Shown: positions 1 to 64,000 of the stretch, one piece after another
How positions within the stretch are numbered: the stretch's first letter is position 1
Layout: every line of letters begins with the position of its first letter
Assembly: GCF_002161215.1 (NCBI RefSeq)
Contig: NZ_NFMB01000008.1
Span: forward strand, 124,001 to 188,000
Length of the DNA stretch: 64,000 nucleotides
Direction: 5' to 3'
Source: Flavonifractor sp. An10
GTDB taxonomy: Bacteria; Bacillota; Clostridia; Oscillospirales; Oscillospiraceae
Position numbers and translations under genes: made by a program
Notes under the pieces: generated by a model
What the model saw: only the letters and a program-made list of their open reading frames with translations
What the model was told of the DNA's origin: nothing
Database searches by the model: none

Positions 1-2
1 CG

Positions 3-452
3 GTGGACATCACCCTGCGGGCGGAGTACATCCGGCCCGACGGCTCCCGCCTGCCGGTGGAGAGCATGTACGGCCCGGCGGGGATGGACGGCCTGCTGGA
101 CTGCTTCAACTTCGACTGCCTGTCCCGGGAGGAGATGCTGTCTGCCCACCTGTCCCGGCCTGAGGAGGAGCCCGGCCAGCCCTGGCGCCGGCGGCTGATC
201 TCCCGGCGGCAGACCGGCCGCTTCTGCATGGATGAGCTCACCGCCCGGGCCGCGGCCCCGGCGGACTGTCCCAACCGGAGCTTCCAGGTGGTGCTGGTGC
301 TGGAGGGGGAGGGCACCCTCCGCTGGGAGGGCGGCAGCCTGCCCGTCAAGCGGGGGGACGAGCTCTTCGTCCCCCACGGCGTGGAAGCCTACCGCTGCGA
401 GACAGAGGGGAGCTGCCGCCTGCTGGCGTGCGGCGTGCCGGAGGAGGGCTAG
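3..452 (+). CDS. manA: C-terminal part of a cupin-type sugar isomerase (class I mannose-6-phosphate isomerase-like), 5' partial
   Basis: The frame is open at the window edge, so the true start lies upstream and only about 149 C-terminal residues are visible. The last 65 residues form a cupin-like beta region (VVLVLEGEGTLRW, then KRGDELFVPHG), which is how class I phosphomannose isomerases (fructose-6-P to mannose-6-P, zinc enzymes) end. The metal-binding N-terminal cupin is outside the window, so activity cannot be judged. It ends three bases before the next gene and is probably co-transcribed with it. Another cupin-domain sugar isomerase is possible. Confidence 0.55.
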   Translation: MDITLRAEYIRPDGSRLPVESMYGPAGMDGLLDCFNFDCLSREEMLSAHLSRPEEEPGQPWRRRLISRRQTGRFCMDELTARAAAPADCPNRSFQVVLVLEGEGTLRWEGGSLPVKRGDELFVPHGVEAYRCETEGSCRLLACGVPEEG

Positions 453-455
453 AAG

Positions 456-1340
456 GTGGAGCCGCTGAGCATCGCGCTGCTGCAGCTCTCGCCCGCCGGC
501 ACCGTGGCGGGGAATCTGGAGAAGGGGCTGGCGGCCTGCCGCCGGGCCAGAGCCCTGGGGGCGGACATCGCCCTGTTTCCCGAGATGTGGAGCAGCGGCT
601 ACAACATCTGCGGCCGCCCGCCGGAGGTGTGGAAGAGGGAGGCGGTGCCCGCCGGCGGGGACTTCGTCCGCGCCTTTCAGGCCCTGGCGGCGGAGCTGGG
701 CATGGCAATCGGCATCACCTTTCTGGAGGCGTACCAGGGCGGGCCCCGCAACACCCTGACCCTCTTTGACCGGTTTGGCAGAGAGGCGTTCACCTATGCC
801 AAGGTACACACCTGCGACTTCGGGGAGGAGCGGTACCTGACCCCGGGGGATGATTTTTATGTGGCGGAGCTGGACACCGCCAGGGGCCCCGTGCGGGTGG
901 GGGCCATGATCTGCTATGACCGGGAATTTCCGGAGAGCGCCCGGATCCTCATGCTCAAGGGGGCGGAGCTGATCCTGGTGCCCAACGCCTGCCCCATGGA
1001 GCTCAACCGGCTCTCCCAGCTGCGGGGCCGGGCCTTTGAGAACATGACGGCCATCGCCACCTGCAACTACCCGGACACGGTGCCCGACTGCAACGGCCGC
1101 TCCACCGTCTTTGACGGGGTGGCCTATCTCCCGGATCAGGAGGACTCCCGGGACACCTGCATCCTCCGGGCCGGCGGGGAGGAGGGGATCTGCCTGGCCG
1201 CCCTGGATCTGGAGCAGCTGCGGGCCTACCGCGCCAGCGAAGTCCACGGAAACGCCTACCGCCGCCCCGGCAGGTACGGCCTGCTGACCGAGTGTGCAAT
1301 CGAGCCGCCCTTTGTGCGGCCGGACTACCGGCCCTCCTAG
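456..1340 (+). CDS. Carbon-nitrogen hydrolase (nitrilase superfamily amidase)
   Basis: This 294-residue protein has the complete nitrilase-superfamily triad: Glu43 in LFPEMW, Lys116 in YAKVHTCDFGEE and nucleophile Cys153 in AMICYDREFPES. Such cytosolic enzymes cleave non-peptide C-N bonds (omega-amidase, N-carbamoyl-amine amidase and relatives). Length and alpha-beta-beta-alpha layout fit a stand-alone family member. The start is GTG, three bases after the upstream stop, with AAGG close by, so the two genes look like an operon. Specific substrate cannot be read from the sequence; N-carbamoylputrescine amidase-like or omega-amidase-like roles are both open. Confidence 0.8.
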   Translation: MEPLSIALLQLSPAGTVAGNLEKGLAACRRARALGADIALFPEMWSSGYNICGRPPEVWKREAVPAGGDFVRAFQALAAELGMAIGITFLEAYQGGPRNTLTLFDRFGREAFTYAKVHTCDFGEERYLTPGDDFYVAELDTARGPVRVGAMICYDREFPESARILMLKGAELILVPNACPMELNRLSQLRGRAFENMTAIATCNYPDTVPDCNGRSTVFDGVAYLPDQEDSRDTCILRAGGEEGICLAALDLEQLRAYRASEVHGNAYRRPGRYGLLTECAIEPPFVRPDYRPS

Positions 1341-1504
1341 GGCTTGTTTGAAACATGTCAGCATGCCTAATCGGCGGGCCTTTTGCCCCCTGGACGGCGC
1401 AATTTTTCCTTGAAATCCGTCAGGATTCCTGCGAAAAAATTGCTTGCCAGCGGCCCAAAATCCCTCGCCGCTGGACACATCGCCAATTTTCAAACAAGCC
1501 TTAG
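1339..1504. repeat. MITE-like imperfect palindrome with terminal inverted repeats
   Basis: The outer arms read GGCTTGTTTGAAA at the left (from 1341) and TTTCAAACAAGCC at the right (ending about 1500), an exact inverted pair. Inside are further paired segments, for example CAATTTTTCC against GAAAAAATTG around 1400-1440 enclosing AATCC-GTCA-GGATT. The roughly 160 bp unit overlaps the nitrilase stop region and lies in a convergent intergenic space. No coding frame is evident. It looks like a non-autonomous palindromic repeat, but only one copy is seen here. Confidence 0.5.
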
Positions 1505-1513
1505 GGAAACATG

Positions 1514-1552
1514 AGGCCGGGAGCGGAACATAGTTCCGCTCCCGGCCTTTTT
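1514..1552. terminator. Bidirectional intrinsic terminator between nitrilase and livF
   Basis: A perfect 16 bp stem (1514-1529 with 1533-1548, loop ATA) is followed by TTTTT on the plus strand and preceded by A-rich sequence seen from the minus strand. It sits between convergent genes, so it can end both transcripts; the T-run is better for the plus-strand transcript. Confidence 0.85.
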
Positions 1553-1571
1553 GTGCCTTGCTTGGGGGCGC

Positions 1572-2282
1572 TCAACCGCCCAGATATGCCTTTTTGACGG
1601 CCTCGTCGGCCAGCAGTTCCTTACCCGGGCCGGTGAGGGTGACCCGGCCGGTTTCCAGCACGTAGCCCCGGTCGGCCACGCTGAGGGCCATCTGGGCGTT
1701 CTGCTCCACCAGCAGGATGGTGGTGCCCTTCTGGTGCAGGCGCTGGATGATCTCAAAGATCTGCTCCACCAGGATGGGGGCCAGGCCCATGGACGGCTCA
1801 TCCAGCATGAGCAGCTTGGGGTTGGACATGAGGGCGCGGCCCATAGCCAGCATCTGCTGCTCGCCGCCGGACAGGGTGCCCGCCACCTGGCGGCGCCGCT
1901 CCTTCAGGCGGGGAAACTGGTCGTATACCCGCTCCAGATTGGGGGCGATGGTGGAATTGGGCTGGGTGAAGCCGCCCATCTCCAGGTTCTCCTCCACCGT
2001 CATATGCTGGAACACCCGGCGGCCCTCCGGCACCTGGGCCAGGCCCTGGCCCACCAGCTTGGCGGCGGGGACGGACTGGATGGGCTGGCCCAGAAACTCG
2101 ATGGAGCCGGTGCGGGAGTGGAGCAGGCCGGACACGGTCTGCAGGGTGGTGGTCTTGCCGGCGCCGTTGGCGCCGATGAGGGTGACAATCTCCCCCTCGT
2201 CCACGTGGAAGGAGATGTCCTTGACGGCGTGGATGGCGCCGTAATATACATTGATGTTCTTCACATCCAGCATCACAGCCAT
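1572..2282 (-). CDS. livF: Branched-chain amino acid ABC transporter ATP-binding protein LivF
   Basis: One of two cytosolic ATPases of the high-affinity branched-chain amino acid importer. It has Walker A GANGAGKTT (residues 37-45), signature LSGGEQQM (137-144) and Walker B LLMLDEP (157-163); the 236-residue length is typical of LivF. It is the last gene of a five-gene minus-strand operon, 4 bases after livG, and is followed by the shared terminator at 1514-1552. A start at Met4 is also possible. Substrate range could include related hydrophobic amino acids or amides, since the family is broad. Confidence 0.93.
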   Translation of the reverse strand: MAVMLDVKNINVYYGAIHAVKDISFHVDEGEIVTLIGANGAGKTTTLQTVSGLLHSRTGSIEFLGQPIQSVPAAKLVGQGLAQVPEGRRVFQHMTVEENLEMGGFTQPNSTIAPNLERVYDQFPRLKERRRQVAGTLSGGEQQMLAMGRALMSNPKLLMLDEPSMGLAPILVEQIFEIIQRLHQKGTTILLVEQNAQMALSVADRGYVLETGRVTLTGPGKELLADEAVKKAYLGG

Positions 2283-2286
2283 GCCG

Positions 2287-3135
2287 TCACACCTCCTTTC
2301 CGTTGCCCAGGTAGGCCTTGATGACCTCCGGGTTGTTCTGGATCTCCGTGGGGGTGCCCTTGGCGATGATCTGGCCGAAGTTGAGCACGCAGATGCCCTC
2401 GCAGATGCCCATGACCAGGCTCATGTCGTGCTCAATGAGCAGGATGGCAATCTGGAAGGTGTCGCGGATCTTGACGATGTTCTCCATCAGCTCCGCCGTC
2501 TCGGACGGGTTCATGCCCGCCGCCGGCTCGTCCAGCAGCAGCAGGGAGGGGTTGGTGCCCAGGGCCCGGACGATCTCCAGCCGCCGCTGGGCGCCGTAGG
2601 GGAGTGAACCCGCCTTGGCGTTGGCCAGATCCTGCATGTCAAAGAGGGAGAGCAGCTCCAGCGCCCGCTGGTGGGCGATCTTCTCCTCCCGCCAGTAGGA
2701 GGGCAGGCGGAGCACGCTGCTGAGCATGCCGGAGTGGATGGTGTTGTGCATGCCGATCTTCACGTTGTCCTCCACGGACAGGTTGTCGAAGAGGCGGATG
2801 TTCTGGAAGGTGCGGGCGATGCCCATGCGGTTGACCTGGGCGGTGGTCTTGCCGGCGGTGTCCAGCCCGTCCAGCAGGATGGTGCCCCGGGTGGGCTGGT
2901 ACACCTTGGTCAGCAGGTTGAACACCGTGGTCTTGCCCGCGCCGTTGGGGCCGATGAGGCCGGCAATTTCGGTGCGGCCGATGGCCATGTTGAACTCGTT
3001 GACGGCGGTGAGGCCGCCGAAGTCAATGCCCAGGTGCTGGGCCTCCAGGATGGGGCTCTTGTCCACGTCCCGCTCGGGGATCTTGTTGACGCTGGGCACG
3101 GGAACCAGCTTGGTCTCCGGACGCTTGTTACTCAT
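2287..3135 (-). CDS. livG: Branched-chain amino acid ABC transporter ATP-binding protein LivG
   Basis: The second ATPase of the LIV importer, 282 residues. Walker A GPNGAGKTT lies at about 62-70, followed by the Q-loop region, a signature of the form LPYGAQRR and Walker B LLLLDEPAAGMNP. The usual LivG core is preceded by about 28 extra N-terminal residues rich in K/E/D, which is unusual; an internal start near the core is possible but has no obvious better ribosome site. The gene overlaps the end of livM by 8 bases, indicating translational coupling. Confidence 0.93.
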   Translation of the reverse strand: MSNKRPETKLVPVPSVNKIPERDVDKSPILEAQHLGIDFGGLTAVNEFNMAIGRTEIAGLIGPNGAGKTTVFNLLTKVYQPTRGTILLDGLDTAGKTTAQVNRMGIARTFQNIRLFDNLSVEDNVKIGMHNTIHSGMLSSVLRLPSYWREEKIAHQRALELLSLFDMQDLANAKAGSLPYGAQRRLEIVRALGTNPSLLLLDEPAAGMNPSETAELMENIVKIRDTFQIAILLIEHDMSLVMGICEGICVLNFGQIIAKGTPTEIQNNPEVIKAYLGNGKEV

Positions 3136-4234
3136 GGCTGCCGCCTCCTTTCACCGCGCGGACGGCAGAGCCGTCCTCCTTCTCCCGCCGGAACAGGCGG
3201 GTGAAGAAGCTCCGCAGGATGGGGTTGTGGGTGGCCAGCATCACCAGGATCAGCACGATGGCATACACCAGCATGCGGTAGTCGGAGAACTGGCGCAGGG
3301 CCTCAGGCAGGACATAGAGCACCACCGTGGCGATGATGGAGCCCCACATGTTGCCCAGCCCGCCCAGCACCACGTAGACCAGCACCAGAATGGAGGTGTT
3401 GAAGTCGAACTGGGCGGCGCTGACGCTGGAGTAGTTCAGGCCGAACAGGGCGCCGGCGGCCCCCGCCAGGGCGGCGGAGGTGACGAAGGCGATGAGCTTG
3501 TATTTGGTCACGTTGATGCCCACGCTCTCGGCGGCGATGCGGTTGTCCCGGATGGCCATCACCGCCCGGCCGGTGCGGGAGCGCACCAGGTTGAGCACCA
3601 CAATCAGGGTGATCATCACCAGCACAAAGCCCACCACGAAGGTGGCGATGCGGTCGTTGCCGGAGGCGCCCTGGGCGCCCTTGATGATCTCAATGCCGTT
3701 CTCGCTCAGGCCCAGGCTGTCGATGCTCTTGGTGCCGTCAAAGTTCAGAGCGATGTGCAGGCCCCGCTCGTCCCAGCCCACCAGCAGGCAGTTGATGATA
3801 TCCTTGATGATCTCACCGAAGGCCAGGGTGACAATGGCCAGGTAGTCGCCCCGCAGGCGGAGCACCGGGATGCCCACCACCAGGCCCACCACGGCGGCGA
3901 AGATGGTGCCCACCACCAGGGAGAGCACGATGCGCACCAGCTCGCTGGACACGGAGGCGGACAGGCACATGGAGGTGATGATGCCGGTGAAGGCACCCAC
4001 GCTCATGAAGCCGGCGTGGCCCAGGCTCAGCTCGCCCAGCACGCCCACCGTCAGGTTCAGGGACAGGGACATGCAGATGTAGCAGCAGATGGGCACCAGC
4101 ATGCCGGTGATTGACCGGCTCAGCAGCCCCATGGACTGGCAGAGCATCACGATGACAAATGCCAGCACAACCCCCGCATAGGTGGCGTAGTCCACCTTGG
4201 TGGCGGTTTTCATAGTCTTGAAATACTGTTTCAT
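3128..4234 (-). CDS. livM: Branched-chain amino acid ABC transporter permease LivM
   Basis: A 368-residue polytopic membrane protein with about eight to ten hydrophobic segments, running from residue 15 to 345. The conserved LivM cytoplasmic loop is visible around GRAVMAIRDNRIAAESVGINV, split here as GRAVMAIRDNRI plus AAESVGINV, which contacts the ATPases. It pairs with LivH to form the translocation channel. The hydrophilic C-terminus (RREKEDGSAVRAVKGGG) is a short extension. It lies 12 bases after livH and overlaps livG. Confidence 0.92.
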   Translation of the reverse strand: MKQYFKTMKTATKVDYATYAGVVLAFVIVMLCQSMGLLSRSITGMLVPICCYICMSLSLNLTVGVLGELSLGHAGFMSVGAFTGIITSMCLSASVSSELVRIVLSLVVGTIFAAVVGLVVGIPVLRLRGDYLAIVTLAFGEIIKDIINCLLVGWDERGLHIALNFDGTKSIDSLGLSENGIEIIKGAQGASGNDRIATFVVGFVLVMITLIVVLNLVRSRTGRAVMAIRDNRIAAESVGINVTKYKLIAFVTSAALAGAAGALFGLNYSSVSAAQFDFNTSILVLVYVVLGGLGNMWGSIIATVVLYVLPEALRQFSDYRMLVYAIVLILVMLATHNPILRSFFTRLFRREKEDGSAVRAVKGGGSHE

Positions 4235-4246
4235 ATCCCGGCCACC

Positions 4247-5167
4247 TCACACTTTCTCCGGCACGTACTTGCCCAGCAGGCCGGACGGCTTCACCAGCAG
4301 CACCACGATGAGCACCGCGAACAGGATGGCGTTGGACAGCTGGGTGGAGATGTACGCCTGGGCTATGGCCTCAATGATGCCCAGCAGGATGCCGCCCAGG
4401 AAGGCCCCGGGGATGGAGCCGATGCCGCCGAACACGGCGGCGGTGAAGGCCTTGATGCCGGGCATGGAGCCGGTGGTGGGCTGGAGCACCGGGGAATAGG
4501 AGCACATCAGCACGCCGGCGATGGCCGCCAGGGCGGAGCCGATGGCAAAGGTCATGGAGATGGTGGAGTTGACGTTGATGCCCATGAGCTGGGCCGCCCC
4601 CTGATCCTCGGAGCAGGCCCGCATGGCCTTGCCCATCTTGCTCCGTCCGGTAAAGAGGGTCAGAGCCACCATGATGACCACGCAGGCCACGATGGTCAGC
4701 AGGGCCACGAAGGAGATGCGCAGCTGCCCGCCGAAGAGGGTCAGCTGCCCGCTGACCACGGGGGTGAAGTTCTTGGGGTTGGCCCCGAAGAGGAGCTGGG
4801 CCGCGTTCTGGAGAAAATAGCTCACGCCGATGGCGGTGATGAGCACCGCCAGGGAGCCGGCCCGCCGCAGGGGCTTGTAGGCCAGGGCCTCAATAATGAC
4901 GCCCAGCACGCCGCACACCACCATGGCCAGGATCACGCACACCAGGGTGGACAGCCCGGAGGCCAGGGCGGAGGGATTGTCCCCCAGCAGGCTGCTGCGC
5001 GCAAAGTTGGTGGCGTAGAACACCACATAACCGCCCACCATGATGACGTCGCCGTGGGCGAAGTTGAGCATCTTGGCGATGCCGTACACCATGGTGTAGC
5101 CCAGGGCGATGATGGCGTAGATGCTCCCCAGACTGATGCCGTTGATCAGGTAGGATAAAAATTCCAT
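4247..5167 (-). CDS. livH: Branched-chain amino acid ABC transporter permease LivH
   Basis: A 306-residue inner-membrane permease of the LIV importer. The N-terminus (ISLGSIYAIIALGYTMVYG, then LNFAHGDVIMVG) is the family hallmark, and MRACSEDQGAAQLMGIN is the EAA-like loop that engages LivF/LivG. About eight membrane segments are visible. It is the second gene of the operon, separated from livK by a 150-base gap that holds a strong hairpin. Confidence 0.93.
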   Translation of the reverse strand: MEFLSYLINGISLGSIYAIIALGYTMVYGIAKMLNFAHGDVIMVGGYVVFYATNFARSSLLGDNPSALASGLSTLVCVILAMVVCGVLGVIIEALAYKPLRRAGSLAVLITAIGVSYFLQNAAQLLFGANPKNFTPVVSGQLTLFGGQLRISFVALLTIVACVVIMVALTLFTGRSKMGKAMRACSEDQGAAQLMGINVNSTISMTFAIGSALAAIAGVLMCSYSPVLQPTTGSMPGIKAFTAAVFGGIGSIPGAFLGGILLGIIEAIAQAYISTQLSNAILFAVLIVVLLVKPSGLLGKYVPEKV

Positions 5168-5252
5168 TCGCTCTTACACCTCTCTCTTTCCTGGCAGAGG
5201 CCGGGGCGGCGTGAACGACGGACGCCGCGCCGCTCCGGTTTCTGTCAGGAAA

Positions 5253-5292
5253 CGCAGAGAGCTGCCGGGCTACCCCGGCAGCCTGCTCTGCG
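5253..5292 (-). other. Intercistronic hairpin between livK and livH
   Basis: Inner stem GCTGCCGGG/CCCGGCAGC (5261-5269 with 5274-5282) is extended by CGCAGAG/CTCTGCG (5253-5259 with 5286-5292). No proper T-run follows on the minus strand (CGTTTCC). Such hairpins between a binding-protein gene and its permeases commonly stabilise the upstream mRNA or cause partial termination, giving more binding protein than permease. Confidence 0.6.
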
Positions 5293-5317
5293 CTTGTTTG
5301 ATTTCTGTTGCGGGGAA

Positions 5318-6541
5318 TCAGGGGGTGACGTAGACGCCGTTCTCGATGATGACGGCGGCGGGATCCTTGGACACGGCGCCGTTGTCGTCCCAGGTCATCT
5401 CGGATCCGGCGCTGGTCAGGCCCACCACGGACAGGTCGCCCATGGCGGCGATCAGCGCGTCACAGATCTCCTCGTTGGACATGTCGGAGGTGACGCCGGC
5501 GGCCTGGATGGCCTCATAGATGATGTAGATGCCGTCATAGGCGTCGGCGGCGAACTGGTTGGGGATGTCCTCGAAGCGGCTCTGATACTCCGTCACGAAG
5601 GCCTGGGTGGCCTCGTCCTCCGCGTCGGCGGAGAAGGGGGTCAGCAGGTACACGCCCTCGGCCAGGCTGGTGTCGAAGCCGTCCACGGTGAGGATGCCGT
5701 CCATGCCGTCCACGCCGAAGAAGGTGGGCTCATAGCCCATGGCGTTGGCCTGGGTCAGGATGACGGAGGCGGGGGTGTAGTAGATGGGCAGGAAGATCAT
5801 ATCGGCCCCCGCGGACTGGGCAGCGGTCAGCTGGTTGTTGAAGTCGGTCTGGCTGGCCTCGGTAAAGGTGCCCTCATAGACGATGGACATGCCCCGGTTC
5901 TCCGCCTCGGCCACGAAGTTGTCCCGGATGCCCTGGGAGTACTGGTCGTCGTTCTTGTAGATGATGGCGATCTGGGGATTCTCAAAGTTCTCGTCGATGT
6001 ACTGGGCGGAACGGGTGCCCTGGTTGGAGTCGGTGAAGCACACCTGGTACACGTTGTCGTTGCCCTCAATGACGTCGTCGCCGGAGCCGGAGGGGGTCAG
6101 GGTGAACACCCGCTCGTCATAGGTGTAGGGCACCACGGCCAGGGCGGGCTGGGTGGTGACGGTGCCCAGCAGAATCTGCATCCCCTGATCCATCAGGTTA
6201 TTGTAGGCGTTGACGGCGGTCTCGGCGTCGTTGGTGTCGTCCTGGGTGATCAGCTCGAGCTGGACAGGGCCGCCCAGGGCGTTGATCTCCTCCACGGCGA
6301 TCTGGGCCGCATTGGCCACGGCGGTGCCGTAGATGGCCGCGCCGCCGGTCAGGGGGCCGATCATGCCGATGGTAAAGGTGCCGCTGGCCTCGCCGGCGGC
6401 GGCGGAGCTGGTGTTCTCCGCGGCCGGAGTCCCGGAAGCGGGGGTCTCAGACGTGCCGCCGTTTCCGCCGCCGCAGCCGGCCAGCAGGGACAGACACAGC
6501 GCGCCCGTCATGGCAAGAGACAGGATGCGAGTCTTTTTCAT
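5318..6541 (-). CDS. livK: Branched-chain amino acid-binding lipoprotein (LivK/LivJ type)
   Basis: The start at 6541 (MKKTRILSLAMTGALC...) was chosen because AAGGAGG lies 8 bases upstream and it begins a lipoprotein signal with lipobox LLAGC; a longer in-frame extension upstream has no such signals. The mature 407-residue protein has a Thr/Ser/Ala-rich spacer, then the periplasmic-binding-protein type I fold starting GTFTIGMIGPLTGGAAIYG, with a DDTNDAETAVNAYNNLM helix and Y/D ligand-pocket motifs. It captures branched-chain amino acids outside the membrane and delivers them to LivHM. Confidence 0.93.
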   Translation of the reverse strand: MKKTRILSLAMTGALCLSLLAGCGGGNGGTSETPASGTPAAENTSSAAAGEASGTFTIGMIGPLTGGAAIYGTAVANAAQIAVEEINALGGPVQLELITQDDTNDAETAVNAYNNLMDQGMQILLGTVTTQPALAVVPYTYDERVFTLTPSGSGDDVIEGNDNVYQVCFTDSNQGTRSAQYIDENFENPQIAIIYKNDDQYSQGIRDNFVAEAENRGMSIVYEGTFTEASQTDFNNQLTAAQSAGADMIFLPIYYTPASVILTQANAMGYEPTFFGVDGMDGILTVDGFDTSLAEGVYLLTPFSADAEDEATQAFVTEYQSRFEDIPNQFAADAYDGIYIIYEAIQAAGVTSDMSNEEICDALIAAMGDLSVVGLTSAGSEMTWDDNGAVSKDPAAVIIENGVYVTP

Positions 6542-6566
6542 GGTATCTTCCTCCTTGATGAAGTTG

Positions 6567-6601
6567 TTGACAATTATATGCGCCGCAGGGGGAATTGTCA
6601 A
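6567..6601. promoter_or_regulatory. Perfect 9+9 bp palindrome overlapping the livK promoter (candidate operator)
   Basis: TTGACAATT (6567-6575) and AATTGTCAA (6593-6601) are exact inverted repeats separated by 17 bases. The right arm contains the -35 box and the left arm contains part of the -10 box of the livK promoter, so a dimeric regulator bound here would block initiation. No known regulator motif is recognised. Confidence 0.45.
6573..6601 (-). promoter_or_regulatory. Sigma-A promoter of the livKHMGF operon
   Basis: On the minus strand, TTGACA (6601-6596) and TATAAT (6578-6573) are separated by exactly 17 bases, a perfect consensus. It sits about 32 bases upstream of the livK start. Confidence 0.9.
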
Positions 6602-6608
6602 CCTGCAA

Positions 6609-6644
6609 AATGCACAATGGCGTCCCGGGGCGGGACGCCATTGT
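6609..6644 (-). terminator. Terminator of the esterase-SDR operon
   Basis: A 13 bp perfect stem (6614-6626 with 6632-6644, loop GGGGC) lies 30 bases after the SDR stop, followed on the minus strand by GCATTTTGC, a modest T-run. It lies just upstream of the livK promoter and insulates it. Confidence 0.7.
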
Positions 6645-6674
6645 CGGAAATATGAACAATTTGTAAAAAGCACC

Positions 6675-7397
6675 TCAGATGACCAGCCCGCCGTTGGGGG
6701 CGAGCACCTGCCCGGTGACAAACCGGGCCGCGTCCGAGGCCAGGTACCACATGGCCTCCGCCACATCCTCCGGCGTGCCGATGGTGCCCAGGGGGGTCTC
6801 CTCCGCCAGGGCGGCCATGGTCTCCCCGTCCAGATGGGCGTTCATGTCGGTCTGGATGACCCCCGGCGACACACAGTTCACCGTGATCCCAGAGGGCCCG
6901 AGCTCCTTGGCCAGAGCCTTTGTAAGCCCTATCACAGCGGCCTTTGCGGCGGAATAGGCCGCCTCGCAGGAGCCGCCCACCTGTCCCCACATGGAGGACA
7001 CGGTGAGGATCTTCCCCGCCTTCCGGTGGATGAAGTGGGGCAGGGCTGCCCGGATGGTGTGGAACACCCCGTCCACATTGACCGCGAAGATGCGCCGCCA
7101 GTCCTCGTCGGTCAAATCGCCAAACAATTTCTGCTGGGCCACCCCGGCGTTACATATCAGAATGTCAAGTTGACAAAATTTATCCAACACATTGTCAACC
7201 ATTTTCCCCACCTGAACCGGGTCGGACACGTCGGCCTGCACCGCCCAGCCGCCAATCTCCGCCGCCAGGGCCTCCGCCTGCTCCCGGGAGCGGTGGTAGT
7301 TCACCACCACCCTGCACCCCCCGGCGGCGAACCGCCGGGCCGCCGCCGCGCCGATGCCCCGGCTGGCGCCGGTGATCAGCACCACCTTCTGCTCCAT
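6675..7397 (-). CDS. Short-chain dehydrogenase/reductase (3-oxoacyl-ACP reductase FabG-like)
   Basis: A 240-residue NAD(P)H-dependent SDR: cofactor motif TGASRGIG (9-16), NAG (83-85), and catalytic Ser135, Tyr148, Lys152 in YxxxK. The sequence is FabG-like along its length, ending in the typical MWYLASDAARFVTGQVLAPNGG. Outside a fatty-acid cluster and coupled to an esterase, it may instead reduce a small hydroxy/oxo compound. It starts one base after the upstream esterase stop. A stretch at 7160-7200 is notably AT-rich relative to the rest of the gene. Confidence 0.85.
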   Translation of the reverse strand: MEQKVVLITGASRGIGAAAARRFAAGGCRVVVNYHRSREQAEALAAEIGGWAVQADVSDPVQVGKMVDNVLDKFCQLDILICNAGVAQQKLFGDLTDEDWRRIFAVNVDGVFHTIRAALPHFIHRKAGKILTVSSMWGQVGGSCEAAYSAAKAAVIGLTKALAKELGPSGITVNCVSPGVIQTDMNAHLDGETMAALAEETPLGTIGTPEDVAEAMWYLASDAARFVTGQVLAPNGGLVI

Positions 7398-7398
7398 G

Positions 7399-8184
7399 TC
7401 AGCTCCGTCCTTTCAGCCAGTCCACGCACAGCCCGTGCCAGGCCGCCGCGTGGGCGTTGTAGTGGGCCTCGTCCCGGGCGCTCTCCCGGTCGGCCAGCCC
7501 CATGGCGTGGGGCCCGTCCTGGAAGAGGTGCAGCTCGAAGGGCACCCCGTTTTCCCGCAGCGCCCGGGCGTAGTCCAGGGTGTTCTCCGCCGGCACCGTG
7601 GCGTCCCCAGCCGTGGCCCACAGAAAGGCGGGGGGGTGGTCGGGCCGCACCCGCCGATCCAGCCGCAGCGCCTCCCCGCCGCCCAGGGGGGAGAGGTAGC
7701 GCCCCTCGTTCACCACCGGGTAGCACAGGATGGACGCGTCGGGCCGCACCTGCGCCGGGGCCAGGCCCGGTGCCTCCTTTAATATAATGTGATCCCACAG
7801 GCAGGACAGGCACCCCGCCAGGTGCCCCCCGGCGGAGAAGCCGCACACCGCCACCCGGTCGGGCCGGAAGCCGTACGTCCCGGCGCGGCTCCGCAGCCAG
7901 GCCAGGGCCGCCGCCCCCTCCAGAAACTGCCGGGGCCACCGGGCGGGCAGCACGCTGTAGGACAGCACAAAGGCCTGCACTCCCGCCGCTGCGAAGGCCA
8001 GGGCCACCGGCTCCCCCTCCGCCGGGGCGATGCGCTCATACCCCCCGCCGGGGAGGATCAGCACCGCCCACCGCGCCCCGTCGTCGGCCAGCAGCCCCGT
8101 CCGGCCCCGGCAGTACGCGGTGAGCACCGCCTCCGTCTCCAGCCCCGGGCAAAGCTCCGCCAGGGGCATCCGCTCACCCAGCAT
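7399..8184 (-). CDS. Alpha/beta hydrolase, acetyl-esterase-like (BD-FAE/AXE type)
   Basis: A 261-residue cytosolic alpha/beta hydrolase. The oxyanion motif PGGGY (45-49), nucleophile elbow GFSAG (Ser117), acid Asp194 in AGDATVP and His226 in PHAMG make a complete triad. The HPPAFLWAT segment and PHAMG ending are typical of small acetyl-xylan/acetyl esterases of gut Clostridia that remove acetyl groups from sugars. Its promoter region was hit by the insertion sequence immediately upstream. It is translationally linked to the SDR gene. Confidence 0.8.
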   Translation of the reverse strand: MLGERMPLAELCPGLETEAVLTAYCRGRTGLLADDGARWAVLILPGGGYERIAPAEGEPVALAFAAAGVQAFVLSYSVLPARWPRQFLEGAAALAWLRSRAGTYGFRPDRVAVCGFSAGGHLAGCLSCLWDHIILKEAPGLAPAQVRPDASILCYPVVNEGRYLSPLGGGEALRLDRRVRPDHPPAFLWATAGDATVPAENTLDYARALRENGVPFELHLFQDGPHAMGLADRESARDEAHYNAHAAAWHGLCVDWLKGRS

Positions 8185-8223
8185 CGGCGCTCCCTCCTCT
8201 CCTGATCAGATCTGGACAATCCG

Positions 8224-8252
8224 AGTATATCAGCCCCCGGCCCTGTTGAAAA
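8224..8252 (-). promoter_or_regulatory. Probable promoter of the esterase-SDR operon
   Basis: On the minus strand TATACT (8229-8224) lies 17 bases from TTTTCA (8252-8247), a weak -35. The -35 lies inside the left copy of the IS target duplication, so the promoter survives the insertion. Confidence 0.45.
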
Positions 8253-8268
8253 GGGGAAAATGAAAAAA
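8243..8268. repeat. Left copy of the 26 bp target-site duplication
   Basis: This 26 bp A-rich segment (beginning CTGTTGAAAAGGGG) directly abuts the left end of the insertion sequence and is identical to 9320-9345 at the right end. Confidence 0.85.
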
Positions 8269-8295
8269 TGTAGGTTTGTCAAACATATTGGACAG
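8269..8295. repeat. Left terminal inverted repeat of the IS
   Basis: Begins TGTAGG and ends ACATATTGGACAG; 21 of 27 positions match the reverse complement of 9293-9319. Confidence 0.88.
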
Positions 8296-9205
8296 TGAAT
8301 TCGTTCGGAGAAAGCCAACTAAGCGGTCTCATGGGGAAGTTGTTGGAGCGGCGGTTGTGGACAGCGAGCTGTCTGGCGAAGTCATCCAGGGAGTAAAAAC
8401 TGTGGCAGGAATAGAAGCGTTTCTGGTCCTCACGGTGGCTGCGCTCCACCTTGCCGTTGTGGCGAGGCGTATAAGGCCGGATGAGCTTGTGGCGGATACC
8501 CAGTTGGGCGGCGGCGGACTCAAACAGAGTAGGGAGATCCCGCTTGCTGTTGGAGAAACGATTGGTAAATTCAAAGCCATTATCCGTCTGGACACATTCC
8601 ACGCGGATTCCCCGGCGGGCGTACCATTTGGACAGCTTTTTCAGAAAGTCAGCGGAGGAAAAGGTGGACTGCTCCGGGTAGGCGGCCAGGAAGCGCAGGC
8701 GGGTGAACTCATCAATGGCGGTGTACTGAAACAGGCGGAGTTCCGAGTCGGTGATGCAGCGGCGGGGGACCACCTTCACATCTACCTGAACCCGCTGGCC
8801 GGGATAGGTCATCTGCTGGTAGGGCTTTGGCTTGTAGGCCGTTTTCTTCTCTTTAGGTGAGAACAGCCCCAGCTTTCTCATCACCCGGAACAGGCTCTCT
8901 GGGCGGCGGGTGTAGCCTCGCTGCCGCAGCCGGTGCCACAACTCCACCATACCCAGATTCGGATTGCGGCGGCGCATATCCCGGATCAGTTTTAGTTCTG
9001 CTTCTGTGTGCTGGTTTGGATGGCTGTGGGGCCGCCGGGACTGGCAAACCAGGGATTCTGCTCTGCCGTCCCAGCGTTTCTTCCAAAAGTAGATATACGA
9101 CCGGCTTTTGTTATACTTCCGGCTTGCCCGGCTGACGCCGTATTTCTCCGCGTACTTCATCAGGGATTGCCGATATGCCATGTCCTGTGTTATACTCTTG
9201 CTCAT
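8279..9205 (-). CDS. IS481-family transposase (DDE integrase core)
   Basis: A 308-residue single-frame transposase. Residues 10-45 form an HTH (YAEKYGVSRASRKYNKS), residues 65-110 a second winged HTH-like region, and residues 136-270 an rve-type integrase core with catalytic Asp142 (QVDVK), Asp208 (TDNG) and Glu254 (GKVERSHR). The Asp-Glu spacing is 45 residues, longer than the usual ~35, because of an insert near SNSKRDLPT. It binds the inverted repeats and cuts and joins the element. Start ATG follows the right-end region. Confidence 0.92.
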   Translation of the reverse strand: MSKSITQDMAYRQSLMKYAEKYGVSRASRKYNKSRSYIYFWKKRWDGRAESLVCQSRRPHSHPNQHTEAELKLIRDMRRRNPNLGMVELWHRLRQRGYTRRPESLFRVMRKLGLFSPKEKKTAYKPKPYQQMTYPGQRVQVDVKVVPRRCITDSELRLFQYTAIDEFTRLRFLAAYPEQSTFSSADFLKKLSKWYARRGIRVECVQTDNGFEFTNRFSNSKRDLPTLFESAAAQLGIRHKLIRPYTPRHNGKVERSHREDQKRFYSCHSFYSLDDFARQLAVHNRRSNNFPMRPLSWLSPNEFTVQYV

Positions 9206-9292
9206 GAAGGATATGGCCCCCTCTCGTCAAGTTGTTGTCTGCAACTCCAACTTTAACCGATGAGGCCTTATCCTTCATCCTTTTTTATTCTT

Positions 9293-9319
9293 CTGTCCAA
9301 TATGTATTGTACTCCTACA
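9293..9319. repeat. Right terminal inverted repeat of the IS
   Basis: Begins CTGTCCAATATGT and ends CCTACA; pairs with 8269-8295 at 21 of 27 positions. Confidence 0.88.
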
Positions 9320-9345
9320 CTGTTGAAAAGGGGAAAATGAAAAAA
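9320..9345. repeat. Right copy of the 26 bp target-site duplication
   Basis: Identical to 8243-8268. It lies immediately upstream of the tRNA-Val -35 box and its A-tracts are placed like an UP element, so the duplication keeps the tRNA promoter intact. Confidence 0.85.
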
Positions 9346-9349
9346 ACTA

Positions 9350-9378
9350 TTGACAAGCCGTCCTGCTGCCGGTATAAT
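9350..9378 (+). promoter_or_regulatory. Consensus promoter of tRNA-Val
   Basis: TTGACA (9350-9355), 17 bases, TATAAT (9373-9378), preceded by A-rich UP-like sequence and followed 15 bases later by the mature tRNA 5' end. Confidence 0.92.
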
Positions 9379-9392
9379 AGTCTACGCTGTCC

Positions 9393-9468
9393 GGACGATT
9401 AGCTCAGCTGGTAGAGCATCCGCTTGACGTGCGGGAGGTCACAGGTTCAAGTCCTGTATCGTCCACCA
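9393..9468 (+). tRNA. tRNA-Val (anticodon GAC)
   Basis: A 76-base cloverleaf: acceptor GGACGAT/ATCGTCC, D arm GCTC/GAGC, anticodon stem TCCGC/GCGGG with loop TTGACGT giving anticodon GAC, T arm ACAGG/CCTGT with TTCAAGT, discriminator A and an encoded CCA (9466-9468). GAC reads GUC and GUU valine codons. It is a single-gene transcription unit with its own promoter and terminator. Confidence 0.95.
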
Positions 9469-9500
9469 AAATAACCACACCGGAAGGTGTGGTTATTTTT
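9469..9500 (+). terminator. Intrinsic terminator of tRNA-Val
   Basis: AAATAACCACACC pairs with GGTGTGGTTATTT across a GGAA loop and runs into TTTTT, directly after the CCA end. Confidence 0.92.
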
Positions 9501-9572
9501 ATGGATACGATTCGGAAAGCCGGACGACCCCGCCTGCGGGCCCTGCCCGCCCAGAGAGGAGTGTTTTGACCG

Positions 9573-11324
9573 ATGGGAGAGAATGCCTTCCGCACCCGCG
9601 GGTATCTGCGCATCTTTGCCTCCTACTATAAGCCCCACTGGAAGCTGTTTGCCCTGGACATGGTGTGCGCCCTGTGCATCTGCCTGGTGGATCTGACCTT
9701 CCCGGTGGCCTCCCGGTACTCCATGCAGAACCTGCTGCCCGGCCGGCAGTTCGGGGCCTTTTTCGCCGTCATGGCGCTGCTGGCCCTGGCCTACGTGCTC
9801 AAGGGCGTGTTTTACTACATCATCACCTACTGGGGGCACCTGCTGGGCGTGCGGATGGAGGCGGACATCCGCCGGGATCTGTTCACCCACATGCAGAAGC
9901 TGTCCTTCTCCTTTTACGACAAGAACCGCACCGGCCAGCTCATGAGCCGGGTCACCGGCGATCTGTTCGAGATCACCGAGCTGGCCCACCACGGCCCGGA
10001 GGATCTCTTCATCTCCTCCGTCACCATCCTGGGGGCCTTCTGCATCATGCTGACCATCCAGTGGCAGCTGGCGCTGATCGTGTTCGCGGTGATCCCCCTG
10101 TTTGTCCTCTTCACCGCCCTGAGCCGCAAGAAGATGATGCAGGCCTCCACCGAGGTGAAGGCCAAGCTGGCGGGCATCAACGGGGAGGTGGAGTCCTCCA
10201 TCTCCGGCATGCGCACCGCCAAGGCCTTCGCCAACGAGGAGGCGGAGAGCGCCAAGTTCAACGCCGCCAACGACCAGTTCCGGGGGGCCAAGCGGGGCTA
10301 CTACCGCACCATGGCCTTCTATCAGTCGGGCATGGAGTTCTTCATGGGCATCCTGTCGGTGCTGGTGATCGCCTTCGGCGGCTTCCTCATCATGCGGGAC
10401 GGCATGGACTTCATCGATCTCACCACCTTCGCCCTGTACGTCACCACCTTTATTACTCCCGTGCGCAAGCTGTCCGCCTTTGTGGAGCAGTTCATGCAGG
10501 GCATGGCGGGCTTCAAGCGGTTTGTGGAGCTGATGCGGGTGGAGCCCGCCGTCCAGGACGCCCCCGACGCCGAAGAGCTCACCGCCGTGCAGGGGGACAT
10601 CCTGGTGGACGACGTGACCTTCCGCTACGAGACCTCCCCCGAGCCGGTGCTGGAGCACGTCACCCTCCACGTCCGCCCCGGGGAGACGGTGGCGGTGGTG
10701 GGGCCCTCCGGCGGGGGCAAGTCCACCCTGTGCCAGCTCATCCCCCGGTTCTACGACGTGACCGGCGGGCGCATCCTGGTGGACGGCCGGGACGTGCGCA
10801 CCCTGACCCAGCGCTCCCTGCGGGAGAACATCGGCATCGTGCAGCAGGACGTGTTCCTCTTTGCCGGCACCATTTACGACAACATCCGCTACGGCCGGCC
10901 CGACGCCACCGAGGCGGAGGTTGTGGAGGCCGCCAGGCGGGCGGAGATCTACCAGGACATCCTAGACATGCCCGACGGCTTCCAGACCCAGGTGGGGGAG
11001 CGGGGCGTCATGCTCTCCGGCGGGCAGAAGCAGCGGGTGTCCATCGCCCGCATTTTCCTGAAGAACCCGCCCATCCTCATCCTGGACGAGGCCACCTCCG
11101 CCCTGGACACCGTCACCGAGGAGCGTATCCAGTCCGCCTTTGACGAGCTGGCCCGGGGCCGCACCACCCTGATCATCGCCCACCGGCTGTCCACCATCCG
11201 CTCCGCCGGCCGCATCATCGTCATCGACGGCTGCGGCATCCAGGAGGAGGGCACCCACGAGGAGCTCATGGCCCTGGACGGGGAGTACGCCAGGCTCTAC
11301 CGCACCCAGCAGGCCCTCCGGTGA
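9573..11324 (+). CDS. ABC exporter, fused membrane and ATPase domains (MsbA/multidrug type)
   Basis: A 583-residue half-transporter that works as a homodimer or heterodimer in the membrane. Residues 15-310 contain six membrane helices of the ABC type I exporter fold; residues 335-580 form the ATPase with Walker A GPSGGGKST (about 377-385), Q-loop QQDVFLF, signature LSGGQKQR (about 480-487), Walker B ILILDEATSALD and H-loop IAHRLSTI. AGAGGAG lies 11 bases before the ATG. No partner half-transporter is adjacent, so a homodimer is likely. Lipid, peptide or drug export cannot be told apart from sequence. Confidence 0.88.
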   Translation: MGENAFRTRGYLRIFASYYKPHWKLFALDMVCALCICLVDLTFPVASRYSMQNLLPGRQFGAFFAVMALLALAYVLKGVFYYIITYWGHLLGVRMEADIRRDLFTHMQKLSFSFYDKNRTGQLMSRVTGDLFEITELAHHGPEDLFISSVTILGAFCIMLTIQWQLALIVFAVIPLFVLFTALSRKKMMQASTEVKAKLAGINGEVESSISGMRTAKAFANEEAESAKFNAANDQFRGAKRGYYRTMAFYQSGMEFFMGILSVLVIAFGGFLIMRDGMDFIDLTTFALYVTTFITPVRKLSAFVEQFMQGMAGFKRFVELMRVEPAVQDAPDAEELTAVQGDILVDDVTFRYETSPEPVLEHVTLHVRPGETVAVVGPSGGGKSTLCQLIPRFYDVTGGRILVDGRDVRTLTQRSLRENIGIVQQDVFLFAGTIYDNIRYGRPDATEAEVVEAARRAEIYQDILDMPDGFQTQVGERGVMLSGGQKQRVSIARIFLKNPPILILDEATSALDTVTEERIQSAFDELARGRTTLIIAHRLSTIRSAGRIIVIDGCGIQEEGTHEELMALDGEYARLYRTQQALR

Positions 11325-11336
11325 GGGAGAAACGCC

Positions 11337-11375
11337 GCGGCCCGGCCCCCGGAAACAGGGGGCCGGGCCGCTTCT
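11337..11375 (+). terminator. Terminator-like hairpin after the ABC exporter
   Basis: A perfect 14 bp GC stem (11337-11350 with 11358-11371, loop GGAAACA) follows the stop by 13 bases; the following TTCTG is a weak T-run. Confidence 0.65.
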
Positions 11376-11427
11376 GCACCCCCGCCGGCCGGGCGGAGAA
11401 AAAATTTCAAAAAACGGGGAAAAACTA

Positions 11428-11456
11428 TTGACAGCGGCGGGGTTTTCGGGTATTAT
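11428..11456 (+). promoter_or_regulatory. Promoter of the S10-spc-alpha operon
   Basis: TTGACA (11428-11433), 17 bases, TATTAT (11451-11456), preceded by the same AAAACTA context and A-tracts as the tRNA-Val promoter. It starts a transcript with about a 260-base leader before rpsJ. Confidence 0.85.
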
Positions 11457-11461
11457 ACTAG

Positions 11462-11724
11462 AGCGCCTGTTTAGGGGCGCAGTCTGCGATGATGCGGGAG
11501 ATTGCGGCGAAAGCCGGTAACTTCCGCGGAGTATGTCCGAGCGAGAATCGGGCGGCTGAGGAATCCGTGCGCGGCGTATATCGCCATGCGGGGAGCAAAC
11601 CGGCCTGCTTGTGCCGGTTTTCTTCATGTCATGGAGTGATACGCACGGAAACGTGTACGAAGATTTCTCACCGTACGAAGCGTGCTCAACCCACCACTTC
11701 GTATGTTTTAAGGAGGAACCACAA
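11462..11724 (+). promoter_or_regulatory. Long structured leader of the ribosomal operon
   Basis: The ~260-base leader holds several small hairpins: GCGCC/GGCGC at 11462-11479, CGGC-GAAA-GCCG at 11505-11516, GGCG/CGCC at 11573-11585, a terminator-like hairpin at 11597-11624, CACG-GAAA-CGTG at 11644-11655, and a stem TACGAAG/CTTCGTA just before the ribosome site. Two TACGAAG copies (11656-11662 and 11674-11680) compete for the single CTTCGTA (11697-11703). Leaders of this operon are commonly autoregulated by a ribosomal protein; no Rfam family is recognised here. Confidence 0.55.
11597..11624 (+). terminator. Attenuator-like hairpin within the rpsJ leader
   Basis: AAACCGGC pairs with GCCGGTTT across an 8-base loop and runs into TTTTCTT, about 100 bases before rpsJ. 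It has intrinsic-terminator form inside the leader of an essential operon, so conditional read-through is plausible. Confidence 0.5.
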
Positions 11725-12039
11725 ATGGCAGCTCAGAAAGAAATGATCCGCATCCGCCTGAAGGCCTACGACCATCAGCTCATCGACCAGAGCGCTGAGA
11801 AGATCGTGGAGACCGCCAAGCGCACCGGCGCGTCCGTGTCCGGCCCCATCCCCCTGCCCACCAAGAAGGAGGTTGTGACCATCCTGCGCGCCGTCCATAA
11901 GTACAAGGACTCCCGGGAGCAGTTCGAGCGCCGCACCCACAAGCGCCTCATCGACATCCTCAAGCCCTCCCCCAAGACTGTGGAGGCCCTGATGAGCCTG
12001 GAGCTTCCGGCCGGCGTGGAGATTGAGATCAAGCTGTAA
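11725..12039 (+). CDS. rpsJ: 30S ribosomal protein S10 (NusE)
   Basis: The 104-residue S10, which binds 16S rRNA in the small-subunit head and also acts as NusE in antitermination. The motifs [16 protein letters not shown], then [16 protein letters not shown] and HKRLIDI are diagnostic. The ATG at 11725 was chosen because TAAGGAGG lies 10 bases upstream; an in-frame upstream extension covers leader structure and has no such site. It is the first gene of the operon and is separated from rplC by an unusually long, structured 245-base gap. Confidence 0.97.
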
Positions 12040-12284
12040 TCACCGCCTTTTTCCGCCATACGGCGTTGGGCCGCCTTGCCGTACACCCGGTACTGTCTGC
12101 GGCGGCCCGCCTTGTCTGACGAAAAAAACGCCGATTACAGCGGCGGGTATCAATATAACCCGCTTTGACATCGTTTGAACCGCAGTCCGCCGCGTTTTGA
12201 GGCGGACGGGTCAAGTTGGCGGAGCAATGGGGAGCCAATGCCCCACCTACGTCAACCAATAACCTTATTTAAGGAGGAAACAGT
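12040..12284 (+). other. Structured 245-base gap between rpsJ and rplC
   Basis: No gene is seen. Hairpins include CGCC-ATA-CGGCG near 12054, GGGCCGCC/GGCGGCCC (12068-12075 with 12101-12108), GTCCGCC/GGCGGAC (12185-12191 with 12201-12207) and GGGG/CCCC near 12220-12236. None has a T-run. Neighbouring genes of this operon are usually 10-20 bases apart, so the gap may be a second leader or a processing region. Confidence 0.45.
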
Positions 12285-13010
12285 ATGGAAAAGGCCATTA
12301 TCGGCAAGAAGGTCGGCATGACGCAGATCTTTGACGCCGACGGCAAGGTCATCCCGGTCACCCTCATCGAGGCAGGCCCCTGCACCGTGGTGCAGAAGAA
12401 GACCGAGGAGAAGGACGGCTACAGCGCCGTTCAGCTGGGCTACGGCGACGTGGCCGAGAAGAAGCTCACCAAGCCCGAGCTGGGCCACCTGAAGAAGGCC
12501 GGCGACGTGCGCAAGAAGACCCTGAAGGAGTTCCGCCTGGCCAACTGCGACGCCCTGAACGTGGGCGACGAGGTGAAGGCCGACGTGTTCGCCGAGGGCG
12601 ACCGCGTGGACGTGACCGGCATCAGCAAGGGCCACGGCTACCAGGGCGTCATCAAGCGCCACGGCGCCCACCGCCTGAAGGAGTCCCACGGCACCGGCCC
12701 TGTGCACCGCCACGCCGGCTCCATGGGCCCCGCCACCGATCCCTCCCGCATCTTCAAGGGCAAGATCGGCGCCGGCCAGATGGGCAACGAGCAGGTCACC
12801 GTCCTCAACCTGGACGTGGTGAAGGTGGATACCGAGCTGGGCCTGATCGCCGTGCGCGGCGCCATCCCCGGCCCCAAGGGCGGCATCGTCACCGTGCGCA
12901 ACTCCGTGATCAACGTCAAGGAGAAGGGCGCCGCCGCCGGTATCTCCAGCAACCCGCAGAAGGCTTCCGCCCGCGTCAATCCCCAGAAGGCTTCCGCCCG
13001 TAACAAGTAA
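12285..13010 (+). CDS. rplC: 50S ribosomal protein L3
   Basis: L3 lines the peptidyl-transferase region and starts 50S assembly. [16 protein letters not shown] at the start and the basic loop around [24 protein letters not shown] are typical. At 241 residues it is about 30 longer than standard L3; the extra C-terminus carries a duplicated NPQKASAR unit, encoded by two 27-base tandem repeats (12951-12977, 12978-13004). AAGGAGG precedes the ATG. Confidence 0.97.
12951..13004 (+). repeat. 27-base tandem duplication in the 3' end of rplC
   Basis: Two in-frame copies share AGAAGGCTTCCGCCCG and differ at a few third positions and at the last codons, giving NPQKASARV then NPQKASARN before the stop. 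Confidence 0.85.
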
Positions 13011-13027
13011 GAAAGGAGAGAACCCAA

Positions 13028-13648
13028 ATGCCTAAGGCAATCGTTGTGAACATGGCCGGCACGCAGGTCGGCGAGATGGAGCTCTCCGAAGCTGTGTTCG
13101 GGATCGAGCCCAACCAGACCGTCGTCCACGAGGTGGTCAAGAACCACCTGGCCAACTGCCGGCAGGGCACCCAGAGCGCCCTGACCCGCGCCGAGGTCTC
13201 CGGCGGCGGCATCAAGCCCTGGCGCCAGAAGGGCACCGGTCACGCCCGTCAGGGCTCCACCCGCGCCCCCCAGTGGACTCACGGCGGCATCGTGTTTGCC
13301 CCCAAGCCCCGGGATTACAGCTACACCGTCAACAAGAAGGTGAAGCGCCTGGCCCTCAAGTCCGCCCTCTCCGCCAAGGCCGCCTCCGGCGACGTGGTGG
13401 TGGTGGACGGCCTGAACCTGGACGCCATCAAGACCAAGAACATGAAGGGCTTCCTGGACGCCGTCGGCGCCAAGAAGGCCGTGGTGGTCACCCCCGAGGT
13501 GAACCAGAACGTGGTGCTGTCCGCCCGGAACATCCCCGGCGTGGTCACCACCACCGCCAAGGTGCTGAGCGTGTACGACATCGTCAACGCCGGCAAGTTT
13601 ATCGTGGACAAGGCGGCCCTGGCCGTCATTGAGGAGGTGTTTGCGTAA
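13028..13648 (+). CDS. rplD: 50S ribosomal protein L4
   Basis: L4 (206 residues) binds 23S rRNA domain I and extends a loop into the exit tunnel. The extended basic loop is visible as [20 protein letters not shown] and then [20 protein letters not shown]. In gamma-proteobacteria L4 represses this operon via the leader; whether that holds here is unknown. It lies 17 bases after rplC with AAAGGAGAG upstream, and its stop overlaps the rplW start (TAATG). Confidence 0.97.
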
Positions 13649-13947
13649 TGGCTACCACCGCTTATGATATCATCAAGCGCCCCATCATCACCGAGCAGTC
13701 CATGGCGGAGACCGAGGCCAAGAAGTACACCTTCGAGGTGGCCAAGGACGCGAACAAGATCGAGATCGCCAAGGCGGTCGAGGAGATCTTCGGCGTCAAG
13801 GTGGCCAAGGTCAACACCCTGAACATGCAGGGCAAGGCCAAGCGCACCGGCCGGTTCCCCGCCGGCCGCCGGGCCAACTGGAAGAAGGCCATGGTCACCC
13901 TCACCGAGGATTCCAAGACCATCGAGTTCTTCGAAGGCATGGTGTAA
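13648..13947 (+). CDS. rplW: 50S ribosomal protein L23
   Basis: L23 (99 residues) sits at the tunnel exit and is the docking site for trigger factor and SRP. The start [15 protein letters not shown] and the segment [17 protein letters not shown] are typical. Its ATG shares a base with the rplD stop, so translation is coupled. The ribosome site lies within the end of rplD (GAGGAGG). Confidence 0.97.
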
Positions 13948-13961
13948 GGAGGAGATAGAAA

Positions 13962-14795
13962 ATGGCGATTAAAACCTATAAGCCCACAACCCCCTCCCGC
14001 CGTCACATGACCGTGTCCGCCTTCGAGGGGATTGACAAGAAGGCCAAGCCCGAGCGCAGCCTGACCGAGAACCTGAAGAAGAACGCCGGCCGCAACAGCT
14101 ACGGCCGCATCACCGTCCGCCACCGCGGCGGCGGCAACAAGAAGAAGTACCGCATCATCGACTTCAAGCGGGACAAGAACGGCACCGCTACCGTCATCAA
14201 CCTGCAGTACGATCCCAACCGCTCCGCCAACATCGCCCTGATCCAGTACGAGGACGGCGAGAAGCGCTATATCCTGGCCCCCGTGAACCTGAAGGCCGGC
14301 CACAAGATCATGACCGGCCCCGACGCCGACATCCTGCCCGGCAACTGCCTGCCCATCGCCAACATCCCCGTGGGCGAGCTGATCCACTGCATCGAGCTCT
14401 ACCCCGGCAAGGGCGCCCAGCTGGTGCGCGCCGCCGGCGAGGCCGCTCAGCTGATGGCCAAGGAGAACGGCATGGCTCAGGTTCGCCTGCCCTCCGGCGA
14501 GGTTCGCTATGTCCGCGAGGAGTGCAAGGCCACCATCGGCCAGGTGGGCAACACCGACTGGTCCAACATCCAGATCGGCAAGGCCGGCCGCAAGCGCCAC
14601 ATGGGCTGGCGTCCCACCGTCCGCGGCTCCGTCATGAACCCCAATGACCACCCCCACGGCGGCGGCGAGGGCAAGAGCCCGGTGGGCCGTCCCGGCCCTG
14701 TGACCCCCTGGGGCAAGCCTGCCATGGGTTACAAGACCCGCAAGCTGAAGAACCGCACCGAGAAGTTCATCGTCAAGCACCGCAACGCGAAGTAA
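13962..14795 (+). CDS. rplB: 50S ribosomal protein L2
   Basis: L2 (277 residues) is needed for subunit joining and lies near the peptidyl-transferase centre. The N-terminal basic arm ([16 protein letters not shown]), the OB-fold and SH3-like core, and the C-terminal loop with [17 protein letters not shown] are all present; the His in HPHGGGEG is the highly conserved loop. AAGGAGG precedes the start by 8 bases. Confidence 0.98.
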
Positions 14796-14810
14796 GGGAG
14801 GCAGTCATAG

Positions 14811-15083
14811 ATGAGCAGAAGTATCAAGAAGGGCCCCTTTTGCGCTCCCGAGCTGCTGAAGCGGGTCGATGAAATGAATCAGACCGGCGAGAAGAAGGTG
14901 CTGAAGACCTGGAGCCGCGCCTCCACCATCTTCCCCTCCTTTGTCGGTCACACCTTTGCCGTGCACGACGGCCGCAAGCACGTGCCCGTCTACGTGACCG
15001 AGGACATGGTGGGCCACAAGCTGGGCGAGTTCGCCCCCACCCGCACCTTCCGCGGCCACGCCGGCAGCAAGACTGGTAAGTAA
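14811..15083 (+). CDS. rpsS: 30S ribosomal protein S19
   Basis: S19 (90 residues) works in the 30S head near the A site and the L5 bridge. [10 protein letters not shown], then [22 protein letters not shown] split by WSR, and [18 protein letters not shown] are diagnostic. The gene lies 15 bases after rplB with a GGGAGG site. Confidence 0.98.
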
Positions 15084-15098
15084 GGAGGAGGAGAGAAC

Positions 15099-15431
15099 AT
15101 GGAAGCCAAAGCACATCTGAGATATGCCCGTATCTCTCCCCGTAAGGTGCAGATCGTCTGCGACCTGATCCGCGGCAAGAGCGTGGCCCAGGCCACCGCC
15201 ATCCTCATGGGCACCCCCAAGGCCGCCTCTGAGCTGCTGCTGAAGCTCCTCAAGAGCGCCGCCGCCAACGCGGAGAACAACCACCAGATGGATCCCGAGA
15301 AGCTGTATGTCTCCCAGGTGTTCGCCACCCCCGGCCCCATCCTGAAGCGGATGATGCCCCGGGCCCAGGGCCGCGCCTATCGGATCAACAAGCGCACTTC
15401 TCACATCACCATCGCGGTGGCCGAGCGCTAA
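15099..15431 (+). CDS. rplV: 50S ribosomal protein L22
   Basis: L22 (110 residues) forms part of the exit tunnel wall; its beta-hairpin ([19 protein letters not shown] region) reaches the constriction where macrolides bind. The start [20 protein letters not shown] and the end [11 protein letters not shown] are typical. The upstream site is AAGGAGGAGAG. Confidence 0.98.
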
Positions 15432-15446
15432 GGGAGGAGGAAGAAT

Positions 15447-16316
15447 ATGGGACAGAAAGTGAATCCCCACGGCCTGCGCGTGGGTGTCATTAAGGACTGG
15501 GACTCCCGCTGGTACGCCCGCAATGAGAAGGTGGGCGACCTGCTGGTGGAGGACAAGAAGATCCGGGACTACCTGAAGAAGACCCTGTATTCCGCCGGTA
15601 TCCCCAAGATCGAGATTGAGCGCGACAACGCCAAGGTGCGCATCTACCTGCACTGCGCCCGCCCCGGCGTGGTCATCGGCAAGGGCGGCGAGCAGATTGA
15701 GCAGTACCGCCAGACCGTGGAGAAGATGATCGGCAAGCCTGTGGCCCTCAACATCGTGGAGGTCAAGCAGGTGGACACCAACGCTCAGCTGGTGGCCGAG
15801 AACATCGCCCAGCAGCTGGAGAAGCGCATCGGCTTCCGCCGGGCCATGAAGAACGCCATGGGCCGCGCCATGCGCATGGGCGCCCGCGGTATCAAGACCC
15901 AGGTGTCCGGCCGTCTGGGCGGCGCCGAGATCGCCCGCACCGAGCACTATCACGACGGCACCATCCCCCTGCAGACCCTGCGTGCCGACATCGACTACGG
16001 CTTCGCTGAGGCCGCCACCACCTACGGCCGCATCGGCGTGAAGGTGTGGATCTACAAGGGCGAGGTGCTGACTCAGACCCTGCGCACCACTCCCCGCACC
16101 ATCGACACCAAGAACTTCAAGGAGCGCTCTGAGCGTCCCCGCCGCGACCGCCGCGACGGCGACCGCAGAGGCGGCTTCAACCGCAATGGCGGCGGCTTCA
16201 ACCGCAACGGCGGCCGGCCCCAGGGCGGCTTCAACAACAACCGTCCCCAGGGCGGCGCGAACCGTCCTCAGGGCGGCGCCCGTCCCGCTGCTCCCAAGGA
16301 AGGAGGCGCCAACTAA
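15447..16316 (+). CDS. rpsC: 30S ribosomal protein S3 with a long Gly/Asn/Arg-rich C-terminal tail
   Basis: S3 shapes the mRNA entry tunnel. Residues 1-210 are a standard S3 with N-terminal domain, KH domain ([12 protein letters not shown]) and C-terminal domain ending at [10 protein letters not shown]. The protein then runs on to 289 residues with a low-complexity tail of [16 protein letters not shown] and RPQGGA units, resembling RGG/RNA-binding tails and longer than the usual ~220 residues. The stop overlaps the rplP start (TAATG). Confidence 0.97.
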
Positions 16317-16750
16317 TGCTGCTGCCTAAGAGAGTGAAATACCGCCGCGTTCACCGCGGTCGCATGAAGGGCAAGGCCCTGAAGGGCAACACCGTGACCT
16401 ACGGTGAGTTTGGCCTGCAGGCCACCGAGCCCAGCTGGATCACCAGCAACCAGATCGAGGCCGCCCGTATCGCCATGACCCGCTACACCAAGCGCGGCGG
16501 CAAGGTCTGGATCAAGATCTTCCCCGACAAGCCCGTCACCGAGAAGCCCGCTGAGACCCGAATGGGTTCCGGTAAGGGCTCCCCCGAGTACTGGGTGGCC
16601 GTGGTCAAGCCCGGCCGTGTTATGTTCGAGATCGCCGGCGTCTCCGAGGAGATCGCCCGCGAGGCCCTGCGTCTGGCCTCCCACAAGCTGCCTGTCAAGT
16701 GCAAGATTGTGGCGAAGCAGACCGCCGAGAGCGAGAATGGTGGTGAATGA
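16316..16750 (+). CDS. rplP: 50S ribosomal protein L16
   Basis: L16 (144 residues) organises the A-site tRNA region of the 50[20 protein letters not shown], the loop with [19 protein letters not shown] split around GKGSPEYW, and the C-terminal KLPVKCKIV are diagnostic. Both junctions overlap: the ATG shares a base with the rpsC stop and the stop shares ATGA with rpmC. Confidence 0.98.
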
Positions 16751-16950
16751 AGATGAAGGCTACTGAAATCCGTAAGATGAGCGCCGCCGAGCTGGAGACC
16801 AAGCTGGGCGACCTGAAGAAGGATCTCTTCCAGCTGCGTCTTCAGCACGCCACCAATCAGCTGGATAACCCGGTGAAGATCGCCGAGGTCAAGAAGGACA
16901 TCGCCCGGGTCAAGACCATCATCCGCGAGCAGCAGCTCGCAGGCCGATAA
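16747..16950 (+). CDS. rpmC: 50S ribosomal protein L29
   Basis: L29 (67 residues) is an alpha-helical protein near the tunnel exit, next to L23. The start overlaps the L16 stop as ATGA; a second ATG two codons later is an alternative. [21 protein letters not shown] and the run ending [17 protein letters not shown] are typical. Confidence 0.96.
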
Positions 16951-16967
16951 GAAGGAGGAGCTAGAAC

Positions 16968-17228
16968 ATGGAGAACAGAACTTCTTCCCGCAAGACCAGA
17001 GTCGGCCTGGTGGTTTCCGATAAGATGGACAAGACTGTGGTGGTGGCCATTGCCGACCGTGTGGCCCACCCCCTGTACAAGAAGATCGTCAAGAGCACCT
17101 ACAAGCTGAAGGCGCACGACGAGAAGAACGAGTGTGGCATCGGCGACCGCGTGCGGGTCATGGAGACCCGGCCCCTGTCCAAGGACAAGCGCTGGCGCGT
17201 CGTCGAGATCATCGAGAAGGCGAAGTAA
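16968..17228 (+). CDS. rpsQ: 30S ribosomal protein S17
   Basis: S17 (86 residues) is an OB-fold early-binding protein of the 30S body. The [20 protein letters not shown] strand-loop and [18 protein letters not shown] with [13 protein letters not shown] are diagnostic. AAGGAGGAG lies 10 bases before the ATG. Confidence 0.98.
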
Positions 17229-17240
17229 GGAGGTGTCGGT

Positions 17241-17609
17241 ATGATTCAGCAGGAGACCTATCTGAAGGTGGCCGACAACACCGGCGCCAAGGAGATCAAG
17301 ACCATCCGCGTGCTGGGCGGCTCCAGCCGCAAGTTCGGCAACATCGGCGATGTGATCGTCGCCTCCGTCCGCAAGGCCCAGCCCGGCGGCACGGTGAAGA
17401 AGGGCGAGGTGGTCAAGGCCGTCATCGTCCGCTCCGTCAAGGGCGTGCGCCGCTCCGACGGCAGCTATGTCCGCTTTGACGAGAACGCCGCCGTTCTGAT
17501 CAAGGACGACAAGAATCCCCGCGGTACCCGTATCTTTGGGCCCGTGGCCCGCGAGCTGCGCGACAAGGATTACATGAAGATCCTGTCCCTGGCTCCCGAA
17601 GTGCTGTAA
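17241..17609 (+). CDS. rplN: 50S ribosomal protein L14
   Basis: L14 (122 residues) makes bridge B8 with the 30S and is the docking site of Rsf[20 protein letters not shown], the strand [12 protein letters not shown] and [20 protein letters not shown] are typical. It lies 12 bases after rpsQ. Confidence 0.98.
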
Positions 17610-17625
17610 GGGGGTAGGAGATAAC

Positions 17626-17943
17626 ATGAAGAAGATGAGCATTCGCAAGGACGACATGGTCGTCGTCCTGTCCGGCAAGGACAAGGGCAAGCAGGGCAAG
17701 ATCCTGGAGGTTATGCCCAAGGAGGGCAAGGTGGTCGTGGAGAAGATCAACGTGGTCTCCCGCCACACCAAGCCCCGCAAGCAGGGCGACCAGGGCGGCA
17801 TCCTGAAGAAGGAGGCCCCCATCTACGCCTGCAAGGTGCAGCGCGTGTGCCCCAAGTGCGGCAAGCCCACCCGCGCCGCCCACAAGGTGCAGGCCGACGG
17901 CAAGAAGGTTCGCATCTGCAAGAAGTGCGGCGCCGAGATCTGA
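17626..17943 (+). CDS. rplX: 50S ribosomal protein L24
   Basis: L24 (105 residues) starts 50S assembly and binds near the tunnel exit. The KOW motif (DDMVVVLSGKDKGKQGKILE) is followed by a C-terminal zinc-ribbon-like region with two CxxC pairs (CPKCGKPT and CKKCGAEI), as in many Gram-positive L24 proteins. Confidence 0.98.
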   Translation: MKKMSIRKDDMVVVLSGKDKGKQGKILEVMPKEGKVVVEKINVVSRHTKPRKQGDQGGILKKEAPIYACKVQRVCPKCGKPTRAAHKVQADGKKVRICKKCGAEI

Positions 17944-17963
17944 GAGAGGAGGAGTGAACAACA

Positions 17964-18518
<555 letters not shown>

Positions 18519-18531
18519 GGAGGAGAACGAA

Positions 18532-18717
18532 ATGGCTAAGAAGTCTATGATTCTGAAGCAGCAGGCGGAGCCCAAGTTCTCCACCCGCCGCTACAACCGC
18601 TGCAAGATCTGCGGCCGCCCCCACGCCTACCTGCGGGACTACGGCATCTGCCGTATCTGCTTCCGCGAGCTGGCTTATAAGGGCCAGATCCCCGGCGTCA
18701 AGAAGGCGTCTTGGTAA
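18532..18717 (+). CDS. rpsN: 30S ribosomal protein S14, zinc-binding (type Z)
   Basis: The short 61-residue S14 form carries two CxxC pairs ([10 protein letters not shown] and CRICFRE) that hold zinc, as in most Bacillota; the zinc-free S14 is longer. It completes the 30S head. It is followed by a 228-base structured gap before rpsH. Confidence 0.98.
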
Positions 18718-18945
18718 AATAAACGCCCGCAGGCGTCAGAACGGCCGCTTGCCGTGCAACAAGCACTGCCTGCGCGTCCGTTCTTTGCCTGCGTACGTTT
18801 CTTTCACCAATCCCGTGCGGTTTTCGATTGCATGCAATCGTGGATCGATATTTCCCCGCCGGCGGCAACAGGTCGCAGCTGCCTAACTGCGATACCTTGC
18901 CGCTGCCACCGGCAATGCCGGTAATTTTAACAGGAGGTAAACATC
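18718..18945 (+). other. Structured 228-base gap between rpsN and rpsH
   Basis: No gene is seen. Paired segments are ACGCC-CGCA-GGCGT at 18723-18736, AGAACGG/CCGTTCT (18739-18745 with 18778-18784), the perfect palindrome CGATTGCATGCAATCG (18825-18840), and ACCGGC-AAT-GCCGGT followed by AATTTTAA (18908-18928), which is terminator-like just before the rpsH ribosome site. It may be an internal control point for S8, a known autoregulator in other bacteria. Confidence 0.45.
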
Positions 18946-19344
18946 ATGCACATTACGGATCCCATTGCGGATATGCTCACCCGCATCCGCAACGCGAACA
19001 ACGCCAAGCATGACACCGTGGACGTGCCTGCGTCCAACATGAAGAAGGCCATCGCGCAGATCCTGCTGGACGAGGGCTATATCAAGAACTTCCAGCTCAT
19101 CGACGACGGCACCCAGGGCGTTATCCGCGTTACCCTGAAGTACAACCCCGGCAAGGAGAAGGTTATCACCGGCCTGCGCCGCGTCTCCAAGCCCGGCCTG
19201 CGTGTCTATGCCGGTGCTGACGAGCTGCCCCGCGTTCTCCGCGGCCTGGGCATTGCCATCGTGTCCACGTCCAAGGGCGTCATGACCGACAAGGCCGCCC
19301 GCGCGGCCCATGTCGGCGGTGAAGTCCTGGCGTTTGTCTGGTAA
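18946..19344 (+). CDS. rpsH: 30S ribosomal protein S8
   Basis: S8 (132 residues) is a primary 16S rRNA-binding protein of the platform. [17 protein letters not shown] at the start and [18 protein letters not shown] with [10 protein letters not shown] at the end are diagnostic. CAGGAGG lies 8 bases upstream. The gap before it is unusual for this operon. Confidence 0.98.
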
Positions 19345-19360
19345 GGAGGGAGAGTAGAAT

Positions 19361-19909
19361 ATGTCTCGTATCGGAAGAATGCCGATCTCCATCCCCGCCG
19401 GTGTGGACGTGAAGATCGAAGCCGGTAACCTGGTTACCGTGAAGGGGCCCAAGGGCACCCTGACCCAGCAGCTGCACCCCGCCATGACCATCACCCAGGA
19501 GGGCGAGGTCATCCACGTGACCCGTCCCAACGACGCCAAGGAGAACCGCAGCCTGCACGGCCTGACCCGCAGCCTGCTGCACAACATGATCGTGGGCGTC
19601 ACCGAGGGCTTCAAGAAGGAGCTGGACGTCAACGGCGTCGGCTACCGTGTGGCCAAGGAGGGCAACAAGCTGGTCATGAACCTGGGCTATTCCCACCAGG
19701 TCACCGTGGAGGAGACCGACGGCATCAGCATCGAGTGCCCCAGCGCCAACAAGATCGTCATCAGCGGCGTCGACAAGCAGAAGGTCGGCCAGTTTGCCGC
19801 CGAAGTCAGAGAGAAGCGTCCGCCTGAGCCTTACAAGGGCAAGGGCATCAAATACACCGACGAGGTCATCCGCCGCAAGGAAGGCAAGACCGGCGTCAAG
19901 AAGAAATAA
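19361..19909 (+). CDS. rplF: 50S ribosomal protein L6
   Basis: L6 (182 residues) has two related alpha/beta domains and lies near the sarcin-ricin loop and factor site. [36 protein letters not shown] and the C-terminal [21 protein letters not shown] are typical. Confidence 0.98.
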
Positions 19910-19923
19910 GGAGGTGTGCCACA

Positions 19924-20283
19924 ATGATCAACAGACCCGATACCAACGCTCAGCGGCTTAAGCGCCACAAGAGAGTGCGCGGCAAGATTTCCGGCACGCC
20001 CGAGCGTCCCCGCCTGAACGTGTTCCGCAGCAACACCAACATCTACGCCCAGGTCATCGACGACGTGACCGGCAAGACGCTGGCGTCTGCTTCCTCCCTG
20101 GAGAAGGGCTTTGAGGGCAAGGGCTCCGACTGTGAGGCCGCCAAGAAGGTGGGCCTGACCGTCGCCGAGCGCGCCAAGGCCGCCGGCATCGAGACCGTCG
20201 TGTTTGACCGCGGCGGCTACGTGTACCACGGCCGCGTGCAGGCCCTGGCCGAGGGCGCCCGCGAGGGCGGCCTGCAGTTCTAA
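19924..20283 (+). CDS. rplR: 50S ribosomal protein L18
   Basis: L18 (119 residues) binds 5S rRNA and brings it into the 50[21 protein letters not shown] and [25 protein letters not shown] (seen as [12 protein letters not shown] then ALAEGARE) are diagnostic. AAGGAGG precedes the ATG. Confidence 0.98.
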
Positions 20284-20301
20284 GGGAGGAGGAAACGAGA
20301 T

Positions 20302-20802
20302 ATGCCTAGATTTGAAAGAGAACCCAGCGAGTTCACCGAGAAGCTGGTTGCCCTCAACCGCGTGTCCAAGACCGTCAAGGGCGGTCGCGTCATGAAGTTT
20401 GCCGCGCTGATGGTCGTGGGCGACGAGAAGGGCCGCGTGGGCTTCGGCACCGGCAAGGCCGCCGAGGTTCCCGAGGCCATCCGGAAGGGCATTGAGGACG
20501 CCAAGAAGAACATGGTGACCATCACCCGCTCCGGCACCACCATCCCCCACGAGGTGATCGGCGAGTTCGGCGCCGGCCGCGTGCTCCTCAAGCCCGCCGC
20601 CCCCGGTACCGGCATCATCGCCGGCGGCCCCGTCCGCGCCGTCATGGAGGCCGTGGGCATCCGTGACATCCGCGCCAAGTGCCTGCGCTCCAACAATCCG
20701 CAGAACGTGGTCTCCGCCACCTTTGAGGGCCTGAAGTCCCTGCGTGGCCCCGAGGAGATCGCCCGCATCCGCGGCAAGAGCGTCAGCGAGATCGTAGGTT
20801 AA
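20302..20802 (+). CDS. rpsE: 30S ribosomal protein S5
   Basis: S5 (166 residues) takes part in decoding accuracy and mRNA unwinding. The dsRBD-like N-terminal half ([20 protein letters not shown]) and the loop [18 protein letters not shown] are typical, as is the C-terminal [19 protein letters not shown]. This is the site of spectinomycin-resistance changes in other bacteria; nothing odd is seen here. Confidence 0.98.
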
Positions 20803-20816
20803 GGAGGGCCGTGAAC

Positions 20817-20999
20817 ATGGCTAATCTGAACATCAAGCTGGTTAAGAGCCTGAACGGCCGGATCGCCAAGCATAAGGCCACCGCCGAGGCTCTGGGCCTG
20901 CGCAAGATCGGCGACACCACCGTGCAGCCCGACAACGAGGCGACCCGCGGCAAGATTGCCCACATCGGCTACCTGCTGCAGGTCACCGAGGAACAGTAA
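20817..20999 (+). CDS. rpmD: 50S ribosomal protein L30
   Basis: L30 (60 residues). The ATG at 20817 is preferred over a GTG at 20811 because AAGGAGG ends 9 bases before the ATG but only 3 before the [32 protein letters not shown] is the family pattern (visible in the LNIKLVKS and ALGLRKIG parts). Confidence 0.96.
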
Positions 21000-21012
21000 G
21001 GAGGTGCGCGAA

Positions 21013-21453
21013 ATGAATCTGCATGAGCTTTCTCCCGCTGCCGGCTCCAACCCCAAGGCCTACCGCAAGGGCCGCGGCCACGGCTCCGGCAACGGCAAGA
21101 CCGCCGGCCGCGGCCAGAAGGGCCAGTGGGCCCGTTCCGGCGGCGGCGTGCGCGTGGGCTTTGAGGGCGGCCAGATGCCCCTGACCCGCCGCATCCCCAA
21201 GCGCGGTTTCCACAACATCTTTGCAAAGCCCCTGGAGGCCATCAACGTCTCCGCCCTGAACAAGTTCGAGGACGGCGCCACGGTCAACGTGTGCGACCTG
21301 CTGGAGAAGGGCATCCTCTCCAAGTGTGAGTACGGCTACAAGGTGCTGGGCAACGGCACCCTGACCAAGAAGCTGATTGTCCGTGCCTCCGCTTTCTCCG
21401 CCTCCGCCAAGGAGAAAATCGTCGCGGCAGGTGGAAAGTACGAGGTGGTATAA
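21013..21453 (+). CDS. rplO: 50S ribosomal protein L15
   Basis: L15 (146 residues) is a late-assembly 50S protein with a long basic N-terminal arm rich in Gly/Arg ([18 protein letters not shown]). [12 protein letters not shown] is the typical start; the ATG at 21013 has AAGGAGG 9 bases upstream. The stop abuts the secY GTG. Confidence 0.97.
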
Positions 21454-22782
21454 GTGATCGAGACCATCCGAAACGCGTGGAAGATCCCGGAGCTGCGCAA
21501 GAAGATCCTCTTCACGGTGTTCGCCCTGCTGGTGTTCCGGCTGGGCTCCGTGGTGCCCGTGCCCTTCATCGACAGTAATGCGCTGAGCCAGACCATGAAC
21601 AGCATGGGCGGTATCTTCTCCCTGCTGGGCGCCATGAACGGCACCGCCTTCTCCATCGCGGCCGTGTTCGCCCTGGGCGTGCAGCCGTATATCAACAGCT
21701 CCATTATCATCCAGCTGCTCACCGTCGCCATCCCCGCTCTGGAGCGCCTCCAGAAAGAGGGCGGCGAGGAGGGCCGGAAGAAGATCGCGGCCATCACCCG
21801 CTACGTCACCGTGGCCATCGGCCTGCTGCAGGGCTTCGGTTACTACACCCTCATCCGCAGCTACGACGCCACCACGCCGATGCTGGATACCGCCGGCCTG
21901 CCCGGCTGGTGGGCGGCCATCGTCATCATCCTGTGCTTCACCGCCGGTTCCGCCTTTGTCATGTGGCTGGGTGAGCAGATCACCGAGTTCGGCATCGGCA
22001 ACGGCATCTCCATCATCCTGTTCGCCGGCATCCTGTCCCGGGTGCCCGGCGCGGTGAGCACCATGTACCGCGGCATCCGCAACAACATGGACGGCGTCAC
22101 CGGCCAGTTCAACCTGCCCTGGTGGGGTGCCATCCTCATCGTCATCGGTGTGCTGGCCATCGTGGTTCTGATTGTGTTCATCCAGAACTCCGAGCGCCGC
22201 ATCCCCGTCCAGTACGCCAAGCGCGTGGTGGGCCGCAAGATGTACGGCGGTCAGTCCAGCCACATCCCCCTGAAGGTGAACATGAGCGGCGTTATGCCCA
22301 TCATCTTCGCCCAGGCCATCGCCTCCCTGCCCGCCACCATCGGCATGTTCGTGCCCGCGGCCCAGCAGGAGGGCACCGGCTGGTACACCTTCCTCCAGAT
22401 CTTCAACACCACCAGCGTCATCTATATCGTGGTGTACTTCCTGCTGATCATCGGCTTCAGCTACTTCTACTCCACGATGCAGTTCAACCCCGTTGAGGTG
22501 GCCAACAACCTGAAGAAGAACGGCGGCTTCATTCCCGGCTTCCGTCCCGGCAAGCCCACCGCCGACTTCATCCACAAGGTGCTCAACCGCATCACCATGT
22601 TCGGCGCCCTGTACCTGGCCATCATCGCCATCGCCCCCATTGTCACCGGCGCCATCCTGGGTCAGAGCGGCCTGGCCATCGGCGGCACGTCCATCATCAT
22701 CGTGGTGAGCGTTGCCCTGGAGACCACCAAGGCCCTGGAGGCCCAGATGCTCATGCGCCACTACAAAGGCTTCCTTGAGTAA
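21454..22782 (+). CDS. secY: Protein translocase subunit SecY
   Basis: The 442-residue channel subunit of the Sec translocon with ten membrane helices. The plug-proximal IPFID-like segment (VPVPFIDSNAL), the C5 loop PGFRPGKPTADFI and the C-terminal MLMRHYKGFLE region are as expected. It starts at GTG directly on the rplO stop with no spacer, so its translation is coupled to L15. Confidence 0.98.
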   Translation: MIETIRNAWKIPELRKKILFTVFALLVFRLGSVVPVPFIDSNALSQTMNSMGGIFSLLGAMNGTAFSIAAVFALGVQPYINSSIIIQLLTVAIPALERLQKEGGEEGRKKIAAITRYVTVAIGLLQGFGYYTLIRSYDATTPMLDTAGLPGWWAAIVIILCFTAGSAFVMWLGEQITEFGIGNGISIILFAGILSRVPGAVSTMYRGIRNNMDGVTGQFNLPWWGAILIVIGVLAIVVLIVFIQNSERRIPVQYAKRVVGRKMYGGQSSHIPLKVNMSGVMPIIFAQAIASLPATIGMFVPAAQQEGTGWYTFLQIFNTTSVIYIVVYFLLIIGFSYFYSTMQFNPVEVANNLKKNGGFIPGFRPGKPTADFIHKVLNRITMFGALYLAIIAIAPIVTGAILGQSGLAIGGTSIIIVVSVALETTKALEAQMLMRHYKGFLE

Positions 22783-22794
22783 GGGGTTATCAGA

Positions 22795-23427
22795 ATGAAA
22801 ATCATTCTTCTCGGCGCCCCCGGCGCCGGCAAGGGCACCCAGGCGGAGATCATCAGCCGCAAGCTGGGCATCCCCACCATCTCCACCGGCAACATCCTCC
22901 GCGCGGCCGTGAAGGAGGGCACTCCCATCGGCCTGCAGGCCAAGAGCTATATGGATGCGGGCAAGCTGGTTCCCGATGAGGTCATCATCGGCATCATCCA
23001 GGAGCGGCTGGCCCAGCCAGACTGCGCCGGCGGCTTCATCCTGGACGGGGTGCCCCGCACCATCGCCCAGGCCGAGGCCCTGGAGCGCCACGGCATCAAC
23101 TTCGACGCCGTCCTCTCTCTGGAGATCAGCGACGACGTCATCGAGGCCAGGCTCACCGGCCGGCGCACCTGCCACGCCTGCGGCGCCACCTACCACGTGG
23201 TCACAGCCCCTCCCCAGAAGGAGGACATCTGCGATAAGTGCGGCGGCGTGCTGGAGCAGCGCAAGGACGATCTGCCGGAGACCGTCAAGCACCGCCTGGA
23301 GGTCTACCACAGCGAGACCGAGCCGCTCAAGGGCTTCTATGAGGGCAAGGGCGTGCTGAAGCGGGTGCCCGATCTGGGCGGCATTGACGAGACCAACGCA
23401 AAAATCATGGAACTGCTGGGGAAGTGA
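22795..23427 (+). CDS. adk: Adenylate kinase, zinc-LID type
   Basis: Adk (210 residues) interconverts AMP+ATP and 2 ADP. The P-loop GAPGAGKGTQ (residues 7-16), AMP-site STGNILRAA and DGVPRT are present; the LID domain has a Cys4 zinc site (CHACGATYH ... CDKCGG), the Gram-positive long form. GVPR instead of the commoner GFPR is a small variation. The adjacent secY-adk-map order is conserved in Bacillota. Confidence 0.97.
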   Translation: MKIILLGAPGAGKGTQAEIISRKLGIPTISTGNILRAAVKEGTPIGLQAKSYMDAGKLVPDEVIIGIIQERLAQPDCAGGFILDGVPRTIAQAEALERHGINFDAVLSLEISDDVIEARLTGRRTCHACGATYHVVTAPPQKEDICDKCGGVLEQRKDDLPETVKHRLEVYHSETEPLKGFYEGKGVLKRVPDLGGIDETNAKIMELLGK

Positions 23428-23432
23428 ACGAG

Positions 23433-24191
23433 ATGGAAATGATCTCTCTCAAATCCCCCCGCGAAATCGAGTGCATGCGCCGGGCCGGGCGGCTGACCGC
23501 CCAGGCCCGGGCGCTGGCCGGTTCCCTGGTGCGGCCCGGTGTGACCACCCACGAAATCGACACCGCCGTGCGCAAGTTCATCGAGAGCCACGGGGCGAAG
23601 CCCTCTTTCCTGGGCTACGGCGGCTTCAAGGGCTCGGCCTGCATCTCCATCAACGAGGAGGTCATCCACGGCATCCCCGGCCCCCGGAAGCTGAAGGAGG
23701 GCGACATCGTCAGTGTGGACGTGGGCGCCTATCTGGACGGCTTCCACGGCGACTGCGCCGCCACCTTCCCCTGCGGGGAGGTGAGCCCGGAGGCCCTGGA
23801 GCTCATCCGGGTCACCGAGCAGAGCTTCTGGGAGGGCATACGCCTGGCCCGCGCCGGCAACCGGGTATTCGACATCTCCCACGCCGTGCAGCAGTACGTG
23901 GAGTCCCACGGCTGCTCCGTGGTGCGGGACTTTGTGGGCCACGGTGTGGGCGCCAAGCTCCACGAGGCCCCCGAGGTGCCCAACTTCGGCCCCGCCGGCC
24001 ACGGCCCCCGGCTCCAGCCGGGCATGACCATCGCCGTGGAGCCCATGGTGTGCGCCGGCGACTGGCGGGTCAAGGTGCTCAAGGACGGCTGGACTACCGT
24101 GTCCGCCGACGGCAGCCTCACCGCCCACTACGAGAACACCATCCTCATCACCGACGGTGAGCCGGAAGTGCTCACCTGGGCGGAGGACTGA
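23433..24191 (+). CDS. map: Methionine aminopeptidase type I
   Basis: MetAP removes the initiator Met. Metal ligands are visible in the pita-bread fold: Asp in VSVDVGAYLDGFHGDCA, His in DFVGHGVGAKLHE, Glu in AVEPMVCAG and the final ENTILIT. The ATG at 23433 is favoured by GGGGAAG about 9 bases upstream; a GTG at 23424 overlapping the adk stop would add three residues. No N-terminal zinc-finger extension is present. Confidence 0.96.
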   Translation: MEMISLKSPREIECMRRAGRLTAQARALAGSLVRPGVTTHEIDTAVRKFIESHGAKPSFLGYGGFKGSACISINEEVIHGIPGPRKLKEGDIVSVDVGAYLDGFHGDCAATFPCGEVSPEALELIRVTEQSFWEGIRLARAGNRVFDISHAVQQYVESHGCSVVRDFVGHGVGAKLHEAPEVPNFGPAGHGPRLQPGMTIAVEPMVCAGDWRVKVLKDGWTTVSADGSLTAHYENTILITDGEPEVLTWAED

Positions 24192-24193
24192 GT

Positions 24194-24472
24194 ATGGCGG
24201 ACGCCTGCGGGCAGATTGTCCGCTCCCTGGCCGGACACGACAAGGGGGCGCTGTTCTGTGTCCTGGACACAGACGGCGGCTACCTGCTGCTGTGCGACGG
24301 GAAGCGGCGGAGGCTGGAGCGGCCCAAACGGAAGAAGGAGAAGCACACCCAGCTCCTGGGGACGCTTCCCCAGCCCCGCCTGGCGGAGTTTCAGGCGGGC
24401 ATCAACCGATCCAACCGAGACATACGGAGGGCGCTGGCCGCTTTCCGAGCTGAGGAACTAAGGAGGGTATGA
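24194..24472 (+). CDS. KOW-domain RNA-binding protein (L14e-like)
   Basis: A 92-residue basic protein. Residues 5-45 form a KOW-like barrel ([20 protein letters not shown]), followed by a basic helix ([20 protein letters not shown]) and NRDIRRAL. Small KOW proteins at this place between map and infA are a recurrent feature of Clostridia and Bacilli, resembling archaeal/eukaryotic L14e; their role, probably at the ribosome, is not settled. It lies two bases after map. Confidence 0.8.
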
Positions 24473-24476
24473 CGCT

Positions 24477-24695
24477 TTGGCAAAGGACGATATGATCGAA
24501 GTGGAGGGCGTCGTGACCGAGTCCCTTCCCAACACCACGTTCCATGTGGACATCGGAAACGGCCACATCATTCTGGCCCACATCTCCGGCAAGCTGCGCA
24601 TGAACTTCATCCGCATCCTGCCCGGAGACAAGGTGACGGTTCAGATGTCTCCTTATGACGTAACCAGGGGCCGGATTACCTGGAGATCCAAGTAA
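24477..24695 (+). CDS. infA: Translation initiation factor IF-1
   Basis: IF-1 (72 residues), an S1-like OB fold that occupies the A site during initiation. [21 protein letters not shown] and [21 protein letters not shown] are diagnostic. The start is TTG at 24477, with AAGGAGGG ending 9 bases upstream; no ATG fits the N-terminus. The rare start codon could limit expression and makes it responsive to initiation fidelity. Confidence 0.96.
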
Positions 24696-24829
24696 TCCGC
24701 GCCATTCACCGCGGCGGAATGGAATTCCGCCGGCCTCCCGGACGGGAGGCACCATCAACGACCGGTGCGGGTCAGCGGGGCCTTGCCTCCGCCGCGCCGG
24801 GGCCATCAGGCTGACAGGAGGTTTATGAC
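24696..24829 (+). other. Hairpin-containing gap between infA and rpmJ
   Basis: GGCGGAAT/ATTCCGCC around 24711-24729 and CCTCCCG/CGGGAGG around 24734-24751 form adjacent stems. No T-run and no gene are visible; a processing or stability role is possible. Confidence 0.35.
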
Positions 24830-24943
24830 ATGAAAGTTAGACCGTCCGTGAAGCCCATGTGCGAGAAGTGCAAGATCATCAAGCGCAAGGGCAAGGTCAT
24901 GGTAATTTGCGAAAATCCCAAGCACAAGCAGAGACAAGGTTAA
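24830..24943 (+). CDS. rpmJ: 50S ribosomal protein L36
   Basis: The 37-residue L36 with the zinc ligands CEKCKIIKR and CENPKHKQ (Cys, Cys, Cys, His), i.e. the zinc form. It helps position 23S rRNA near the factor site. ACAGGAGG lies 8 bases before the ATG. Too short for many gene finders but clear by sequence. Confidence 0.97.
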
Positions 24944-24962
24944 CAGGAGGTGCTGAAACAGT

Positions 24963-25331
24963 ATGGCACGTATTGCTGGCATTGATTTGCCGAGAGAGAA
25001 GCGGGTCGAGATCGGCCTGACCTATATTTACGGCATCGGGCGCACCAGCGCCAACAAGATCCTGGCTGAGGCCGGTATCAACCCCGACACCCGCGTGAAG
25101 GATCTGACCGAGGCCGACGAGGCCAAGCTGCGCGAGATCATCGGCCACAGCTACACTGTGGAGGGCGACCTCCGCCGCGACGTGGCGATGGACATCAAGC
25201 GCCTGACCGAGATCGGCTGCTACCGGGGCATCCGGCACCGCAAGGGCCTGCCCGTCCGCGGTCAGCGCTCCAAGACCAACGCGCGCACCCGCAAGGGCCC
25301 CAAGCGCACCGTCGCCAATAAGAAGAAGTAA
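24963..25331 (+). CDS. rpsM: 30S ribosomal protein S13
   Basis: S13 (122 residues) in the 30S head contacts P-site tRNA and L5. [21 protein letters not shown], the [21 protein letters not shown] region ([14 protein letters not shown]) and the basic [12 protein letters not shown] tail are diagnostic. Confidence 0.98.
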
Positions 25332-25346
25332 GGGAGGGAGAGACAC

Positions 25347-25748
25347 ATGGCTACCGCTACCAAGGGTAAGAAAGTTATCCGCAAGCGCCGCGAGCGCAAG
25401 AACGTTGAGAAGGGCCAGGTGCACATCCGCTCCTCCTTCAACAACACCATGGTTACCGTGACCGACATGGGCGGCAACGCCCTGTCCTGGGCCTCCTCCG
25501 GCGGCCTGGGCTTCCGCGGTTCCCGTAAGAGCACCCCCTTCGCCGCGCAGACCGCCGCCGAGACCGCCGCCAAGGCGGCCATGGAGCACGGCCTGAAGAC
25601 CGTGGAGGTGTACGTGAAGGGCCCCGGCGCCGGCCGTGAGGCCGCCATCCGCGCCCTGCAGGCCGTGGGCCTGGAGGTCACCCTGATCAAGGACGTGACC
25701 CCCATCCCCCACAACGGCTGCCGTCCGCCGAAGCGCCGCCGCGTGTAA
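25347..25748 (+). CDS. rpsK: 30S ribosomal protein S11
   Basis: S11 (133 residues) forms part of the platform near the E site. [33 protein letters not shown] and the C-terminal [15 protein letters not shown] are typical. It lies 15 bases after rpsM with AAGGGAGGGAG upstream. Confidence 0.98.
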
Positions 25749-25766
25749 GAGAAGGAGGAAGATCAA

Positions 25767-26378
25767 ATGGCTAAGAATATGCAGCCTATCGTGAAGCGCT
25801 GCCGCGCGCTGGGCATTTCTCCCGCCGCCATGGGCTACGCCGGGAAGAGCAAGCAGGAGTCCAACCGCAACCCCGGCGGCCAGATGCGGAAGAAGAAGAG
25901 CGAGTACGCCCTCCAGCTGACCGAGAAGCAGAAGGTCAAGTTCGTCTACGGCATCATGGAGAAGCAGTTCCGCTCCTACTATGAGAAGGCCGCCCGCATG
26001 CCCGGCAAGACCGGCGAGAACCTGCTGGTTCTGGTGGAGCGCCGCCTGGACAACGTGGCGTACCGCCTGGGCTTCGCCATGACCCGCCGTGAGGCCCGTC
26101 AGCTGGTGGGCCACGGCCACTTCACCGTCAACGGCCAGCGGGTGGACATCCCCTCCTACCTGGTCAAGGCGGGTGACGTGATCGAGGTGAAGGAGTCCAG
26201 CCGCTCCTCCGCCAAGTTCAAGCGCCTGACCGGCGAGGACGCCCCCACCGTTCTGGTTCCCAAGTGGCTGGAGCGGGACAAGAACGCGCTCAAGGGCACT
26301 GTGCTGCAGATGCCCACTCGCGAGGACATCGACCTGCCTGTCGAGGAGCACCTGATCGTCGAGCTGTACTCCAAGTAA
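25767..26378 (+). CDS. rpsD: 30S ribosomal protein S4
   Basis: S4 (203 residues) starts 30S assembly; the S4 RNA-binding domain ([28 protein letters not shown]) is clear. It is shorter at the N-terminus than proteobacterial S4 and lacks Cys there (KRCRALG only). An N-terminal [11 protein letters not shown] replaces the usual ARY start, a variant form seen in Clostridia. Confidence 0.95.
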
Positions 26379-26415
26379 TGCTGCTTGTACCCTCGATTAT
26401 TGGTGAGCTGTATCA

Positions 26416-26439
26416 GGCCGCGGGCAGAGGCCCGCGGCC
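26416..26439 (+). other. GC hairpin between rpsD and rpoA
   Basis: A perfect 10 bp stem (26416-26425 with 26430-26439, loop AGAG) ends 8 bases before the rpoA ribosome site. On the plus strand it is followed by GCAAAAAGG, so it is not a terminator; it may protect or modulate rpoA translation. Confidence 0.5.
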
Positions 26440-26458
26440 GCAAAAAGGAGGGTAACAC

Positions 26459-27406
26459 ATGGTAGAAATCGAGAAGCCCCGCATCGAATGTGTGGAGAAT
26501 CCCGGCGACGGTTCCTACGGCAAGTATGTGGTGGAGCCCCTGGAGCGCGGGTACGGCACAACCCTGGGCAACTCCCTGCGCCGCATCCTGCTCTCCTCTC
26601 TGCCCGGCACGGCGGTCACCTCTATCAAGATCGCCGGTGTGCAGCACGAATTCTCCACCATTCCCGGCGTGAAGGAGGACGTGACCGAGATCGTCCTCAA
26701 CGTAAAGAGCATCATTGCCAAGCTCCACTGTGAGGGAGTCAAAACGGTCTATATTGAGGCCTCCGGCGAGTGCGAGGTCACTGCCGGCGACATCAAGGCC
26801 GACGGCGAGGTGGAGATCCTCAACCCGGAGCTGCACATCGCCACCCTGGGCCCTGACGCCAGCCTGAACATGGAGCTGACCCTGTCCCACGGCCGGGGCT
26901 ATGTCCCCGCCGACCGGAACAAGCCGGCTCAGACCATCATCGGCCTGATCCCGGTGGACTCCATCTACACGCCGGTGCGGAAGGTCAACTACACGGTGGA
27001 GAACACCCGTGTGGGCGATGCGACCGACTACGACAAGCTGACCCTGGAGGTGTGGACAAACGGCACCATCACCGCCCGGGACGCGGTCAGCCTGGGCGCC
27101 CGCATCCTCTGCGACCACTTCGTCCTCTTCACCGACCTCTCTGAGACCATGGGCTCCAAGTCCACGGTGGTGGAGAAGGCGGAGACCCAGCGGGACAAGG
27201 TGCTGGAGCTGACCATCGAGGAGCTGGATCTGTCTGTCCGCTCCTTCAACTGCCTCAAGCGTGCCAACATCAACACGGTGGAGGATCTGATCTCCAAGAC
27301 CGAGGACGAGATGATGAAGGTGCGCAACCTGGGCCGCAAGAGCCTGGAAGAGGTCATCAACAAGCTGGCCATGATGGGCCTGCACCTGGCCGACGAGGAA
27401 AACTGA
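26459..27406 (+). CDS. rpoA: RNA polymerase subunit alpha
   Basis: The 315-residue alpha subunit: N-terminal domain (residues 1-230) for dimerisation and beta/beta-prime assembly, with [19 protein letters not shown]-terminal domain (about 245-310) with the UP-element/activator surface ([19 protein letters not shown] and [10 protein letters not shown]). AAAGGAGGG precedes the ATG. Confidence 0.98.
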
Positions 27407-27554
27407 CGGCCAGAGGGGCGGGAAGCCCGGGGGCACGTAACGTCCCCTCCCGGGCCCCGGCCGCATGCGTCGTCCCGCCCCGGAGGCTCAGGCCTCCCCG
27501 GACGAATTGACTGACGGAGTTCGCCTTGGCGGCTCCCATAGGAGTGTGCAAGTT

Positions 27555-27896
27555 ATGTCTCATTATCGGAAACTGGGCAAGCCCACCGACCAGCGTGTGG
27601 CTATGCTGCGCGCCATGACCACCTACCTGCTGGAGAACGGCCAGATCAAGACCACCGTCTCCCGCGCCAAGGAAGTGGCTCCCATCGCTGAGAAGATGAT
27701 CACCCTGGCCAAGAACGCCAACCTGGCCAACTACCGCCGCGCCCTGTCCTGGCTGACCAAGGAGGACGTGGCCAAGAAGCTGTTTGACGAGATCGGCCCC
27801 AAATACGCCTCCCGCAACGGCGGCTACACCCGCGTGGTGAAGATCGGCCCCCGCCGCGGCGATGCCGCTGAGATGGCCATCGTGCAGCTGGTGTAA
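27555..27896 (+). CDS. rplQ: 50S ribosomal protein L17
   Basis: L17 (113 residues), the last gene of the operon. [20 protein letters not shown] and [20 protein letters not shown] are diagnostic. The ATG at 27555 starts the family homology; an open extension upstream to 27465 is Pro-rich and unrelated to L17. The ribosome site GGAG is 10 bases upstream. A 148-base gap with hairpins separates it from rpoA. Confidence 0.97.
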
Positions 27897-27910
27897 CATC
27901 CCGGACGAGA

Positions 27911-27940
27911 AAGCCTCTGCCATATGGCAGGGGCTTTTTT
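27911..27940 (+). terminator. Terminator of the S10-spc-alpha operon
   Basis: AAGCCTCTGCC pairs with GGCAGGGGCTT (loop ATAT) and ends in TTTTTT, 14 bases after the rplQ stop. Confidence 0.93.
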
Positions 27941-27993
27941 GTCGCCATGGGGCGCCGCCCGCGGCACGGACAGCGGAATGGAGCGGTTTACCC

Positions 27994-28022
27994 TTGCATA
28001 ACGGCCGCGGCTGTGCTATACT
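27994..28022 (+). promoter_or_regulatory. Promoter upstream of the CNNM transporter leader
   Basis: TTGCAT (27994-27999), 17 bases, TATACT (28017-28022). The resulting RNA would have about 155 leader bases before the coding start. Confidence 0.75.
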
Positions 28023-28040
28023 ATCTCCAATACATGATTA

Positions 28041-28143
28041 AAGGAGACGGTGAGCCCTCGTGGACGAACCTCCGCCTAGTAACAGCTACATAGGGAAACC
28101 GTTCAGGGACAGCCTTACCCGAGAGGGATAGGGTTGTCCTTTT
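28041..28143 (+). promoter_or_regulatory. Structured leader with terminator-like hairpin (riboswitch candidate of unknown class)
   Basis: ACGGT (28047-28051) pairs with ACCGT (28098-28102) and CCC with GGG inside it, closing a region that holds TCGT/ACGA and CTAG-type small stems, as in a multi-branch aptamer. A strong hairpin follows (28107-28139, GGACAGCC...GGTTGTCC with GAGA loop and G-U pairs) ending in TTTT. The gene behind is an ion transporter. It does not match the M-box, Mn2+ or NiCo consensus as remembered, so no class is assigned. Confidence 0.5.
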
Positions 28144-28186
28144 GCGCGTTTCCACACCCAGAACAACAGGAGTTGATTGTGTTCTT

Positions 28187-29524
28187 ATGTTAGACAGTGC
28201 CAGTATCGGGATGATTGCCGCCATGGTGGTGATGGTGATCTGCTCCGCCTATTTCTCCGCCACCGAGACCGCCTTTACCTCCCTCAACCGCATCCGCCTC
28301 AAGAGCAAGGCCGACGCCGGCGACCGCCGGGCCGCCAGGGCCCTGGCGCTGGTGGACAAGTACGACAACCTGCTGTCCACCATCCTGGTGGGCAACAACA
28401 TCGTCAACCTGACGGCATCCTCCCTGTCCACCCTGTTTTTCACCGTGGGGCTGCACCTGCAGAACGGCGCGGTGGTGGCCACGGCGGTGATCACCATCGT
28501 GGTGCTCATCTTCGGTGAGGTCTCCCCCAAGAGCATGGCCAAGGAGTTCCCCGAACAGTTCGCCATGTTCTCCGCCCCCATCATTGGCACGCTGATGGTG
28601 ATCCTCACCCCGGTGAACTGGTTCTTCGCCGCGCTGAAAAAGGGCCTGTCCAAAATCATGCGCAGCAAGGACAAGGAGGGCATCACCGAGGAGGAGCTGG
28701 TCACCATGGTGGATCAGGCCGAGAGCGAGGGCGGCCTGGATCAGCACGAGAGCAAGCTTATCCGCGCGGCCATCGAGTTCCACGACCTGGAGGTGGAGGA
28801 GATCCTCACTCCCCGGGTGGACATGGTGGCGGTGAGGGACACCGACCCCATGGAGGACATCGCCCACGCCTTTGCCGAGAGCGGCTACTCCCGCCTGCCC
28901 GTCTACCACGAGGACATCGACAACATCATCGGCGTCATCCACGAGAAGGACTTCCACGCCGCCCGCTACCGGGGCATCAGCGACGTCAGGCAGTTCCTGG
29001 GCCCCGTACTCTACACCACCGGCAACACCAAGATCTCCGAGCTGCTGCGCATCCTCCAGAAGGAGAAGGCCCACATGGTCATCGTGGTGGACGAGTACGG
29101 CGGCACCGAGGGCCTGGTCACCCTGGAGGACATCGTGGAGGAGCTGGTGGGCGAGATCTGGGACGAGCACGACGAGGTGATTGAGGAGTTCCGCCGGCAG
29201 AGCGACGGCAGCTACCTCATCTCCTGCTCCGCCGATCTCACCGACCTGTTTGACCTGTTCGCCATCAAGGGGGAGTGCGACGCCAACACCATCTCCGGCT
29301 GGGTCATGGAGCGCATCGGCAAGGTGCCCGAGGAGGGGGATCACTTTGTCTCCGACGGCCTGGACGTGACCGTCACCCGGGTGGATCACCGCCGGGCGCT
29401 GGAGATCCGGGTGGAGGTGCTCCCGCCGGAGGCGGAGAGCGCCGACAAGGGAAAGGAGAAGCCTGCCGCGGAAAAGGGAAAAGAGAAGTTCCAGGACAAG
29501 GGAAAGGAAAAGAATCATGAGTGA
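28187..29524 (+). CDS. CNNM/CorC (HlyC) family ion transporter with CBS domains
   Basis: A 445-residue membrane protein: DUF21/CNNM transmembrane domain (about 1-190, with [16 protein letters not shown]), a tandem CBS pair (about 200-320, [28 protein letters not shown]) and a CorC/HlyC domain (about 345-420). Family members export Mg2+ or other divalent ions. The extreme C-terminus is a lysine/glutamate tail with repeated KGKEK units. The ATG at 28187 begins the membrane domain; AGGAG lies 14 bases upstream, a long spacing. It overlaps the next gene by 8 bases. Confidence 0.88.
29451..29517 (+). repeat. Purine-rich triplicate encoding the KGKEK tail
   Basis: Three near-copies of AAGGGAAAGGAGAAG occur in frame at the end of the CNNM gene. 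Besides coding the charged tail, the last copy provides the Shine-Dalgarno-like sequence for the overlapping amidohydrolase gene. Confidence 0.6.
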
Positions 29525-30623
29525 CGAACGGCTTGATCTGGCGGTGCAGCTGCGCCATGCCCTCCACGCCCACCCGGAGCTGTCCGGCCGGGAGTTCTGG
29601 ACGCGGCAGACCCTGATGGACTTCCTTCGGGCCCATACCCGGCTGGAGGTGGTGGATCGGGGCAGCTGGTTTTACGCCCGGTGCAGGGGCCGGGGGGAGG
29701 GGAAAGTGGCCTTCCGGGCCGACTTTGACGCCCTGCCCATGGAGGAGACCCTGCCGATCCCCCACCGTTCCCGCTGCCCCGGCGCCGCCCACAAGTGCGG
29801 CCACGACGGGCACAGCGCCGCCCTGGCCCTGCTGGGCCTGACCCTGGATGAAGAGGGGGCGGCGCGGGACACCTACCTGATCTTCCAGCCCGCCGAGGAG
29901 ATCGGCGGCGGGGGAGAAGCCTGCGCCGCCTTCCTGCGGGAGGAGGGCATCGGGGAGGTGTACGCCTTCCACAACATGCCCGGCTATCCCCTGGGGGCGG
30001 TGGCCCTGCGCTCCGGCACCATGAACTGCGCCTCCAAGGGGCTGATCCTCCGCTTCACCGGCGTACCCACCCACGCCAGCACCCCGGAACTGGGCCGCAA
30101 CCCGGCCTCCGCCGTGGCGGCGGTGGTGTCCGCCATCCCGGAGCTGACCCGGCCGGAGGAGCACCGGGGCCTGGTGCTGTGCACCGTGGTGGGCATCGAC
30201 CTGGGGGAGCGGGCCTTCGGCATCTCCGCGTACCAGGGGGAGCTGCTGCTCACCCTCCGGGCCCAGTACCAGGAGGAACTGGACGCCCTCCAGGAGGCCC
30301 TGCTGGCGCTGGCCAGGGAGCAGGCGAAGGAGTACGGCCTGACCCTGGAGCGGGCGGAGAAGGACGTGTTCCCCGAGACAGCCAACCACCCCGCCGCCGT
30401 GGACAAGGTGCGCCGGGCGGCGGAGGGCCTTGGCCTCACCGTCATCGACATGCCGGAGCCCATGCGGGGCTCCGAGGACTTCGGCTGGTACCTGCGGCAG
30501 GCGGAGGGGGCCATGTTCCTGCTGGGGGACGGGGAGGACTGCCCGCCCCTGCACAGCGACGGCTTCGACTTCCCCGACGCCCTGCTGCCCACCGCCTGCG
30601 CCCTGTTCCGGGCGCTGATCTGA
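29517..30623 (+). CDS. M20 family amidohydrolase (aminoacyl/IAA-amino acid hydrolase type)
   Basis: A 368-residue metal-dependent amidase. RADFDALPMEE (67-77), CGHDGH (94-99), PAEEIGGGGEA and HNMPG supply the manganese/zinc ligands of the M20D group; the dimerisation domain lies at about 180-290. Such enzymes cut N-acyl amino acids (N-acetyl-diaminopimelate, hippurate, IAA conjugates). The last metal region reads RGSEDFGWY. Overlap with the CNNM gene suggests coupling but no obvious joint function. Confidence 0.85.
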   Translation: MSDERLDLAVQLRHALHAHPELSGREFWTRQTLMDFLRAHTRLEVVDRGSWFYARCRGRGEGKVAFRADFDALPMEETLPIPHRSRCPGAAHKCGHDGHSAALALLGLTLDEEGAARDTYLIFQPAEEIGGGGEACAAFLREEGIGEVYAFHNMPGYPLGAVALRSGTMNCASKGLILRFTGVPTHASTPELGRNPASAVAAVVSAIPELTRPEEHRGLVLCTVVGIDLGERAFGISAYQGELLLTLRAQYQEELDALQEALLALAREQAKEYGLTLERAEKDVFPETANHPAAVDKVRRAAEGLGLTVIDMPEPMRGSEDFGWYLRQAEGAMFLLGDGEDCPPLHSDGFDFPDALLPTACALFRALI

Positions 30624-30629
30624 AAAAAG

Positions 30630-30661
30630 AAACCGGCACGGTCATAGACCGTGCCGGTTTT
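30630..30661. terminator. Bidirectional terminator, amidohydrolase/lipoprotein
   Basis: Perfect 14 bp stem AAACCGGCACGGTC/GACCGTGCCGGTTT with loop ATA; T-rich on the plus side, and AAAAAAG upstream gives a T-run for the minus-strand transcript. Confidence 0.92.
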
Positions 30662-30668
30662 GATTTTG

Positions 30669-30989
30669 CTATTCCATGGGGGTGCACAGATACCACTCGT
30701 TGTTGTATTGGACGGCTAGGCCGTCCGCCGTCACCGCGTAGGGCATCCCCAGCTCCCGATTGAAGTTGGTCTCGCCGTTCTGCTCCGGGAATGTGTCCGT
30801 GTAGGAGGAGGTATATCCGGTGATCGCCTCCTCAGCCACCTCCGCGGGGGAGGGCTGGTCGGGCAGCAGATAGACCACATCGTCCACCATGATGGCGGCG
30901 GGGTAGTCGGCGGCAGACCCGCCGGAGGAGCAGCCCGCCAGGGCCAGGGCGCAGAGCAACAGCGCGCATACGGTCAGTCGCCTCATCAT
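30669..30989 (-). CDS. Small hypothetical lipoprotein
   Basis: A 106-residue protein with a lipoprotein signal (RRLTVCALLLCALALAGC, lipobox LAGC). The mature part is about 85 residues with YPAAIMVDDVVYLLPDQ and VQYNNEWYLCTPME; the repeated pattern 'V..VYLL' and 'VQYNNEWYLC' suggests a small beta domain. The ATG at 30989 is chosen because AAGGAG lies 6 bases upstream; a TTG two codons earlier sits directly on it. No family recognised; surface-anchored by signal. Confidence 0.75.
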   Translation of the reverse strand: MMRRLTVCALLLCALALAGCSSGGSAADYPAAIMVDDVVYLLPDQPSPAEVAEEAITGYTSSYTDTFPEQNGETNFNRELGMPYAVTADGLAVQYNNEWYLCTPME

Positions 30990-31061
30990 GGACAACTCCT
31001 TTCCGTTCCAAAGGCCGCATATGGCTTTCTGAGTCCATGATATCCCATTCCCGGAGGGCTG

Positions 31062-32600
31062 TCAACCGGCCTGTGCTCCCCTCAGCCGGAAGATCTTCCG
31101 CAGATCCACCCCCTGGGCCTGGAGGGCGGCTAGGTAGAGGACGGTGCCGAAGACCAGGCAGGCCGCCGCCCCGGAGAGGGGGGACATGCCCGCGTCAGAG
31201 AGCACCTGCCGGAGCAGGTTGGTCACCAGCCCGGCCAGCAGGGCGGACAGGCCGGGGGCGGTGAGCCACTGGAAGAGCCGGGGCCGCAGGCCGGTGCACC
31301 GCCGCACGTCCCGCCAGTTGAGGAGCAGACCCAGGGCGGTGGACACCAGGAAGCCGGCCACATAGCCCCGCAGCCCCAGGCCGGGCAGGCCCATGAGGAT
31401 ATAGACGCAGGCCAGCTCCACCGCGCCGGAGAGGATGGCGTTGCGGGCGGCGGCCTGGGGCCTGCCCAGACCGTTGAGGGCGCTGGCCAGCACCGACTGG
31501 TAGCAGGACAGGGCTACCCCCGCCGCCAGGGGGAGGATGTACCGGCCCGCCGCGGGCTCCCCGAAGAGGGCGGCCCCCAGATCGGGGCCCACCGCCGCCA
31601 GCAGGGCCATGGCGGGCAGGATGAGCACCGACGTGGCCAGCAGGGAGCGGCCCACCCGGCGGCGTACCAGCTCCGGCCGCCCCAGGGCCACCCCCTCCGC
31701 CAGCTTGGGCACCAGGACGAGGCCCAGGGCGCCGATGAAGGCGGTGGGCAGGCACAGCATGGGCAGGGTCATGCCGCACAGCACGCCGAAGGCCTCCATG
31801 GCCTCCGACACCTGGGCCCCGGCGTGAACCAGCCGCTGGGGGATGAGCACCGACGTGGCCGAGCCCATCAGGTTGCCCAGCAGGCTGGTCAGGCCGATGG
31901 GCACCGCGATGGAGGCGATGCGGCGGTTCAGGTGCCGCCCCTCCTCCCGGGAGCCCGCCCGGCTCAGCCGCCGCCGGGTTAGGAAAAAGAGGGTGACGGC
32001 GGAGAACACCTCGCAGGTGATCATGCCCAGGACGATGAGCCCCACGGTGCGCTCCGGGTTCTGGGGCAGGAAGAGCACCAGCAGGCCCAGCACCGCACCG
32101 GTGCGGATAAACTGCTCGCACAGCTCCACCGCCGCCGGGGGGCGGATGCTGCCCGTGCCGTAGAAGTAGTGCTTGTGCAGGTTCTCCACCCCGGTGAGCA
32201 GGACGCAGGGCAGCAGGAGCAGCAGCCCCAGCTGGGTGCGGGCATCCCCCAGCAGATAGACCGAGATGGGGTCGTAGAGCACCACCACCACCGCCGCCAC
32301 GGCGGCGAACAGCAGGAGGAAGCACGCCAGGCAGCGGCGGAGCACCTGCCCGATCACGGCGGGGCGGCCCATGGCGTGGTACTGGGAGGACAGGTTGGAC
32401 ACCGCCGCCGTCAGCCCCACGGCGGTGAGGGAGAGGAGGACGGAGAACACCGGCATGATCAGCTGGTAGAGCCCCATCACCTCCGCGCCGATGAGCCGGG
32501 AGAGGAAGATGCGGTAGACGAAGCCGAGAAATTGGGAGACGATGCTGGTGAGCGTCAGCACCAGCGTGCCGTAGAGCATGGACGTGCGGTCGAGTTTCAA
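31062..32600 (-). CDS. spoVB: SpoVB/MurJ-like polysaccharide flippase (MOP superfamily)
   Basis: A 512-residue protein with about 14 membrane helices. The start YGTLVLTLTSIVSQFLGFVYR and IFLSRLIGAEVMGLYQL are typical of SpoVB/YtgP members, which flip lipid-linked cell-wall precursors; SpoVB acts in spore cortex synthesis. The gene stands alone between a lipoprotein gene and a divergent DUF554 gene. A paralogue such as YtgP/MurJ-like would look the same, so the sporulation role is inferred. Confidence 0.82.
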   Translation of the reverse strand: MKLDRTSMLYGTLVLTLTSIVSQFLGFVYRIFLSRLIGAEVMGLYQLIMPVFSVLLSLTAVGLTAAVSNLSSQYHAMGRPAVIGQVLRRCLACFLLLFAAVAAVVVVLYDPISVYLLGDARTQLGLLLLLPCVLLTGVENLHKHYFYGTGSIRPPAAVELCEQFIRTGAVLGLLVLFLPQNPERTVGLIVLGMITCEVFSAVTLFFLTRRRLSRAGSREEGRHLNRRIASIAVPIGLTSLLGNLMGSATSVLIPQRLVHAGAQVSEAMEAFGVLCGMTLPMLCLPTAFIGALGLVLVPKLAEGVALGRPELVRRRVGRSLLATSVLILPAMALLAAVGPDLGAALFGEPAAGRYILPLAAGVALSCYQSVLASALNGLGRPQAAARNAILSGAVELACVYILMGLPGLGLRGYVAGFLVSTALGLLLNWRDVRRCTGLRPRLFQWLTAPGLSALLAGLVTNLLRQVLSDAGMSPLSGAAACLVFGTVLYLAALQAQGVDLRKIFRLRGAQAG

Positions 32601-32682
32601 GGCGCGGCCCCCTTCCGAGCGGGTATCCGGGACAATTACACCCTATTCACCACGGGTTGTCCGCCATGCCTGGGGAAAAGTT

Positions 32683-32711
32683 TTGACAAACCGGGCCGGA
32701 GCGTATATGAT
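32683..32711 (+). promoter_or_regulatory. Promoter of the DUF554 gene
   Basis: TTGACA (32683-32688), 17 bases, TATGAT (32706-32711), with GGGGAAAAG upstream, similar to the tRNA-Val and rpsJ promoters. Confidence 0.88.
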
Positions 32712-32743
32712 AGACACATTATCACATTGCAGTACGAAAGTGA

Positions 32744-33463
32744 GTGAGCGCCTTGCCCGCAACCTTCATCAATGTAGCACTGATCCTGCTGGGCAGCCTG
32801 CTGGGGCTGCTTTTCCGCGGCCGCATCCCGCCCCGGTTCTCCTCGGGGCTCACCTTTGCCCTGGGCCTGTGCGTGCTGGGCATCGGCATCTCCAATATGA
32901 TTGCCACCGCCGACACCCTGTGCGTCATCATCTGCATGGTGGTGGGAACCCTGCTGGGGGAGGCCATCAACATTGAAAAGCGGATGGAGGGGGCGGGGGA
33001 GCTGCTCCGCCGCAGGCTGATCCGGGGCGAGGGAAACAGCCGCTTTGTGGAGGGCTTCGTCAACGCCACCGTCCTGTTCTGTGTGGGCGCCATGGCTATC
33101 AACGGGGCCATGGCCGCCGGCATGCAGGGGGACTACAGCATCCTCATCTCCAAGTCGGTGATCGACGGCGTCACCGCCGTTACCTTTGCCGCCGCCATGG
33201 GCGTCGGCGTGGCCTTCTCCGCCCTCCCCATCCTGGTGTACGAGGGGGGCATGACCCTGATCTTCGGCGCGGTGGGCCAGGGCATCGACCCGGCCATCGT
33301 CACCGAGATGTGCGCTGTGGGAGGCACCATCATCGTGGGCATCGGCCTGAACATGCTGGGCCTGCCCAGGGAGAAGCTCCGCGTGGGCAATATGCTGCCC
33401 GCCATCTTTCTGCCGCTGGCCTATGTGCCGCTGAGCGGCTGGCTGAGCGGGCTGACGGGGTAG
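32744..33463 (+). CDS. DUF554 family membrane protein
   Basis: A 239-residue protein with about seven membrane segments (FINVALILLGSLLGLLF, then MVVGTLLGEAINIEKRME and GGTIIVGIGLNMLGL), matching the DUF554/YdfK-YqgA family, putative small-molecule transporters of unknown substrate. The GTG start has only a weak ribosome site. Its last 25 codons and stop are repeated in diverged form at 33613-33689. Confidence 0.85.
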   Translation: MSALPATFINVALILLGSLLGLLFRGRIPPRFSSGLTFALGLCVLGIGISNMIATADTLCVIICMVVGTLLGEAINIEKRMEGAGELLRRRLIRGEGNSRFVEGFVNATVLFCVGAMAINGAMAAGMQGDYSILISKSVIDGVTAVTFAAAMGVGVAFSALPILVYEGGMTLIFGAVGQGIDPAIVTEMCAVGGTIIVGIGLNMLGLPREKLRVGNMLPAIFLPLAYVPLSGWLSGLTG

Positions 33464-33612
33464 TGGGGCAGCGGATTGCCCACCCCGCGCAGCGGGACGG
33501 CGCCTGCGCCGTCAAGCGTTTTGGCGGAGCCAAAACCTTGCAATCGCCGGAATTCACTTCCGGCGCTTTGGATGGAATCAAGGGCTCCCGCCGGATGGGA
33601 CATCCGGTGGGA
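33464..33612 (+). other. Array of four hairpins after the DUF554 gene
   Basis: Four near-perfect stem-loops follow one another: GACGGCGC/GCGCCGTC (33497-33514), GTTTTGGC-GGA-GCCAAAAC (33519-33537), CGCCGGAA/TTCCGGCG (33545-33565) and a 13 bp stem CTCCCGCCGGATG/CATCCGGTGGGAG (33585-33613) with one G-T pair on the plus strand. No gene is present. The last hairpin abuts the repeated gene tail. Confidence 0.75.
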
Positions 33613-33689
33613 GCAATATGCTGCCCGCCATCTTTCTGCCGCTGGCCTATGTGCCGCTGAACGGCTGGCTGAGCGGGCTGGCAGGATAG
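33613..33689 (+). pseudogene. Duplicated 3' tail of the DUF554 gene
   Basis: Bases 33613-33689 repeat 33387-33463 with about six mismatches and encode MLPAIFLPLAYVPLNGWLSGLAG plus a stop (the true gene has ...LSGWLSGLTG). Similarity continues about 20 bases past the stop (GGGG...GATTGC), and a GTTTTG-TTC-CAAAAC hairpin follows as in the first copy. It has no start or ribosome site and is a remnant. Confidence 0.85.
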
Positions 33690-33867
33690 AGGGGACGGCA
33701 GATTGCACAGGGCCGGCCCGGGGCAGGGGAAGTGCCGCGTGCGAGTTTTGTTCCAAAACGAATTGGTTTACAAATTATTCCGAGGAGATTAGGATGATTT
33801 TTTAGTAAATTGTGCAGAATGACCATATTCTTTGATAAAAAAATAACGCTTTTTTCTCGCATTTTGC
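33690..33867 (+). other. AT-rich non-coding stretch before the crt promoter
   Basis: After the duplicated tail the sequence turns AT-rich (from about 33755) with runs such as GATTTTTTAG and AAAAAAATAACG. I see no gene; it contrasts with the GC-rich genome and probably holds upstream control elements of the butyrate operon. Confidence 0.5.
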
Positions 33868-33896
33868 TTGCCTGTTTGGTTGGAAAGCGGTATACT
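33868..33896 (+). promoter_or_regulatory. Promoter of the butyryl-CoA operon
   Basis: TTGCCT (33868-33873), 17 bases, TATACT (33891-33896), in a locally AT-rich region, about 70 bases upstream of crt. Confidence 0.75.
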
Positions 33897-33967
33897 TATA
33901 AGGAAGGTTTGTGTTAAAAAAATAACAATTAGCAATTCCATCCCGAGAGAGCAAGGAGGCAGAACGA

Positions 33968-34744
33968 ATGGGCTTTGTAAAGCTGGAAAAGCAGGGCCAT
34001 GTGGGCATCGTCACCATCGACCGCCAGGAGGCTCTGAACGCACTGAACAGCCAGGTGCTGGACGATCTGGACGCGATGATCGACCAGGTGGCTGCGGACG
34101 ACGAGATCTACGTGATGATTCTGACCGGCGCGGGCCGTTCCTTTGTGGCGGGCGCCGACATCGGCGAGATGAAGGGCTTCTCCTCCATCGACGGCAAGAA
34201 GTTCGGCGTGCACGGCGGCGGCGTGTTCCTCAAGCTGGAGAACATGGCCAAGCCCGTCATCGCCGCGGTAAACGGCTTCGCCCTGGGCGGCGGCTGCGAG
34301 CTGTCCATGGCCTGCGACATCCGCCTGGCCAGTGAGAAGGCCCGGTTCGGCCAGCCCGAGGTGGGCCTGGGCATCACCCCCGGCTTCGCCGGCACCCAGC
34401 GGCTGCCCCGCATCGTGGGCGTCAGCAAGGCCATGGAACTGATTCTCACCGCCAAGACCATCAAGGCCGACGAGGCCAAGGCCATCGGCCTGGTCAGCGA
34501 GGTGTACCCCGCCGAGGAGCTGATGCCCAGGGCTATCGAACTGGCCCAGGCAATCTGCGCCAACGCCCAGATTGCGGTGCAGGAGTCTAAGCGGTGCATC
34601 CGCATGGGCATGCAGACCGACATCGCCACCGGCTCCGCCTTTGAGGCCGAGGCCTTCGGCGTCTGCTGCGGCACCGCCGACAAGGACGAGGGCATGGGCG
34701 CGTTCCTGGAGAAGCGTACCGAGAAGCATTTCCAGAACAAATAA
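33968..34744 (+). CDS. crt: 3-hydroxybutyryl-CoA dehydratase (crotonase)
   Basis: A 258-residue enoyl-CoA hydratase-fold enzyme that interconverts 3-hydroxybutyryl-CoA and crotonyl-CoA. The oxyanion-hole regions (VAGADIGEM and NGFALGGGCELSMACD) and the two catalytic Glu motifs (GGGCE and GQPEVGLG) are present. First gene of the operon, with CAAGGAGG upstream. The last 15 codons and stop recur at 34892-34940. Confidence 0.95.
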   Translation: MGFVKLEKQGHVGIVTIDRQEALNALNSQVLDDLDAMIDQVAADDEIYVMILTGAGRSFVAGADIGEMKGFSSIDGKKFGVHGGGVFLKLENMAKPVIAAVNGFALGGGCELSMACDIRLASEKARFGQPEVGLGITPGFAGTQRLPRIVGVSKAMELILTAKTIKADEAKAIGLVSEVYPAEELMPRAIELAQAICANAQIAVQESKRCIRMGMQTDIATGSAFEAEAFGVCCGTADKDEGMGAFLEKRTEKHFQNK

Positions 34745-34780
34745 GTGCCAAGCCCGCGCCCATGCCCTGACCAGCGGGGC

Positions 34781-34864
34781 CCCCGCCGAAGCCCAGCGAA
34801 GTGGGTTCGGTGGGGAAAGGACGAGCAAGGGAGTGGTGTGGAGCTTTCGCCGCAAGGCGGAAGC
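34781..34864 (+). other. Two RNA-like hairpins between crt and its duplicated tail
   Basis: One stem pairs 34781-34795 with 34802-34815 (14 bp, one G bulge, one G-T pair); the other pairs GCTTTCGCC with GGCGGAAGC (34843-34851 with 34856-34864) across a GCAA tetraloop with one T-G pair. The G-T pairs favour folding of the plus-strand RNA. Confidence 0.6.
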
Positions 34865-34891
34865 GGAACACAGCGGACTTTGCGAGGACGC

Positions 34892-34940
34892 GGGCGCGTT
34901 CCTGGAGAAGCGCGCAGAGAAACATTTCCAGAACAAGTAA
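34892..34940 (+). pseudogene. Duplicated 3' tail of crt
   Basis: Bases 34892-34940 match 34696-34744 in 44 of 49 positions and encode GAFLEKRAEKHFQNK plus stop, against GAFLEKRTEKHFQNK in crt. Two of the differences are synonymous third-position changes. No start or ribosome site. Confidence 0.85.
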
Positions 34941-35000
34941 ATGCGAATATCAGCTCAGTCCCAGTTGGGACAATGAGAAACAGCTAGGAGGTTACATACT

Positions 35001-35852
35001 ATGAAAAAGGTAGTTGTCATCGGCGGCGGCACCATGGGCCTGGACATCGCCCAGGTGTTTGCCCGCAGCGGCTATGATGTGGTGGTTCGCGACATCAATG
35101 ACGAGATCATCCAGAAGTCCGAGGCCCGTCTGAACAAGGGCCTGGACAAGCTGGTTGCCAAGGGCAAGATGGACGAGGCCGGCAAGAAGGCCATCACCGA
35201 CAAGATGACCTTCACCACCGATCTGAATGCTGCCGCCGATGCCGATCTGGTCGTGGAGGCCGCCATCGAGAACCTGGACATCAAGAAGAGCATCTTTGCC
35301 GAGCTGGACAAGATCTGCAAGAGCGAGACCATCCTGGCCTCCAACACCTCCTCCATCTCCATCACCGCCATTGCCGCGGCCACCCAGCGCCCCGACAAGT
35401 TCATCGGCATGCACTTCTTCAACCCCGCCACGGTCATGAAGCTGGTGGAGGTCATCCGCGGCGCTCACACCTCCGACGAGACCTACAACACCATCGCCGA
35501 GCTGGCGAAGGCCATCGGCAAGGAGCCCGTTGAGGTCAACGAGGCCCCCGGCTTTGTGGTGAACAAGATTCTGATCCCCATGATCAACGAGGCCTGCGAC
35601 CTGGTGTACACCGGCGTGGCCAGCGTGGAGGGCGTTGACACCGCCATGAAGCTGGGCGCCAACCACCCCATGGGCCCCCTGGCCCTGGGCGATCTGGTGG
35701 GCCTGGACGTGTGCCTGGCCATCATGGACACCCTGTACAACGAGACTCACGATCCCAAGTACCGCGCCTCCCTGCTGATGCGCAAGATGGTGCGCGCCGG
35801 CAAGCTGGGCCGCAAGACCGGCGTGGGCTTCTACGACTACACCAAGAAGTAA
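35001..35852 (+). CDS. hbd: 3-hydroxybutyryl-CoA dehydrogenase
   Basis: A 283-residue NAD(P)-dependent enzyme reducing acetoacetyl-CoA to 3-hydroxybutyryl-CoA. Rossmann motif GGGTMG (8-13), ASNTSSISIT, catalytic His in IGMHFFNPATVM, and NEAPGFVVNKIL are all typical. AGGAGG lies upstream. Located between crt and bcd, it supplies the substrate for crotonase. Confidence 0.96.
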   Translation: MKKVVVIGGGTMGLDIAQVFARSGYDVVVRDINDEIIQKSEARLNKGLDKLVAKGKMDEAGKKAITDKMTFTTDLNAAADADLVVEAAIENLDIKKSIFAELDKICKSETILASNTSSISITAIAAATQRPDKFIGMHFFNPATVMKLVEVIRGAHTSDETYNTIAELAKAIGKEPVEVNEAPGFVVNKILIPMINEACDLVYTGVASVEGVDTAMKLGANHPMGPLALGDLVGLDVCLAIMDTLYNETHDPKYRASLLMRKMVRAGKLGRKTGVGFYDYTKK

Positions 35853-35876
35853 GTTCATTTCTGTGCGAGCGATGAC

Positions 35877-35903
35877 GGGCGGGAGCCCAAAAAACTCCCG
35901 CCC
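35877..35903 (+). other. Hairpin between hbd and bcd
   Basis: GGGCGGGAG/CTCCCGCCC with a 9-base CCCAAAAAA loop; no T-run follows, so it is more likely an mRNA-stability or processing element than a terminator. Confidence 0.5.
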
Positions 35904-35940
35904 GCCGTTCTGAAATATAAATCTAGGAGGAAGGCAACAA

Positions 35941-37104
<1,164 letters not shown>

Positions 37105-37129
37105 ACGGAACTGGAGGGAAATTAACGAT

Positions 37130-37930
37130 ATGAAATGCATTGTTTGTGTCAAGCAGGTTCCGGATACGTCCGGCGTGGTGGCGGTGAAGGAAGACGGCAC
37201 CATGGATCGTGCCGCCATGGCGACCATCACCAACCACGACGACCTGGCGGCAGTTGAGGCCGCCCTGCGGATCAAGGACGCCACCGGCTGCAAGGTGGTC
37301 GTGGTGTCCATGGGCCCCCCGCCCGCCGAGGGCATGCTGCGCGAGCTGCTGGCCATGGGCGCGGACGAGGCCGTGCTGGTGTCCGCCCGTGAGTTCGGCG
37401 GCTCCGATACCTACGCCACCTCTCAGATCCTCGCCGCCGCTGTGAAGAAGATCGGCGTGGAGGATGACGACATCATCTTCTGCGGCCGTCAGGCCATCGA
37501 CGGCGATACCGCCCAGGTGGGCCCCCAGATCGCCGAGAAGCTGCACCTGCCCCAGGTGTCCTACGCCGCCGAGATCAAGGTGGAGGGCAAGACCGTCACC
37601 GTGAAGCGCCTGCTGGAGGACGGCTACATGACCATCAAGGTGCAGACTCCCTGCCTGATCACCTGCGTGAAGGAGCTGAACACCGCCCGTTACATGAGCG
37701 TGGGCGGCATCATGGAGTGCTATCAGAAGCCTCTGGAGATCTACAACTACGAGACGCTGAAGGACGATCCCCTGATCGATGTGGACACCATCGGTCTGAA
37801 GGGCTCTCCCACGAATGTGTACAAGTCCTTCTCTCCCCCGGTGAAGGGCGCCGGAATGATGATGGAGGGCGCTGACAAGGCGACCGTGGAAAAGCTGGTC
37901 TCCATCCTCAACGACAAGCACATCATCTAA
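37130..37930 (+). CDS. etfB: Electron transfer flavoprotein subunit beta
   Basis: The 266-residue beta subunit: MKCIVCVKQVPDTSGV start, the ETF signature in VSMGPPPAEGMLRELLAMGADEA and CGRQAIDGDTAQVGP. It binds the second flavin (bifurcating type) and NADH in clostridial complexes. 25 bases after bcd with CTGGAGG upstream. Confidence 0.96.
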   Translation: MKCIVCVKQVPDTSGVVAVKEDGTMDRAAMATITNHDDLAAVEAALRIKDATGCKVVVVSMGPPPAEGMLRELLAMGADEAVLVSAREFGGSDTYATSQILAAAVKKIGVEDDDIIFCGRQAIDGDTAQVGPQIAEKLHLPQVSYAAEIKVEGKTVTVKRLLEDGYMTIKVQTPCLITCVKELNTARYMSVGGIMECYQKPLEIYNYETLKDDPLIDVDTIGLKGSPTNVYKSFSPPVKGAGMMMEGADKATVEKLVSILNDKHII

Positions 37931-37949
37931 TTGAAAGGAGAGCAACACA

Positions 37950-39053
37950 ATGGCTTTTGATAGTAAAGACACCGCCGCCTTCAAGGGCGTATGGGTATTC
38001 TGTGAGCAGCGCGAGGGCGTGATCATGTCCACCAGCTACCAGCTGCTGAGCGAGGGCCGGAAGCTGGCCAACGACCTGGGCGTGGAGCTGTGCGGCGTGG
38101 TGCTGGGCAAGGACATCAAGGAGGACTACCTGAAGGCGCTGGGCGGCTACGGCGCGGACAAGGTCTACTACTGCAACCACGAGCTGCTGGACGTGTACAC
38201 CACCGACGCCTACACCAAGGTCATCTGCGACCTGGTGGAGGACAAGAAGCCGGAGATCTTCCTGATTGGCGCCACCAACATCGGCCGTGACCTGGGCCCC
38301 CGCTGCGCGGCCCGTCTGCACACCGGCCTGACCGCCGACTGCACCCACCTGGATGTGGATGTGGAGAAGTACAAGGCCTTCCTGAAGACCACCTCCACCA
38401 TCGACGTGGACAACACCAAGTTCGAGGAGAACACCAACCTGAAGATGACCCGTCCGGCCTTCGGCGGTCACCTGATGGCCACCATCATCTGCCCCCGGTT
38501 CCGTCCCCAGATGTCCACCGTGCGTCCCGGCGTGATGCAGACCCAGCCCTATGACGAGGCCGGCGCTGCCAAGACCGTGATCGAGAACGTGGATGTGAAG
38601 CTGTCCAAGGAGGACATCCACGTGGAGGTCGTGGAGGTCGTGAAGGCCGCCAAGAAGATGGTGGATCTGATCGGCGCCGACGTGGTGGTTTCCGTGGGCC
38701 GCGGCATCTCCAAGGACGTGGAGGGCGGCATCAAGCTGGCCGAGGAGCTGGCCGGCGTCCTGGGCGGCGTGGTTGGCTCCAGCCGTGCCGTGGTTGACGC
38801 GGGCTGGATCTCCGCCGACCACCAGGTGGGCCAGACCGGCAAGACCGTGCACCCCCGCATCTATGTGGCCCTGGGCATCTCCGGCGCCATCCAGCACCTG
38901 GCGGGCATGCAGGACTCCGAGTGCATCATCGCGGTGAACAAGAACGAGACCGCCCCCATCTTCGACGTTGCCTCCTACGGCATCGTGGGCGACCTCTACA
39001 AGGTCACCCCCATGCTCATCGAGGCCATCCGCGCCGTCAAGGCTTCCAAGTAA
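37950..39053 (+). CDS. etfA: Electron transfer flavoprotein subunit alpha
   Basis: The 367-residue alpha subunit with an N-terminal ETF domain and the C-terminal FAD-binding domain (VSVGRGISKD, SSRAVVDAGWISADHQVGQTG, PRIYVALGISGAIQHLAGM). There is no N-terminal ferredoxin domain. It is the last gene of the operon and is followed by a strong terminator. Confidence 0.96.
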   Translation: MAFDSKDTAAFKGVWVFCEQREGVIMSTSYQLLSEGRKLANDLGVELCGVVLGKDIKEDYLKALGGYGADKVYYCNHELLDVYTTDAYTKVICDLVEDKKPEIFLIGATNIGRDLGPRCAARLHTGLTADCTHLDVDVEKYKAFLKTTSTIDVDNTKFEENTNLKMTRPAFGGHLMATIICPRFRPQMSTVRPGVMQTQPYDEAGAAKTVIENVDVKLSKEDIHVEVVEVVKAAKKMVDLIGADVVVSVGRGISKDVEGGIKLAEELAGVLGGVVGSSRAVVDAGWISADHQVGQTGKTVHPRIYVALGISGAIQHLAGMQDSECIIAVNKNETAPIFDVASYGIVGDLYKVTPMLIEAIRAVKASK

Positions 39054-39074
39054 GACAAGCCCTGCTGAACAATC

Positions 39075-39108
39075 ATCGAGGGCCGGCACTGCCGGCCCTC
39101 GATTTTTT
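39075..39108 (+). terminator. Terminator of the butyryl-CoA operon
   Basis: ATCGAGGGCCGGC pairs with GCCGGCCCTCGAT across ACT and runs into TTTTTT, 22 bases after etfA. Confidence 0.93.
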
Positions 39109-39117
39109 GTCCCGCAC

Positions 39118-39146
39118 TTGTACCGGCCGGCCGCCTCTGCTATACT
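39118..39146 (+). promoter_or_regulatory. Promoter of the DMT transporter gene
   Basis: TTGTAC (39118-39123), 17 bases, TATACT (39141-39146), followed by AAAGGAGGAG and the GTG start. Confidence 0.75.
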
Positions 39147-39174
39147 GTTGGAAAAGGGAAAGGAGGAGAGATGC

Positions 39175-40050
39175 GTGGGGACGAGCCGCAGCAAGCTGAT
39201 TCTGATGGTGGGGGTGCTGGGCATCTCCGCCTCCGCCATCCTGGTGCGGTTCTCCCGGGCCCCGTCGGGGGTGCTGGCGGTGTACCGGCTGGGATGGACG
39301 GTGCTGCTTCTGCTGCCGGTGGTGCTCCTCCGGTACCGGGCGGAGCTGAAACGGGTCACTGGGCGGGACGTGCTCCTGTGCGCGGCCAGCGGGATCTGCC
39401 TGGCCATTCACTTTCTGGCCTGGTTCGAGTCCCTGCGTCTTACCAGCGTATCCGCCTCCACCGTGCTGGTGAGTACAGAGGTGATTTTTACCGCCATCGG
39501 CTTTGCCCTGTTTCTCAAGGGGAAGATCCCCCGGCTGGGGGTGGCGGCCATCCTCCTGGCCTTCGGGGGCAGTGCGGTGCTGGCCCTCTCCGGCGGGGTG
39601 GAGGCGGGGGAGCTGTCCGGCAACCTGCTGGCCCTGGCCGCCGCCGTGGCCTCTGCCCTCTACACCCTCATCGGCCGGGTGCAGCGGGGCCACCTGTCCA
39701 CCACGGTGTACACCTTTTTGACCTACCTGGCCTGCTTCGTCACCCTGGTGGCGCTGACGGCGGGGACGGGTACGCCCTTGGTGGGCTACGGAACCCGGGA
39801 GCTGTTCATGGGCCTGGCCCTGGCGGTGCTGTGCACCCTGCTGGGCCACAGCCTGTTCAGCTGGTGCCTCAAGTATCTCTCCCCCTCCTACGTCTCAGCC
39901 GCCAAGCTGTGCGAGCCGGTGTTCTCCACCCTGGCGGCCATCCCCCTGTTTCACGAGGTGCCCACCCCCCTCCAGCTCTTCGGCGGCGTGGTGGTGCTGG
40001 GCTCGGTGCTCCTCTACACCCGGGCGGAGCGGCCGGAGACAGACGAATAG
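39175..40050 (+). CDS. EamA/DMT superfamily transporter
   Basis: A 291-residue protein with ten membrane helices in two EamA halves (for example LILMVGVLGISASAILVRFS and LFMGLALAVLCTLLGHSLFSW). The GTG start at 39175 is chosen from AAAGGAGGAGAG just upstream; an ATG in another frame overlaps. Members export amino acids, sugars or other metabolites; substrate unknown. It stands alone with its own promoter. Confidence 0.85.
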   Translation: MGTSRSKLILMVGVLGISASAILVRFSRAPSGVLAVYRLGWTVLLLLPVVLLRYRAELKRVTGRDVLLCAASGICLAIHFLAWFESLRLTSVSASTVLVSTEVIFTAIGFALFLKGKIPRLGVAAILLAFGGSAVLALSGGVEAGELSGNLLALAAAVASALYTLIGRVQRGHLSTTVYTFLTYLACFVTLVALTAGTGTPLVGYGTRELFMGLALAVLCTLLGHSLFSWCLKYLSPSYVSAAKLCEPVFSTLAAIPLFHEVPTPLQLFGGVVVLGSVLLYTRAERPETDE

Positions 40051-40059
40051 CACAGAACA

Positions 40060-40094
40060 GGCCCCCGGCGCATGCCGGAGGCCGTCGTATTTTC
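40060..40094. terminator. Hairpin between convergent DMT and HD genes
   Basis: GGCCCCCGGC pairs with GCCGGAGGCC (40060-40069 with 40074-40083, loop GCAT); the mid-stem mismatch becomes a G-T pair on the minus strand. GTATTTTC follows on the plus side. Confidence 0.55.
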
Positions 40095-40661
40095 TCAATT
40101 GTCCTTCTGTCCCAGCTTGGCCAGGGTGTCCAGCCGGGCCTGCTCCCGCAGGGCGGCCAGGGGCGGGAAGGGGGCGGCCTCGGGGATGCCGTAGGTCTGG
40201 TTCAGCTCCCGCTCCAGAGGCAGCCAGGTGTCCAGGGGGGCCTCGTTGTGCTGCACCACCACCTCCAGCTTGTCCAGGGCCTTGTAGACCCGGGCCTCCG
40301 GGGTGGCCAGGGCGTCCATCTCGGCGAACAGTGCCGTCAGCTCCCCCCGCAGCCCGTCGGGCAGGGGGGCGAGCAGCCCGGCGATGGCCTGCCGCTCGGT
40401 CTCCTCGTTGTCCTCGGTTTTCTCAAAGGAGGGGATGTCGCCGGTGACCGCCTCCCCGATGTCGTGGAGCAGGCACATGCGCAGCACCTTGTCCATGTCC
40501 ACCCCGGGCAGCTCGTTTTTCAGCAGCAGGGCCATCACCGCCAGCCGCCAGGAGTGGGCGGCCACCGTCTCGTGCCGGCCGGTGGAAGTCCAGGAGTGGC
40601 GGGTGTTGCACTTGAGCTTCTCCAGCCTGCCCAGAAAGGCCAGAAATTCCTTGGGTTCCAT
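40095..40661 (-). CDS. HD-domain hydrolase (YfbR-like nucleotidase)
   Basis: A 188-residue HD protein. Metal ligands: His36 in TVAAHSWR, His66-Asp67 in LLHDIGEAVTGD and a later Asp in YKALDKLEVV. The arrangement matches YfbR/HDDC2-type 5'-deoxynucleotidases. The TSTGRHETVAAHSW pattern is the family's substrate region. It is not obviously tied to its neighbours, which begin 3 bases upstream, so it may be the tail of the Xre/membrane operon. Confidence 0.82.
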   Translation of the reverse strand: MEPKEFLAFLGRLEKLKCNTRHSWTSTGRHETVAAHSWRLAVMALLLKNELPGVDMDKVLRMCLLHDIGEAVTGDIPSFEKTEDNEETERQAIAGLLAPLPDGLRGELTALFAEMDALATPEARVYKALDKLEVVVQHNEAPLDTWLPLERELNQTYGIPEAAPFPPLAALREQARLDTLAKLGQKDN

Positions 40662-40664
40662 GTC

Positions 40665-41102
40665 TCACATCTCCTTTTCCAGCTTGAAGCGCCACCAGAG
40701 GGTGTAAAACTGGATGAACAGATAGACCGCCACCATCACCAGGGTGAGGAGCAGATCCGCCTCCATCAGGGCGGAGAACAGGAGCATGGCCCCGAAGGCG
40801 AAGGTCATCAGGTCGTAGCCCCTGGCCTTGGCGGCGTTGCCGAGAGCCACGTTGCGCTCGTCCTTCTGGTTGATCTCCTGCTGCTTTTGCAGTTCGGGGT
40901 GCTTCTTCATGGCCTGGGCGGCCAGCAACTCCCCGGCGCCGCTGCCGAACAGCCCGCAGCCCACTCCCAGGGCCAGGAAGGGCACCACCCGCCAGTGTTC
41001 CGCGTCCAGGCCGGGAATCAGCTTCAGCAGCAGCCAGGCGCCCAGCAGCAGGGCCAGGCCCAGCAGGAAGGGCACCCAGCCCTGATTTCTCCGCTTCTTC
41101 AT
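40665..41102 (-). CDS. Membrane protein of an Xre/membrane two-gene module
   Basis: A 145-residue protein with four hydrophobic segments (WVPFLLGLALLLGAWLLL, VVPFLALGVGCGLFG, LMTFAFGAMLLFSALM, LLTLVMVAVYLFIQF) and a central soluble loop containing EINQKDERNVALGNAAKARGYD, a pattern (KDERN plus 'A.A..Y') shared with DUF2178-like small membrane proteins. Its start overlaps the Xre gene stop by 4 bases. A parallel pair exists at 57062-57695. Function unknown. Confidence 0.72.
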   Translation of the reverse strand: MKKRRNQGWVPFLLGLALLLGAWLLLKLIPGLDAEHWRVVPFLALGVGCGLFGSGAGELLAAQAMKKHPELQKQQEINQKDERNVALGNAAKARGYDLMTFAFGAMLLFSALMEADLLLTLVMVAVYLFIQFYTLWWRFKLEKEM

Positions 41103-41302
41103 TGCGCATCCTCCTCATACAAAAAGATATCCTCGATGCTCTGCCCGAAGTACCGGGCAATTTTGAAGGCCAGCAGGATCGAGGGGTTGTACCGGCCCTT
41201 CTCCAGGGAACTGATGGTCTGGCGGGAGACCTCCAGCAGGGCGGCCAGCTCCTCTTGGGTGATCCCCCGCGCCTTCCGCAGTTCCTCCAGTCGGTTTTTC
41301 AC
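41099..41302 (-). CDS. Xre-family transcriptional regulator
   Basis: A 67-residue single HTH (VKNRLEELRKARGITQEELAAL, SRQTISSLEKGRYNPSILLA) like small YozG-type regulators. GTG at 41302 has AAAGGAGGG 7 bases upstream; a longer upstream frame lacks a site. It is co-transcribed with the membrane protein and probably represses its own promoter via the palindromes at 41317-41334 and 41365-41382. Confidence 0.88.
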   Translation of the reverse strand: MKNRLEELRKARGITQEELAALLEVSRQTISSLEKGRYNPSILLAFKIARYFGQSIEDIFLYEEDAQ

Positions 41303-41316
41303 GGGAATCCCTCCTT

Positions 41317-41334
41317 TGGAAAGCTTGCTTTCCA
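41317..41334. promoter_or_regulatory. Palindromic operator of the first Xre module
   Basis: TGGAAAGCTTGCTTTCCA is a perfect 18 bp palindrome between the -10 box and the start codon. A half-matching second site (AAAGTTTACTT core on the minus strand) overlaps the -35 box at about 41365-41380. Confidence 0.7.
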
Positions 41335-41339
41335 TTTAT

Positions 41340-41368
41340 GTTATAGCACACCGGTCTGTGGATGTCAA
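41340..41368 (-). promoter_or_regulatory. Promoter of the first Xre module
   Basis: Minus strand TTGACA (41368-41363), 17 bases, TATAAC (41345-41340). Flanked by the two candidate operators. Confidence 0.82.
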
Positions 41369-41386
41369 GTAAACTTTCCAATAAGA

Positions 41387-41420
41387 GAGAAAAAGAGCCC
41401 GCGGCCTCCGCCGCGGGCTC
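41387..41420 (-). terminator. Terminator of the 41433-42107 lipoprotein gene
   Basis: GAGCCCGCGGC/GCCGCGGGCTC (41395-41405 with 41410-41420); on the minus strand it is followed by TCTTTTTCTCTC. Confidence 0.9.
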
Positions 41421-41432
41421 TGGTGTGCAGAC

Positions 41433-42107
41433 TCAGAAATTGTAGTCGATGATCAGCCAGTCCAGGTTGTTGAAGTCGTCCTCGTTGAGGCTCCAGTAGT
41501 TGTCATCCCCCAGGGTGACCTGCACCACCAGGCTCTGCTCCTCCAGATAGCCCAGGCTGGGGATCAGCTCCCGCAGGGTGTCCAGCACCAGCTGGAACCA
41601 GGCGATCTCGTACTCGTAGTACTGGGCGTCGTCCATGGTGTCGGGGTACTGGGCGTTGAACTCGGTGAAGGTGGTGCCGTTGCTCACCTCGTCCATGAGC
41701 TGGTGGAAGATGTCGATGGGGGCCACCGTAACCTTCACGCCGTAGGTGGTCTCGTCGATCTCCGTGGCAGTGTCCACGGTGTAGGAGGCCTTGGCGTAGA
41801 TCTCCTTGTACAGCTCGATGAGCTCGCTGCGCTGCTCCTCTGTGGGTGCGTTGTCCATGAGGGAGCCGATGAGGAAATCGGCCTCCACCTCGATGCTGTT
41901 CTGATAGATCTCCTGGGCCTCGGTCTCCGTGCTGTCGATCATCTCCAGGAACTTGGCATCATAGATGCCCTTGTAGTTTTCGTCCAGGATCCCCTGGATA
42001 TAGGTGGTGGCATCGTCGGGGGAGAGGCCGCCGCCGCAGGCGGCCAGGGGAATCAGCAGGGCCAGGGACAGGGTCAGGGAGATGACGCGTTTCCACAGCT
42101 TGTACAT
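41433..42107 (-). CDS. Hypothetical lipoprotein
   Basis: A 224-residue protein with a lipoprotein signal (SLTLSLALLIPLAAC, lipobox LAAC). The mature part is acidic and helical (DDATTYIQGILDENYKGIYDAKF, NAPTEEQRSELIELYKEIYAKASY), resembling a family of clostridial surface lipoproteins of unknown function with a cystatin/NTF2-like size. It is a monocistronic unit with its own terminator; no enzymatic motif is seen. Confidence 0.8.
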   Translation of the reverse strand: MYKLWKRVISLTLSLALLIPLAACGGGLSPDDATTYIQGILDENYKGIYDAKFLEMIDSTETEAQEIYQNSIEVEADFLIGSLMDNAPTEEQRSELIELYKEIYAKASYTVDTATEIDETTYGVKVTVAPIDIFHQLMDEVSNGTTFTEFNAQYPDTMDDAQYYEYEIAWFQLVLDTLRELIPSLGYLEEQSLVVQVTLGDDNYWSLNEDDFNNLDWLIIDYNF

Positions 42108-42149
42108 ACAGATTCCTCTCTTTCTTCCTGATAGATTGGCGAGCTTACA

Positions 42150-43556
42150 TTATCCGCACAGGTCGATGATGGCTTGGGTGAAGATTTTTGCCGCGGTGAG
42201 CTGATCCGCGATGCAGGTGTGCTCGTCCGCCCCGTGCATGTTGCCGTTGAAGCCGGGCATGGCGCAGCCGAAGGCCACGCCGCCGGGGATGTGGTGGACG
42301 TAGGTGCCGCCGCCGATGGCCAGGCACTCGCCCTTCTGGCCGGTGAACTGCTCGTAGCACTTGAGCAGGGTGGACACAAAGGGGGTGTCGGCGGGGGTGT
42401 GGTGGGGGGCCTCCATCTCGCCGGAGGCGGTGAAGCCGAATTTGGCAAAGGCGGCCTCCGCCGCGGCCTTGCAGTTGGCCTCATTGGCGCAGATGGGCAC
42501 CCGGCTGTCGAACTGGCCGGACAGGCCGGTGGGGGTGACCTCCAGCAGGGAGAAGGCCAGGGTCAGGGGGCCGGAGATCTCGTCGGCCTGGGCGATGCCC
42601 AGGGCCTTGCCGGCGCAGTCCCCGTGGGGGAAGAGGACGGCCAGGGCGCGGAGGGCGGCAGTGGAGCCCACCTTGGCCAGGGGCAGAAGGGTCAGCAGGT
42701 GGAGCAGGGCGGTGATGGCGTTGTTGCCCTCCTCCGGGGTGGAGGCGTGGGCGCCGGTGCCGTGGCAGAGGATGCGGAGATCGTCCCCCTCCTCCCGCAG
42801 CTCGAAGGACGCGCCGGTGTGGGCGGCGGCCTGGTCGCAGCAGGACTGGGCCGCCTGGGCGGACAGGCCGGCGATGACGCACTCCGCCTCCGGCGGCAGC
42901 ACGTTGATGCGGAAGCCGCCGTGGAACTCCTTCACCCGGGGGGTGGCGGTCTCCGCCTCCCAGGTCTTGGTGAACACCGGCTTGTAGCTGCCCTTCTCGA
43001 TGTTGATCACCGGGAACTCCCCGTCGGGGGAGAAGGTGCAGGGGGCGTAGGGCTCCTTCCCATAATAATACTCAATGTCGCTGGAGCCGCTCTCTTCGTC
43101 GGTGCCCAGAAGCAGCCGGGCGTTGTGCTTCAGGGGCACACCCAGCTCGCGCACCGCCTGCATGGCCAGCAGGGCGGCCACGGCGGGGCCCTTGTCGTCA
43201 TCGGTGCCCCGGCCGTAGAGCATGCCGTCCACCTCCTTCGGCTCGTAGGGCTCCGTCACCGTCCAGCCGGTGCCCTCCCCCACCACGTCCAGGTGACAGA
43301 GGATGTGCAGGGCGGTGTCCTTGTCATTGAGATCCACCGCGCCCACATAGTTGTCGTAGTTTTTGACGGCAAAGCCCAGCTCCCCGGCCAGCTTCAGGGC
43401 CTCGTCCAGGGCGGCGGCGGGGCCGGGGCCGAAGGGCATGCCGGGCTGGGGCTCCTCCCGGACGCTGCGGATGCGCACCAGCCGGGAGACGGCCTCCACC
43501 AGCTGCGCCCGGCGGGCGGGAGCGTCAAAATAGGCGTTGATCTGCTGCTCGTACAC
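42150..43556 (-). CDS. pepV: Xaa-His dipeptidase PepV-like (M20 family)
   Basis: A 468-residue zinc dipeptidase. The catalytic sequence ILCHLDVVGEGTGW, GRGTDDDKGP and DEESGSSD carry the metal-binding His/Asp/Glu residues; GAHASTPEEGNNA is the typical PepV transition region. GTG at 43556 is chosen because AAGGAGG lies 9 bases upstream. It probably releases amino acids from peptides for fermentation. It follows a YheO-like regulator gene by 32 bases. Confidence 0.9.
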   Translation of the reverse strand: MYEQQINAYFDAPARRAQLVEAVSRLVRIRSVREEPQPGMPFGPGPAAALDEALKLAGELGFAVKNYDNYVGAVDLNDKDTALHILCHLDVVGEGTGWTVTEPYEPKEVDGMLYGRGTDDDKGPAVAALLAMQAVRELGVPLKHNARLLLGTDEESGSSDIEYYYGKEPYAPCTFSPDGEFPVINIEKGSYKPVFTKTWEAETATPRVKEFHGGFRINVLPPEAECVIAGLSAQAAQSCCDQAAAHTGASFELREEGDDLRILCHGTGAHASTPEEGNNAITALLHLLTLLPLAKVGSTAALRALAVLFPHGDCAGKALGIAQADEISGPLTLAFSLLEVTPTGLSGQFDSRVPICANEANCKAAAEAAFAKFGFTASGEMEAPHHTPADTPFVSTLLKCYEQFTGQKGECLAIGGGTYVHHIPGGVAFGCAMPGFNGNMHGADEHTCIADQLTAAKIFTQAIIDLCG

Positions 43557-43588
43557 GGAGTGTACCTCCTTAATATATAGATATGGAA

Positions 43589-44251
43589 TCAGTTGGAATC
43601 GGTTTCTTCCTCGTCCGCCTCCTCCGGCTGGGCGCCGGACAGCTCCCCCAGGTACTTGTACACCGTGTACCGGGACACCTGGAGGCGCTTGGCCACAAAG
43701 GGCACGGACTTGCGGAAGGAAAAGGCGTTTTTCTGATCCAGCAGGGCGATGATCTTCATCCGATCCCGCTTGTTCAGGGCGTTCACCGGCTTGCCCACGG
43801 CGGTGAGGCACTCGTCAAAGATGTCGGCCAGCCGGCTGTCCCCCCCGTGCCACATGGCGCTCTGGAGATCCGCCTCAGCGCTCATGAGATCCACCAGGAT
43901 CCGGTTGGCGTACACCAGGGAGGAGTAGTCGAAGTTGATGCCCAGGGCCAGATTGAAGCCGTCCCCAATGAGGTGAAAGGTGCTGCTCTTGACCTGCTGG
44001 CCCGAGGGGGTGGTGGCATACAGATTGACAAAGTCGGTGACCAGGGCGTCGTGATCCAGCTCCTTGGCGGTGCCCAGGATATCCAGGGTGGAGCCCACCG
44101 TGCGGCCGGACACGTGTCCGTTGTAGATAGAGAGGATGGGGTGGCGGGGATCCCCCATGTCGTGTACCAGGGTCTCGCAGCTGGAGCCGAACATCTCGGC
44201 GATGCCCCGGGCCGTCCGGTCGAGAAATTCAAAGGCCTCCTCCCGCGTCAT
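43589..44251 (-). CDS. YheO-like PAS/HTH transcriptional regulator
   Basis: A 220-residue regulator: residues 5-115 match the YheO-like PAS domain (GSSCETLVHDMGDPRHPILSIYNGHVSGR is represented by LVHDMGD and IYNGHVSGR), and residues 165-205 form an HTH_22 domain (NAFSFRKSVPFVAKRLQVSRYTVYKYL). It is directly upstream of pepV on the same strand and is the likely controller of that gene in response to an intracellular ligand. Confidence 0.82.
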   Translation of the reverse strand: MTREEAFEFLDRTARGIAEMFGSSCETLVHDMGDPRHPILSIYNGHVSGRTVGSTLDILGTAKELDHDALVTDFVNLYATTPSGQQVKSSTFHLIGDGFNLALGINFDYSSLVYANRILVDLMSAEADLQSAMWHGGDSRLADIFDECLTAVGKPVNALNKRDRMKIIALLDQKNAFSFRKSVPFVAKRLQVSRYTVYKYLGELSGAQPEEADEEETDSN

Positions 44252-44374
44252 GGCTCCGCCTCCTTCCGTTCAGAATCGCACCCCTATTCTAACGCGATGC
44301 GAAGGAAAAAGCAAGGTGATTTACAGCGGGTGGGGAAGCTGATATACTGGAGGGCAGAAAGGGGGAATGGGCAG

Positions 44375-44896
44375 ATGACAGGCATCAGTGCCCAGGAGCG
44401 TCGGCGGGCGGTGGCCCGGGCGCTGGAGGAGGCGGACGGGCCGGTGAGCGCCACCGCCCTGGCCGAGCGGTTTTCCGTCAGCCGGCAGATCATCGTGGGG
44501 GACGTGGCCCTGCTGCGGGCGGGGGGTGCGGACATCGCGGCCACCCCCCGGGGCTACCTGCTGGGCCGGGGAAGCTCCGGCATCGAGCGGCGGGTGGCCT
44601 GCGTCCACGCGCCCGGGGATATGGAGCGGGAGCTCAACGCCATCGTGGACGCCGGGGGTGAGGTGGTGGACGTGATCGTGGAGCACCCGGTCTACGGCCA
44701 GCTCACCGGGCTGCTGGGTGTGCGCTCCCGGTACGACGTGCAGGAGTTCCTGACCCGGGTGGAGGCCCACGGAGCCCGCCCGCTGTCCGATCTGACGGGC
44801 GGAATCCACCTCCACACCATCCGCTGCCCGGACGAGAAAACGTTCCAGCGGGTGGAAAGATCCTTGCAAAATGAGAACATTTTGCTGAAAATGTGA
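44375..44896 (+). CDS. niaR: NiaR-like transcriptional repressor (HTH plus 3H domain)
   Basis: A 173-residue protein: N-terminal HTH_11 (ARALEEADGPVSATALAERFSVSRQ) and a C-terminal 3H domain with conserved His at EHPVYGQLTG, EAHGARPLSDLTGGIHLHTI. NiaR represses niacin uptake and NAD-synthesis genes on binding nicotinic acid with a metal. No NAD genes lie adjacent, so the targets are elsewhere. ATG at 44375 begins the domain. Confidence 0.82.
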   Translation: MTGISAQERRRAVARALEEADGPVSATALAERFSVSRQIIVGDVALLRAGGADIAATPRGYLLGRGSSGIERRVACVHAPGDMERELNAIVDAGGEVVDVIVEHPVYGQLTGLLGVRSRYDVQEFLTRVEAHGARPLSDLTGGIHLHTIRCPDEKTFQRVERSLQNENILLKM

Positions 44897-44947
44897 GGTT
44901 TAGCACATTAAAGTGTGATTGAATTTATTAAAATTGCCCAAAAAGTA

Positions 44948-44976
44948 TTGCCAAATTGTGAATAATGGTGTATTAT
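44948..44976 (+). promoter_or_regulatory. Promoter of nhaC1
   Basis: TTGCCA (44948-44953), 17 bases, TATTAT (44971-44976); the -35 region sequence TATTGCCAAATTGT recurs in the nhaC2 promoter. Confidence 0.85.
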
Positions 44977-44983
44977 AGGGTAC

Positions 44984-45015
44984 GAATCCTAGGGTTGGGG
45001 AGGCTTATAGGATTC
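44984..45015 (+). promoter_or_regulatory. Conserved leader hairpin upstream of nhaC1 (Na+-responsive RNA candidate)
   Basis: GAATCCTA (44984-44991) pairs with TAGGATTC (45008-45015) around a 16-base loop GGGTTGGGGAGGCTTA. It starts about 8 bases after the -10 box and ends 23 bases before the start codon. The same loop with a compensated stem precedes nhaC2. G-rich loop plus sodium-transporter context suggests a small riboswitch such as the Na+-I type, not proven. Confidence 0.65.
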
Positions 45016-45038
45016 ACACAAAAAAAGGGAGGGTTATT

Positions 45039-46700
45039 ATGAACTCACCACGAATGCAACGCTTTGGAAGGTTCCTGCTCGTCGTATTCGCCCTGGCATG
45101 CGTCATGGTCACCGTGGCTTTTGCCGAGGGTGAGACCCCTGACAGCGTCGCGTACAACACCATCTTTTCCATCCTGCCGCCCGTGGTGGCAATCGTCCTG
45201 GCACTGATCACCAAGGAAGTGTATTCGTCCCTGTTCCTGGGCATCTTCGTCGGATGCCTGCTGTACGTCAACGGCAACCTGCTGGCCGCCCTGCAGGACT
45301 TCGTTGACCGTCTGTGCACCAACGTGGGCGGCAACGCCTCCATCCTGATGTTCCTGGTTCTGCTGGGAACCCTGGTGGCCCTGATGATCCGGGCCGGCGG
45401 CTCCAAGGCCTACGGCGACTGGGCTGTTGCCCACATCAAGACCAAGTCCGGCGCCCTGTGGGCCACCTTCATCCTGGCCATCGTGCTGGGCGTGGACGAC
45501 TACTTCAACAACCTGACCACTGGTAACGTGATGCGCCCCGTGGCGGACGGCCACCACATCTCCCGCGCCAAGCTGTCCTACATGTGCGACGCCACCGCCG
45601 CTCCTGTTTGTATCATGATGCCCGTGTCCTCCTGGGCCGCGGCCGTCACCGGCGTTATCGGCAACGAGGAGGTGGGCTTCCAGATCTTCCTGAAGGCCAT
45701 CCCCTACAACTATTACGCCATCCTGACCATGGTGTTCATCATCGTGATGACCTGCATGAACATCGACTACGGCCCCATGAAGACCCACGAGGACAACGCC
45801 GCCAAGGGTGACCTCTACACCACCGAGCACCGGCCCTATGCCGATGCCTCCGAGATGAAGTTCAACCCCAACGGCAAGACCATTGACCTGGTCATCCCCG
45901 TCATCATCCTGATCATCTGCTGCGTGGCCGGCCTGCTGATCGTCGGCTTCCAGGGCGGCGGCCATGACATCCTCACCGCCTTCGCCAACACCTCCGCCGG
46001 CCCCGCTCTGGCTCTCGGCGGCCTGGTTGCCCTGATCATCGACATGGTCTACTTCATGATCCGCCGCTCCATGAACTTCACCGAGCTGATGGACTGCCTG
46101 CCCGAGGGCTTCAAGCAGATGGTTCCCGCCATCCTGATCCTCTGCTTCGCCTGGACTATCGGCGACATCACCAAGGCTCTGGGCGCTCCCGAGTTCGTGG
46201 CCGACTTCGTCCGCAGCTTCGGCTCCAGCCTGCAGAACTTCCTGCCCGCCGTGGTCTTCATCATCGCCTGCGGCCTGGGCTTCGCCACCGGCACCTCCTG
46301 GGGTACCTTCACCATCCTGCTGCCCATCGTGATCCCCGTGTTCGCCGGCGTCAGCGCCTCTGAGCTGACTGCCGCTGACATCGGCCCCGGCCACGACATC
46401 CTGATGATCGCCATCGCGGCCACCCTGGGCGGCGCGGTTATGGGCGACCACTGCTCCCCCATTTCCGATACCACCATCATGGCCTCCACCGGCGCTCAGT
46501 GCTACCACCTGAACCACGTGGCCACTCAGATGCCCTACGCGGTCACCGTGGCGGCGGTTGCCTTCGTCAACTACATCATCGCCGGCCAGATCCAGAACGT
46601 GGTGATCGACCTGATCATCGCCGTGGTCTCCATGGTGGCTGTCCTGCTGATCATCGGCAAGCTCAACCACTCCATGAACCTCCACTCTCAGCGCGATTAA
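45039..46700 (+). CDS. nhaC: Na+/H+ antiporter NhaC-like, first copy
   Basis: A 553-residue membrane protein with a signal-like first helix (FLLVVFALACVMVTVAFAEG) and about twelve further helices. The NhaC hallmarks are the discontinuous-helix region SGALWATFILAIVLGVDDYFNN, GTSWGTFTILLPIVIPV and GDHCSPISDTTIMAS. It exchanges sodium for protons. Alternatives in the same superfamily include malate/lactate and tyrosine/H+ transporters. AAGGGAGG precedes the ATG. Confidence 0.87.
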   Translation: MNSPRMQRFGRFLLVVFALACVMVTVAFAEGETPDSVAYNTIFSILPPVVAIVLALITKEVYSSLFLGIFVGCLLYVNGNLLAALQDFVDRLCTNVGGNASILMFLVLLGTLVALMIRAGGSKAYGDWAVAHIKTKSGALWATFILAIVLGVDDYFNNLTTGNVMRPVADGHHISRAKLSYMCDATAAPVCIMMPVSSWAAAVTGVIGNEEVGFQIFLKAIPYNYYAILTMVFIIVMTCMNIDYGPMKTHEDNAAKGDLYTTEHRPYADASEMKFNPNGKTIDLVIPVIILIICCVAGLLIVGFQGGGHDILTAFANTSAGPALALGGLVALIIDMVYFMIRRSMNFTELMDCLPEGFKQMVPAILILCFAWTIGDITKALGAPEFVADFVRSFGSSLQNFLPAVVFIIACGLGFATGTSWGTFTILLPIVIPVFAGVSASELTAADIGPGHDILMIAIAATLGGAVMGDHCSPISDTTIMASTGAQCYHLNHVATQMPYAVTVAAVAFVNYIIAGQIQNVVIDLIIAVVSMVAVLLIIGKLNHSMNLHSQRD

Positions 46701-46730
46701 CCGGCATTTTCAAACCTTACACCTACTGGA

Positions 46731-46765
46731 AGCAAGACCCGCCCGCCTGGGCGGGTCTTGCTTTA
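46731..46765 (+). terminator. Terminator of nhaC1
   Basis: AGCAAGACCCGCCC/GGGCGGGTCTTGCT with loop GCCT (46731-46744 with 46749-46762) and TTT after it. Confidence 0.9.
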
Positions 46766-46938
46766 CGCTTTTGTGCGTATTATGCAAATTTGCTGCCAAG
46801 AGGACTGCTGAATTGGTGATAAATGAAAGAAAATGGAGGATACTGGAACTAAACTCCCGGTTTTTGTGCGGGCCTTACAAAAAATTTGTGGATAAACTGT
46901 GAAGCGCTTACAAACTTTTTGTAAAACGCAAAAAAATA

Positions 46939-46967
46939 TTGCCAAATTGTTGACGATCCGCTATGAT
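46939..46967 (+). promoter_or_regulatory. Promoter of nhaC2
   Basis: TTGCCA (46939-46944), 17 bases, TATGAT (46962-46967), with the TATTGCCAAATTGT context of the nhaC1 promoter. The rest of the 46766-47028 gap is AT-rich and holds no gene. Confidence 0.85.
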
Positions 46968-46974
46968 GTTCAAC

Positions 46975-47005
46975 GAGTCCTTGGGTTGGGGAGCTTTAAG
47001 GATTC
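46975..47005 (+). promoter_or_regulatory. Conserved leader hairpin upstream of nhaC2
   Basis: GAGTCCTT (46975-46982) pairs with AAGGATTC (46998-47005) around GGGTTGGGGAGCTTT. Compared with the nhaC1 leader, the loop is nearly identical while one stem pair has switched from A-T to T-A and one from A-T to G-T, which supports selection for pairing. Confidence 0.65.
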
Positions 47006-47028
47006 AGAGATTGAATAGGAGGATTGTT

Positions 47029-48690
47029 ATGAGCTCACCGCGCAAGACACAATTCGGCAAATTTCTGTTAGTCCTGTTCGCCCTGGCTTCCATCCTGGTC
47101 ACCGTGGCCTTCGCAGAGGGTGACGCGCCCACCAGCGCTGCCTGGGGGACTGTCGTGTCCCTGCTGCCCCCTGTGGTGGCAATCGTTCTGGCCCTGATTA
47201 CCAAGGAAGTGTATTCGTCCCTGTTTCTGGGCATCATGGTCGGCTGCTTCCTGTATGTGAACGGCAACCCCCTGTTTGCCCTGCAGGACTTTGTTGACCG
47301 CCTGACCGGCAATGTGGGCGGCAACGCCGGCATCCTGATGTTCCTGGTCATCCTGGGCACCATGGTGGCCCTGATGATCCGGGCCGGCGGCTCCAAGGCC
47401 TACGGCGAGTGGGCTGTCAAGCACATCAAGACCAAGTCCGGCGCCCTGTGGGCCACCTTCATCCTGGCCATCGTGCTGGGCGTGGACGACTACTTCAACA
47501 ACCTGACCACCGGCAACGTGATGCGCCCCGTGGCAGACGGCCACCACATCTCCCGCGCCAAGCTGTCCTACATGTGCGACGCCACCGCCGCGCCCGTGTG
47601 CATCATGATGCCCGTGTCCTCCTGGGCCGCGGCCGTCACCGGCATCATCGGCAATGAGGAGGTGGGCTTCCAGATCTTCCTGAAGGCCATCCCCTACAAC
47701 TACTATGCCATCCTGACCCTGGTGTTCATCATCGTGATGACCTGCCTGAACATCGACTACGGCCCCATGAAGACCCACGAGGACAACGCCGCCAAGGGTG
47801 ATCTCTATACCACCCCCGAGCGCCCCTTTGCCGGTGCCGAGGAGATGAAGTTCAACCCCAACGGCAAGGTGTATGACCTGGTCATCCCCGTCATCATCCT
47901 GATCATCTGCTGCGTGTCCGGCCTGCTGATCGTCGGCTTCCAGAACGGCGGTACCGACATCCTCACCGCCTTCGCCAACACCAGCGCCGCGCCCGCCCTG
48001 GCTCTGGGCGGCCTGATTGCCCTGATCATCAACATGATCTTCTTCGCCATCCGCCGCTCCATGAGCTTCACCGAGCTGATGGACTGCCTGCCCGAGGGCT
48101 TCAAGCAGATGGTTCCCGCCATCCTGATCCTGTGCCTGGCCTGGACTATCGGCGACATCACCAAGGCCCTGGGCGCCCCCGAGTTCGTGGCCGGTATCGT
48201 GGAGGGCTTCGGCTCCAGCCTGGCCAACTTCCTGCCTGCCGTGGTCTTTGTTATCGCTGCCTTCCTGGGCTTCGCCACCGGCACCTCCTGGGGCACCTTC
48301 ACCATCCTGCTGCCCATCGTGATCCCCGTGTTCGCCGGCGTCAGCGCCTCTGAGCTGACCGTGGCCGACATCGGCCCCGGCCACGACATCCTGATGATCG
48401 CCATCGCGGCCACCCTGGGCGGCGCGGTCATGGGCGACCACTGCTCTCCCATCTCCGACACCACCATCATGGCCTCCACCGGCGCCCAGTGCTACCACCT
48501 GAACCACGTGGCCACCCAGCTGCCCTACGCGGTCACTGTGGCGGCAGTTGCCTTCGTCAACTATATCATTGCTGGTATGATCCAGAACGTGGTGATCGAT
48601 CTGATCATCGCCGTGGCCTCCATGGTGGTTGTCATGCTGATCATCGGCAAGGTCAATCACTCCATGAACATCCACTCTCAGCGCGACTGA
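47029..48690 (+). CDS. nhaC: Na+/H+ antiporter NhaC-like, second copy
   Basis: A 553-residue paralogue of nhaC1, nearly identical in the membrane core (SGALWATFILAIVLGVDDYFNN, GDHCSPISDTTIMAS) and diverging mainly at the N-terminus and in a few helices. ATG at 47029 begins the signal-like MSSPRKTQFGKFLLVLFALAS region and has ATAGGAGG upstream. Identical length and conserved promoter/leader show a tandem duplication of the whole unit. Confidence 0.87.
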   Translation: MSSPRKTQFGKFLLVLFALASILVTVAFAEGDAPTSAAWGTVVSLLPPVVAIVLALITKEVYSSLFLGIMVGCFLYVNGNPLFALQDFVDRLTGNVGGNAGILMFLVILGTMVALMIRAGGSKAYGEWAVKHIKTKSGALWATFILAIVLGVDDYFNNLTTGNVMRPVADGHHISRAKLSYMCDATAAPVCIMMPVSSWAAAVTGIIGNEEVGFQIFLKAIPYNYYAILTLVFIIVMTCLNIDYGPMKTHEDNAAKGDLYTTPERPFAGAEEMKFNPNGKVYDLVIPVIILIICCVSGLLIVGFQNGGTDILTAFANTSAAPALALGGLIALIINMIFFAIRRSMSFTELMDCLPEGFKQMVPAILILCLAWTIGDITKALGAPEFVAGIVEGFGSSLANFLPAVVFVIAAFLGFATGTSWGTFTILLPIVIPVFAGVSASELTVADIGPGHDILMIAIAATLGGAVMGDHCSPISDTTIMASTGAQCYHLNHVATQLPYAVTVAAVAFVNYIIAGMIQNVVIDLIIAVASMVVVMLIIGKVNHSMNIHSQRD

Positions 48691-48715
48691 TCAAACAGCA
48701 CATACACATAAGAGA

Positions 48716-48750
48716 AATCGGCCCCCGCTCCAATGGAGCGGGGGCCGATT
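48716..48750. terminator. Terminator hairpin, first copy (flanks element A)
   Basis: Perfect 16 bp stem AATCGGCCCCCGCTCC/GGAGCGGGGGCCGATT, loop AAT. On the minus strand it is followed by TCTCTT. The same hairpin occurs at 48953-48987. Confidence 0.8.
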
Positions 48751-48755
48751 CAGTG

Positions 48756-48946
48756 TGTCGAAAAAGCCTCGCAGAGTTCGCGCCCGCAGGCGCGAAAAAA
48801 TTAAAATCTGTTTTCTCCGGCGACATGTGCGTCGGAGAAAACACTTCTCAGGCCGCAAGTGAGGGATTTGTCCGGCTCAGGCGGACAAATCCTGCGCGCG
48901 GCGGACTGCATCCTGCTCGAAAAAGTGGCAAAGCCACTTTTTCGAC
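48756..48946. repeat. Multi-hairpin palindromic element, copy A
   Basis: About 190 bp with inverted ends TGTCGAAAAAG and CTTTTTCGAC. In order: GCCTCGCAGAG; hairpin H1 TTCGCGCC/GGCGCGAA with loop CGCA; linker AAAAATTAAAATC; hairpin H2 GTTTTCTCCG/CGGAGAAAAC with loop containing GACATG; ACTTCTC; hairpin H3 GGATTTGTCCG/CGGACAAATCC; hairpin H4 TCGAAAAAGTGGC-AAA-GCCACTTTTTCGA. The same order with different stem sequences occurs in element B. Noncoding. Confidence 0.85.
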
Positions 48947-48952
48947 GGCCTC

Positions 48953-48987
48953 AATCGGCCCCCGCTCCATCGGAGCGGGGGCCGATT
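48953..48987. terminator. Terminator hairpin, second copy
   Basis: The same 16 bp stem as at 48716-48750 with loop ATC, followed on the plus strand by GTTTTC. Together the two copies look like one bidirectional terminator split and duplicated around element A. Confidence 0.8.
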
Positions 48988-49017
48988 GTTTTCTGCCCGG
49001 GGTCTGGCGGAGGGGCC

Positions 49018-50184
49018 TTACCGGGTGATCCAGAACAGGTTGCCGTCGGTGACGAAGTTGGGCACGCTGTAGAGCACCAGGGCCTGGTCGATGCCGTTCT
49101 GCTCCACATAGTCCTTCACAGACAGGTGGTAGTACCGGGGGTCGATCAGGTGGATCTCGGAGTAGTGGGCGGTGAGGAAGGGCACCAGGGAGTCGGCGTA
49201 GGAGTCCCGGATGATCAGCAGCTTGGGGCCGTCCGGGTTGTTGGTGTTGGTCACCACACCCAGGGACTGGTTGCCGCCCAGGAACATGGAGTACTTGTCC
49301 TTCACGGACAGGAAGGACTCCACATAGAGGGCCCGCTGCTCCTCCACGGGGTTGCCGCTGTTGTCGTAGGTGTGGCTCACCACGGTGATGCCGTCGTCGG
49401 GCACGTAGGTGGTGATGGTGTCCGGCTTCACCCACCGCACGCCGGAGGAGGAGAACACGGTGCCGTAGAACTCGGTGGAGCGCACCGTGGGGGTGTACTC
49501 GCTGAGGGGGACGGGGGTGTACCCCAGGGCGGAGGCCAGGCCGGTGTAGCCGTAGTAGGCGCCCAGGCTGGTCCAGTGGTGGTCGGTGCGGTAGAAGATG
49601 TCCTCGTCCTTGTGCTCCATCAGGGGGGTGTACACGTCCGCCCAGGTTGCCCCGGTGACAGCCCCCTGGGCCTGGGCCATCAGGTCGGTCTGGCTGGCGT
49701 TGGGGGCGCCCTCGGGCAGCCGGTCGGCCCAGATGCAGGCCTGGGTGGGAATCAGGGAGAACACCACGGGGATGTCCACATTTTCCACAAACTTGTTCAC
49801 ATAATTCAGGTTTTCTGTCACCCGGTCGGCGGCGGGCTGGTCGAAGCGGGTAATCAGCGTGTCGTTGTCGGCGAAGTAGACGTTGTTGTTCTCCTTCTTG
49901 CCCAGGGCCCGCTCCGTGCGGGCCTTCAGATCCACCCATGCGTCCCGGTCGATGAACTGGTCGGTGGTATAGGTCTCAAAGTCCCGCATGAACTGGCCGT
50001 TGAAGAAGTTCCCGTCCCGGAAGAGCTTCTCCGGCGTGCCGAAATCCACGGCGGGCAGCTGCTCCAGGTTGCGGTTTTCCACCTCAGAGAAGGTGCGGTC
50101 GGGGGAGACGGCGTTGGCTACCAGGAACACCCCGATGAAGGCGCAGAACAGGGCGGTGATGAAAATGCAGTAGCGCTTGGTCAT
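49018..50184 (-). CDS. DHHW-motif secreted/membrane-anchored protein (AlgX/SGNH-like acyltransferase partner)
   Basis: A 388-residue protein with one N-terminal membrane anchor (CIFITALFCAFIGVFLVAN) and an extracytoplasmic domain. The TDHHWTSLGAYYGY motif (about 196-209) and IRDSYADSLVPFL (Asp-Ser pair) are those of the DHHW/AlgX-like SGNH hydrolase-fold proteins that work with an MBOAT protein to acetylate extracellular polymers. The MBOAT gene lies 17 bases upstream. The polymer is unknown. Confidence 0.85.
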   Translation of the reverse strand: MTKRYCIFITALFCAFIGVFLVANAVSPDRTFSEVENRNLEQLPAVDFGTPEKLFRDGNFFNGQFMRDFETYTTDQFIDRDAWVDLKARTERALGKKENNNVYFADNDTLITRFDQPAADRVTENLNYVNKFVENVDIPVVFSLIPTQACIWADRLPEGAPNASQTDLMAQAQGAVTGATWADVYTPLMEHKDEDIFYRTDHHWTSLGAYYGYTGLASALGYTPVPLSEYTPTVRSTEFYGTVFSSSGVRWVKPDTITTYVPDDGITVVSHTYDNSGNPVEEQRALYVESFLSVKDKYSMFLGGNQSLGVVTNTNNPDGPKLLIIRDSYADSLVPFLTAHYSEIHLIDPRYYHLSVKDYVEQNGIDQALVLYSVPNFVTDGNLFWITR

Positions 50185-50201
50185 GGTGGTTCCTCCTTAT
50201 G

Positions 50202-51602
50202 TCAGAATCGGAAATACAGGAAGGGGTTGTAGGTGGCGTCCACCAGATAGGCGGTGGAGAACACCAGCCCCGCCAGAAGCACCACCGGCAGGGCCGCCTT
50301 GACGGCCTTCACCGGCAGCTTTTTCCACAGCTTGGTCACCAGCGGCGTGGAGGCCACGGCGGCGATGATAAGCATGGGCAAAAACGAGGTAAAATAATAC
50401 CAGACGTTATCGTTGGTGAGGCCGCCGGGAGCCATGCCGAACATGGAGCGCAGGTAGACGCCCATGTGGGAGAAGTCCTCCACGGCGAAGATGGCCCAGC
50501 TCACCAGCACCAGGAAGAGGGTGTAGATGTGCTGCACGGCGGCGGGCAGCTTCTCCAGCAGCCTGCCCAGGAAGGCCTTCTCCAGGATGATGAGCACCGC
50601 GAAGTAGAGGCCCCAGATCAGGAAGTTCCAGCTGGCCCCGTGCCAGATGCCGGTGGCCGCCCATACCAGGAACAGGTTGAAGTACAGCCGGGGCTTGCTC
50701 ACCCGGTTGCCCCCCAGGGGGATATACATATACTCCCGGAACCAGGAGCCCAGGGAGATATGCCACCGCCGCCAGAACTCGGTGACCGACTTGGAGATAT
50801 AGGGGTAGTTAAAGTTGCGGAGAAACTCGAAGCCCAGCATCCGGCCCAGGCCCACGGCCATGTCGGAGTAGCCGGAGAAGTCGAAGTACAGCTGCAGGGA
50901 GAAGGCCACCACACCCAGCCACGCCCCCGCCACGGTGAGCTGATCGGCGGGCAGGGCCAGGATGGAATCCCACAGCTTGCCGATGTTGTTGGCCAGCAGC
51001 ACCTTTTTGGCCAGGCCCACGGTGAACACCTGCACGCCGGAGGCGAACTGCTCCGGCGAGTGGGTGCGGTAGTTCATCTGGTCGGCCAGCTCCTTGTACT
51101 TGATGATGGGGCCGGCGATGAGCTGGGGGAACAGGGTGACGAAGGTGCCGAAGCTCACCAGGTTTTTGGGCAGCTCCGCGTCTCCCCGGTAGATGTCCAC
51201 CGGGTAGGTCATGGTCTGGAAGGTGTAGAAGGAGATGCCGATGGGCAGGGTCAGTTCGAAGGTGGGCACCATGATGCCGAAGCCCTGGAGAGTAGTGGCC
51301 ATCAGCACCCAGTATTTGAAGAAGAACAGGATGGCCAGGTTCAGGCCCAGGGAGATGCCCACCGCCCACCGGGCCCCCTTGTCGTTGCCCCTGGCCTTGC
51401 ACCGGTAGACGATGATGCCGGCAAAGTAGTCCAGCACAATGGTGAAGAGCATCAGCAGGATGTAGACCGGCTCACCCCACCCGTAGAACACCAGGTTGAC
51501 CACCAGCAGCCACGGATTGCGCCATTTCAGGGGGGTAATATAGTAGACAAGCAATACAATGGGTAGATAGAGGAACAGAAAATACAGACTGGAAAAGACC
51601 AA
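50202..51602 (-). CDS. MBOAT family O-acyltransferase (AlgI/DltB-like)
   Basis: A 466-residue polytopic protein. The TTG at 51602 gives the family-typical start VFSSLYFLFLYLPIV, with AAGGGA about 10 bases upstream. The conserved pair of motifs RRWHISLGSWFREYMYIPLGG (read as RRWHISLGSW and FREYMYIPLGG) and GIWHGASWNFLIWG carries the active-site His. It moves acyl groups across the membrane to the DHHW partner, probably acetylating a surface polysaccharide. Confidence 0.9.
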   Translation of the reverse strand: MVFSSLYFLFLYLPIVLLVYYITPLKWRNPWLLVVNLVFYGWGEPVYILLMLFTIVLDYFAGIIVYRCKARGNDKGARWAVGISLGLNLAILFFFKYWVLMATTLQGFGIMVPTFELTLPIGISFYTFQTMTYPVDIYRGDAELPKNLVSFGTFVTLFPQLIAGPIIKYKELADQMNYRTHSPEQFASGVQVFTVGLAKKVLLANNIGKLWDSILALPADQLTVAGAWLGVVAFSLQLYFDFSGYSDMAVGLGRMLGFEFLRNFNYPYISKSVTEFWRRWHISLGSWFREYMYIPLGGNRVSKPRLYFNLFLVWAATGIWHGASWNFLIWGLYFAVLIILEKAFLGRLLEKLPAAVQHIYTLFLVLVSWAIFAVEDFSHMGVYLRSMFGMAPGGLTNDNVWYYFTSFLPMLIIAAVASTPLVTKLWKKLPVKAVKAALPVVLLAGLVFSTAYLVDATYNPFLYFRF

Positions 51603-51638
51603 CGGGGCATCATCCCTTCTCTTTGTACTCGGGCCGGG

Positions 51639-51668
51639 AAAACGCCCGGCAGGTGGCCCTGCCGGGCG
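51639..51668 (-). terminator. Terminator after the DUF4358 lipoprotein gene
   Basis: CGCCCGGCAGG/CCTGCCGGGCG (51643-51653 with 51658-51668, loop TGGC on the plus strand); on the minus strand TTTTCCC follows. It lies just upstream of the MBOAT gene. Confidence 0.8.
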
Positions 51669-51699
51669 CGTCACATTACCTTATTATACCCGCTAAAAC

Positions 51700-52389
51700 T
51701 CAGTTTGTATAGCTGTTAAATGCGGAAACCGCCTGGTCGGCGTACTCGCTGATGGCAAAGAGGATGTAGTTGCCGCTGGTCACCAGCTGGTAGTTCTCCA
51801 CCAGCTCCAGCTGCTCGGGCAGGTACTGAGACCACTGCTGCACCAGATCGGCCTGCCGCTTCTCCACGGCGGCCTTCACCGCGTCCATCTTGCCGTCCTT
51901 CACCTCGGCGATGAAGAACTCGGTGGCCTGGACGCTGATGGCGGGCATCTTGCAGACATAGGACACCAGATCATCGGTGTTGATGCCGTACAGGGCGGAG
52001 AGGGTCTCCGCGTCCACGTCGGACAGGGAGGGGATATCCAGCTGGGAGATGGCGTTCCAGGTGGACTGCACCACGTCCACCGTGGGCTCCGGCTCCACAG
52101 GAGCGGGGTGGGAGTGGGCTGGTGGAGGGGCGGAGGAGGAGGCGCGGAGGGCTTGGTGGAAGGCTTGGCACTGGGGTGTCGGAGGCTCCTCGAGGGCTCT
52201 CCTCCGCCGGCGGGTGGTCTCGGGCAGGACGGTCTCCTCCGGGGTGGGGTGGGCTCGGTCTCCGGGGTGCCGGTGGGCTCTCCACTGCGGGGTGTCGGTC
52301 TCGGGGCGGGCTCTGATTGCGCCGCAGGCGGTGAGCAGGCCCAGGCTCAGAACCCCGGCCAGGGCCAGGGAGAGGATTCGCTTGTTCAT
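51700..52389 (-). CDS. DUF4358-type lipoprotein with Pro-rich linker
   Basis: A 229-residue protein: lipoprotein signal (RILSLALAGVLSLGLLTAC), a low-complexity linker (about residues 23-105) and a DUF4358-like C-terminal domain (about 107-229) with TVDVVQSTWNAISQLDIPSL and NYQLVTSGNYILFAISEYADQAV. The linker in the translated frame is odd (HRHPGDRAHP, RRRRRAL), whereas neighbouring frames read as typical Pro/Thr/Ser/Glu linker, so the linker may contain compensating frameshifts. Confidence 0.72.
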   Translation of the reverse strand: MNKRILSLALAGVLSLGLLTACGAIRARPETDTPQWRAHRHPGDRAHPTPEETVLPETTRRRRRALEEPPTPQCQAFHQALRASSSAPPPAHSHPAPVEPEPTVDVVQSTWNAISQLDIPSLSDVDAETLSALYGINTDDLVSYVCKMPAISVQATEFFIAEVKDGKMDAVKAAVEKRQADLVQQWSQYLPEQLELVENYQLVTSGNYILFAISEYADQAVSAFNSYTN

Positions 52390-52469
52390 GGATCATTCTC
52401 CTTTTTTCTTGGTTTGCCCTTTCTTGGACGGCACTCACCGGAAAAAAGTTCCCTCTTTTCCGCAAATTT

Positions 52470-53690
52470 TTACAGGGGAATCCGCACCACGCCCAGCACG
52501 CCCCGCGCTCCGGCGCGCAGCTCCAGCCCGCCGCTGTGGGATTTTGCGATCTGCTCCACCAGCTTCAAGCCCGTGCCGTGGGCCGCCCCGCCGTCGGCGG
52601 CCAGGGCGGAGCCGCCCTTGGCCGGGGCGGGAACCGTCCCGCCCCCGTCGTCCTCCACCCACAGGACGCAGAACTTCCCGTCGGCCCGGGCCCCCAGGGT
52701 GATGGAGCACCCCTCCGGGTTGTGATTGACGCAGTTGTTCACCAGGTTGAGCAGAGCCCGGCGGAGCAGGGGGCCGTCGGCCTCCAGGGTGAGGGCCTCC
52801 GCCTCGGGGGGCAGATCCACCTCCAGGGCGTACCCCTCCTCCAGCCCGCCGTTGAGCACGTCGGCCGCCACCTGCCGCACCAGGGCGGCGGGGTGGAGGG
52901 TGCCCCGGCGGAGGGGCTGCATCTCGTAGTCCAGGCGCATGGTCAGGTTGAGATCGTTGACCAGCTCCCGCAGGGTCTGGCTCTGGCGGCGGATCACCGC
53001 CGCCTGCTCCCGCCGGGCGGGGGAGAGGTCGGGGGCGGCCTCCAGCTGCCCGGCGTAGCCCATGATCATGGACAGGGGGGTGCGGATGTCGTGGGACACG
53101 CCGTTGATCCAGTCGGAGCGGGCGGTGTCCCGCTCCCGCTGCTCCCGGCGGAACTGGCGGCTCAGCACCAGAGCGGTGAGGCCCAGCACGCACAGCAGGG
53201 CCAGCAGGAACAGCCCCGCGAACCAGAGGGGCACGGTGGCAAGCACCTCGGTGTCCAGGATGAAGGGGTGCTTCCAGGTGCTGCCCTTGGGGCTCCCCGC
53301 CACCAGCAGGCCGTCGGGCCGGATGCGCACCTGCACCGGGTAGTCGTTGAGGTACCACCGGGTGAAGGAGGCCACGTCGGCGAGGGTGTAGTGGCTTGGC
53401 ACGTCCTCCGGCTTGCCCTGCTGCCACACCACGTCGCCGTTCTCGTCGATGAGCATGGCCCACAGCTCCTTCTCCGCCAGGTAGTCGGCGGCGGTGAAGG
53501 TGTACCCGTCCTCCGTCTCGGTCAGGGCGGCGGACAGATCCGCCACCGAGGCGTTCCACGAGCTGCTCACCCCGGCGGAGGCCACGATGAAGGCCAGCAG
53601 GCCCCCCAGGGCCAGGATCAGCACCAGCACCGCCGAGGCGGCCACCAGCCCGGCCGCCACCAGGGTGCGGCGGAGGTTGCGGCCCCTCAC
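52470..53690 (-). CDS. Sensor histidine kinase of a lantibiotic-type two-component system
   Basis: A 406-residue kinase: membrane helix at about 10-37, extracellular domain to 152, second helix 154-179, HisKA with phospho-His200 (DWINGVSHDIRTPLSM) and an ATPase domain with NLVNNCVNHNPEG, VEDDGGGTVP and HGTGLKLVEQI. The small extracellular domain and the SpaK/BceS-like core fit a sensor of membrane-active peptides. The gene overlaps the regulator by 4 bases and is divergent from the ABC operon. Confidence 0.88.
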   Translation of the reverse strand: MRGRNLRRTLVAAGLVAASAVLVLILALGGLLAFIVASAGVSSSWNASVADLSAALTETEDGYTFTAADYLAEKELWAMLIDENGDVVWQQGKPEDVPSHYTLADVASFTRWYLNDYPVQVRIRPDGLLVAGSPKGSTWKHPFILDTEVLATVPLWFAGLFLLALLCVLGLTALVLSRQFRREQRERDTARSDWINGVSHDIRTPLSMIMGYAGQLEAAPDLSPARREQAAVIRRQSQTLRELVNDLNLTMRLDYEMQPLRRGTLHPAALVRQVAADVLNGGLEEGYALEVDLPPEAEALTLEADGPLLRRALLNLVNNCVNHNPEGCSITLGARADGKFCVLWVEDDGGGTVPAPAKGGSALAADGGAAHGTGLKLVEQIAKSHSGGLELRAGARGVLGVVRIPL

Positions 53691-54382
53691 GGCCGCTCCT
53701 CCCGGGCCAGGCGGTAGCCCAGCCCCCGGACGGTGAGCAGGTATTTGGGGTGGGAGGGGTCGGCCTCAATCTTCTCCCGCAGGCGGCGTATGTGCACCAT
53801 CAGGGTGTTCTCATAGCCCACCATGGGCCCCTCCCACAGCGCCTCGCACAGGGCGTCGATGGTGACGATGTTCCCCCGGTTGGCCGCCAGCTTTTTCAGC
53901 AGGGCGTATTCCTTGGCGGTGAGGGTGGCCTCGGTGCCGTCGGCCCGGCGCACCGTGCCGGGGCCCCAGTGCACCTCCGTGTCCCCCAGGCGGAGCACCT
54001 CCCGGGCCGGGCCGCCGTACACCCGGCGGAGTACCGCCCCCAGCCGGAGCAGCAGCTCCTGGGGCAAAAAGGGCTTGGTGATGTAGTCGTCCGCCCCCAG
54101 GCCCAGGCCCTGGAGCCGCGCCTCGTCCTCGTCCCGGGCGGAGAGAAAGAGCACCGGCACGTCGCCCCCGTCCCGCCGCAGCTCCCCCAGCAGGGCAAAC
54201 CCGTCCCCGTCGGGGAGCATCACGTCCAGCAGGGCCGCGTCCGGCCGCTGCCGGGCCCAGGCGGCCCGGGCCTGGGCGCAGTCGGCGGCCAGGGTGACGG
54301 CATACCCCGCCCCCTCCAGCAGCTCCCCCACCATGCGCCGCAGCTCCGGCGCGTCGTCCACCAGTAAAATGTGATAGGCCAT
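53687..54382 (-). CDS. OmpR-family response regulator
   Basis: A 231-residue regulator: receiver domain with Asp53 (ALLDVMLPDG) and a winged-helix DNA-binding domain (TLTAKEYALLKKLAANRG, ...YENTLMVHIRRLREKI, TVRGLGYRLA). ATG at 54382 is favoured by GGAGGAGAAG just upstream. It probably binds the CGTAAGG repeats at 54533-54572 to turn on the divergent ABC operon. Confidence 0.92.
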   Translation of the reverse strand: MAYHILLVDDAPELRRMVGELLEGAGYAVTLAADCAQARAAWARQRPDAALLDVMLPDGDGFALLGELRRDGGDVPVLFLSARDEDEARLQGLGLGADDYITKPFLPQELLLRLGAVLRRVYGGPAREVLRLGDTEVHWGPGTVRRADGTEATLTAKEYALLKKLAANRGNIVTIDALCEALWEGPMVGYENTLMVHIRRLREKIEADPSHPKYLLTVRGLGYRLAREERP

Positions 54383-54488
54383 GTTGATCTTCTCCTCCTG
54401 CGGGCGTATCCCGCCCGGCAAACGGCGCGTCTGGGAAGCCGCGCCCTACGGAGAGGTGTATCCGGGAACCCTCCCCGCCGTCCCTCCT

Positions 54489-54494
54489 ATTATA
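54489..54494 (-). promoter_or_regulatory. Minus-strand -10 box of the regulator-kinase operon
   Basis: TATAAT on the minus strand 107 bases upstream of the regulator start; no good -35 hexamer precedes it, suggesting activator dependence. Confidence 0.45.
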
Positions 54495-54532
54495 TCTTAC
54501 TTGTCCACCCTTTGCACCCGACCTGTGGAAAA

Positions 54533-54572
54533 CGTAAGGTAACCGTAAGGCTGGCTTCATGGGGACGTAAGG
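54533..54572 (+). promoter_or_regulatory. Three phased CGTAAGG direct repeats (response-regulator sites)
   Basis: CGTAAGG occurs at 54533, 54544 and 54566, i.e. spaced 11 and 22 bases, one and two helical turns, as in OmpR/PhoB-type tandem sites. They lie 42-81 bases upstream of the ABC ATPase start and between the divergent operons. Confidence 0.75.
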
Positions 54573-54613
54573 GAGAGGCCCTATCCTTGTCTTGTAACAA
54601 GGAGGTGTCCCTT

Positions 54614-55525
54614 ATGAACATCGTGGAGACCCGGGGCCTGTGCAAGCAGTACGGCCAGGCCATGCGGGTGAAGCAGCTGAATCTCTCCGTGCCCGAGGGC
54701 GCGGTGTACGGCTTTTTGGGCCCCAACGGGGCGGGCAAGTCCACCACCCTGAAGATGGTGCTGGGCCTTGCCAAACCCACGGCGGGGGAGATCACCGTCT
54801 TCGGCAAACATGTGAACCCCCATAACCGCATCGCCATCCTGAAACAGGTGGGCAGCCTGATCGAGAGCCCCAGCTACTACGGCCACCTGACAGGGGAGGA
54901 GAACCTGCGCATCGTCCAGACCCTCCGGGGTGCGCCGGAGAAGGACATCCAGGAGGTTCTGTCCATCGTCCGGCTGGACGGCCAGAAGGGCAAGCAGGTG
55001 GCCCACTACTCCCTGGGCATGAAGCAGCGGCTGGGCCTGGCCGCCGCCCTGCTGGGCTTCCCCAAGCTGCTGATCCTGGACGAGCCCACCAACGGCCTGG
55101 ATCCGGCGGGCATCCAGGAGATGCGGGAGCTGATCTGCTCCCTGCCCGGCCAGTTCGGCATGACGGTGCTGGTGTCCAGCCACCTGCTCTCCGAGATCGA
55201 CCAGATGGCCGACCACGTGGGCATCATCCGGGAGGGGGAGCTGGTGTTCCAGGACACCCTGGCCGCCCTCCACGCCCGGAGCCGCCACCACCTGGCCCTG
55301 CGCACCACCGACAACGGGGAGGCCGCCCGCCTGCTGGGGGAGAGCAGGATCCCCTGCACCCTGGAGGAAGGCTATCTGATCCTCCCCCTGCTTACCGACG
55401 CCGACGCGGCCAAGCTGTCCCGCTTCCTGGCCGCCCACCGGGTGGATCTGCTCCGCATGGAGGAGCGGCAGAAGAGCCTGGAGGACATCTTCCTGGAGCT
55501 CACGGGAAAGGCGGCGAGCCTGTGA
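54614..55525 (+). CDS. ABC transporter ATPase, lantibiotic immunity/bacitracin type
   Basis: A 303-residue ATPase: Walker A GPNGAGKST (36-44), signature YSLGMKQRLGL, Walker B LLILDEPTNGLDP and H-loop SSHLLSEIDQM; the extra C-terminal domain (about 220-303) is typical of BcrA/NukF/SpaF-type exporters. ATG has AAGGAGG 8 bases upstream. With the two permeases it forms an immunity-like exporter regulated by the divergent two-component system. Confidence 0.9.
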   Translation: MNIVETRGLCKQYGQAMRVKQLNLSVPEGAVYGFLGPNGAGKSTTLKMVLGLAKPTAGEITVFGKHVNPHNRIAILKQVGSLIESPSYYGHLTGEENLRIVQTLRGAPEKDIQEVLSIVRLDGQKGKQVAHYSLGMKQRLGLAAALLGFPKLLILDEPTNGLDPAGIQEMRELICSLPGQFGMTVLVSSHLLSEIDQMADHVGIIREGELVFQDTLAALHARSRHHLALRTTDNGEAARLLGESRIPCTLEEGYLILPLLTDADAAKLSRFLAAHRVDLLRMEERQKSLEDIFLELTGKAASL

Positions 55526-56271
55526 AGCTGCTGAGACTGGAGTTCTACAAGTGCCGCCGCCGGAGGATCACCCTGATCTGCGCCGGTATCCTGGCGGCCC
55601 AGCTGCTGTGGTTCGGGGCCTACCTGACCCGGCAGGATCCGGAGGATCTGGCCCAGGGGTGGATGCTCATGCTCTACAACCTGGCCCTGGTGGACGCCAT
55701 CCTCCTGCCCGTGGGCACGGCGGCGGTAGCCAGCCGAAACTGTGAGATCGAGCACAAGGGGGCCGCCCTCAAGCTGCTGGAGACCGCCATCACCCCCGGC
55801 CGGCTCTACGGCGCCAAGCTGGCCTGGGGGGCCCTGGTGCTGCTGGCCCTGGTGGCCGTGCGCACCATTCTGTTCACCGCCCTGGGCGTGTGGATGGACT
55901 TCCCCGGCGGGGTGCCCTGGGGGCGGATGGGGGTATTTACTCTTATCTCCTGGGCGGTGTCCATGATGCTCTACGCCCTCCAGCAGGGCCTGTCCCTCCG
56001 CTTTGCCAACCAGGCGGTGGCCCTGGTGTGCGGCATCTTCGGCAGCTTTGTGGGCCTCATGTCCATGCTGTTCCCCGTGTGGGTGCAGCGGTGCGCCCCC
56101 TGGGGGTACTACGGCCTGCTCTCCCTGACCCGGATGAACTGGGACGAGGCCACCCGGATCACCGACTTCTACTGGCGGTGGCCGGAGCCGGTGGATGTGG
56201 TGCTGCTCTGCCTGTGGGCGGCGGTCTTTCTGACGGTGGGACGGACCCTGTTCGTCCGGAAGGAGGTGTGA
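55522..56271 (+). CDS. ABC-2 type permease (EpiE/MutE-like), first subunit
   Basis: A 249-residue permease with about six membrane helices and the pattern of lantibiotic-immunity permeases (LRLEFYKCRRRRITLICAGILAAQ at the start, EIEHKGAALKLLETAITPGRLYGAKL early loop). GTG start overlaps the ATPase stop by 4 bases (GTGA). Confidence 0.82.
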   Translation: MKLLRLEFYKCRRRRITLICAGILAAQLLWFGAYLTRQDPEDLAQGWMLMLYNLALVDAILLPVGTAAVASRNCEIEHKGAALKLLETAITPGRLYGAKLAWGALVLLALVAVRTILFTALGVWMDFPGGVPWGRMGVFTLISWAVSMMLYALQQGLSLRFANQAVALVCGIFGSFVGLMSMLFPVWVQRCAPWGYYGLLSLTRMNWDEATRITDFYWRWPEPVDVVLLCLWAAVFLTVGRTLFVRKEV

Positions 56272-56274
56272 GCC

Positions 56275-57003
56275 ATGCTGCTGCGCGCGATCAAGGCCGA
56301 GGTGCTGAAGTGCTGCCGGGCGCCGGTGTGGCTGGCCTTCCTGGTGCTGCCCGTCTTTCCGGCGGTGCTGGGCACCTTCAACTACCTGGGCAACCTGGAG
56401 GTGCTGGAGGATCAGTGGTACAGCCTGTGGAGCCAGCACACCCTGTTCTCCTCCATGTTCTTCCTGCCCGCCCTGTTCGGGGTGTTCTGCGCCTGGCAGT
56501 GGCGGCTGGAGCACACCGATCACAACTGGAACGCCGCCCTCACCGCCCCTGTCCCGGTGGGGACCCTCTACCTGGCCAAGCTGGCGGTGGACGCGGTGGT
56601 GTCCCTGCTGGCCATGGCCTTCATCGGGGTGCTGTTTGTGCTCAGCGGGAAGGTGGCCGGCATCACCGCCCCCCTGCCGCCGGAGCTGCCCCGGTGGCTG
56701 CTCTTCGGGGCCCTGGGCGGCGTGGTGGTGTGCGCCGTGCAGCTCTTTTTCAGCCTGGCCATCCGGGCCTTCGCCCCGCCGGTAGCCATGGCCCTGGTGG
56801 GGGGCGTCTTCGGCCTGATGGTCACCAGTCAGGGCTGGGGCGCCGCCTTCCCCTACTCTCTGCTGGCCCTGGGCATGGCGGCCAACAATCCCCGGATGGA
56901 GCTGCCCCTGCCCGCCTTCCTGGCCGGCTGCGCCGTGTATCTGGTGCTGGCCGCCGCCCTGTCCATCCGCTGGCTGTCCCGCCGGGACGTCAGCACCGCC
57001 TGA
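56275..57003 (+). CDS. ABC-2 type permease (EpiG/MutG-like), second subunit
   Basis: A 242-residue permease with six helices, related to the first subunit (RAIKAEVLKCCRAPVWLAFLVLPVFPA; EHTDHNWNAALTAPVPVGTLYLAKL loop corresponding to EIEHKGAALKLLE...). It starts 3 bases after the first permease. The pair with one ATPase matches the FEG-type arrangement. Confidence 0.82.
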   Translation: MLLRAIKAEVLKCCRAPVWLAFLVLPVFPAVLGTFNYLGNLEVLEDQWYSLWSQHTLFSSMFFLPALFGVFCAWQWRLEHTDHNWNAALTAPVPVGTLYLAKLAVDAVVSLLAMAFIGVLFVLSGKVAGITAPLPPELPRWLLFGALGGVVVCAVQLFFSLAIRAFAPPVAMALVGGVFGLMVTSQGWGAAFPYSLLALGMAANNPRMELPLPAFLAGCAVYLVLAAALSIRWLSRRDVSTA

Positions 57004-57017
57004 GCGCCCGTCCATGC

Positions 57018-57053
57018 AATACGTCCCCGCAGGAGATCCCGCGGGGACGTATT
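57018..57053 (+). terminator. Terminator of the ABC immunity operon
   Basis: AATACGTCCCCGC/GCGGGGACGTATT with a 10-base loop (57018-57030 with 57041-57053), then TGTCTG. Confidence 0.75.
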
Positions 57054-57061
57054 TGTCTGCG

Positions 57062-57478
57062 TTACAGCTTCCGGTCGAAGTAAGCCAGGGCGATCAGCTC
57101 CGTGACAAAGAGAATCAGGTACATGAGGCCGAAGGCGATGGTCAGAGCGGCGCAGATCTCCCTCCCGAACAGCCCCACGGGCAGGCGGCTGAGAATCAGC
57201 AGGGCCAGGCAGAGCCACTGGCTCCAGGTGAGGGCGGCGCTCTTGCTGCGCAGCTTCACCAGCCGGTTGCGCTCGTCCAGCTCGGCCAGCTTGTCCTCCC
57301 GGCTCAGGGCGTGGGAGAGGCTGCGCCCCAGAAAGGTGGCGCCCAGCACCAGACAGGCCGCCATGAGGATCGTGCCCTTGATGTCGAAGCCCGTCCAGAT
57401 GCTGGTGGCCAGCATGGCCAGGCCAATGGCGGTGAGGAAGAGCCCCCAGCCGAAGTTGGTCTTGTTATAGATTTTCAT
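57062..57478 (-). CDS. Membrane protein of the second Xre/membrane module
   Basis: A 138-residue protein with four hydrophobic segments (FLTAIGLAMLATSIWTGF, ILMAACLVLGATFLG, LCLALLILSRLPVGLF, LTIAFGLMYLILFVTELIAL). The central EDKLAELDERNRLVKLRSKSAALTW loop has the same 'xDERN..v..kskA' pattern as QKDERNVALGNAAKA in the first module. Start overlaps the Xre gene by 14 bases. Function unknown. Confidence 0.72.
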   Translation of the reverse strand: MKIYNKTNFGWGLFLTAIGLAMLATSIWTGFDIKGTILMAACLVLGATFLGRSLSHALSREDKLAELDERNRLVKLRSKSAALTWSQWLCLALLILSRLPVGLFGREICAALTIAFGLMYLILFVTELIALAYFDRKL

Positions 57479-57695
57479 ACATGCGATCCTCCAGTTCCTT
57501 GTTTTCCTCCAGACAGCACAGCTCCTCCACCGTGGTGTGGAACACCAGGGCGATGCGGTAGGCCAGCATCAGGGAGGGGCTGTACTGCCCCTTCTCCAGG
57601 GAGATGATGGTGCGGGACGACACGTGAACCAGGTCGGCCAGCTGCTGCTGGGTCAGGCCGGCGGCCTGGCGCAGCTCGCGCACGCGGGTTTTCAA
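57465..57695 (-). CDS. Xre-family transcriptional regulator, second module
   Basis: A 76-residue HTH protein (TRVRELRQAAGLTQQQLADL, SSRTIISLEKGQYSPSLMLA) closely resembling the 41099-41302 regulator in the recognition region (SLEKGxYxPSxxLA). It overlaps its membrane partner by 14 bases and lies under a promoter with twin palindromic operators. Confidence 0.88.
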   Translation of the reverse strand: MKTRVRELRQAAGLTQQQLADLVHVSSRTIISLEKGQYSPSLMLAYRIALVFHTTVEELCCLEENKELEDRMYENL

Positions 57696-57719
57696 GAGAT
57701 CACCTCCGGGGCGGGATAT

Positions 57720-57747
57720 GAAGTATACTTCATGAAGCTAGCTTCAT
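57720..57747. promoter_or_regulatory. Twin 14 bp palindromic operators
   Basis: TGAAGTATACTTCA (57720-57733) and TGAAGCTAGCTTCA (57734-57747) are perfect adjacent palindromes between the start codon and the -10 box of the second Xre gene. Likely binding sites of its product. Confidence 0.85.
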
Positions 57748-57775
57748 ATTACACGATGCGCACAGGCCTGTCAAG
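57747..57775 (-). promoter_or_regulatory. Promoter of the second Xre module
   Basis: Minus strand TTGACA (57775-57770), 17 bases, TAATAT (57752-57747); the -10 box touches the upstream operator. Confidence 0.82.
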
Positions 57776-57820
57776 GGGGGAAGCAAAATTTTATGGGAGG
57801 AGCGGAACAGACAGACAGCG

Positions 57821-58025
57821 TGTCGAAAAAGCGGCTTTGCCGCTTTTTCGAGAAAGGCCACATGGCGGAAGGGGTTCGTTTTCTTGCGAAAAAGTCACCC
57901 CTTCCGCCATGAGAAGTGTCATTTCCGAGGCGCATGTCCCCGGAAATGACGAATTTTGATTTGATTCCTGCGGCTGCGGCCGCAGGAACTCTGCGAGGCT
58001 TTTCCTCACGGAGGGTTTTTCGACA
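57821..58025. repeat. Multi-hairpin palindromic element, copy B (inverted relative to A)
   Basis: About 205 bp. Read on the minus strand it has the order of element A: TGTCGAAAAA end; GCCTCGCAGAG; H1 TTCCTGCGGC/GCCGCAGGAA with loop CGCA; AAATCAAAATTC linker; H2 GTCATTTCCG/CGGAAATGAC with a loop containing GACATG; ACTTCTC; H3 ATGGCGGAAGGGGT/ACCCCTTCCGCCAT; H4 TCGAAAAAGCGGC-AAA-GCCGCTTTTTCGA. Stem sequences differ from A but pairing and loops are kept. One extra 16-base insert lies near its 5' end. Confidence 0.85.
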
Positions 58026-58031
58026 GCCTGA

Positions 58032-58063
58032 GAGCGCCCGCCTTCCGGGGAAGGCGGGCGCTC
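58032..58063. terminator. GC hairpin between element B and the surface-protein terminator
   Basis: 15 bp stem GAGCGCCCGCCTTCC/GGAAGGCGGGCGCTC with loop GG; no strong T-run on either side. Confidence 0.6.
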
Positions 58064-58070
58064 CGCGTGT

Positions 58071-58097
58071 GGAAAAAGCGGCTTTGCCGCTTTTTCC
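58071..58097 (-). terminator. Terminator of the SLH surface-protein gene
   Basis: GGAAAAAGCGGC/GCCGCTTTTTCC with loop TTT (plus strand) shortly after the stop; on the minus strand the stem ends in TTTTTCC. Its core is identical to hairpin H4 of element B. Confidence 0.75.
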
Positions 58098-58103
58098 GCA
58101 TGT

Positions 58104-61100
58104 TCAGAGGGTGAGGCCCCGGTGGAGGATGACGGCCATCTCCGCCCGGGTGAGGGTGCCCTGGGGGTTGAGCCGGCCCACCTGATCCCCCTTGATGACG
58201 CCGGCCTGGGCCATGGCGGCCACGGCGGGCCGGGCGGCGGCGGACACGGCCGCGCCGTCGGGGAAGCGGGTGAGGAAGCTGTCCTGGGCGGAGGAGATCC
58301 CCCGGCCCGCCTTCTGCATGGCCCGGTAGAGGAACACCATGGCGTCCTCCCGGGTCACCGGGGCGGTGGGGCGGAAGGTGTTGCCGGCCTCGGCCTGGGC
58401 GATGCCCAGGGCCTTGGCGGTGGCCAGGGCGGAGGCGTAGTAGCTGCCGGCGGGCACGTCGGCGAAGTTGTCGGAGCCGGCGGCGGTGAAGCCGAAGGTG
58501 CGCACCAGCATCAGCAGGTAGTCGCAGCGGGTGAGCTGGTCGGCGGGGGAGAAGGTGGCGCCGGTGCCGGTGCCGGTGGTGATGCCGTAGCGGGCCAGGA
58601 ACTCCACCCCGGGGGCGGCCCAGCCGTAATTGCCCATGTCGCTGAAGCGGGGGGCGGAGGCGGGCGGGGTGACGGTGATCTGTACCACGCCCTGGTAGGT
58701 TGCGCCGGTGGAGTCAGTGCCCACGTAGGGAACCACCACCGTGCCGCTGAACTCGGCCTTGGGCTGGAAGGCCACCTTGTCCAGGGGGTAGACGCCGCTG
58801 GCGGCATAGTCCAGATTGGCGTCCACGGTGCCCCGGTACCGGGCGGGGCCGGTGTAGTCAAAGTACAGCCGGCCGCCGTTGAGGTTGGGGGTGGAGAAGC
58901 GGACGGAGCGCAGGGTTCGGCCGCCCCGGGCGGCGCAGGCGGCGGCGAAGTCGCCGGAGCGGAGGTTCACGGCGGTGCCGTCGGAGGTGTAGCGGATCAC
59001 GTCGGGCTCCCGCAGGGCGGTGAACTGGATTACCAGCGCGCCGGAGAAGGTCTTGCCGCCGGTGTTCCGGCCGGTGAAGGGGATGGTCACCCGGTTCTCC
59101 GTGGCGGAGCCGGGCACAAAGGTCAGGTCGGACAGGCTGGGGGAGCCGCTGCGGTAGTATCTGGCGGAGCCCGCCGCCTGCTCGCCGGCCCGGTCGTACA
59201 GGTAGTAGAGCTGGCCCGTCCGCCGGTCGCCGCCCCAGTCAAAGGTGAGGTAGTCCAGGCGGTCGCCGGTCTCGTCCCGGCAGAAGCGCTCCAGCTTCTC
59301 GGCGTCCAGGCGCACCGGCTGGCCGGCGGCGCCCTCCAGGGTCAGGCTGGCGGAGACGCCGGAGCCCACCTTGAAGGCCAGGGTGCCGGTGAAGTCCTTG
59401 CCGGAAGTGCTCCGGCCGGTGAAGCTCAGGGAGACGGTGCCCTCATAATCCCTGGCGGGAACGAAGGTCAGCTCGTCCAGATAGGGGGCGGCGGAGCGGT
59501 AGTAGCGGGCGTTCCGGTCGGCCTCCCGCTGGCCGGACTTGTTGTACTGGTGGTACAGGGTGCCCTTGGCGGAGGAGGGCAGGTCGTTAAAGCGGATATA
59601 ATCCAGGGTGCCGCCCGCCGCGTCCCGGCACAGGTCGTTGAAGTCCCGGTCGTCCAGCGCCACGGAGCCGTTGACCGGCACCTTGTAGGTCACGTCGCCC
59701 TTGCCGGCGGTGCCCACGGTGAGCTCCACCGTGCCGGAGAAGGTCTTGCCGCTGGTGTTCCGGCCGGTGAAGGGGATGGAGACCTTGCCCTCAAATTTCC
59801 GGTCGGGGACAAAGGCGACGGTGTCCAGGTCGATCTGCCTGCGGCTGGGGCTGTAGTAGCAGGCGTCCTTGTCCCGCAGGGCCGTGCCCTCCCCGGTGCG
59901 GCTGTTGAAGTTGCAGTACAGGGTGCCCTTGGAGGAGGCGGGACGGCTGAAGGTGACGAAATCCAGGGTGCCGCCCACGGCATTCCGGCAGGCGGACTGG
60001 AAGTCGTTCCGGTTGAACAGGGCGGCCCCGCCGGTGGGGGCGGCGTATTTGATGACGCTGCCGGCGGCGGACAGGGCCAGCTTGACCGTGCCGGAGTAGG
60101 TGTTGCTGCCCGTGTCCACGGCGTCGTAGCTCACGGTGACCGCGCCGGTGCTCCCCGAGGAGGCCTGGATGGAGACCCGGTTCAGATCGGCGGCGGAGAA
60201 GGTGCTGTTGGACAGGGACACGGCCTTGCCGTTGTAGAGCAGCTCGCCGCCGCTCACCTTGCGGAAGGTGACGGATTTCAGATCATAGCCGTACACGGCC
60301 CGGCACACGCTCTGGAAGTCCTGCTGGCGGAGGGCCTGTTCGCTTCCGGCCTGGGTGCTCTTGTAGGCGATATCCTGGACGGAGCCGGGATTTACCGTCA
60401 CCTGGCAGGTGAGGCGGGTGCGCTGGCCGCTGTAACTCACGTCGGCGGTCACCGTCACCAGGTTGGATTTGCCGGACAGCTGGCCGCCGGTGGCGGTGAC
60501 GGTGGCCCCGGAGGAGCCGGACAGGCGGAGGGCGGCGTTTCCGCCAGACCAGGACACGGTGGCCCCGGCGGGCAGGCCGCTGACGGTCAGGTTGACGCTC
60601 TGGCCCACCCGCACGGCGGCGGACTGGGGCAGGGTGGGGACGGCGGCGGGGGTAACGGTGACGGTGCAGGTGTCCCGGTAATTGGTTCCGTTGTAATTGA
60701 AGGTGGCGGTGATGACGGCGGCGCTCTGGCGGACAGGGGCCTTGGCGGTCACCCGGCCGGTGGAGGGATCCACCTCCGCCACGCTGGAGTCACTGGTGCT
60801 CCAGGTGACCTCCTGGCCCTGGGGCACGGTGACGGCGGAGAGGGTGATGGTCTGCCCGGGGGCCAGGGTCTGGCTCTTGGGGGAGACGGTCACGCCGGCC
60901 TGCAGCGGCTGGTTGACGGTGACGGTGCAGGAGGCGGTTTTCCCGCCGTCGCTGGTGGTGGCGGTGATGATGGCGGTACCAGCGGCCCTGGCGGTGACCA
61001 TGCCGGTGCTGGAGACCGAGGCCACATCCGGCCGGTCGCTGTCCCAGCGGATGCCCTTTTCGGCGGCATCGTCCGGCTGTACGGTAGCCCGCAGCGTTTC

Positions 61101-61376
61101 CGCTTCCCCGACTGAGAGGCTCAGGCTGGACTTGTTCAGGCTGACGCTGGTGACAGGCACGGGCTTGGGCTCGGGCGTGGGGAGGGAAGGCTCGGCAGGA
61201 GGGGTGGAGTTCCGATTCGGAGGGGTGGGAGACTCGGTGGGCTGTGCCGTGAGGGTGACCGGCCCGCTTGTATCGGTGAGGACTCCCGGTTCCGCTGCCA
61301 GGGCGGCGGGAACCAGCCCCACCACCAAGAGCAGAGCCAGACAGGCCGACAGGAGCCGTTTTGCAGCATGCTTCAT
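58104..61376 (-). CDS. SLH-domain surface protein with Ig-like and five novel-type repeats
   Basis: A 1090-residue secreted protein: signal peptide (1-28), Thr/Pro linker (40-75), two bacterial Ig-like (BIG2) domains (about 76-155 and 160-243), a related domain (245-330), five ~105-residue repeats (about 333-437, 441-556, 560-671, 674-788, 791-903) and three SLH motifs (about 909-960, 968-1028, 1033-1090) that anchor it to wall polysaccharide. Repeats share DF..(A/V)CR..G..LDYVTF, a YY.S turn, LTFVP..., and (I/V)PFTGR.T.GKTFSGT. No enzymatic motif; a structural or adhesive S-layer-like role is likely. Confidence 0.87.
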   Translation of the reverse strand: MKHAAKRLLSACLALLLVVGLVPAALAAEPGVLTDTSGPVTLTAQPTESPTPPNRNSTPPAEPSLPTPEPKPVPVTSVSLNKSSLSLSVGEAETLRATVQPDDAAEKGIRWDSDRPDVASVSSTGMVTARAAGTAIITATTSDGGKTASCTVTVNQPLQAGVTVSPKSQTLAPGQTITLSAVTVPQGQEVTWSTSDSSVAEVDPSTGRVTAKAPVRQSAAVITATFNYNGTNYRDTCTVTVTPAAVPTLPQSAAVRVGQSVNLTVSGLPAGATVSWSGGNAALRLSGSSGATVTATGGQLSGKSNLVTVTADVSYSGQRTRLTCQVTVNPGSVQDIAYKSTQAGSEQALRQQDFQSVCRAVYGYDLKSVTFRKVSGGELLYNGKAVSLSNSTFSAADLNRVSIQASSGSTGAVTVSYDAVDTGSNTYSGTVKLALSAAGSVIKYAAPTGGAALFNRNDFQSACRNAVGGTLDFVTFSRPASSKGTLYCNFNSRTGEGTALRDKDACYYSPSRRQIDLDTVAFVPDRKFEGKVSIPFTGRNTSGKTFSGTVELTVGTAGKGDVTYKVPVNGSVALDDRDFNDLCRDAAGGTLDYIRFNDLPSSAKGTLYHQYNKSGQREADRNARYYRSAAPYLDELTFVPARDYEGTVSLSFTGRSTSGKDFTGTLAFKVGSGVSASLTLEGAAGQPVRLDAEKLERFCRDETGDRLDYLTFDWGGDRRTGQLYYLYDRAGEQAAGSARYYRSGSPSLSDLTFVPGSATENRVTIPFTGRNTGGKTFSGALVIQFTALREPDVIRYTSDGTAVNLRSGDFAAACAARGGRTLRSVRFSTPNLNGGRLYFDYTGPARYRGTVDANLDYAASGVYPLDKVAFQPKAEFSGTVVVPYVGTDSTGATYQGVVQITVTPPASAPRFSDMGNYGWAAPGVEFLARYGITTGTGTGATFSPADQLTRCDYLLMLVRTFGFTAAGSDNFADVPAGSYYASALATAKALGIAQAEAGNTFRPTAPVTREDAMVFLYRAMQKAGRGISSAQDSFLTRFPDGAAVSAAARPAVAAMAQAGVIKGDQVGRLNPQGTLTRAEMAVILHRGLTL

Positions 61377-61483
61377 AGGAACATCTCCTTTTCTGGATAT
61401 TCGCGCCGTTCGGCGCGGGGCTGTTCAGGGCTCCATGATACCCCGGCGGAGGGAAACAAATCCAGCTTAAAAGTTACAAAACA

Positions 61484-61501
61484 TCTTACGTTATTCTTAC
61501 G
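61484..61501 (-). promoter_or_regulatory. Two phased CGTAAGA direct repeats upstream of the surface-protein gene
   Basis: On the minus strand CGTAAGA occurs twice, 11 bases apart (plus-strand TCTTACG at 61484 and 61495), the same motif and phase as the CGTAAGG repeats at the ABC immunity promoter. Confidence 0.65.
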
Positions 61502-61603
61502 CGGCCGATGTAAAATGTAAGGAATGTTACGGGAAATGGAAAAAGAGCATAAAACTCCAAGGGGGTGTGCGCCGGCGGCGGACGGGAAGCGGCCGGCGGG
61601 GAC

Positions 61604-61632
61604 TGGCAAAATGGGGCGGGCTGTGCTATGAT
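61604..61632 (+). promoter_or_regulatory. Promoter of the second two-component system
   Basis: TGGCAA (61604-61609), 17 bases, TATGAT (61627-61632), 40 bases before the regulator start. Confidence 0.7.
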
Positions 61633-61672
61633 GGGGGCAAATAAAGCCCATAGGGGGAAAAGGAGGCACGGT

Positions 61673-62368
61673 ATGCGTATTCTGGTGGTGGAGGACGAGG
61701 CGGATCTGAACCTGCTGCTGTGCAAGGTGCTGACCCGCGCCGGGTACACGGTGGACGGCTGCATGGACGGGGAGGAGGCGGAGCTCCACCTGATGGGGGC
61801 GGAGTACGACGGCATCCTGCTGGACGTGATGCTGCCCAAGAAGGACGGGTATACCCTGGTGCAGGAGCTGCGGGCCAAGGGGGCGGACACCCCGGTGCTC
61901 TTCCTCACCGCCCGCGACAGCGTGGCCGACCGGGTGCGCGGCCTGGATCTGGGGGGCGACGACTACCTGGTGAAGCCCTTCGACTTTGACGAGCTGCTGG
62001 CCCGCATCCGGGCCATGACCCGCAAGCACGCGGGCCAGCGCACCAACCGCTTCACCGCGGGCGACCTGGTGCTGGATGTGGAGGCGCGGCGGGTGACCCG
62101 GGGCGGGGAGGAGATCCCCCTGCTGCCCAAGGAGTTCTCCATCCTGGAGTACCTGATGCGCAACAAGGAGAAGGTGGTCTCCCGGGAGCAGATTGAAGAC
62201 CGCATCTGGAACTACGAGTTCACAGGCAGCTCCAACAACGTGGACGGGTATATGAGCCGCCTGCGCAAGAAGATCGACGAGGGCCGGCCCCACAGACTCA
62301 TCCACACCCTGCGGGGGGTGGGCTGGGTGCTGCGGGAGCCGCCCGAGGACGGGGAGGGCACACCGTGA
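61673..62368 (+). CDS. OmpR-family response regulator, second system
   Basis: A 231-residue regulator: receiver with Asp51 (ILLDVMLPKKDG), Lys in DYLVKPFDFDELLARIRA, and winged-helix domain (LLPKEFSILEYLMRNKEKVVSRE, NVDGYMSRLRKKID, LRGVGWVLR). ATG at 61673 has AAAAGGAGG upstream. Overlaps the kinase by 4 bases. It resembles CusR/CzcR- or PhoP-type regulators; likely target is the PepSY-like lipoprotein downstream and possibly the surface protein. Confidence 0.93.
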   Translation: MRILVVEDEADLNLLLCKVLTRAGYTVDGCMDGEEAELHLMGAEYDGILLDVMLPKKDGYTLVQELRAKGADTPVLFLTARDSVADRVRGLDLGGDDYLVKPFDFDELLARIRAMTRKHAGQRTNRFTAGDLVLDVEARRVTRGGEEIPLLPKEFSILEYLMRNKEKVVSREQIEDRIWNYEFTGSSNNVDGYMSRLRKKIDEGRPHRLIHTLRGVGWVLREPPEDGEGTP

Positions 62369-63714
62369 AGCGGATGAGCGTCAAGGTTAAGATCACCGTC
62401 TGGTATGTGCTCCTCATGGCACTGATGGCCGGGCTGCTGCTGGCCTTCCTGCTGGGCATCAGCGGCTCGGTGTCCTCCCAGACTGCCGTGAACCAGCTGG
62501 ACGCCGCGGTGCGGGCCAACCTGACCCAGGTGGAGGTGGCCGACGACGGCTCCCTCCGGCTGGGGGAGGGCTTCCAGTTCTATGTCAACGGGGTGTACAC
62601 CCTGGTATACAGCCAGGGGGAGTCCCTGCTGGCCGGGCAGGTGCCCGTGTCCTTCACCGCCCAGGAGCCCTTTCAGAACGGCCTGACCCGGGCGGTGGAC
62701 ACCGCCGCCGGCCGCTATTACGTGCTGGACTTCTGGGTGCCCTCCGGCTGGGACGGGGGCGTGTGGGTGCGGGGCCTGCTGGAGGCCCCGGACAATCCCC
62801 AGGCCATCACCAACCTGCTGCTCATGGCGGTGGTGACCATGCCCCTGTTCATCCTGCTGGCCGCCCTGGGGGGTTACCTCATCGCCCGGCGGGCCTTCCG
62901 GCCCCTGGAGCAGCTCACCGCCACCGCCGACGCCATCAACGAGGCCGCCGATCTGTCCCAGCGGGTGGAGGTGCCGCCGGGCAGCAACGAGTTTTCCCGG
63001 CTGGCGGGCACCTTCAACGGCATGTTTGCCAGGCTGGAGCGGGCCTTTGAGGCGGAGGCCCAGTTCACTGCCGACGCCTCCCACGAGCTGCGCACACCCG
63101 TGTCTGTGATCAAGAGCGCCTGCGAGTACGCCGAGAAGTACGGCGACACCCCCGAGGAGCAGCGGGAGACCATCGCCATGATCCACCGGCAGGCCGACCG
63201 CATGTCCGCCCTCATCGGCCAGCTGCTGAGCATCACCCGGCTGGACCAGGGCACCGAGCAGGCCAAGCTGACCCGGCTGAACCTGTCGGAGCTGGTGGAG
63301 CAGGTGTGCGCCGAGCAGCCCTGCCCCCGGGAGCGGCTGCTGACAGAGGCGGAGCCCGGCATATTCGTCCAGGGGGACGCCGCCCTGCTCACCCGCCTGC
63401 TCCAGAACCTGATCGACAACGGCTTCAAGTACGGCAGGCCGGAGGGCCATGTGTGGGTGGAGCTGCGCCGGGGGGAGGACGAGGTGCGCCTGCGGGTGCG
63501 GGACGACGGCATCGGGATCGAAAAGGAGGCTCAGGAGAAGGTGTGGCAGCGCTTCTTCCAGGCCGAGTCCTCCCGCACCGGGGCCTCCGGCGCGGGGCTG
63601 GGCCTGTCCATGGTGCAGAAGATCGCCCAGCTCCACAGCGGGCACATGACCCTGGAGAGTGTCCCCGGCCTGGGCAGCGCCTTCACCCTCCACCTGCCCC
63701 CGGAAAAAAAGTAG
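62365..63714 (+). CDS. Sensor histidine kinase, second system
   Basis: A 449-residue kinase with two membrane helices (about 11-33 and 151-173), an extracellular domain, HAMP (about 174-228), HisKA with phospho-His240 (DASHELRTPVSVIKSA), and ATPase motifs LLQNLIDNGFKYG, VRDDGIGIEKEAQEKVW and GAGLGLSMVQKI. GTG start overlaps the regulator stop (GTGA); an ATG three codons on is an alternative. Confidence 0.92.
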   Translation: MKRMSVKVKITVWYVLLMALMAGLLLAFLLGISGSVSSQTAVNQLDAAVRANLTQVEVADDGSLRLGEGFQFYVNGVYTLVYSQGESLLAGQVPVSFTAQEPFQNGLTRAVDTAAGRYYVLDFWVPSGWDGGVWVRGLLEAPDNPQAITNLLLMAVVTMPLFILLAALGGYLIARRAFRPLEQLTATADAINEAADLSQRVEVPPGSNEFSRLAGTFNGMFARLERAFEAEAQFTADASHELRTPVSVIKSACEYAEKYGDTPEEQRETIAMIHRQADRMSALIGQLLSITRLDQGTEQAKLTRLNLSELVEQVCAEQPCPRERLLTEAEPGIFVQGDAALLTRLLQNLIDNGFKYGRPEGHVWVELRRGEDEVRLRVRDDGIGIEKEAQEKVWQRFFQAESSRTGASGAGLGLSMVQKIAQLHSGHMTLESVPGLGSAFTLHLPPEKK

Positions 63715-63727
63715 AAATTGTTTTTCC

Positions 63728-63749
63728 ATTTCATGTTCATTTCATGTTT
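63728..63749 (+). promoter_or_regulatory. 11-bp tandem repeat upstream of the PepSY-like lipoprotein (regulator site)
   Basis: ATTTCATGTTC (63728-63738) is followed immediately by ATTTCATGTTT (63739-63749), one helical turn apart as in OmpR-family sites, and 16 bases before a weak -10 (TAGGAT near 63767). Confidence 0.6.
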
Positions 63750-63793
63750 CTCTGCTAGGATATCACCAGCAAGAGAAAAGGAGGCTTACAGAT

Positions 63794-64000
63794 ATGAAGC
63801 GCAAAGCAATTCCCGCCCTGTGCGCGGCCGGCCTGCTGGCTCTGGCCCTCACCGGCTGCGGCGGCGGCACCGCCGGCGGCCAGGCGGAGTATATCGGCAT
63901 CGACGCGGCCAAGGCCGTTGCCCTGGAGGCCGCCGGCGTGGCGGAGGATGACGCCGTCTTCTCCACCGCCGGCCTGGACAAACGCAACGGCATGGACTAC
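63794..64000 (+). CDS. PepSY-like lipoprotein, 3' partial
   Basis: The first 69 residues are visible. Lipoprotein signal AIPALCAAGLLALALTGC (lipobox LTGC), then EYIGIDAAKAVALEAAGVAEDDAVF, the start of a PepSY-type domain. AAAAGGAGG precedes the ATG. It follows the two-component genes and is probably their target, since PepSY lipoproteins commonly sit with PhoP-like systems. The end lies outside the window. Confidence 0.8.
   Translation, partial: MKRKAIPALCAAGLLALALTGCGGGTAGGQAEYIGIDAAKAVALEAAGVAEDDAVFSTAGLDKRNGMDY

Follow-up and report, generated by a model that had tools for sequence, protein, structure and literature searches.

The multi-hairpin repeats of the Flavonifractor sp. An10 genome are non-autonomous IS1182-type transposons (MITEs), and a terminator hairpin is duplicated upon their insertion. 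This identification rests on their ends, which match those of a 1,568-bp insertion sequence (IS) with an IS1182-family transposase, likewise flanked by a duplicated hairpin. Elements in this genome are ~200–215 bp long. Taken together, they are probably hairpin-targeting IS1182-type MITEs carrying a core that is selected for its fold, most likely as RNA.

Two elements in the window and their parts

The window is a 64,000-nt stretch of contig NZ_NFMB01000008.1. On rereading, its two elements had the order of parts given in a first-pass annotation, i.e. GCCTCGCAGAG, H1 with loop CGCA, an AT-rich linker, H2 with loop GACATGYGC, ACTTCTC, H3 and H4. The two H4 hairpins also showed the T-A to C-G swap described for them. 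The limits first assigned, 48756–48946 and 57821–58025, were too short; the true ones are 48751–48952 (+) and 57816–58030 (−). The features are as follows.

48716–48750, no strand: left-hand terminator hairpin of the duplicated pair around copy 1 (target duplication), 35 bp, direct repeat
48751–48952, + strand: element copy 1, 202 bp, H3 type A, CAGTGTGTCGAAAAA..CGACGGCCTC
48751–48765, + strand: left terminal inverted repeat CAGTGTGTCGAAAAA of copy 1, exact match
48766–48776, + strand: conserved 5′ box GCCTCGCAGAG of copy 1
48777–48796, + strand: hairpin H1 of copy 1, loop CGCA
48810–48842, + strand: hairpin H2 of copy 1, loop GACATGTGC at 48822–48830
48843–48849, + strand: conserved linker ACTTCTC of copy 1
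48849–48908 (limits approximate), + strand: hairpin H3 of copy 1, type A, with an inner hairpin and a conserved internal loop
48917–48945, + strand: hairpin H4 of copy 1, forming the right-end hairpin of the transposon and resembling a terminator on either strand
48953–48987, no strand: right-hand terminator hairpin of the duplicated pair around copy 1, direct repeat
57816–58030, − strand: element copy 2, 215 bp, H3 type B, CAGGCTGTCGAAAAA..CGACACGCTG
57989–57999, − strand: conserved 5′ box GCCTCGCAGAG of copy 2
about 58032–58063, no strand: terminator-like hairpin beside copy 2, on one side only

Copies 1 and 2 were predicted to fold as RNA at −96.8 and −114 kcal/mol (z −7.7 and −10.6, respectively), and none of 200 dinucleotide shuffles of either was as good. 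The 35-bp hairpins on either side of copy 1, absent from the first-pass annotation, were identical at 33 of 35 positions. Flank comparison detected no partner hairpin across copy 2 (locus L031, score 7).

Copy number and occurrence in the family

Dispersal in many copies was observed directly. The absence of further copies, or loss of pairing in them, would have refuted the original description; instead, pairing was kept, 57 distinct copies were found in the 60 own-genome loci examined (60 of the listed places, the remainder being left out), and a covariance model of the core matched 136 of 250 genomes of Oscillospiraceae, in 74 of 106 sampled genera. Loci with too little flanking sequence were left out of the flank and gene-context counts below, and near-duplicates by k-mer similarity out of the stem-pair counts and the type split. 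Many gut Oscillospiraceae carried the element, the copy number in a genome reaching dozens.

A scan of the window found no Rfam 15 family at the gathering cut-off other than tRNA and the S10 leader, and a permissive scan of five loci gave four matches, all well below cut-offs. As far as Rfam and the open-access papers searched go, the element family is undescribed. The heavily covarying core gave nothing at Rfam cut-offs.

Insertion into terminator hairpins

The first-pass annotation had suggested a mobile palindromic repeat as one possibility. Mobility was supported by sites without the element, by target hairpins present in duplicate and by an IS whose ends match. Flank-repeat scores exceeded the 99th percentile (17) of 600 random pairings at 20 of 60 own loci and their maximum (24) at 14. 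A second flank-duplication test was positive in 15/46 own copies and in 32/103 copies from named relatives. Among 41 bounded elements, being those listed for a flank-repeat score of at least 19, 20 had identical repeats of 24–40 bp lying no more than 4 nt from the end motifs.

The site of copy 1 was compared in 18 congeneric stretches, both flanks being located in 12. Seven of these 12 were empty sites, with the same gene pair, one short terminator (44–70 nt) and no element; four had longer spacers, and L214 contained another same-ended element with an exact 27-bp hairpin duplication. The core box was absent from all 12. A palindrome or hairpin as target is one criterion for an IS1182-family MITE, and it was met by the flank scores, the empty sites and the identical repeats.

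Intrinsic-terminator hairpins would be the insertion targets, the element joining at the hairpin feet, and repair would leave one hairpin copy on either side of it, so that the neighbouring genes would keep a terminator. The cutting step, at a cruciform or at the hairpin feet, is inferred without transposition data.

Three other explanations were rejected. Neither a group II intron nor a bridge-RNA (IS110) element fits ends that match those of an IS1182 element together with a duplicated target, and chance similarity does not account for flank-duplication scores and covariation that exceed random and shuffled controls.

Ends shared with an IS1182-family element

The end motif CAGNNTGTCGANAAA had 80 exact matches in the genome, compared with none for a reversed control. 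The same ends were observed on the 1,568-bp IS (L223) of this genome, whose transposase scored 370 bits with NF033551 (IS1182 family), for which the cut-off is 270. L223 was flanked by a duplicated 36-bp hairpin (score 32), the same target outcome as for the MITE copies. Its right-end hairpin resembled H4 and had the same layout; H4, annotated at first as one of the folded hairpins, does pair, but is therefore best read as a transposon end hairpin, its loop, unlike those of H1 and H2, being found in both orientations (TTT 21, AAA 9).

L223 lacked the 5′ box (one mismatch allowed) and the H2 loop, so by this test the MITE interior was not derived from it. MITEs with interiors unrelated to their autonomous partner are known. 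The genome has seven IS1182 transposase matches, and that the L223 enzyme moves the elements is an inference.

Covariation and fixed loops of the core

Covariation was tested on H1 and H2 only, in 53 type-A sequences. In this alignment 96.3% of cells were paired and double changes occurred in 17 of 20 pairs; double-changed cells numbered 187, compared with 48.1 ± 7.8 in shuffled and 17–44 in slid controls, so that covariation beyond controls, one criterion for a structured RNA, was shown for these two stems. The earlier proposal of stems covarying between the two copies held for H1 and H2 but not for H3, of which copy 1 has type A and copy 2 an unrelated type B. Simple motif rules gave 63 A, 27 B and 91 other, and some of these 91 are true A or B copies with unmatched motifs; 10 of the 63 type-A candidates were removed, three by a length filter and seven by hand.

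Loops and linkers were nearly invariant across genera while the stem arms varied. The H1 loop CGCA was found 135 times and never inverted, and the H2 loop was inverted in none of 242. This conservation is partly inflated, many loci having been picked with a forward box-and-loop pattern or for being top model matches. Pair 2 of H2 was G·T in 96 of 151 sequences and G-C in only four, and in H3 the T of GTG paired with G in 40 of 53 predicted folds. Outside H2 pair 2, G·U exceeded A·C by 22 to 10 in H2 and 17 to 11 in H1 (together 39:21, p 0.03), an overall excess that is only mild and weaker than expected for transcribed RNA.

Compensatory changes were seen in three of seven orthologous pairs (L104/L137, L159/L180 and L346/L017), the last with a G·A to A·G flip. 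Orthology rests on the flanks, and for L346/L017 the sequence immediately left of the element was too diverged to exclude separate insertions. Together with the strong covariation around fixed loops, these changes point to a constraint on the fold, in line with the original suggestions that the folded form is selected or copied and that a structured RNA family is possible.

A MITE without any RNA function is unlikely, though it keeps some force. Copying at the DNA level, through template switching at quasi-palindromes or cruciform resolution, would then maintain the match between the arms, and recent common ancestry of active copies would conserve the loops. Stems made up nearly throughout of Watson-Crick pairs, with G·U scarce, agree with this, as do recent bursts of near-identical copies, e.g. 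in G218, and the inverted loops of H4 and of the target hairpins of L101 and L226, a mark of hairpin isomerisation. However, fixed loops and linkers with varying arms across genera are the reverse of what arm-copying alone would give, no inverted H1 or H2 loops were seen, and copying should erase both the G·U of H2 pair 2 and the L017/L346 flip.

From the fixed loops and linkers, covarying stems, held G·U pairs and compensatory changes at fixed loci, we infer that selection acts on the folded + strand, in all likelihood as RNA, and so maintains the core (5′ box, H1, H2 and H3). The fold may act in read-through RNA, e.g. by stabilising or processing transcripts or by aiding the element in trans, an inference made without transcript data; in 40 of 97 gene placements no left-hand gene read into the element on the + strand, which weighs against it.

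Gene context and orthologous sites

The 3′ end of the right-hand gene faced H4 in 82 of 97 placements, and codirectional gene pairs split 38:13 (p 0.0006). Such orientation would suit a host regulatory RNA family (sRNA, 3′ UTR or attenuator) residing in, or captured by, a MITE, its copies being retained for regulating or terminating neighbouring genes, but it is accounted for by H4 serving as a terminator. This host-RNA explanation, which we think improbable, also draws on the orthologous pair L059/L262, in which a single substitution and a 46-nt loop insert set the two elements apart while flank identity was 94–98%, and on copies in G119 (seven) and G193 (three) that had no clear ends and mostly no duplicated hairpin and kept the fold with different stems; these were chosen as best model matches, which biases them towards fold retention. 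Against it, sites are mostly lineage-specific, the box being absent in 18 of 20 stretches at the sites of eight old-looking own copies.

Different element interiors were found at the same junction between species, and recombination between copies appears to exchange them.

Ends in relatives and forms outside the family

Across the 250 genomes, core and IS1182 transposase occurred together in 52, the core only in 84, the transposase only in 42 and neither in 72, with no association (odds ratio 1.06, p 0.90); co-occurrence is not defining by itself, drafts being incomplete and partners liable to be lost. Neither end motif was present in 70 of 103 copies from named relatives. Both results weigh against the reading preferred here. 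That several transposases, IS1182 among them, mobilise the core with ends supplied genus by genus would fit this lack of association and these degenerate or absent ends, but we regard it as quite unlikely, as readable ends in G218 (another genus) and G298 (another family) likewise conformed to the TGTCRAAAAA type, and some of the copies there showed hairpin duplication.

Divergent forms with an identical H2 loop occurred in two further families of the class (G282 and G298). When 30 genomes outside the family were searched for GGACATGYGCC, matches against a reversed control were 7:0 in G282, 9:2 in G298, 7:3 in G265 and 5:1 in G280, and the control was higher than the pattern in several others. 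Among 20 outside-family stretches with one match each, five had a 10–12-pair stem (L384 and L387 of G282; L391, L394 and L396 of G298), and the G265 and G280 stretches had none. L394 agreed with the Oscillospiraceae elements in the order of its hairpins, in its loop and ends and in having a duplicated terminator. The core pattern was also present, at sequence level only, in nine viral-contig stretches.

A broader reading, which we put forward tentatively and hold to be possible rather than probable, is a class-wide mobile structured RNA family of four-hairpin architecture with an invariant GACAUGYGC loop, residing in hairpin-duplicating IS1182-type elements. Its stems would change in step at fixed loci and its hairpins be swapped as modules, the fold being the inherited unit, and it would serve either its own propagation or the host as a co-opted 3′ RNA signal.

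Comparison with known systems

ERIC and REP/BIME are palindromic intergenic repeats. Among IS1182-family elements, IS1272 and TnSha1 resemble the present ones in transposase family and in targeting hairpins, some of them confirmed transcription terminators, without primary-sequence preference; in the portions of the sources available, new insertions remove all or part of the target hairpin and are not described as duplicating it (PMC5678879, PMC4923244), whereas here a whole hairpin lies on both sides. The inverted-repeat-replacing transposition of IS1272 was therefore not a fit.

BOX, RUP and SPRITE of Streptococcus pneumoniae are likewise structured repeats scattered between genes and regarded as parasitic, and they too occur inserted into one another (review PMC10969869); according to the available text, other streptococci lack them almost entirely (PMC3049150). 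They differ from the present elements, whose core extends over 74/106 sampled genera of the family, with covarying stems and target hairpin duplication. QMITE2 and other bacterial MITEs are also IS-derived and intergenic, with stable stem-loop transcripts and ends lost in some copies, but QMITE2 has 7–9 bp direct repeats, compared with the identical 24–40 bp palindromes here; the accessible part of that review makes no mention of covarying stems with fixed loops, unlike the present elements (PMC10969869).

Significance

These elements offer a natural experiment on hairpin targeting, with many terminators whose states before and after insertion can be read. Within one transposase family they contrast with the published cases, as far as the available parts of those reports go, in which the hairpin is lost rather than duplicated. 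Terminator duplication would explain how dozens of intergenic copies are carried with little harm. Since 136 of the 250 genomes sampled from a major gut family carry this covarying core, which is without an Rfam match, any function of it would be widespread.

Two multi-hairpin elements and their copies in the genome

The first-pass annotation had described two multi-hairpin elements, and both copies, read directly in the sequence, match that description. Each comprised, in order, an end motif, a 5′ box and hairpins H1 (loop CGCA), H2, H3 and H4, the box and H1–H3 being termed the core. With element limits set from the end motif, the features were:

48751–48952, + strand, element copy 1
57816–58030, − strand, element copy 2
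46963–48690, + strand, Na+/H+ antiporter gene, neighbour of copy 1
49018–50184, − strand, DHHW/AlgX-like gene, neighbour of copy 1
58104–61376, − strand, S-layer-homology gene, with copy 2 downstream of it

Copies 1 and 2 folded far beyond their shuffles (z −7.7 and −10.6, respectively). Copy 1 was flanked by the 3′ ends of both its neighbours, and a solitary H4-like hairpin (GGAAAAAGCGGC..GCCGCTTTTTCC, window 58065–58096) adjoined copy 2. Elsewhere in the window, the adjacent repeats D2 and D12 (44993–48690) lay ~1,990 bp apart, the second within the antiporter gene, suggesting a tandem gene pair, and an S10-Clostridia ribosomal leader was matched in Rfam (11481–11555, 41.3 bits).

Sixty own-genome loci, out of many places listed by searches with each window copy, were fetched and contained 57 distinct copies. 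H3 came in two types, A having an inner hairpin plus a conserved internal loop and B being a long hairpin; where ends were readable, own-genome lengths were 201–203 bp and 215 bp, respectively. Further lengths occurred in relatives. In some copies the loop of H2 or of H1 was enlarged by an additional insert. A similar structured ~45-nt H2-loop insert was seen in own-genome loci L009–L012 and in L262, L272 and L303 of genome G259, being common to type A copies of one species and type B copies of another. The box-H1-H2 unit stood in tandem at two loci (L102, 4807–5034, 71-nt period; L361, about 1420–1560), as though units had been fused close to the H2 loop.

Gene calls around the copies relied on a simple rule of composition, “right” being the H4 side. 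Among 97 copies from named relatives, flanking genes were convergent in 44, both leftward in 38, both rightward in 13 and divergent in 2; corresponding own-genome counts were 25, 18, 11 and 3 (n = 57), or 18, 17, 8 and 2 under a stricter filter (n = 45). A gene 3′ end thus faced H4 in 82/97 of the named-relative copies, and the plain explanation is that H4 serves as terminator for that gene.

Ends shared with an IS1182-family insertion sequence

The end motif CAGNNTGTCGANAAA occurred 80 times in the own genome, versus 0 for a reversed control. One pair of these motifs bounded an IS, proposed as the autonomous partner:

L223 (own-genome locus) 2663–4230, 1,568 bp, IS with matching ends

It encoded a 465-aa IS1182-family transposase (370 bits versus a cut-off of 270; Pfam domains DDE_Tnp_1_6 and DUF772) and was flanked by a duplicated 36-bp hairpin; neither box nor H2 loop was found inside it. 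In a set of 250 genomes, presence of the core was not associated with presence of the transposase (odds ratio 1.06, p 0.90), which counts against a simple partnership. A second small element type (L226–L228, 162 bp in the own genome) had the same ends and hairpin duplication, and its interior was different, with hairpins of its own. The element in L214 (genome G250) was placed with this type. At L224, a transposase (1884–3182; best match IS481, 195 bits, under the cut-off of 224) sat between a 162-type element and another TTTTTCGACACGCTG end.

Hairpins are duplicated around the elements

Measured against 600 random pairings, the likeness of the two flanks passed the 99th percentile at 20 of the 60 own loci and the largest random value at 14; a second test detected flank duplication in 15/46 own and 32/103 named-relative copies. 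Identical flanking repeats of 24–40 bp, ≤4 nt from the end motifs, were present in 20 of 41 bounded elements, which had been chosen for a repeat score ≥19, so this fraction does not estimate the duplication rate. The duplicated repeat was a hairpin, different in sequence at each site. At L101 and L226 the loops of the two flanking hairpins were mutually reverse-complementary, suggesting hairpin inversion.

The copy-1 site was compared in 18 congeneric stretches. Both flanking genes were located in 12, all lacking the core box; a single short terminator (44–70 nt between alignment ends) occupied the site in seven and longer spacers in four. In the twelfth, L214, an exact 27-bp hairpin, occurring once in the congeneric stretch L204, was duplicated around a different element with the same ends. 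The right flank alone was located in six, including L215, with an element copy ~1 kb away.

According to the portions available of PMC5678879 and PMC4923244, the IS1182-family elements IS1272 and TnSha1 insert into hairpins and terminators, the target hairpin being wholly or partly lost, whereas the elements here have a hairpin on both sides.

Distribution

A covariance model built on box-H1-H2 matched 136 of 250 Oscillospiraceae genomes (74 of 106 genera); at most 17 candidates were scored per genome, so per-genome copy counts are lower bounds. When genomes were searched two at a time, G262 yielded 37 copies, G259 20, G252 18 and G264 5. Class-wide, 4 of 391 Clostridia genomes matched, three within the family. 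A pattern scan of named genomes gave at least 113 stretches; among the matches listed, the 80 titles were Oscillospiraceae, Ruminococcaceae, Flavonifractor, Pseudoflavonifractor, Intestinimonas, Oscillibacter, Sporobacter and similar, or else Clostridiales, Eubacteriales or Clostridia in general. Outside the family, G298 contained elements with the same hairpin order, GACATGTGC loop and TGTCGAAAAAG-type ends but otherwise dissimilar sequence, one (L394) with a terminator duplicated around it, and G282 contained similar AT-rich forms; kinship beyond the family rests on few copies, read by eye.

The core covaries

In 53 type-A sequences, H1 and H2 were paired in 96.3% of cells, with double changes at 17 of 20 pairs. 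Double-changed cells numbered 187, versus 48.1 ± 7.8 when shuffled (0/500 shuffles as high) and 17–44 when slid. Across 151 non-redundant elements, 9 of 12 H2 pairs were ≥94% Watson-Crick with several pair types each; pair 2 was G·T in 96, A-T in 36, G-G in 11 and G-C in 4. In H3, 40 of the 53 predicted folds paired the T of a conserved GTG with G; elsewhere the excess of G·U over A·C was mild (22 vs 10 and 17 vs 11; pooled 39:21, p 0.03). The H4 loop occurred in both orientations (TTT 21, AAA 9). No inverted H1 loop CGCA (seen 135 times) or H2 loop was found in 242 elements, a count biased because many loci were found by a forward pattern.

Changes at fixed loci

Seven locus pairs were alike on both flanks, the L102 tandem aside, and double changes preserving pairing were found in three:

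L104/L137, two double changes in H2
L159/L180, one double change in H1
L346/L017, one double change in H4

In L346/L017, an H2 mismatch G·A was also switched to A·G, and H1 and inner H3 were replaced. Between L059 and L262 the only differences were a single substitution and a 46-nt insert in a loop. The junctions of L014 and L272 agreed, around a type A interior in one and a type B interior in the other; L022/L303 shared the left junction, again with A versus B interiors; and in L110/L197 flank and H1 were alike, the type differing from H2 onward. At the L022 site, L345 has an end of its own and appears to have been inserted independently, so repeated insertion into one position is a genuine alternative to the exchange of interiors. 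For eight old-looking own copies, 20 stretches covering their sites were fetched; 18 lacked the box, whereas L293 and L303 had it, L293 with only H1 and H4 among the hairpins.

The conserved core with changing interiors is the unresolved part. The mobile part is near known biology, duplication at the target being unreported for IS1272/TnSha1 in what was available of PMC5678879 and PMC4923244. We conclude that the elements form a family of IS1182-type MITEs by which terminator hairpins are duplicated, and that they carry a strongly covarying core to which no Rfam family matches.
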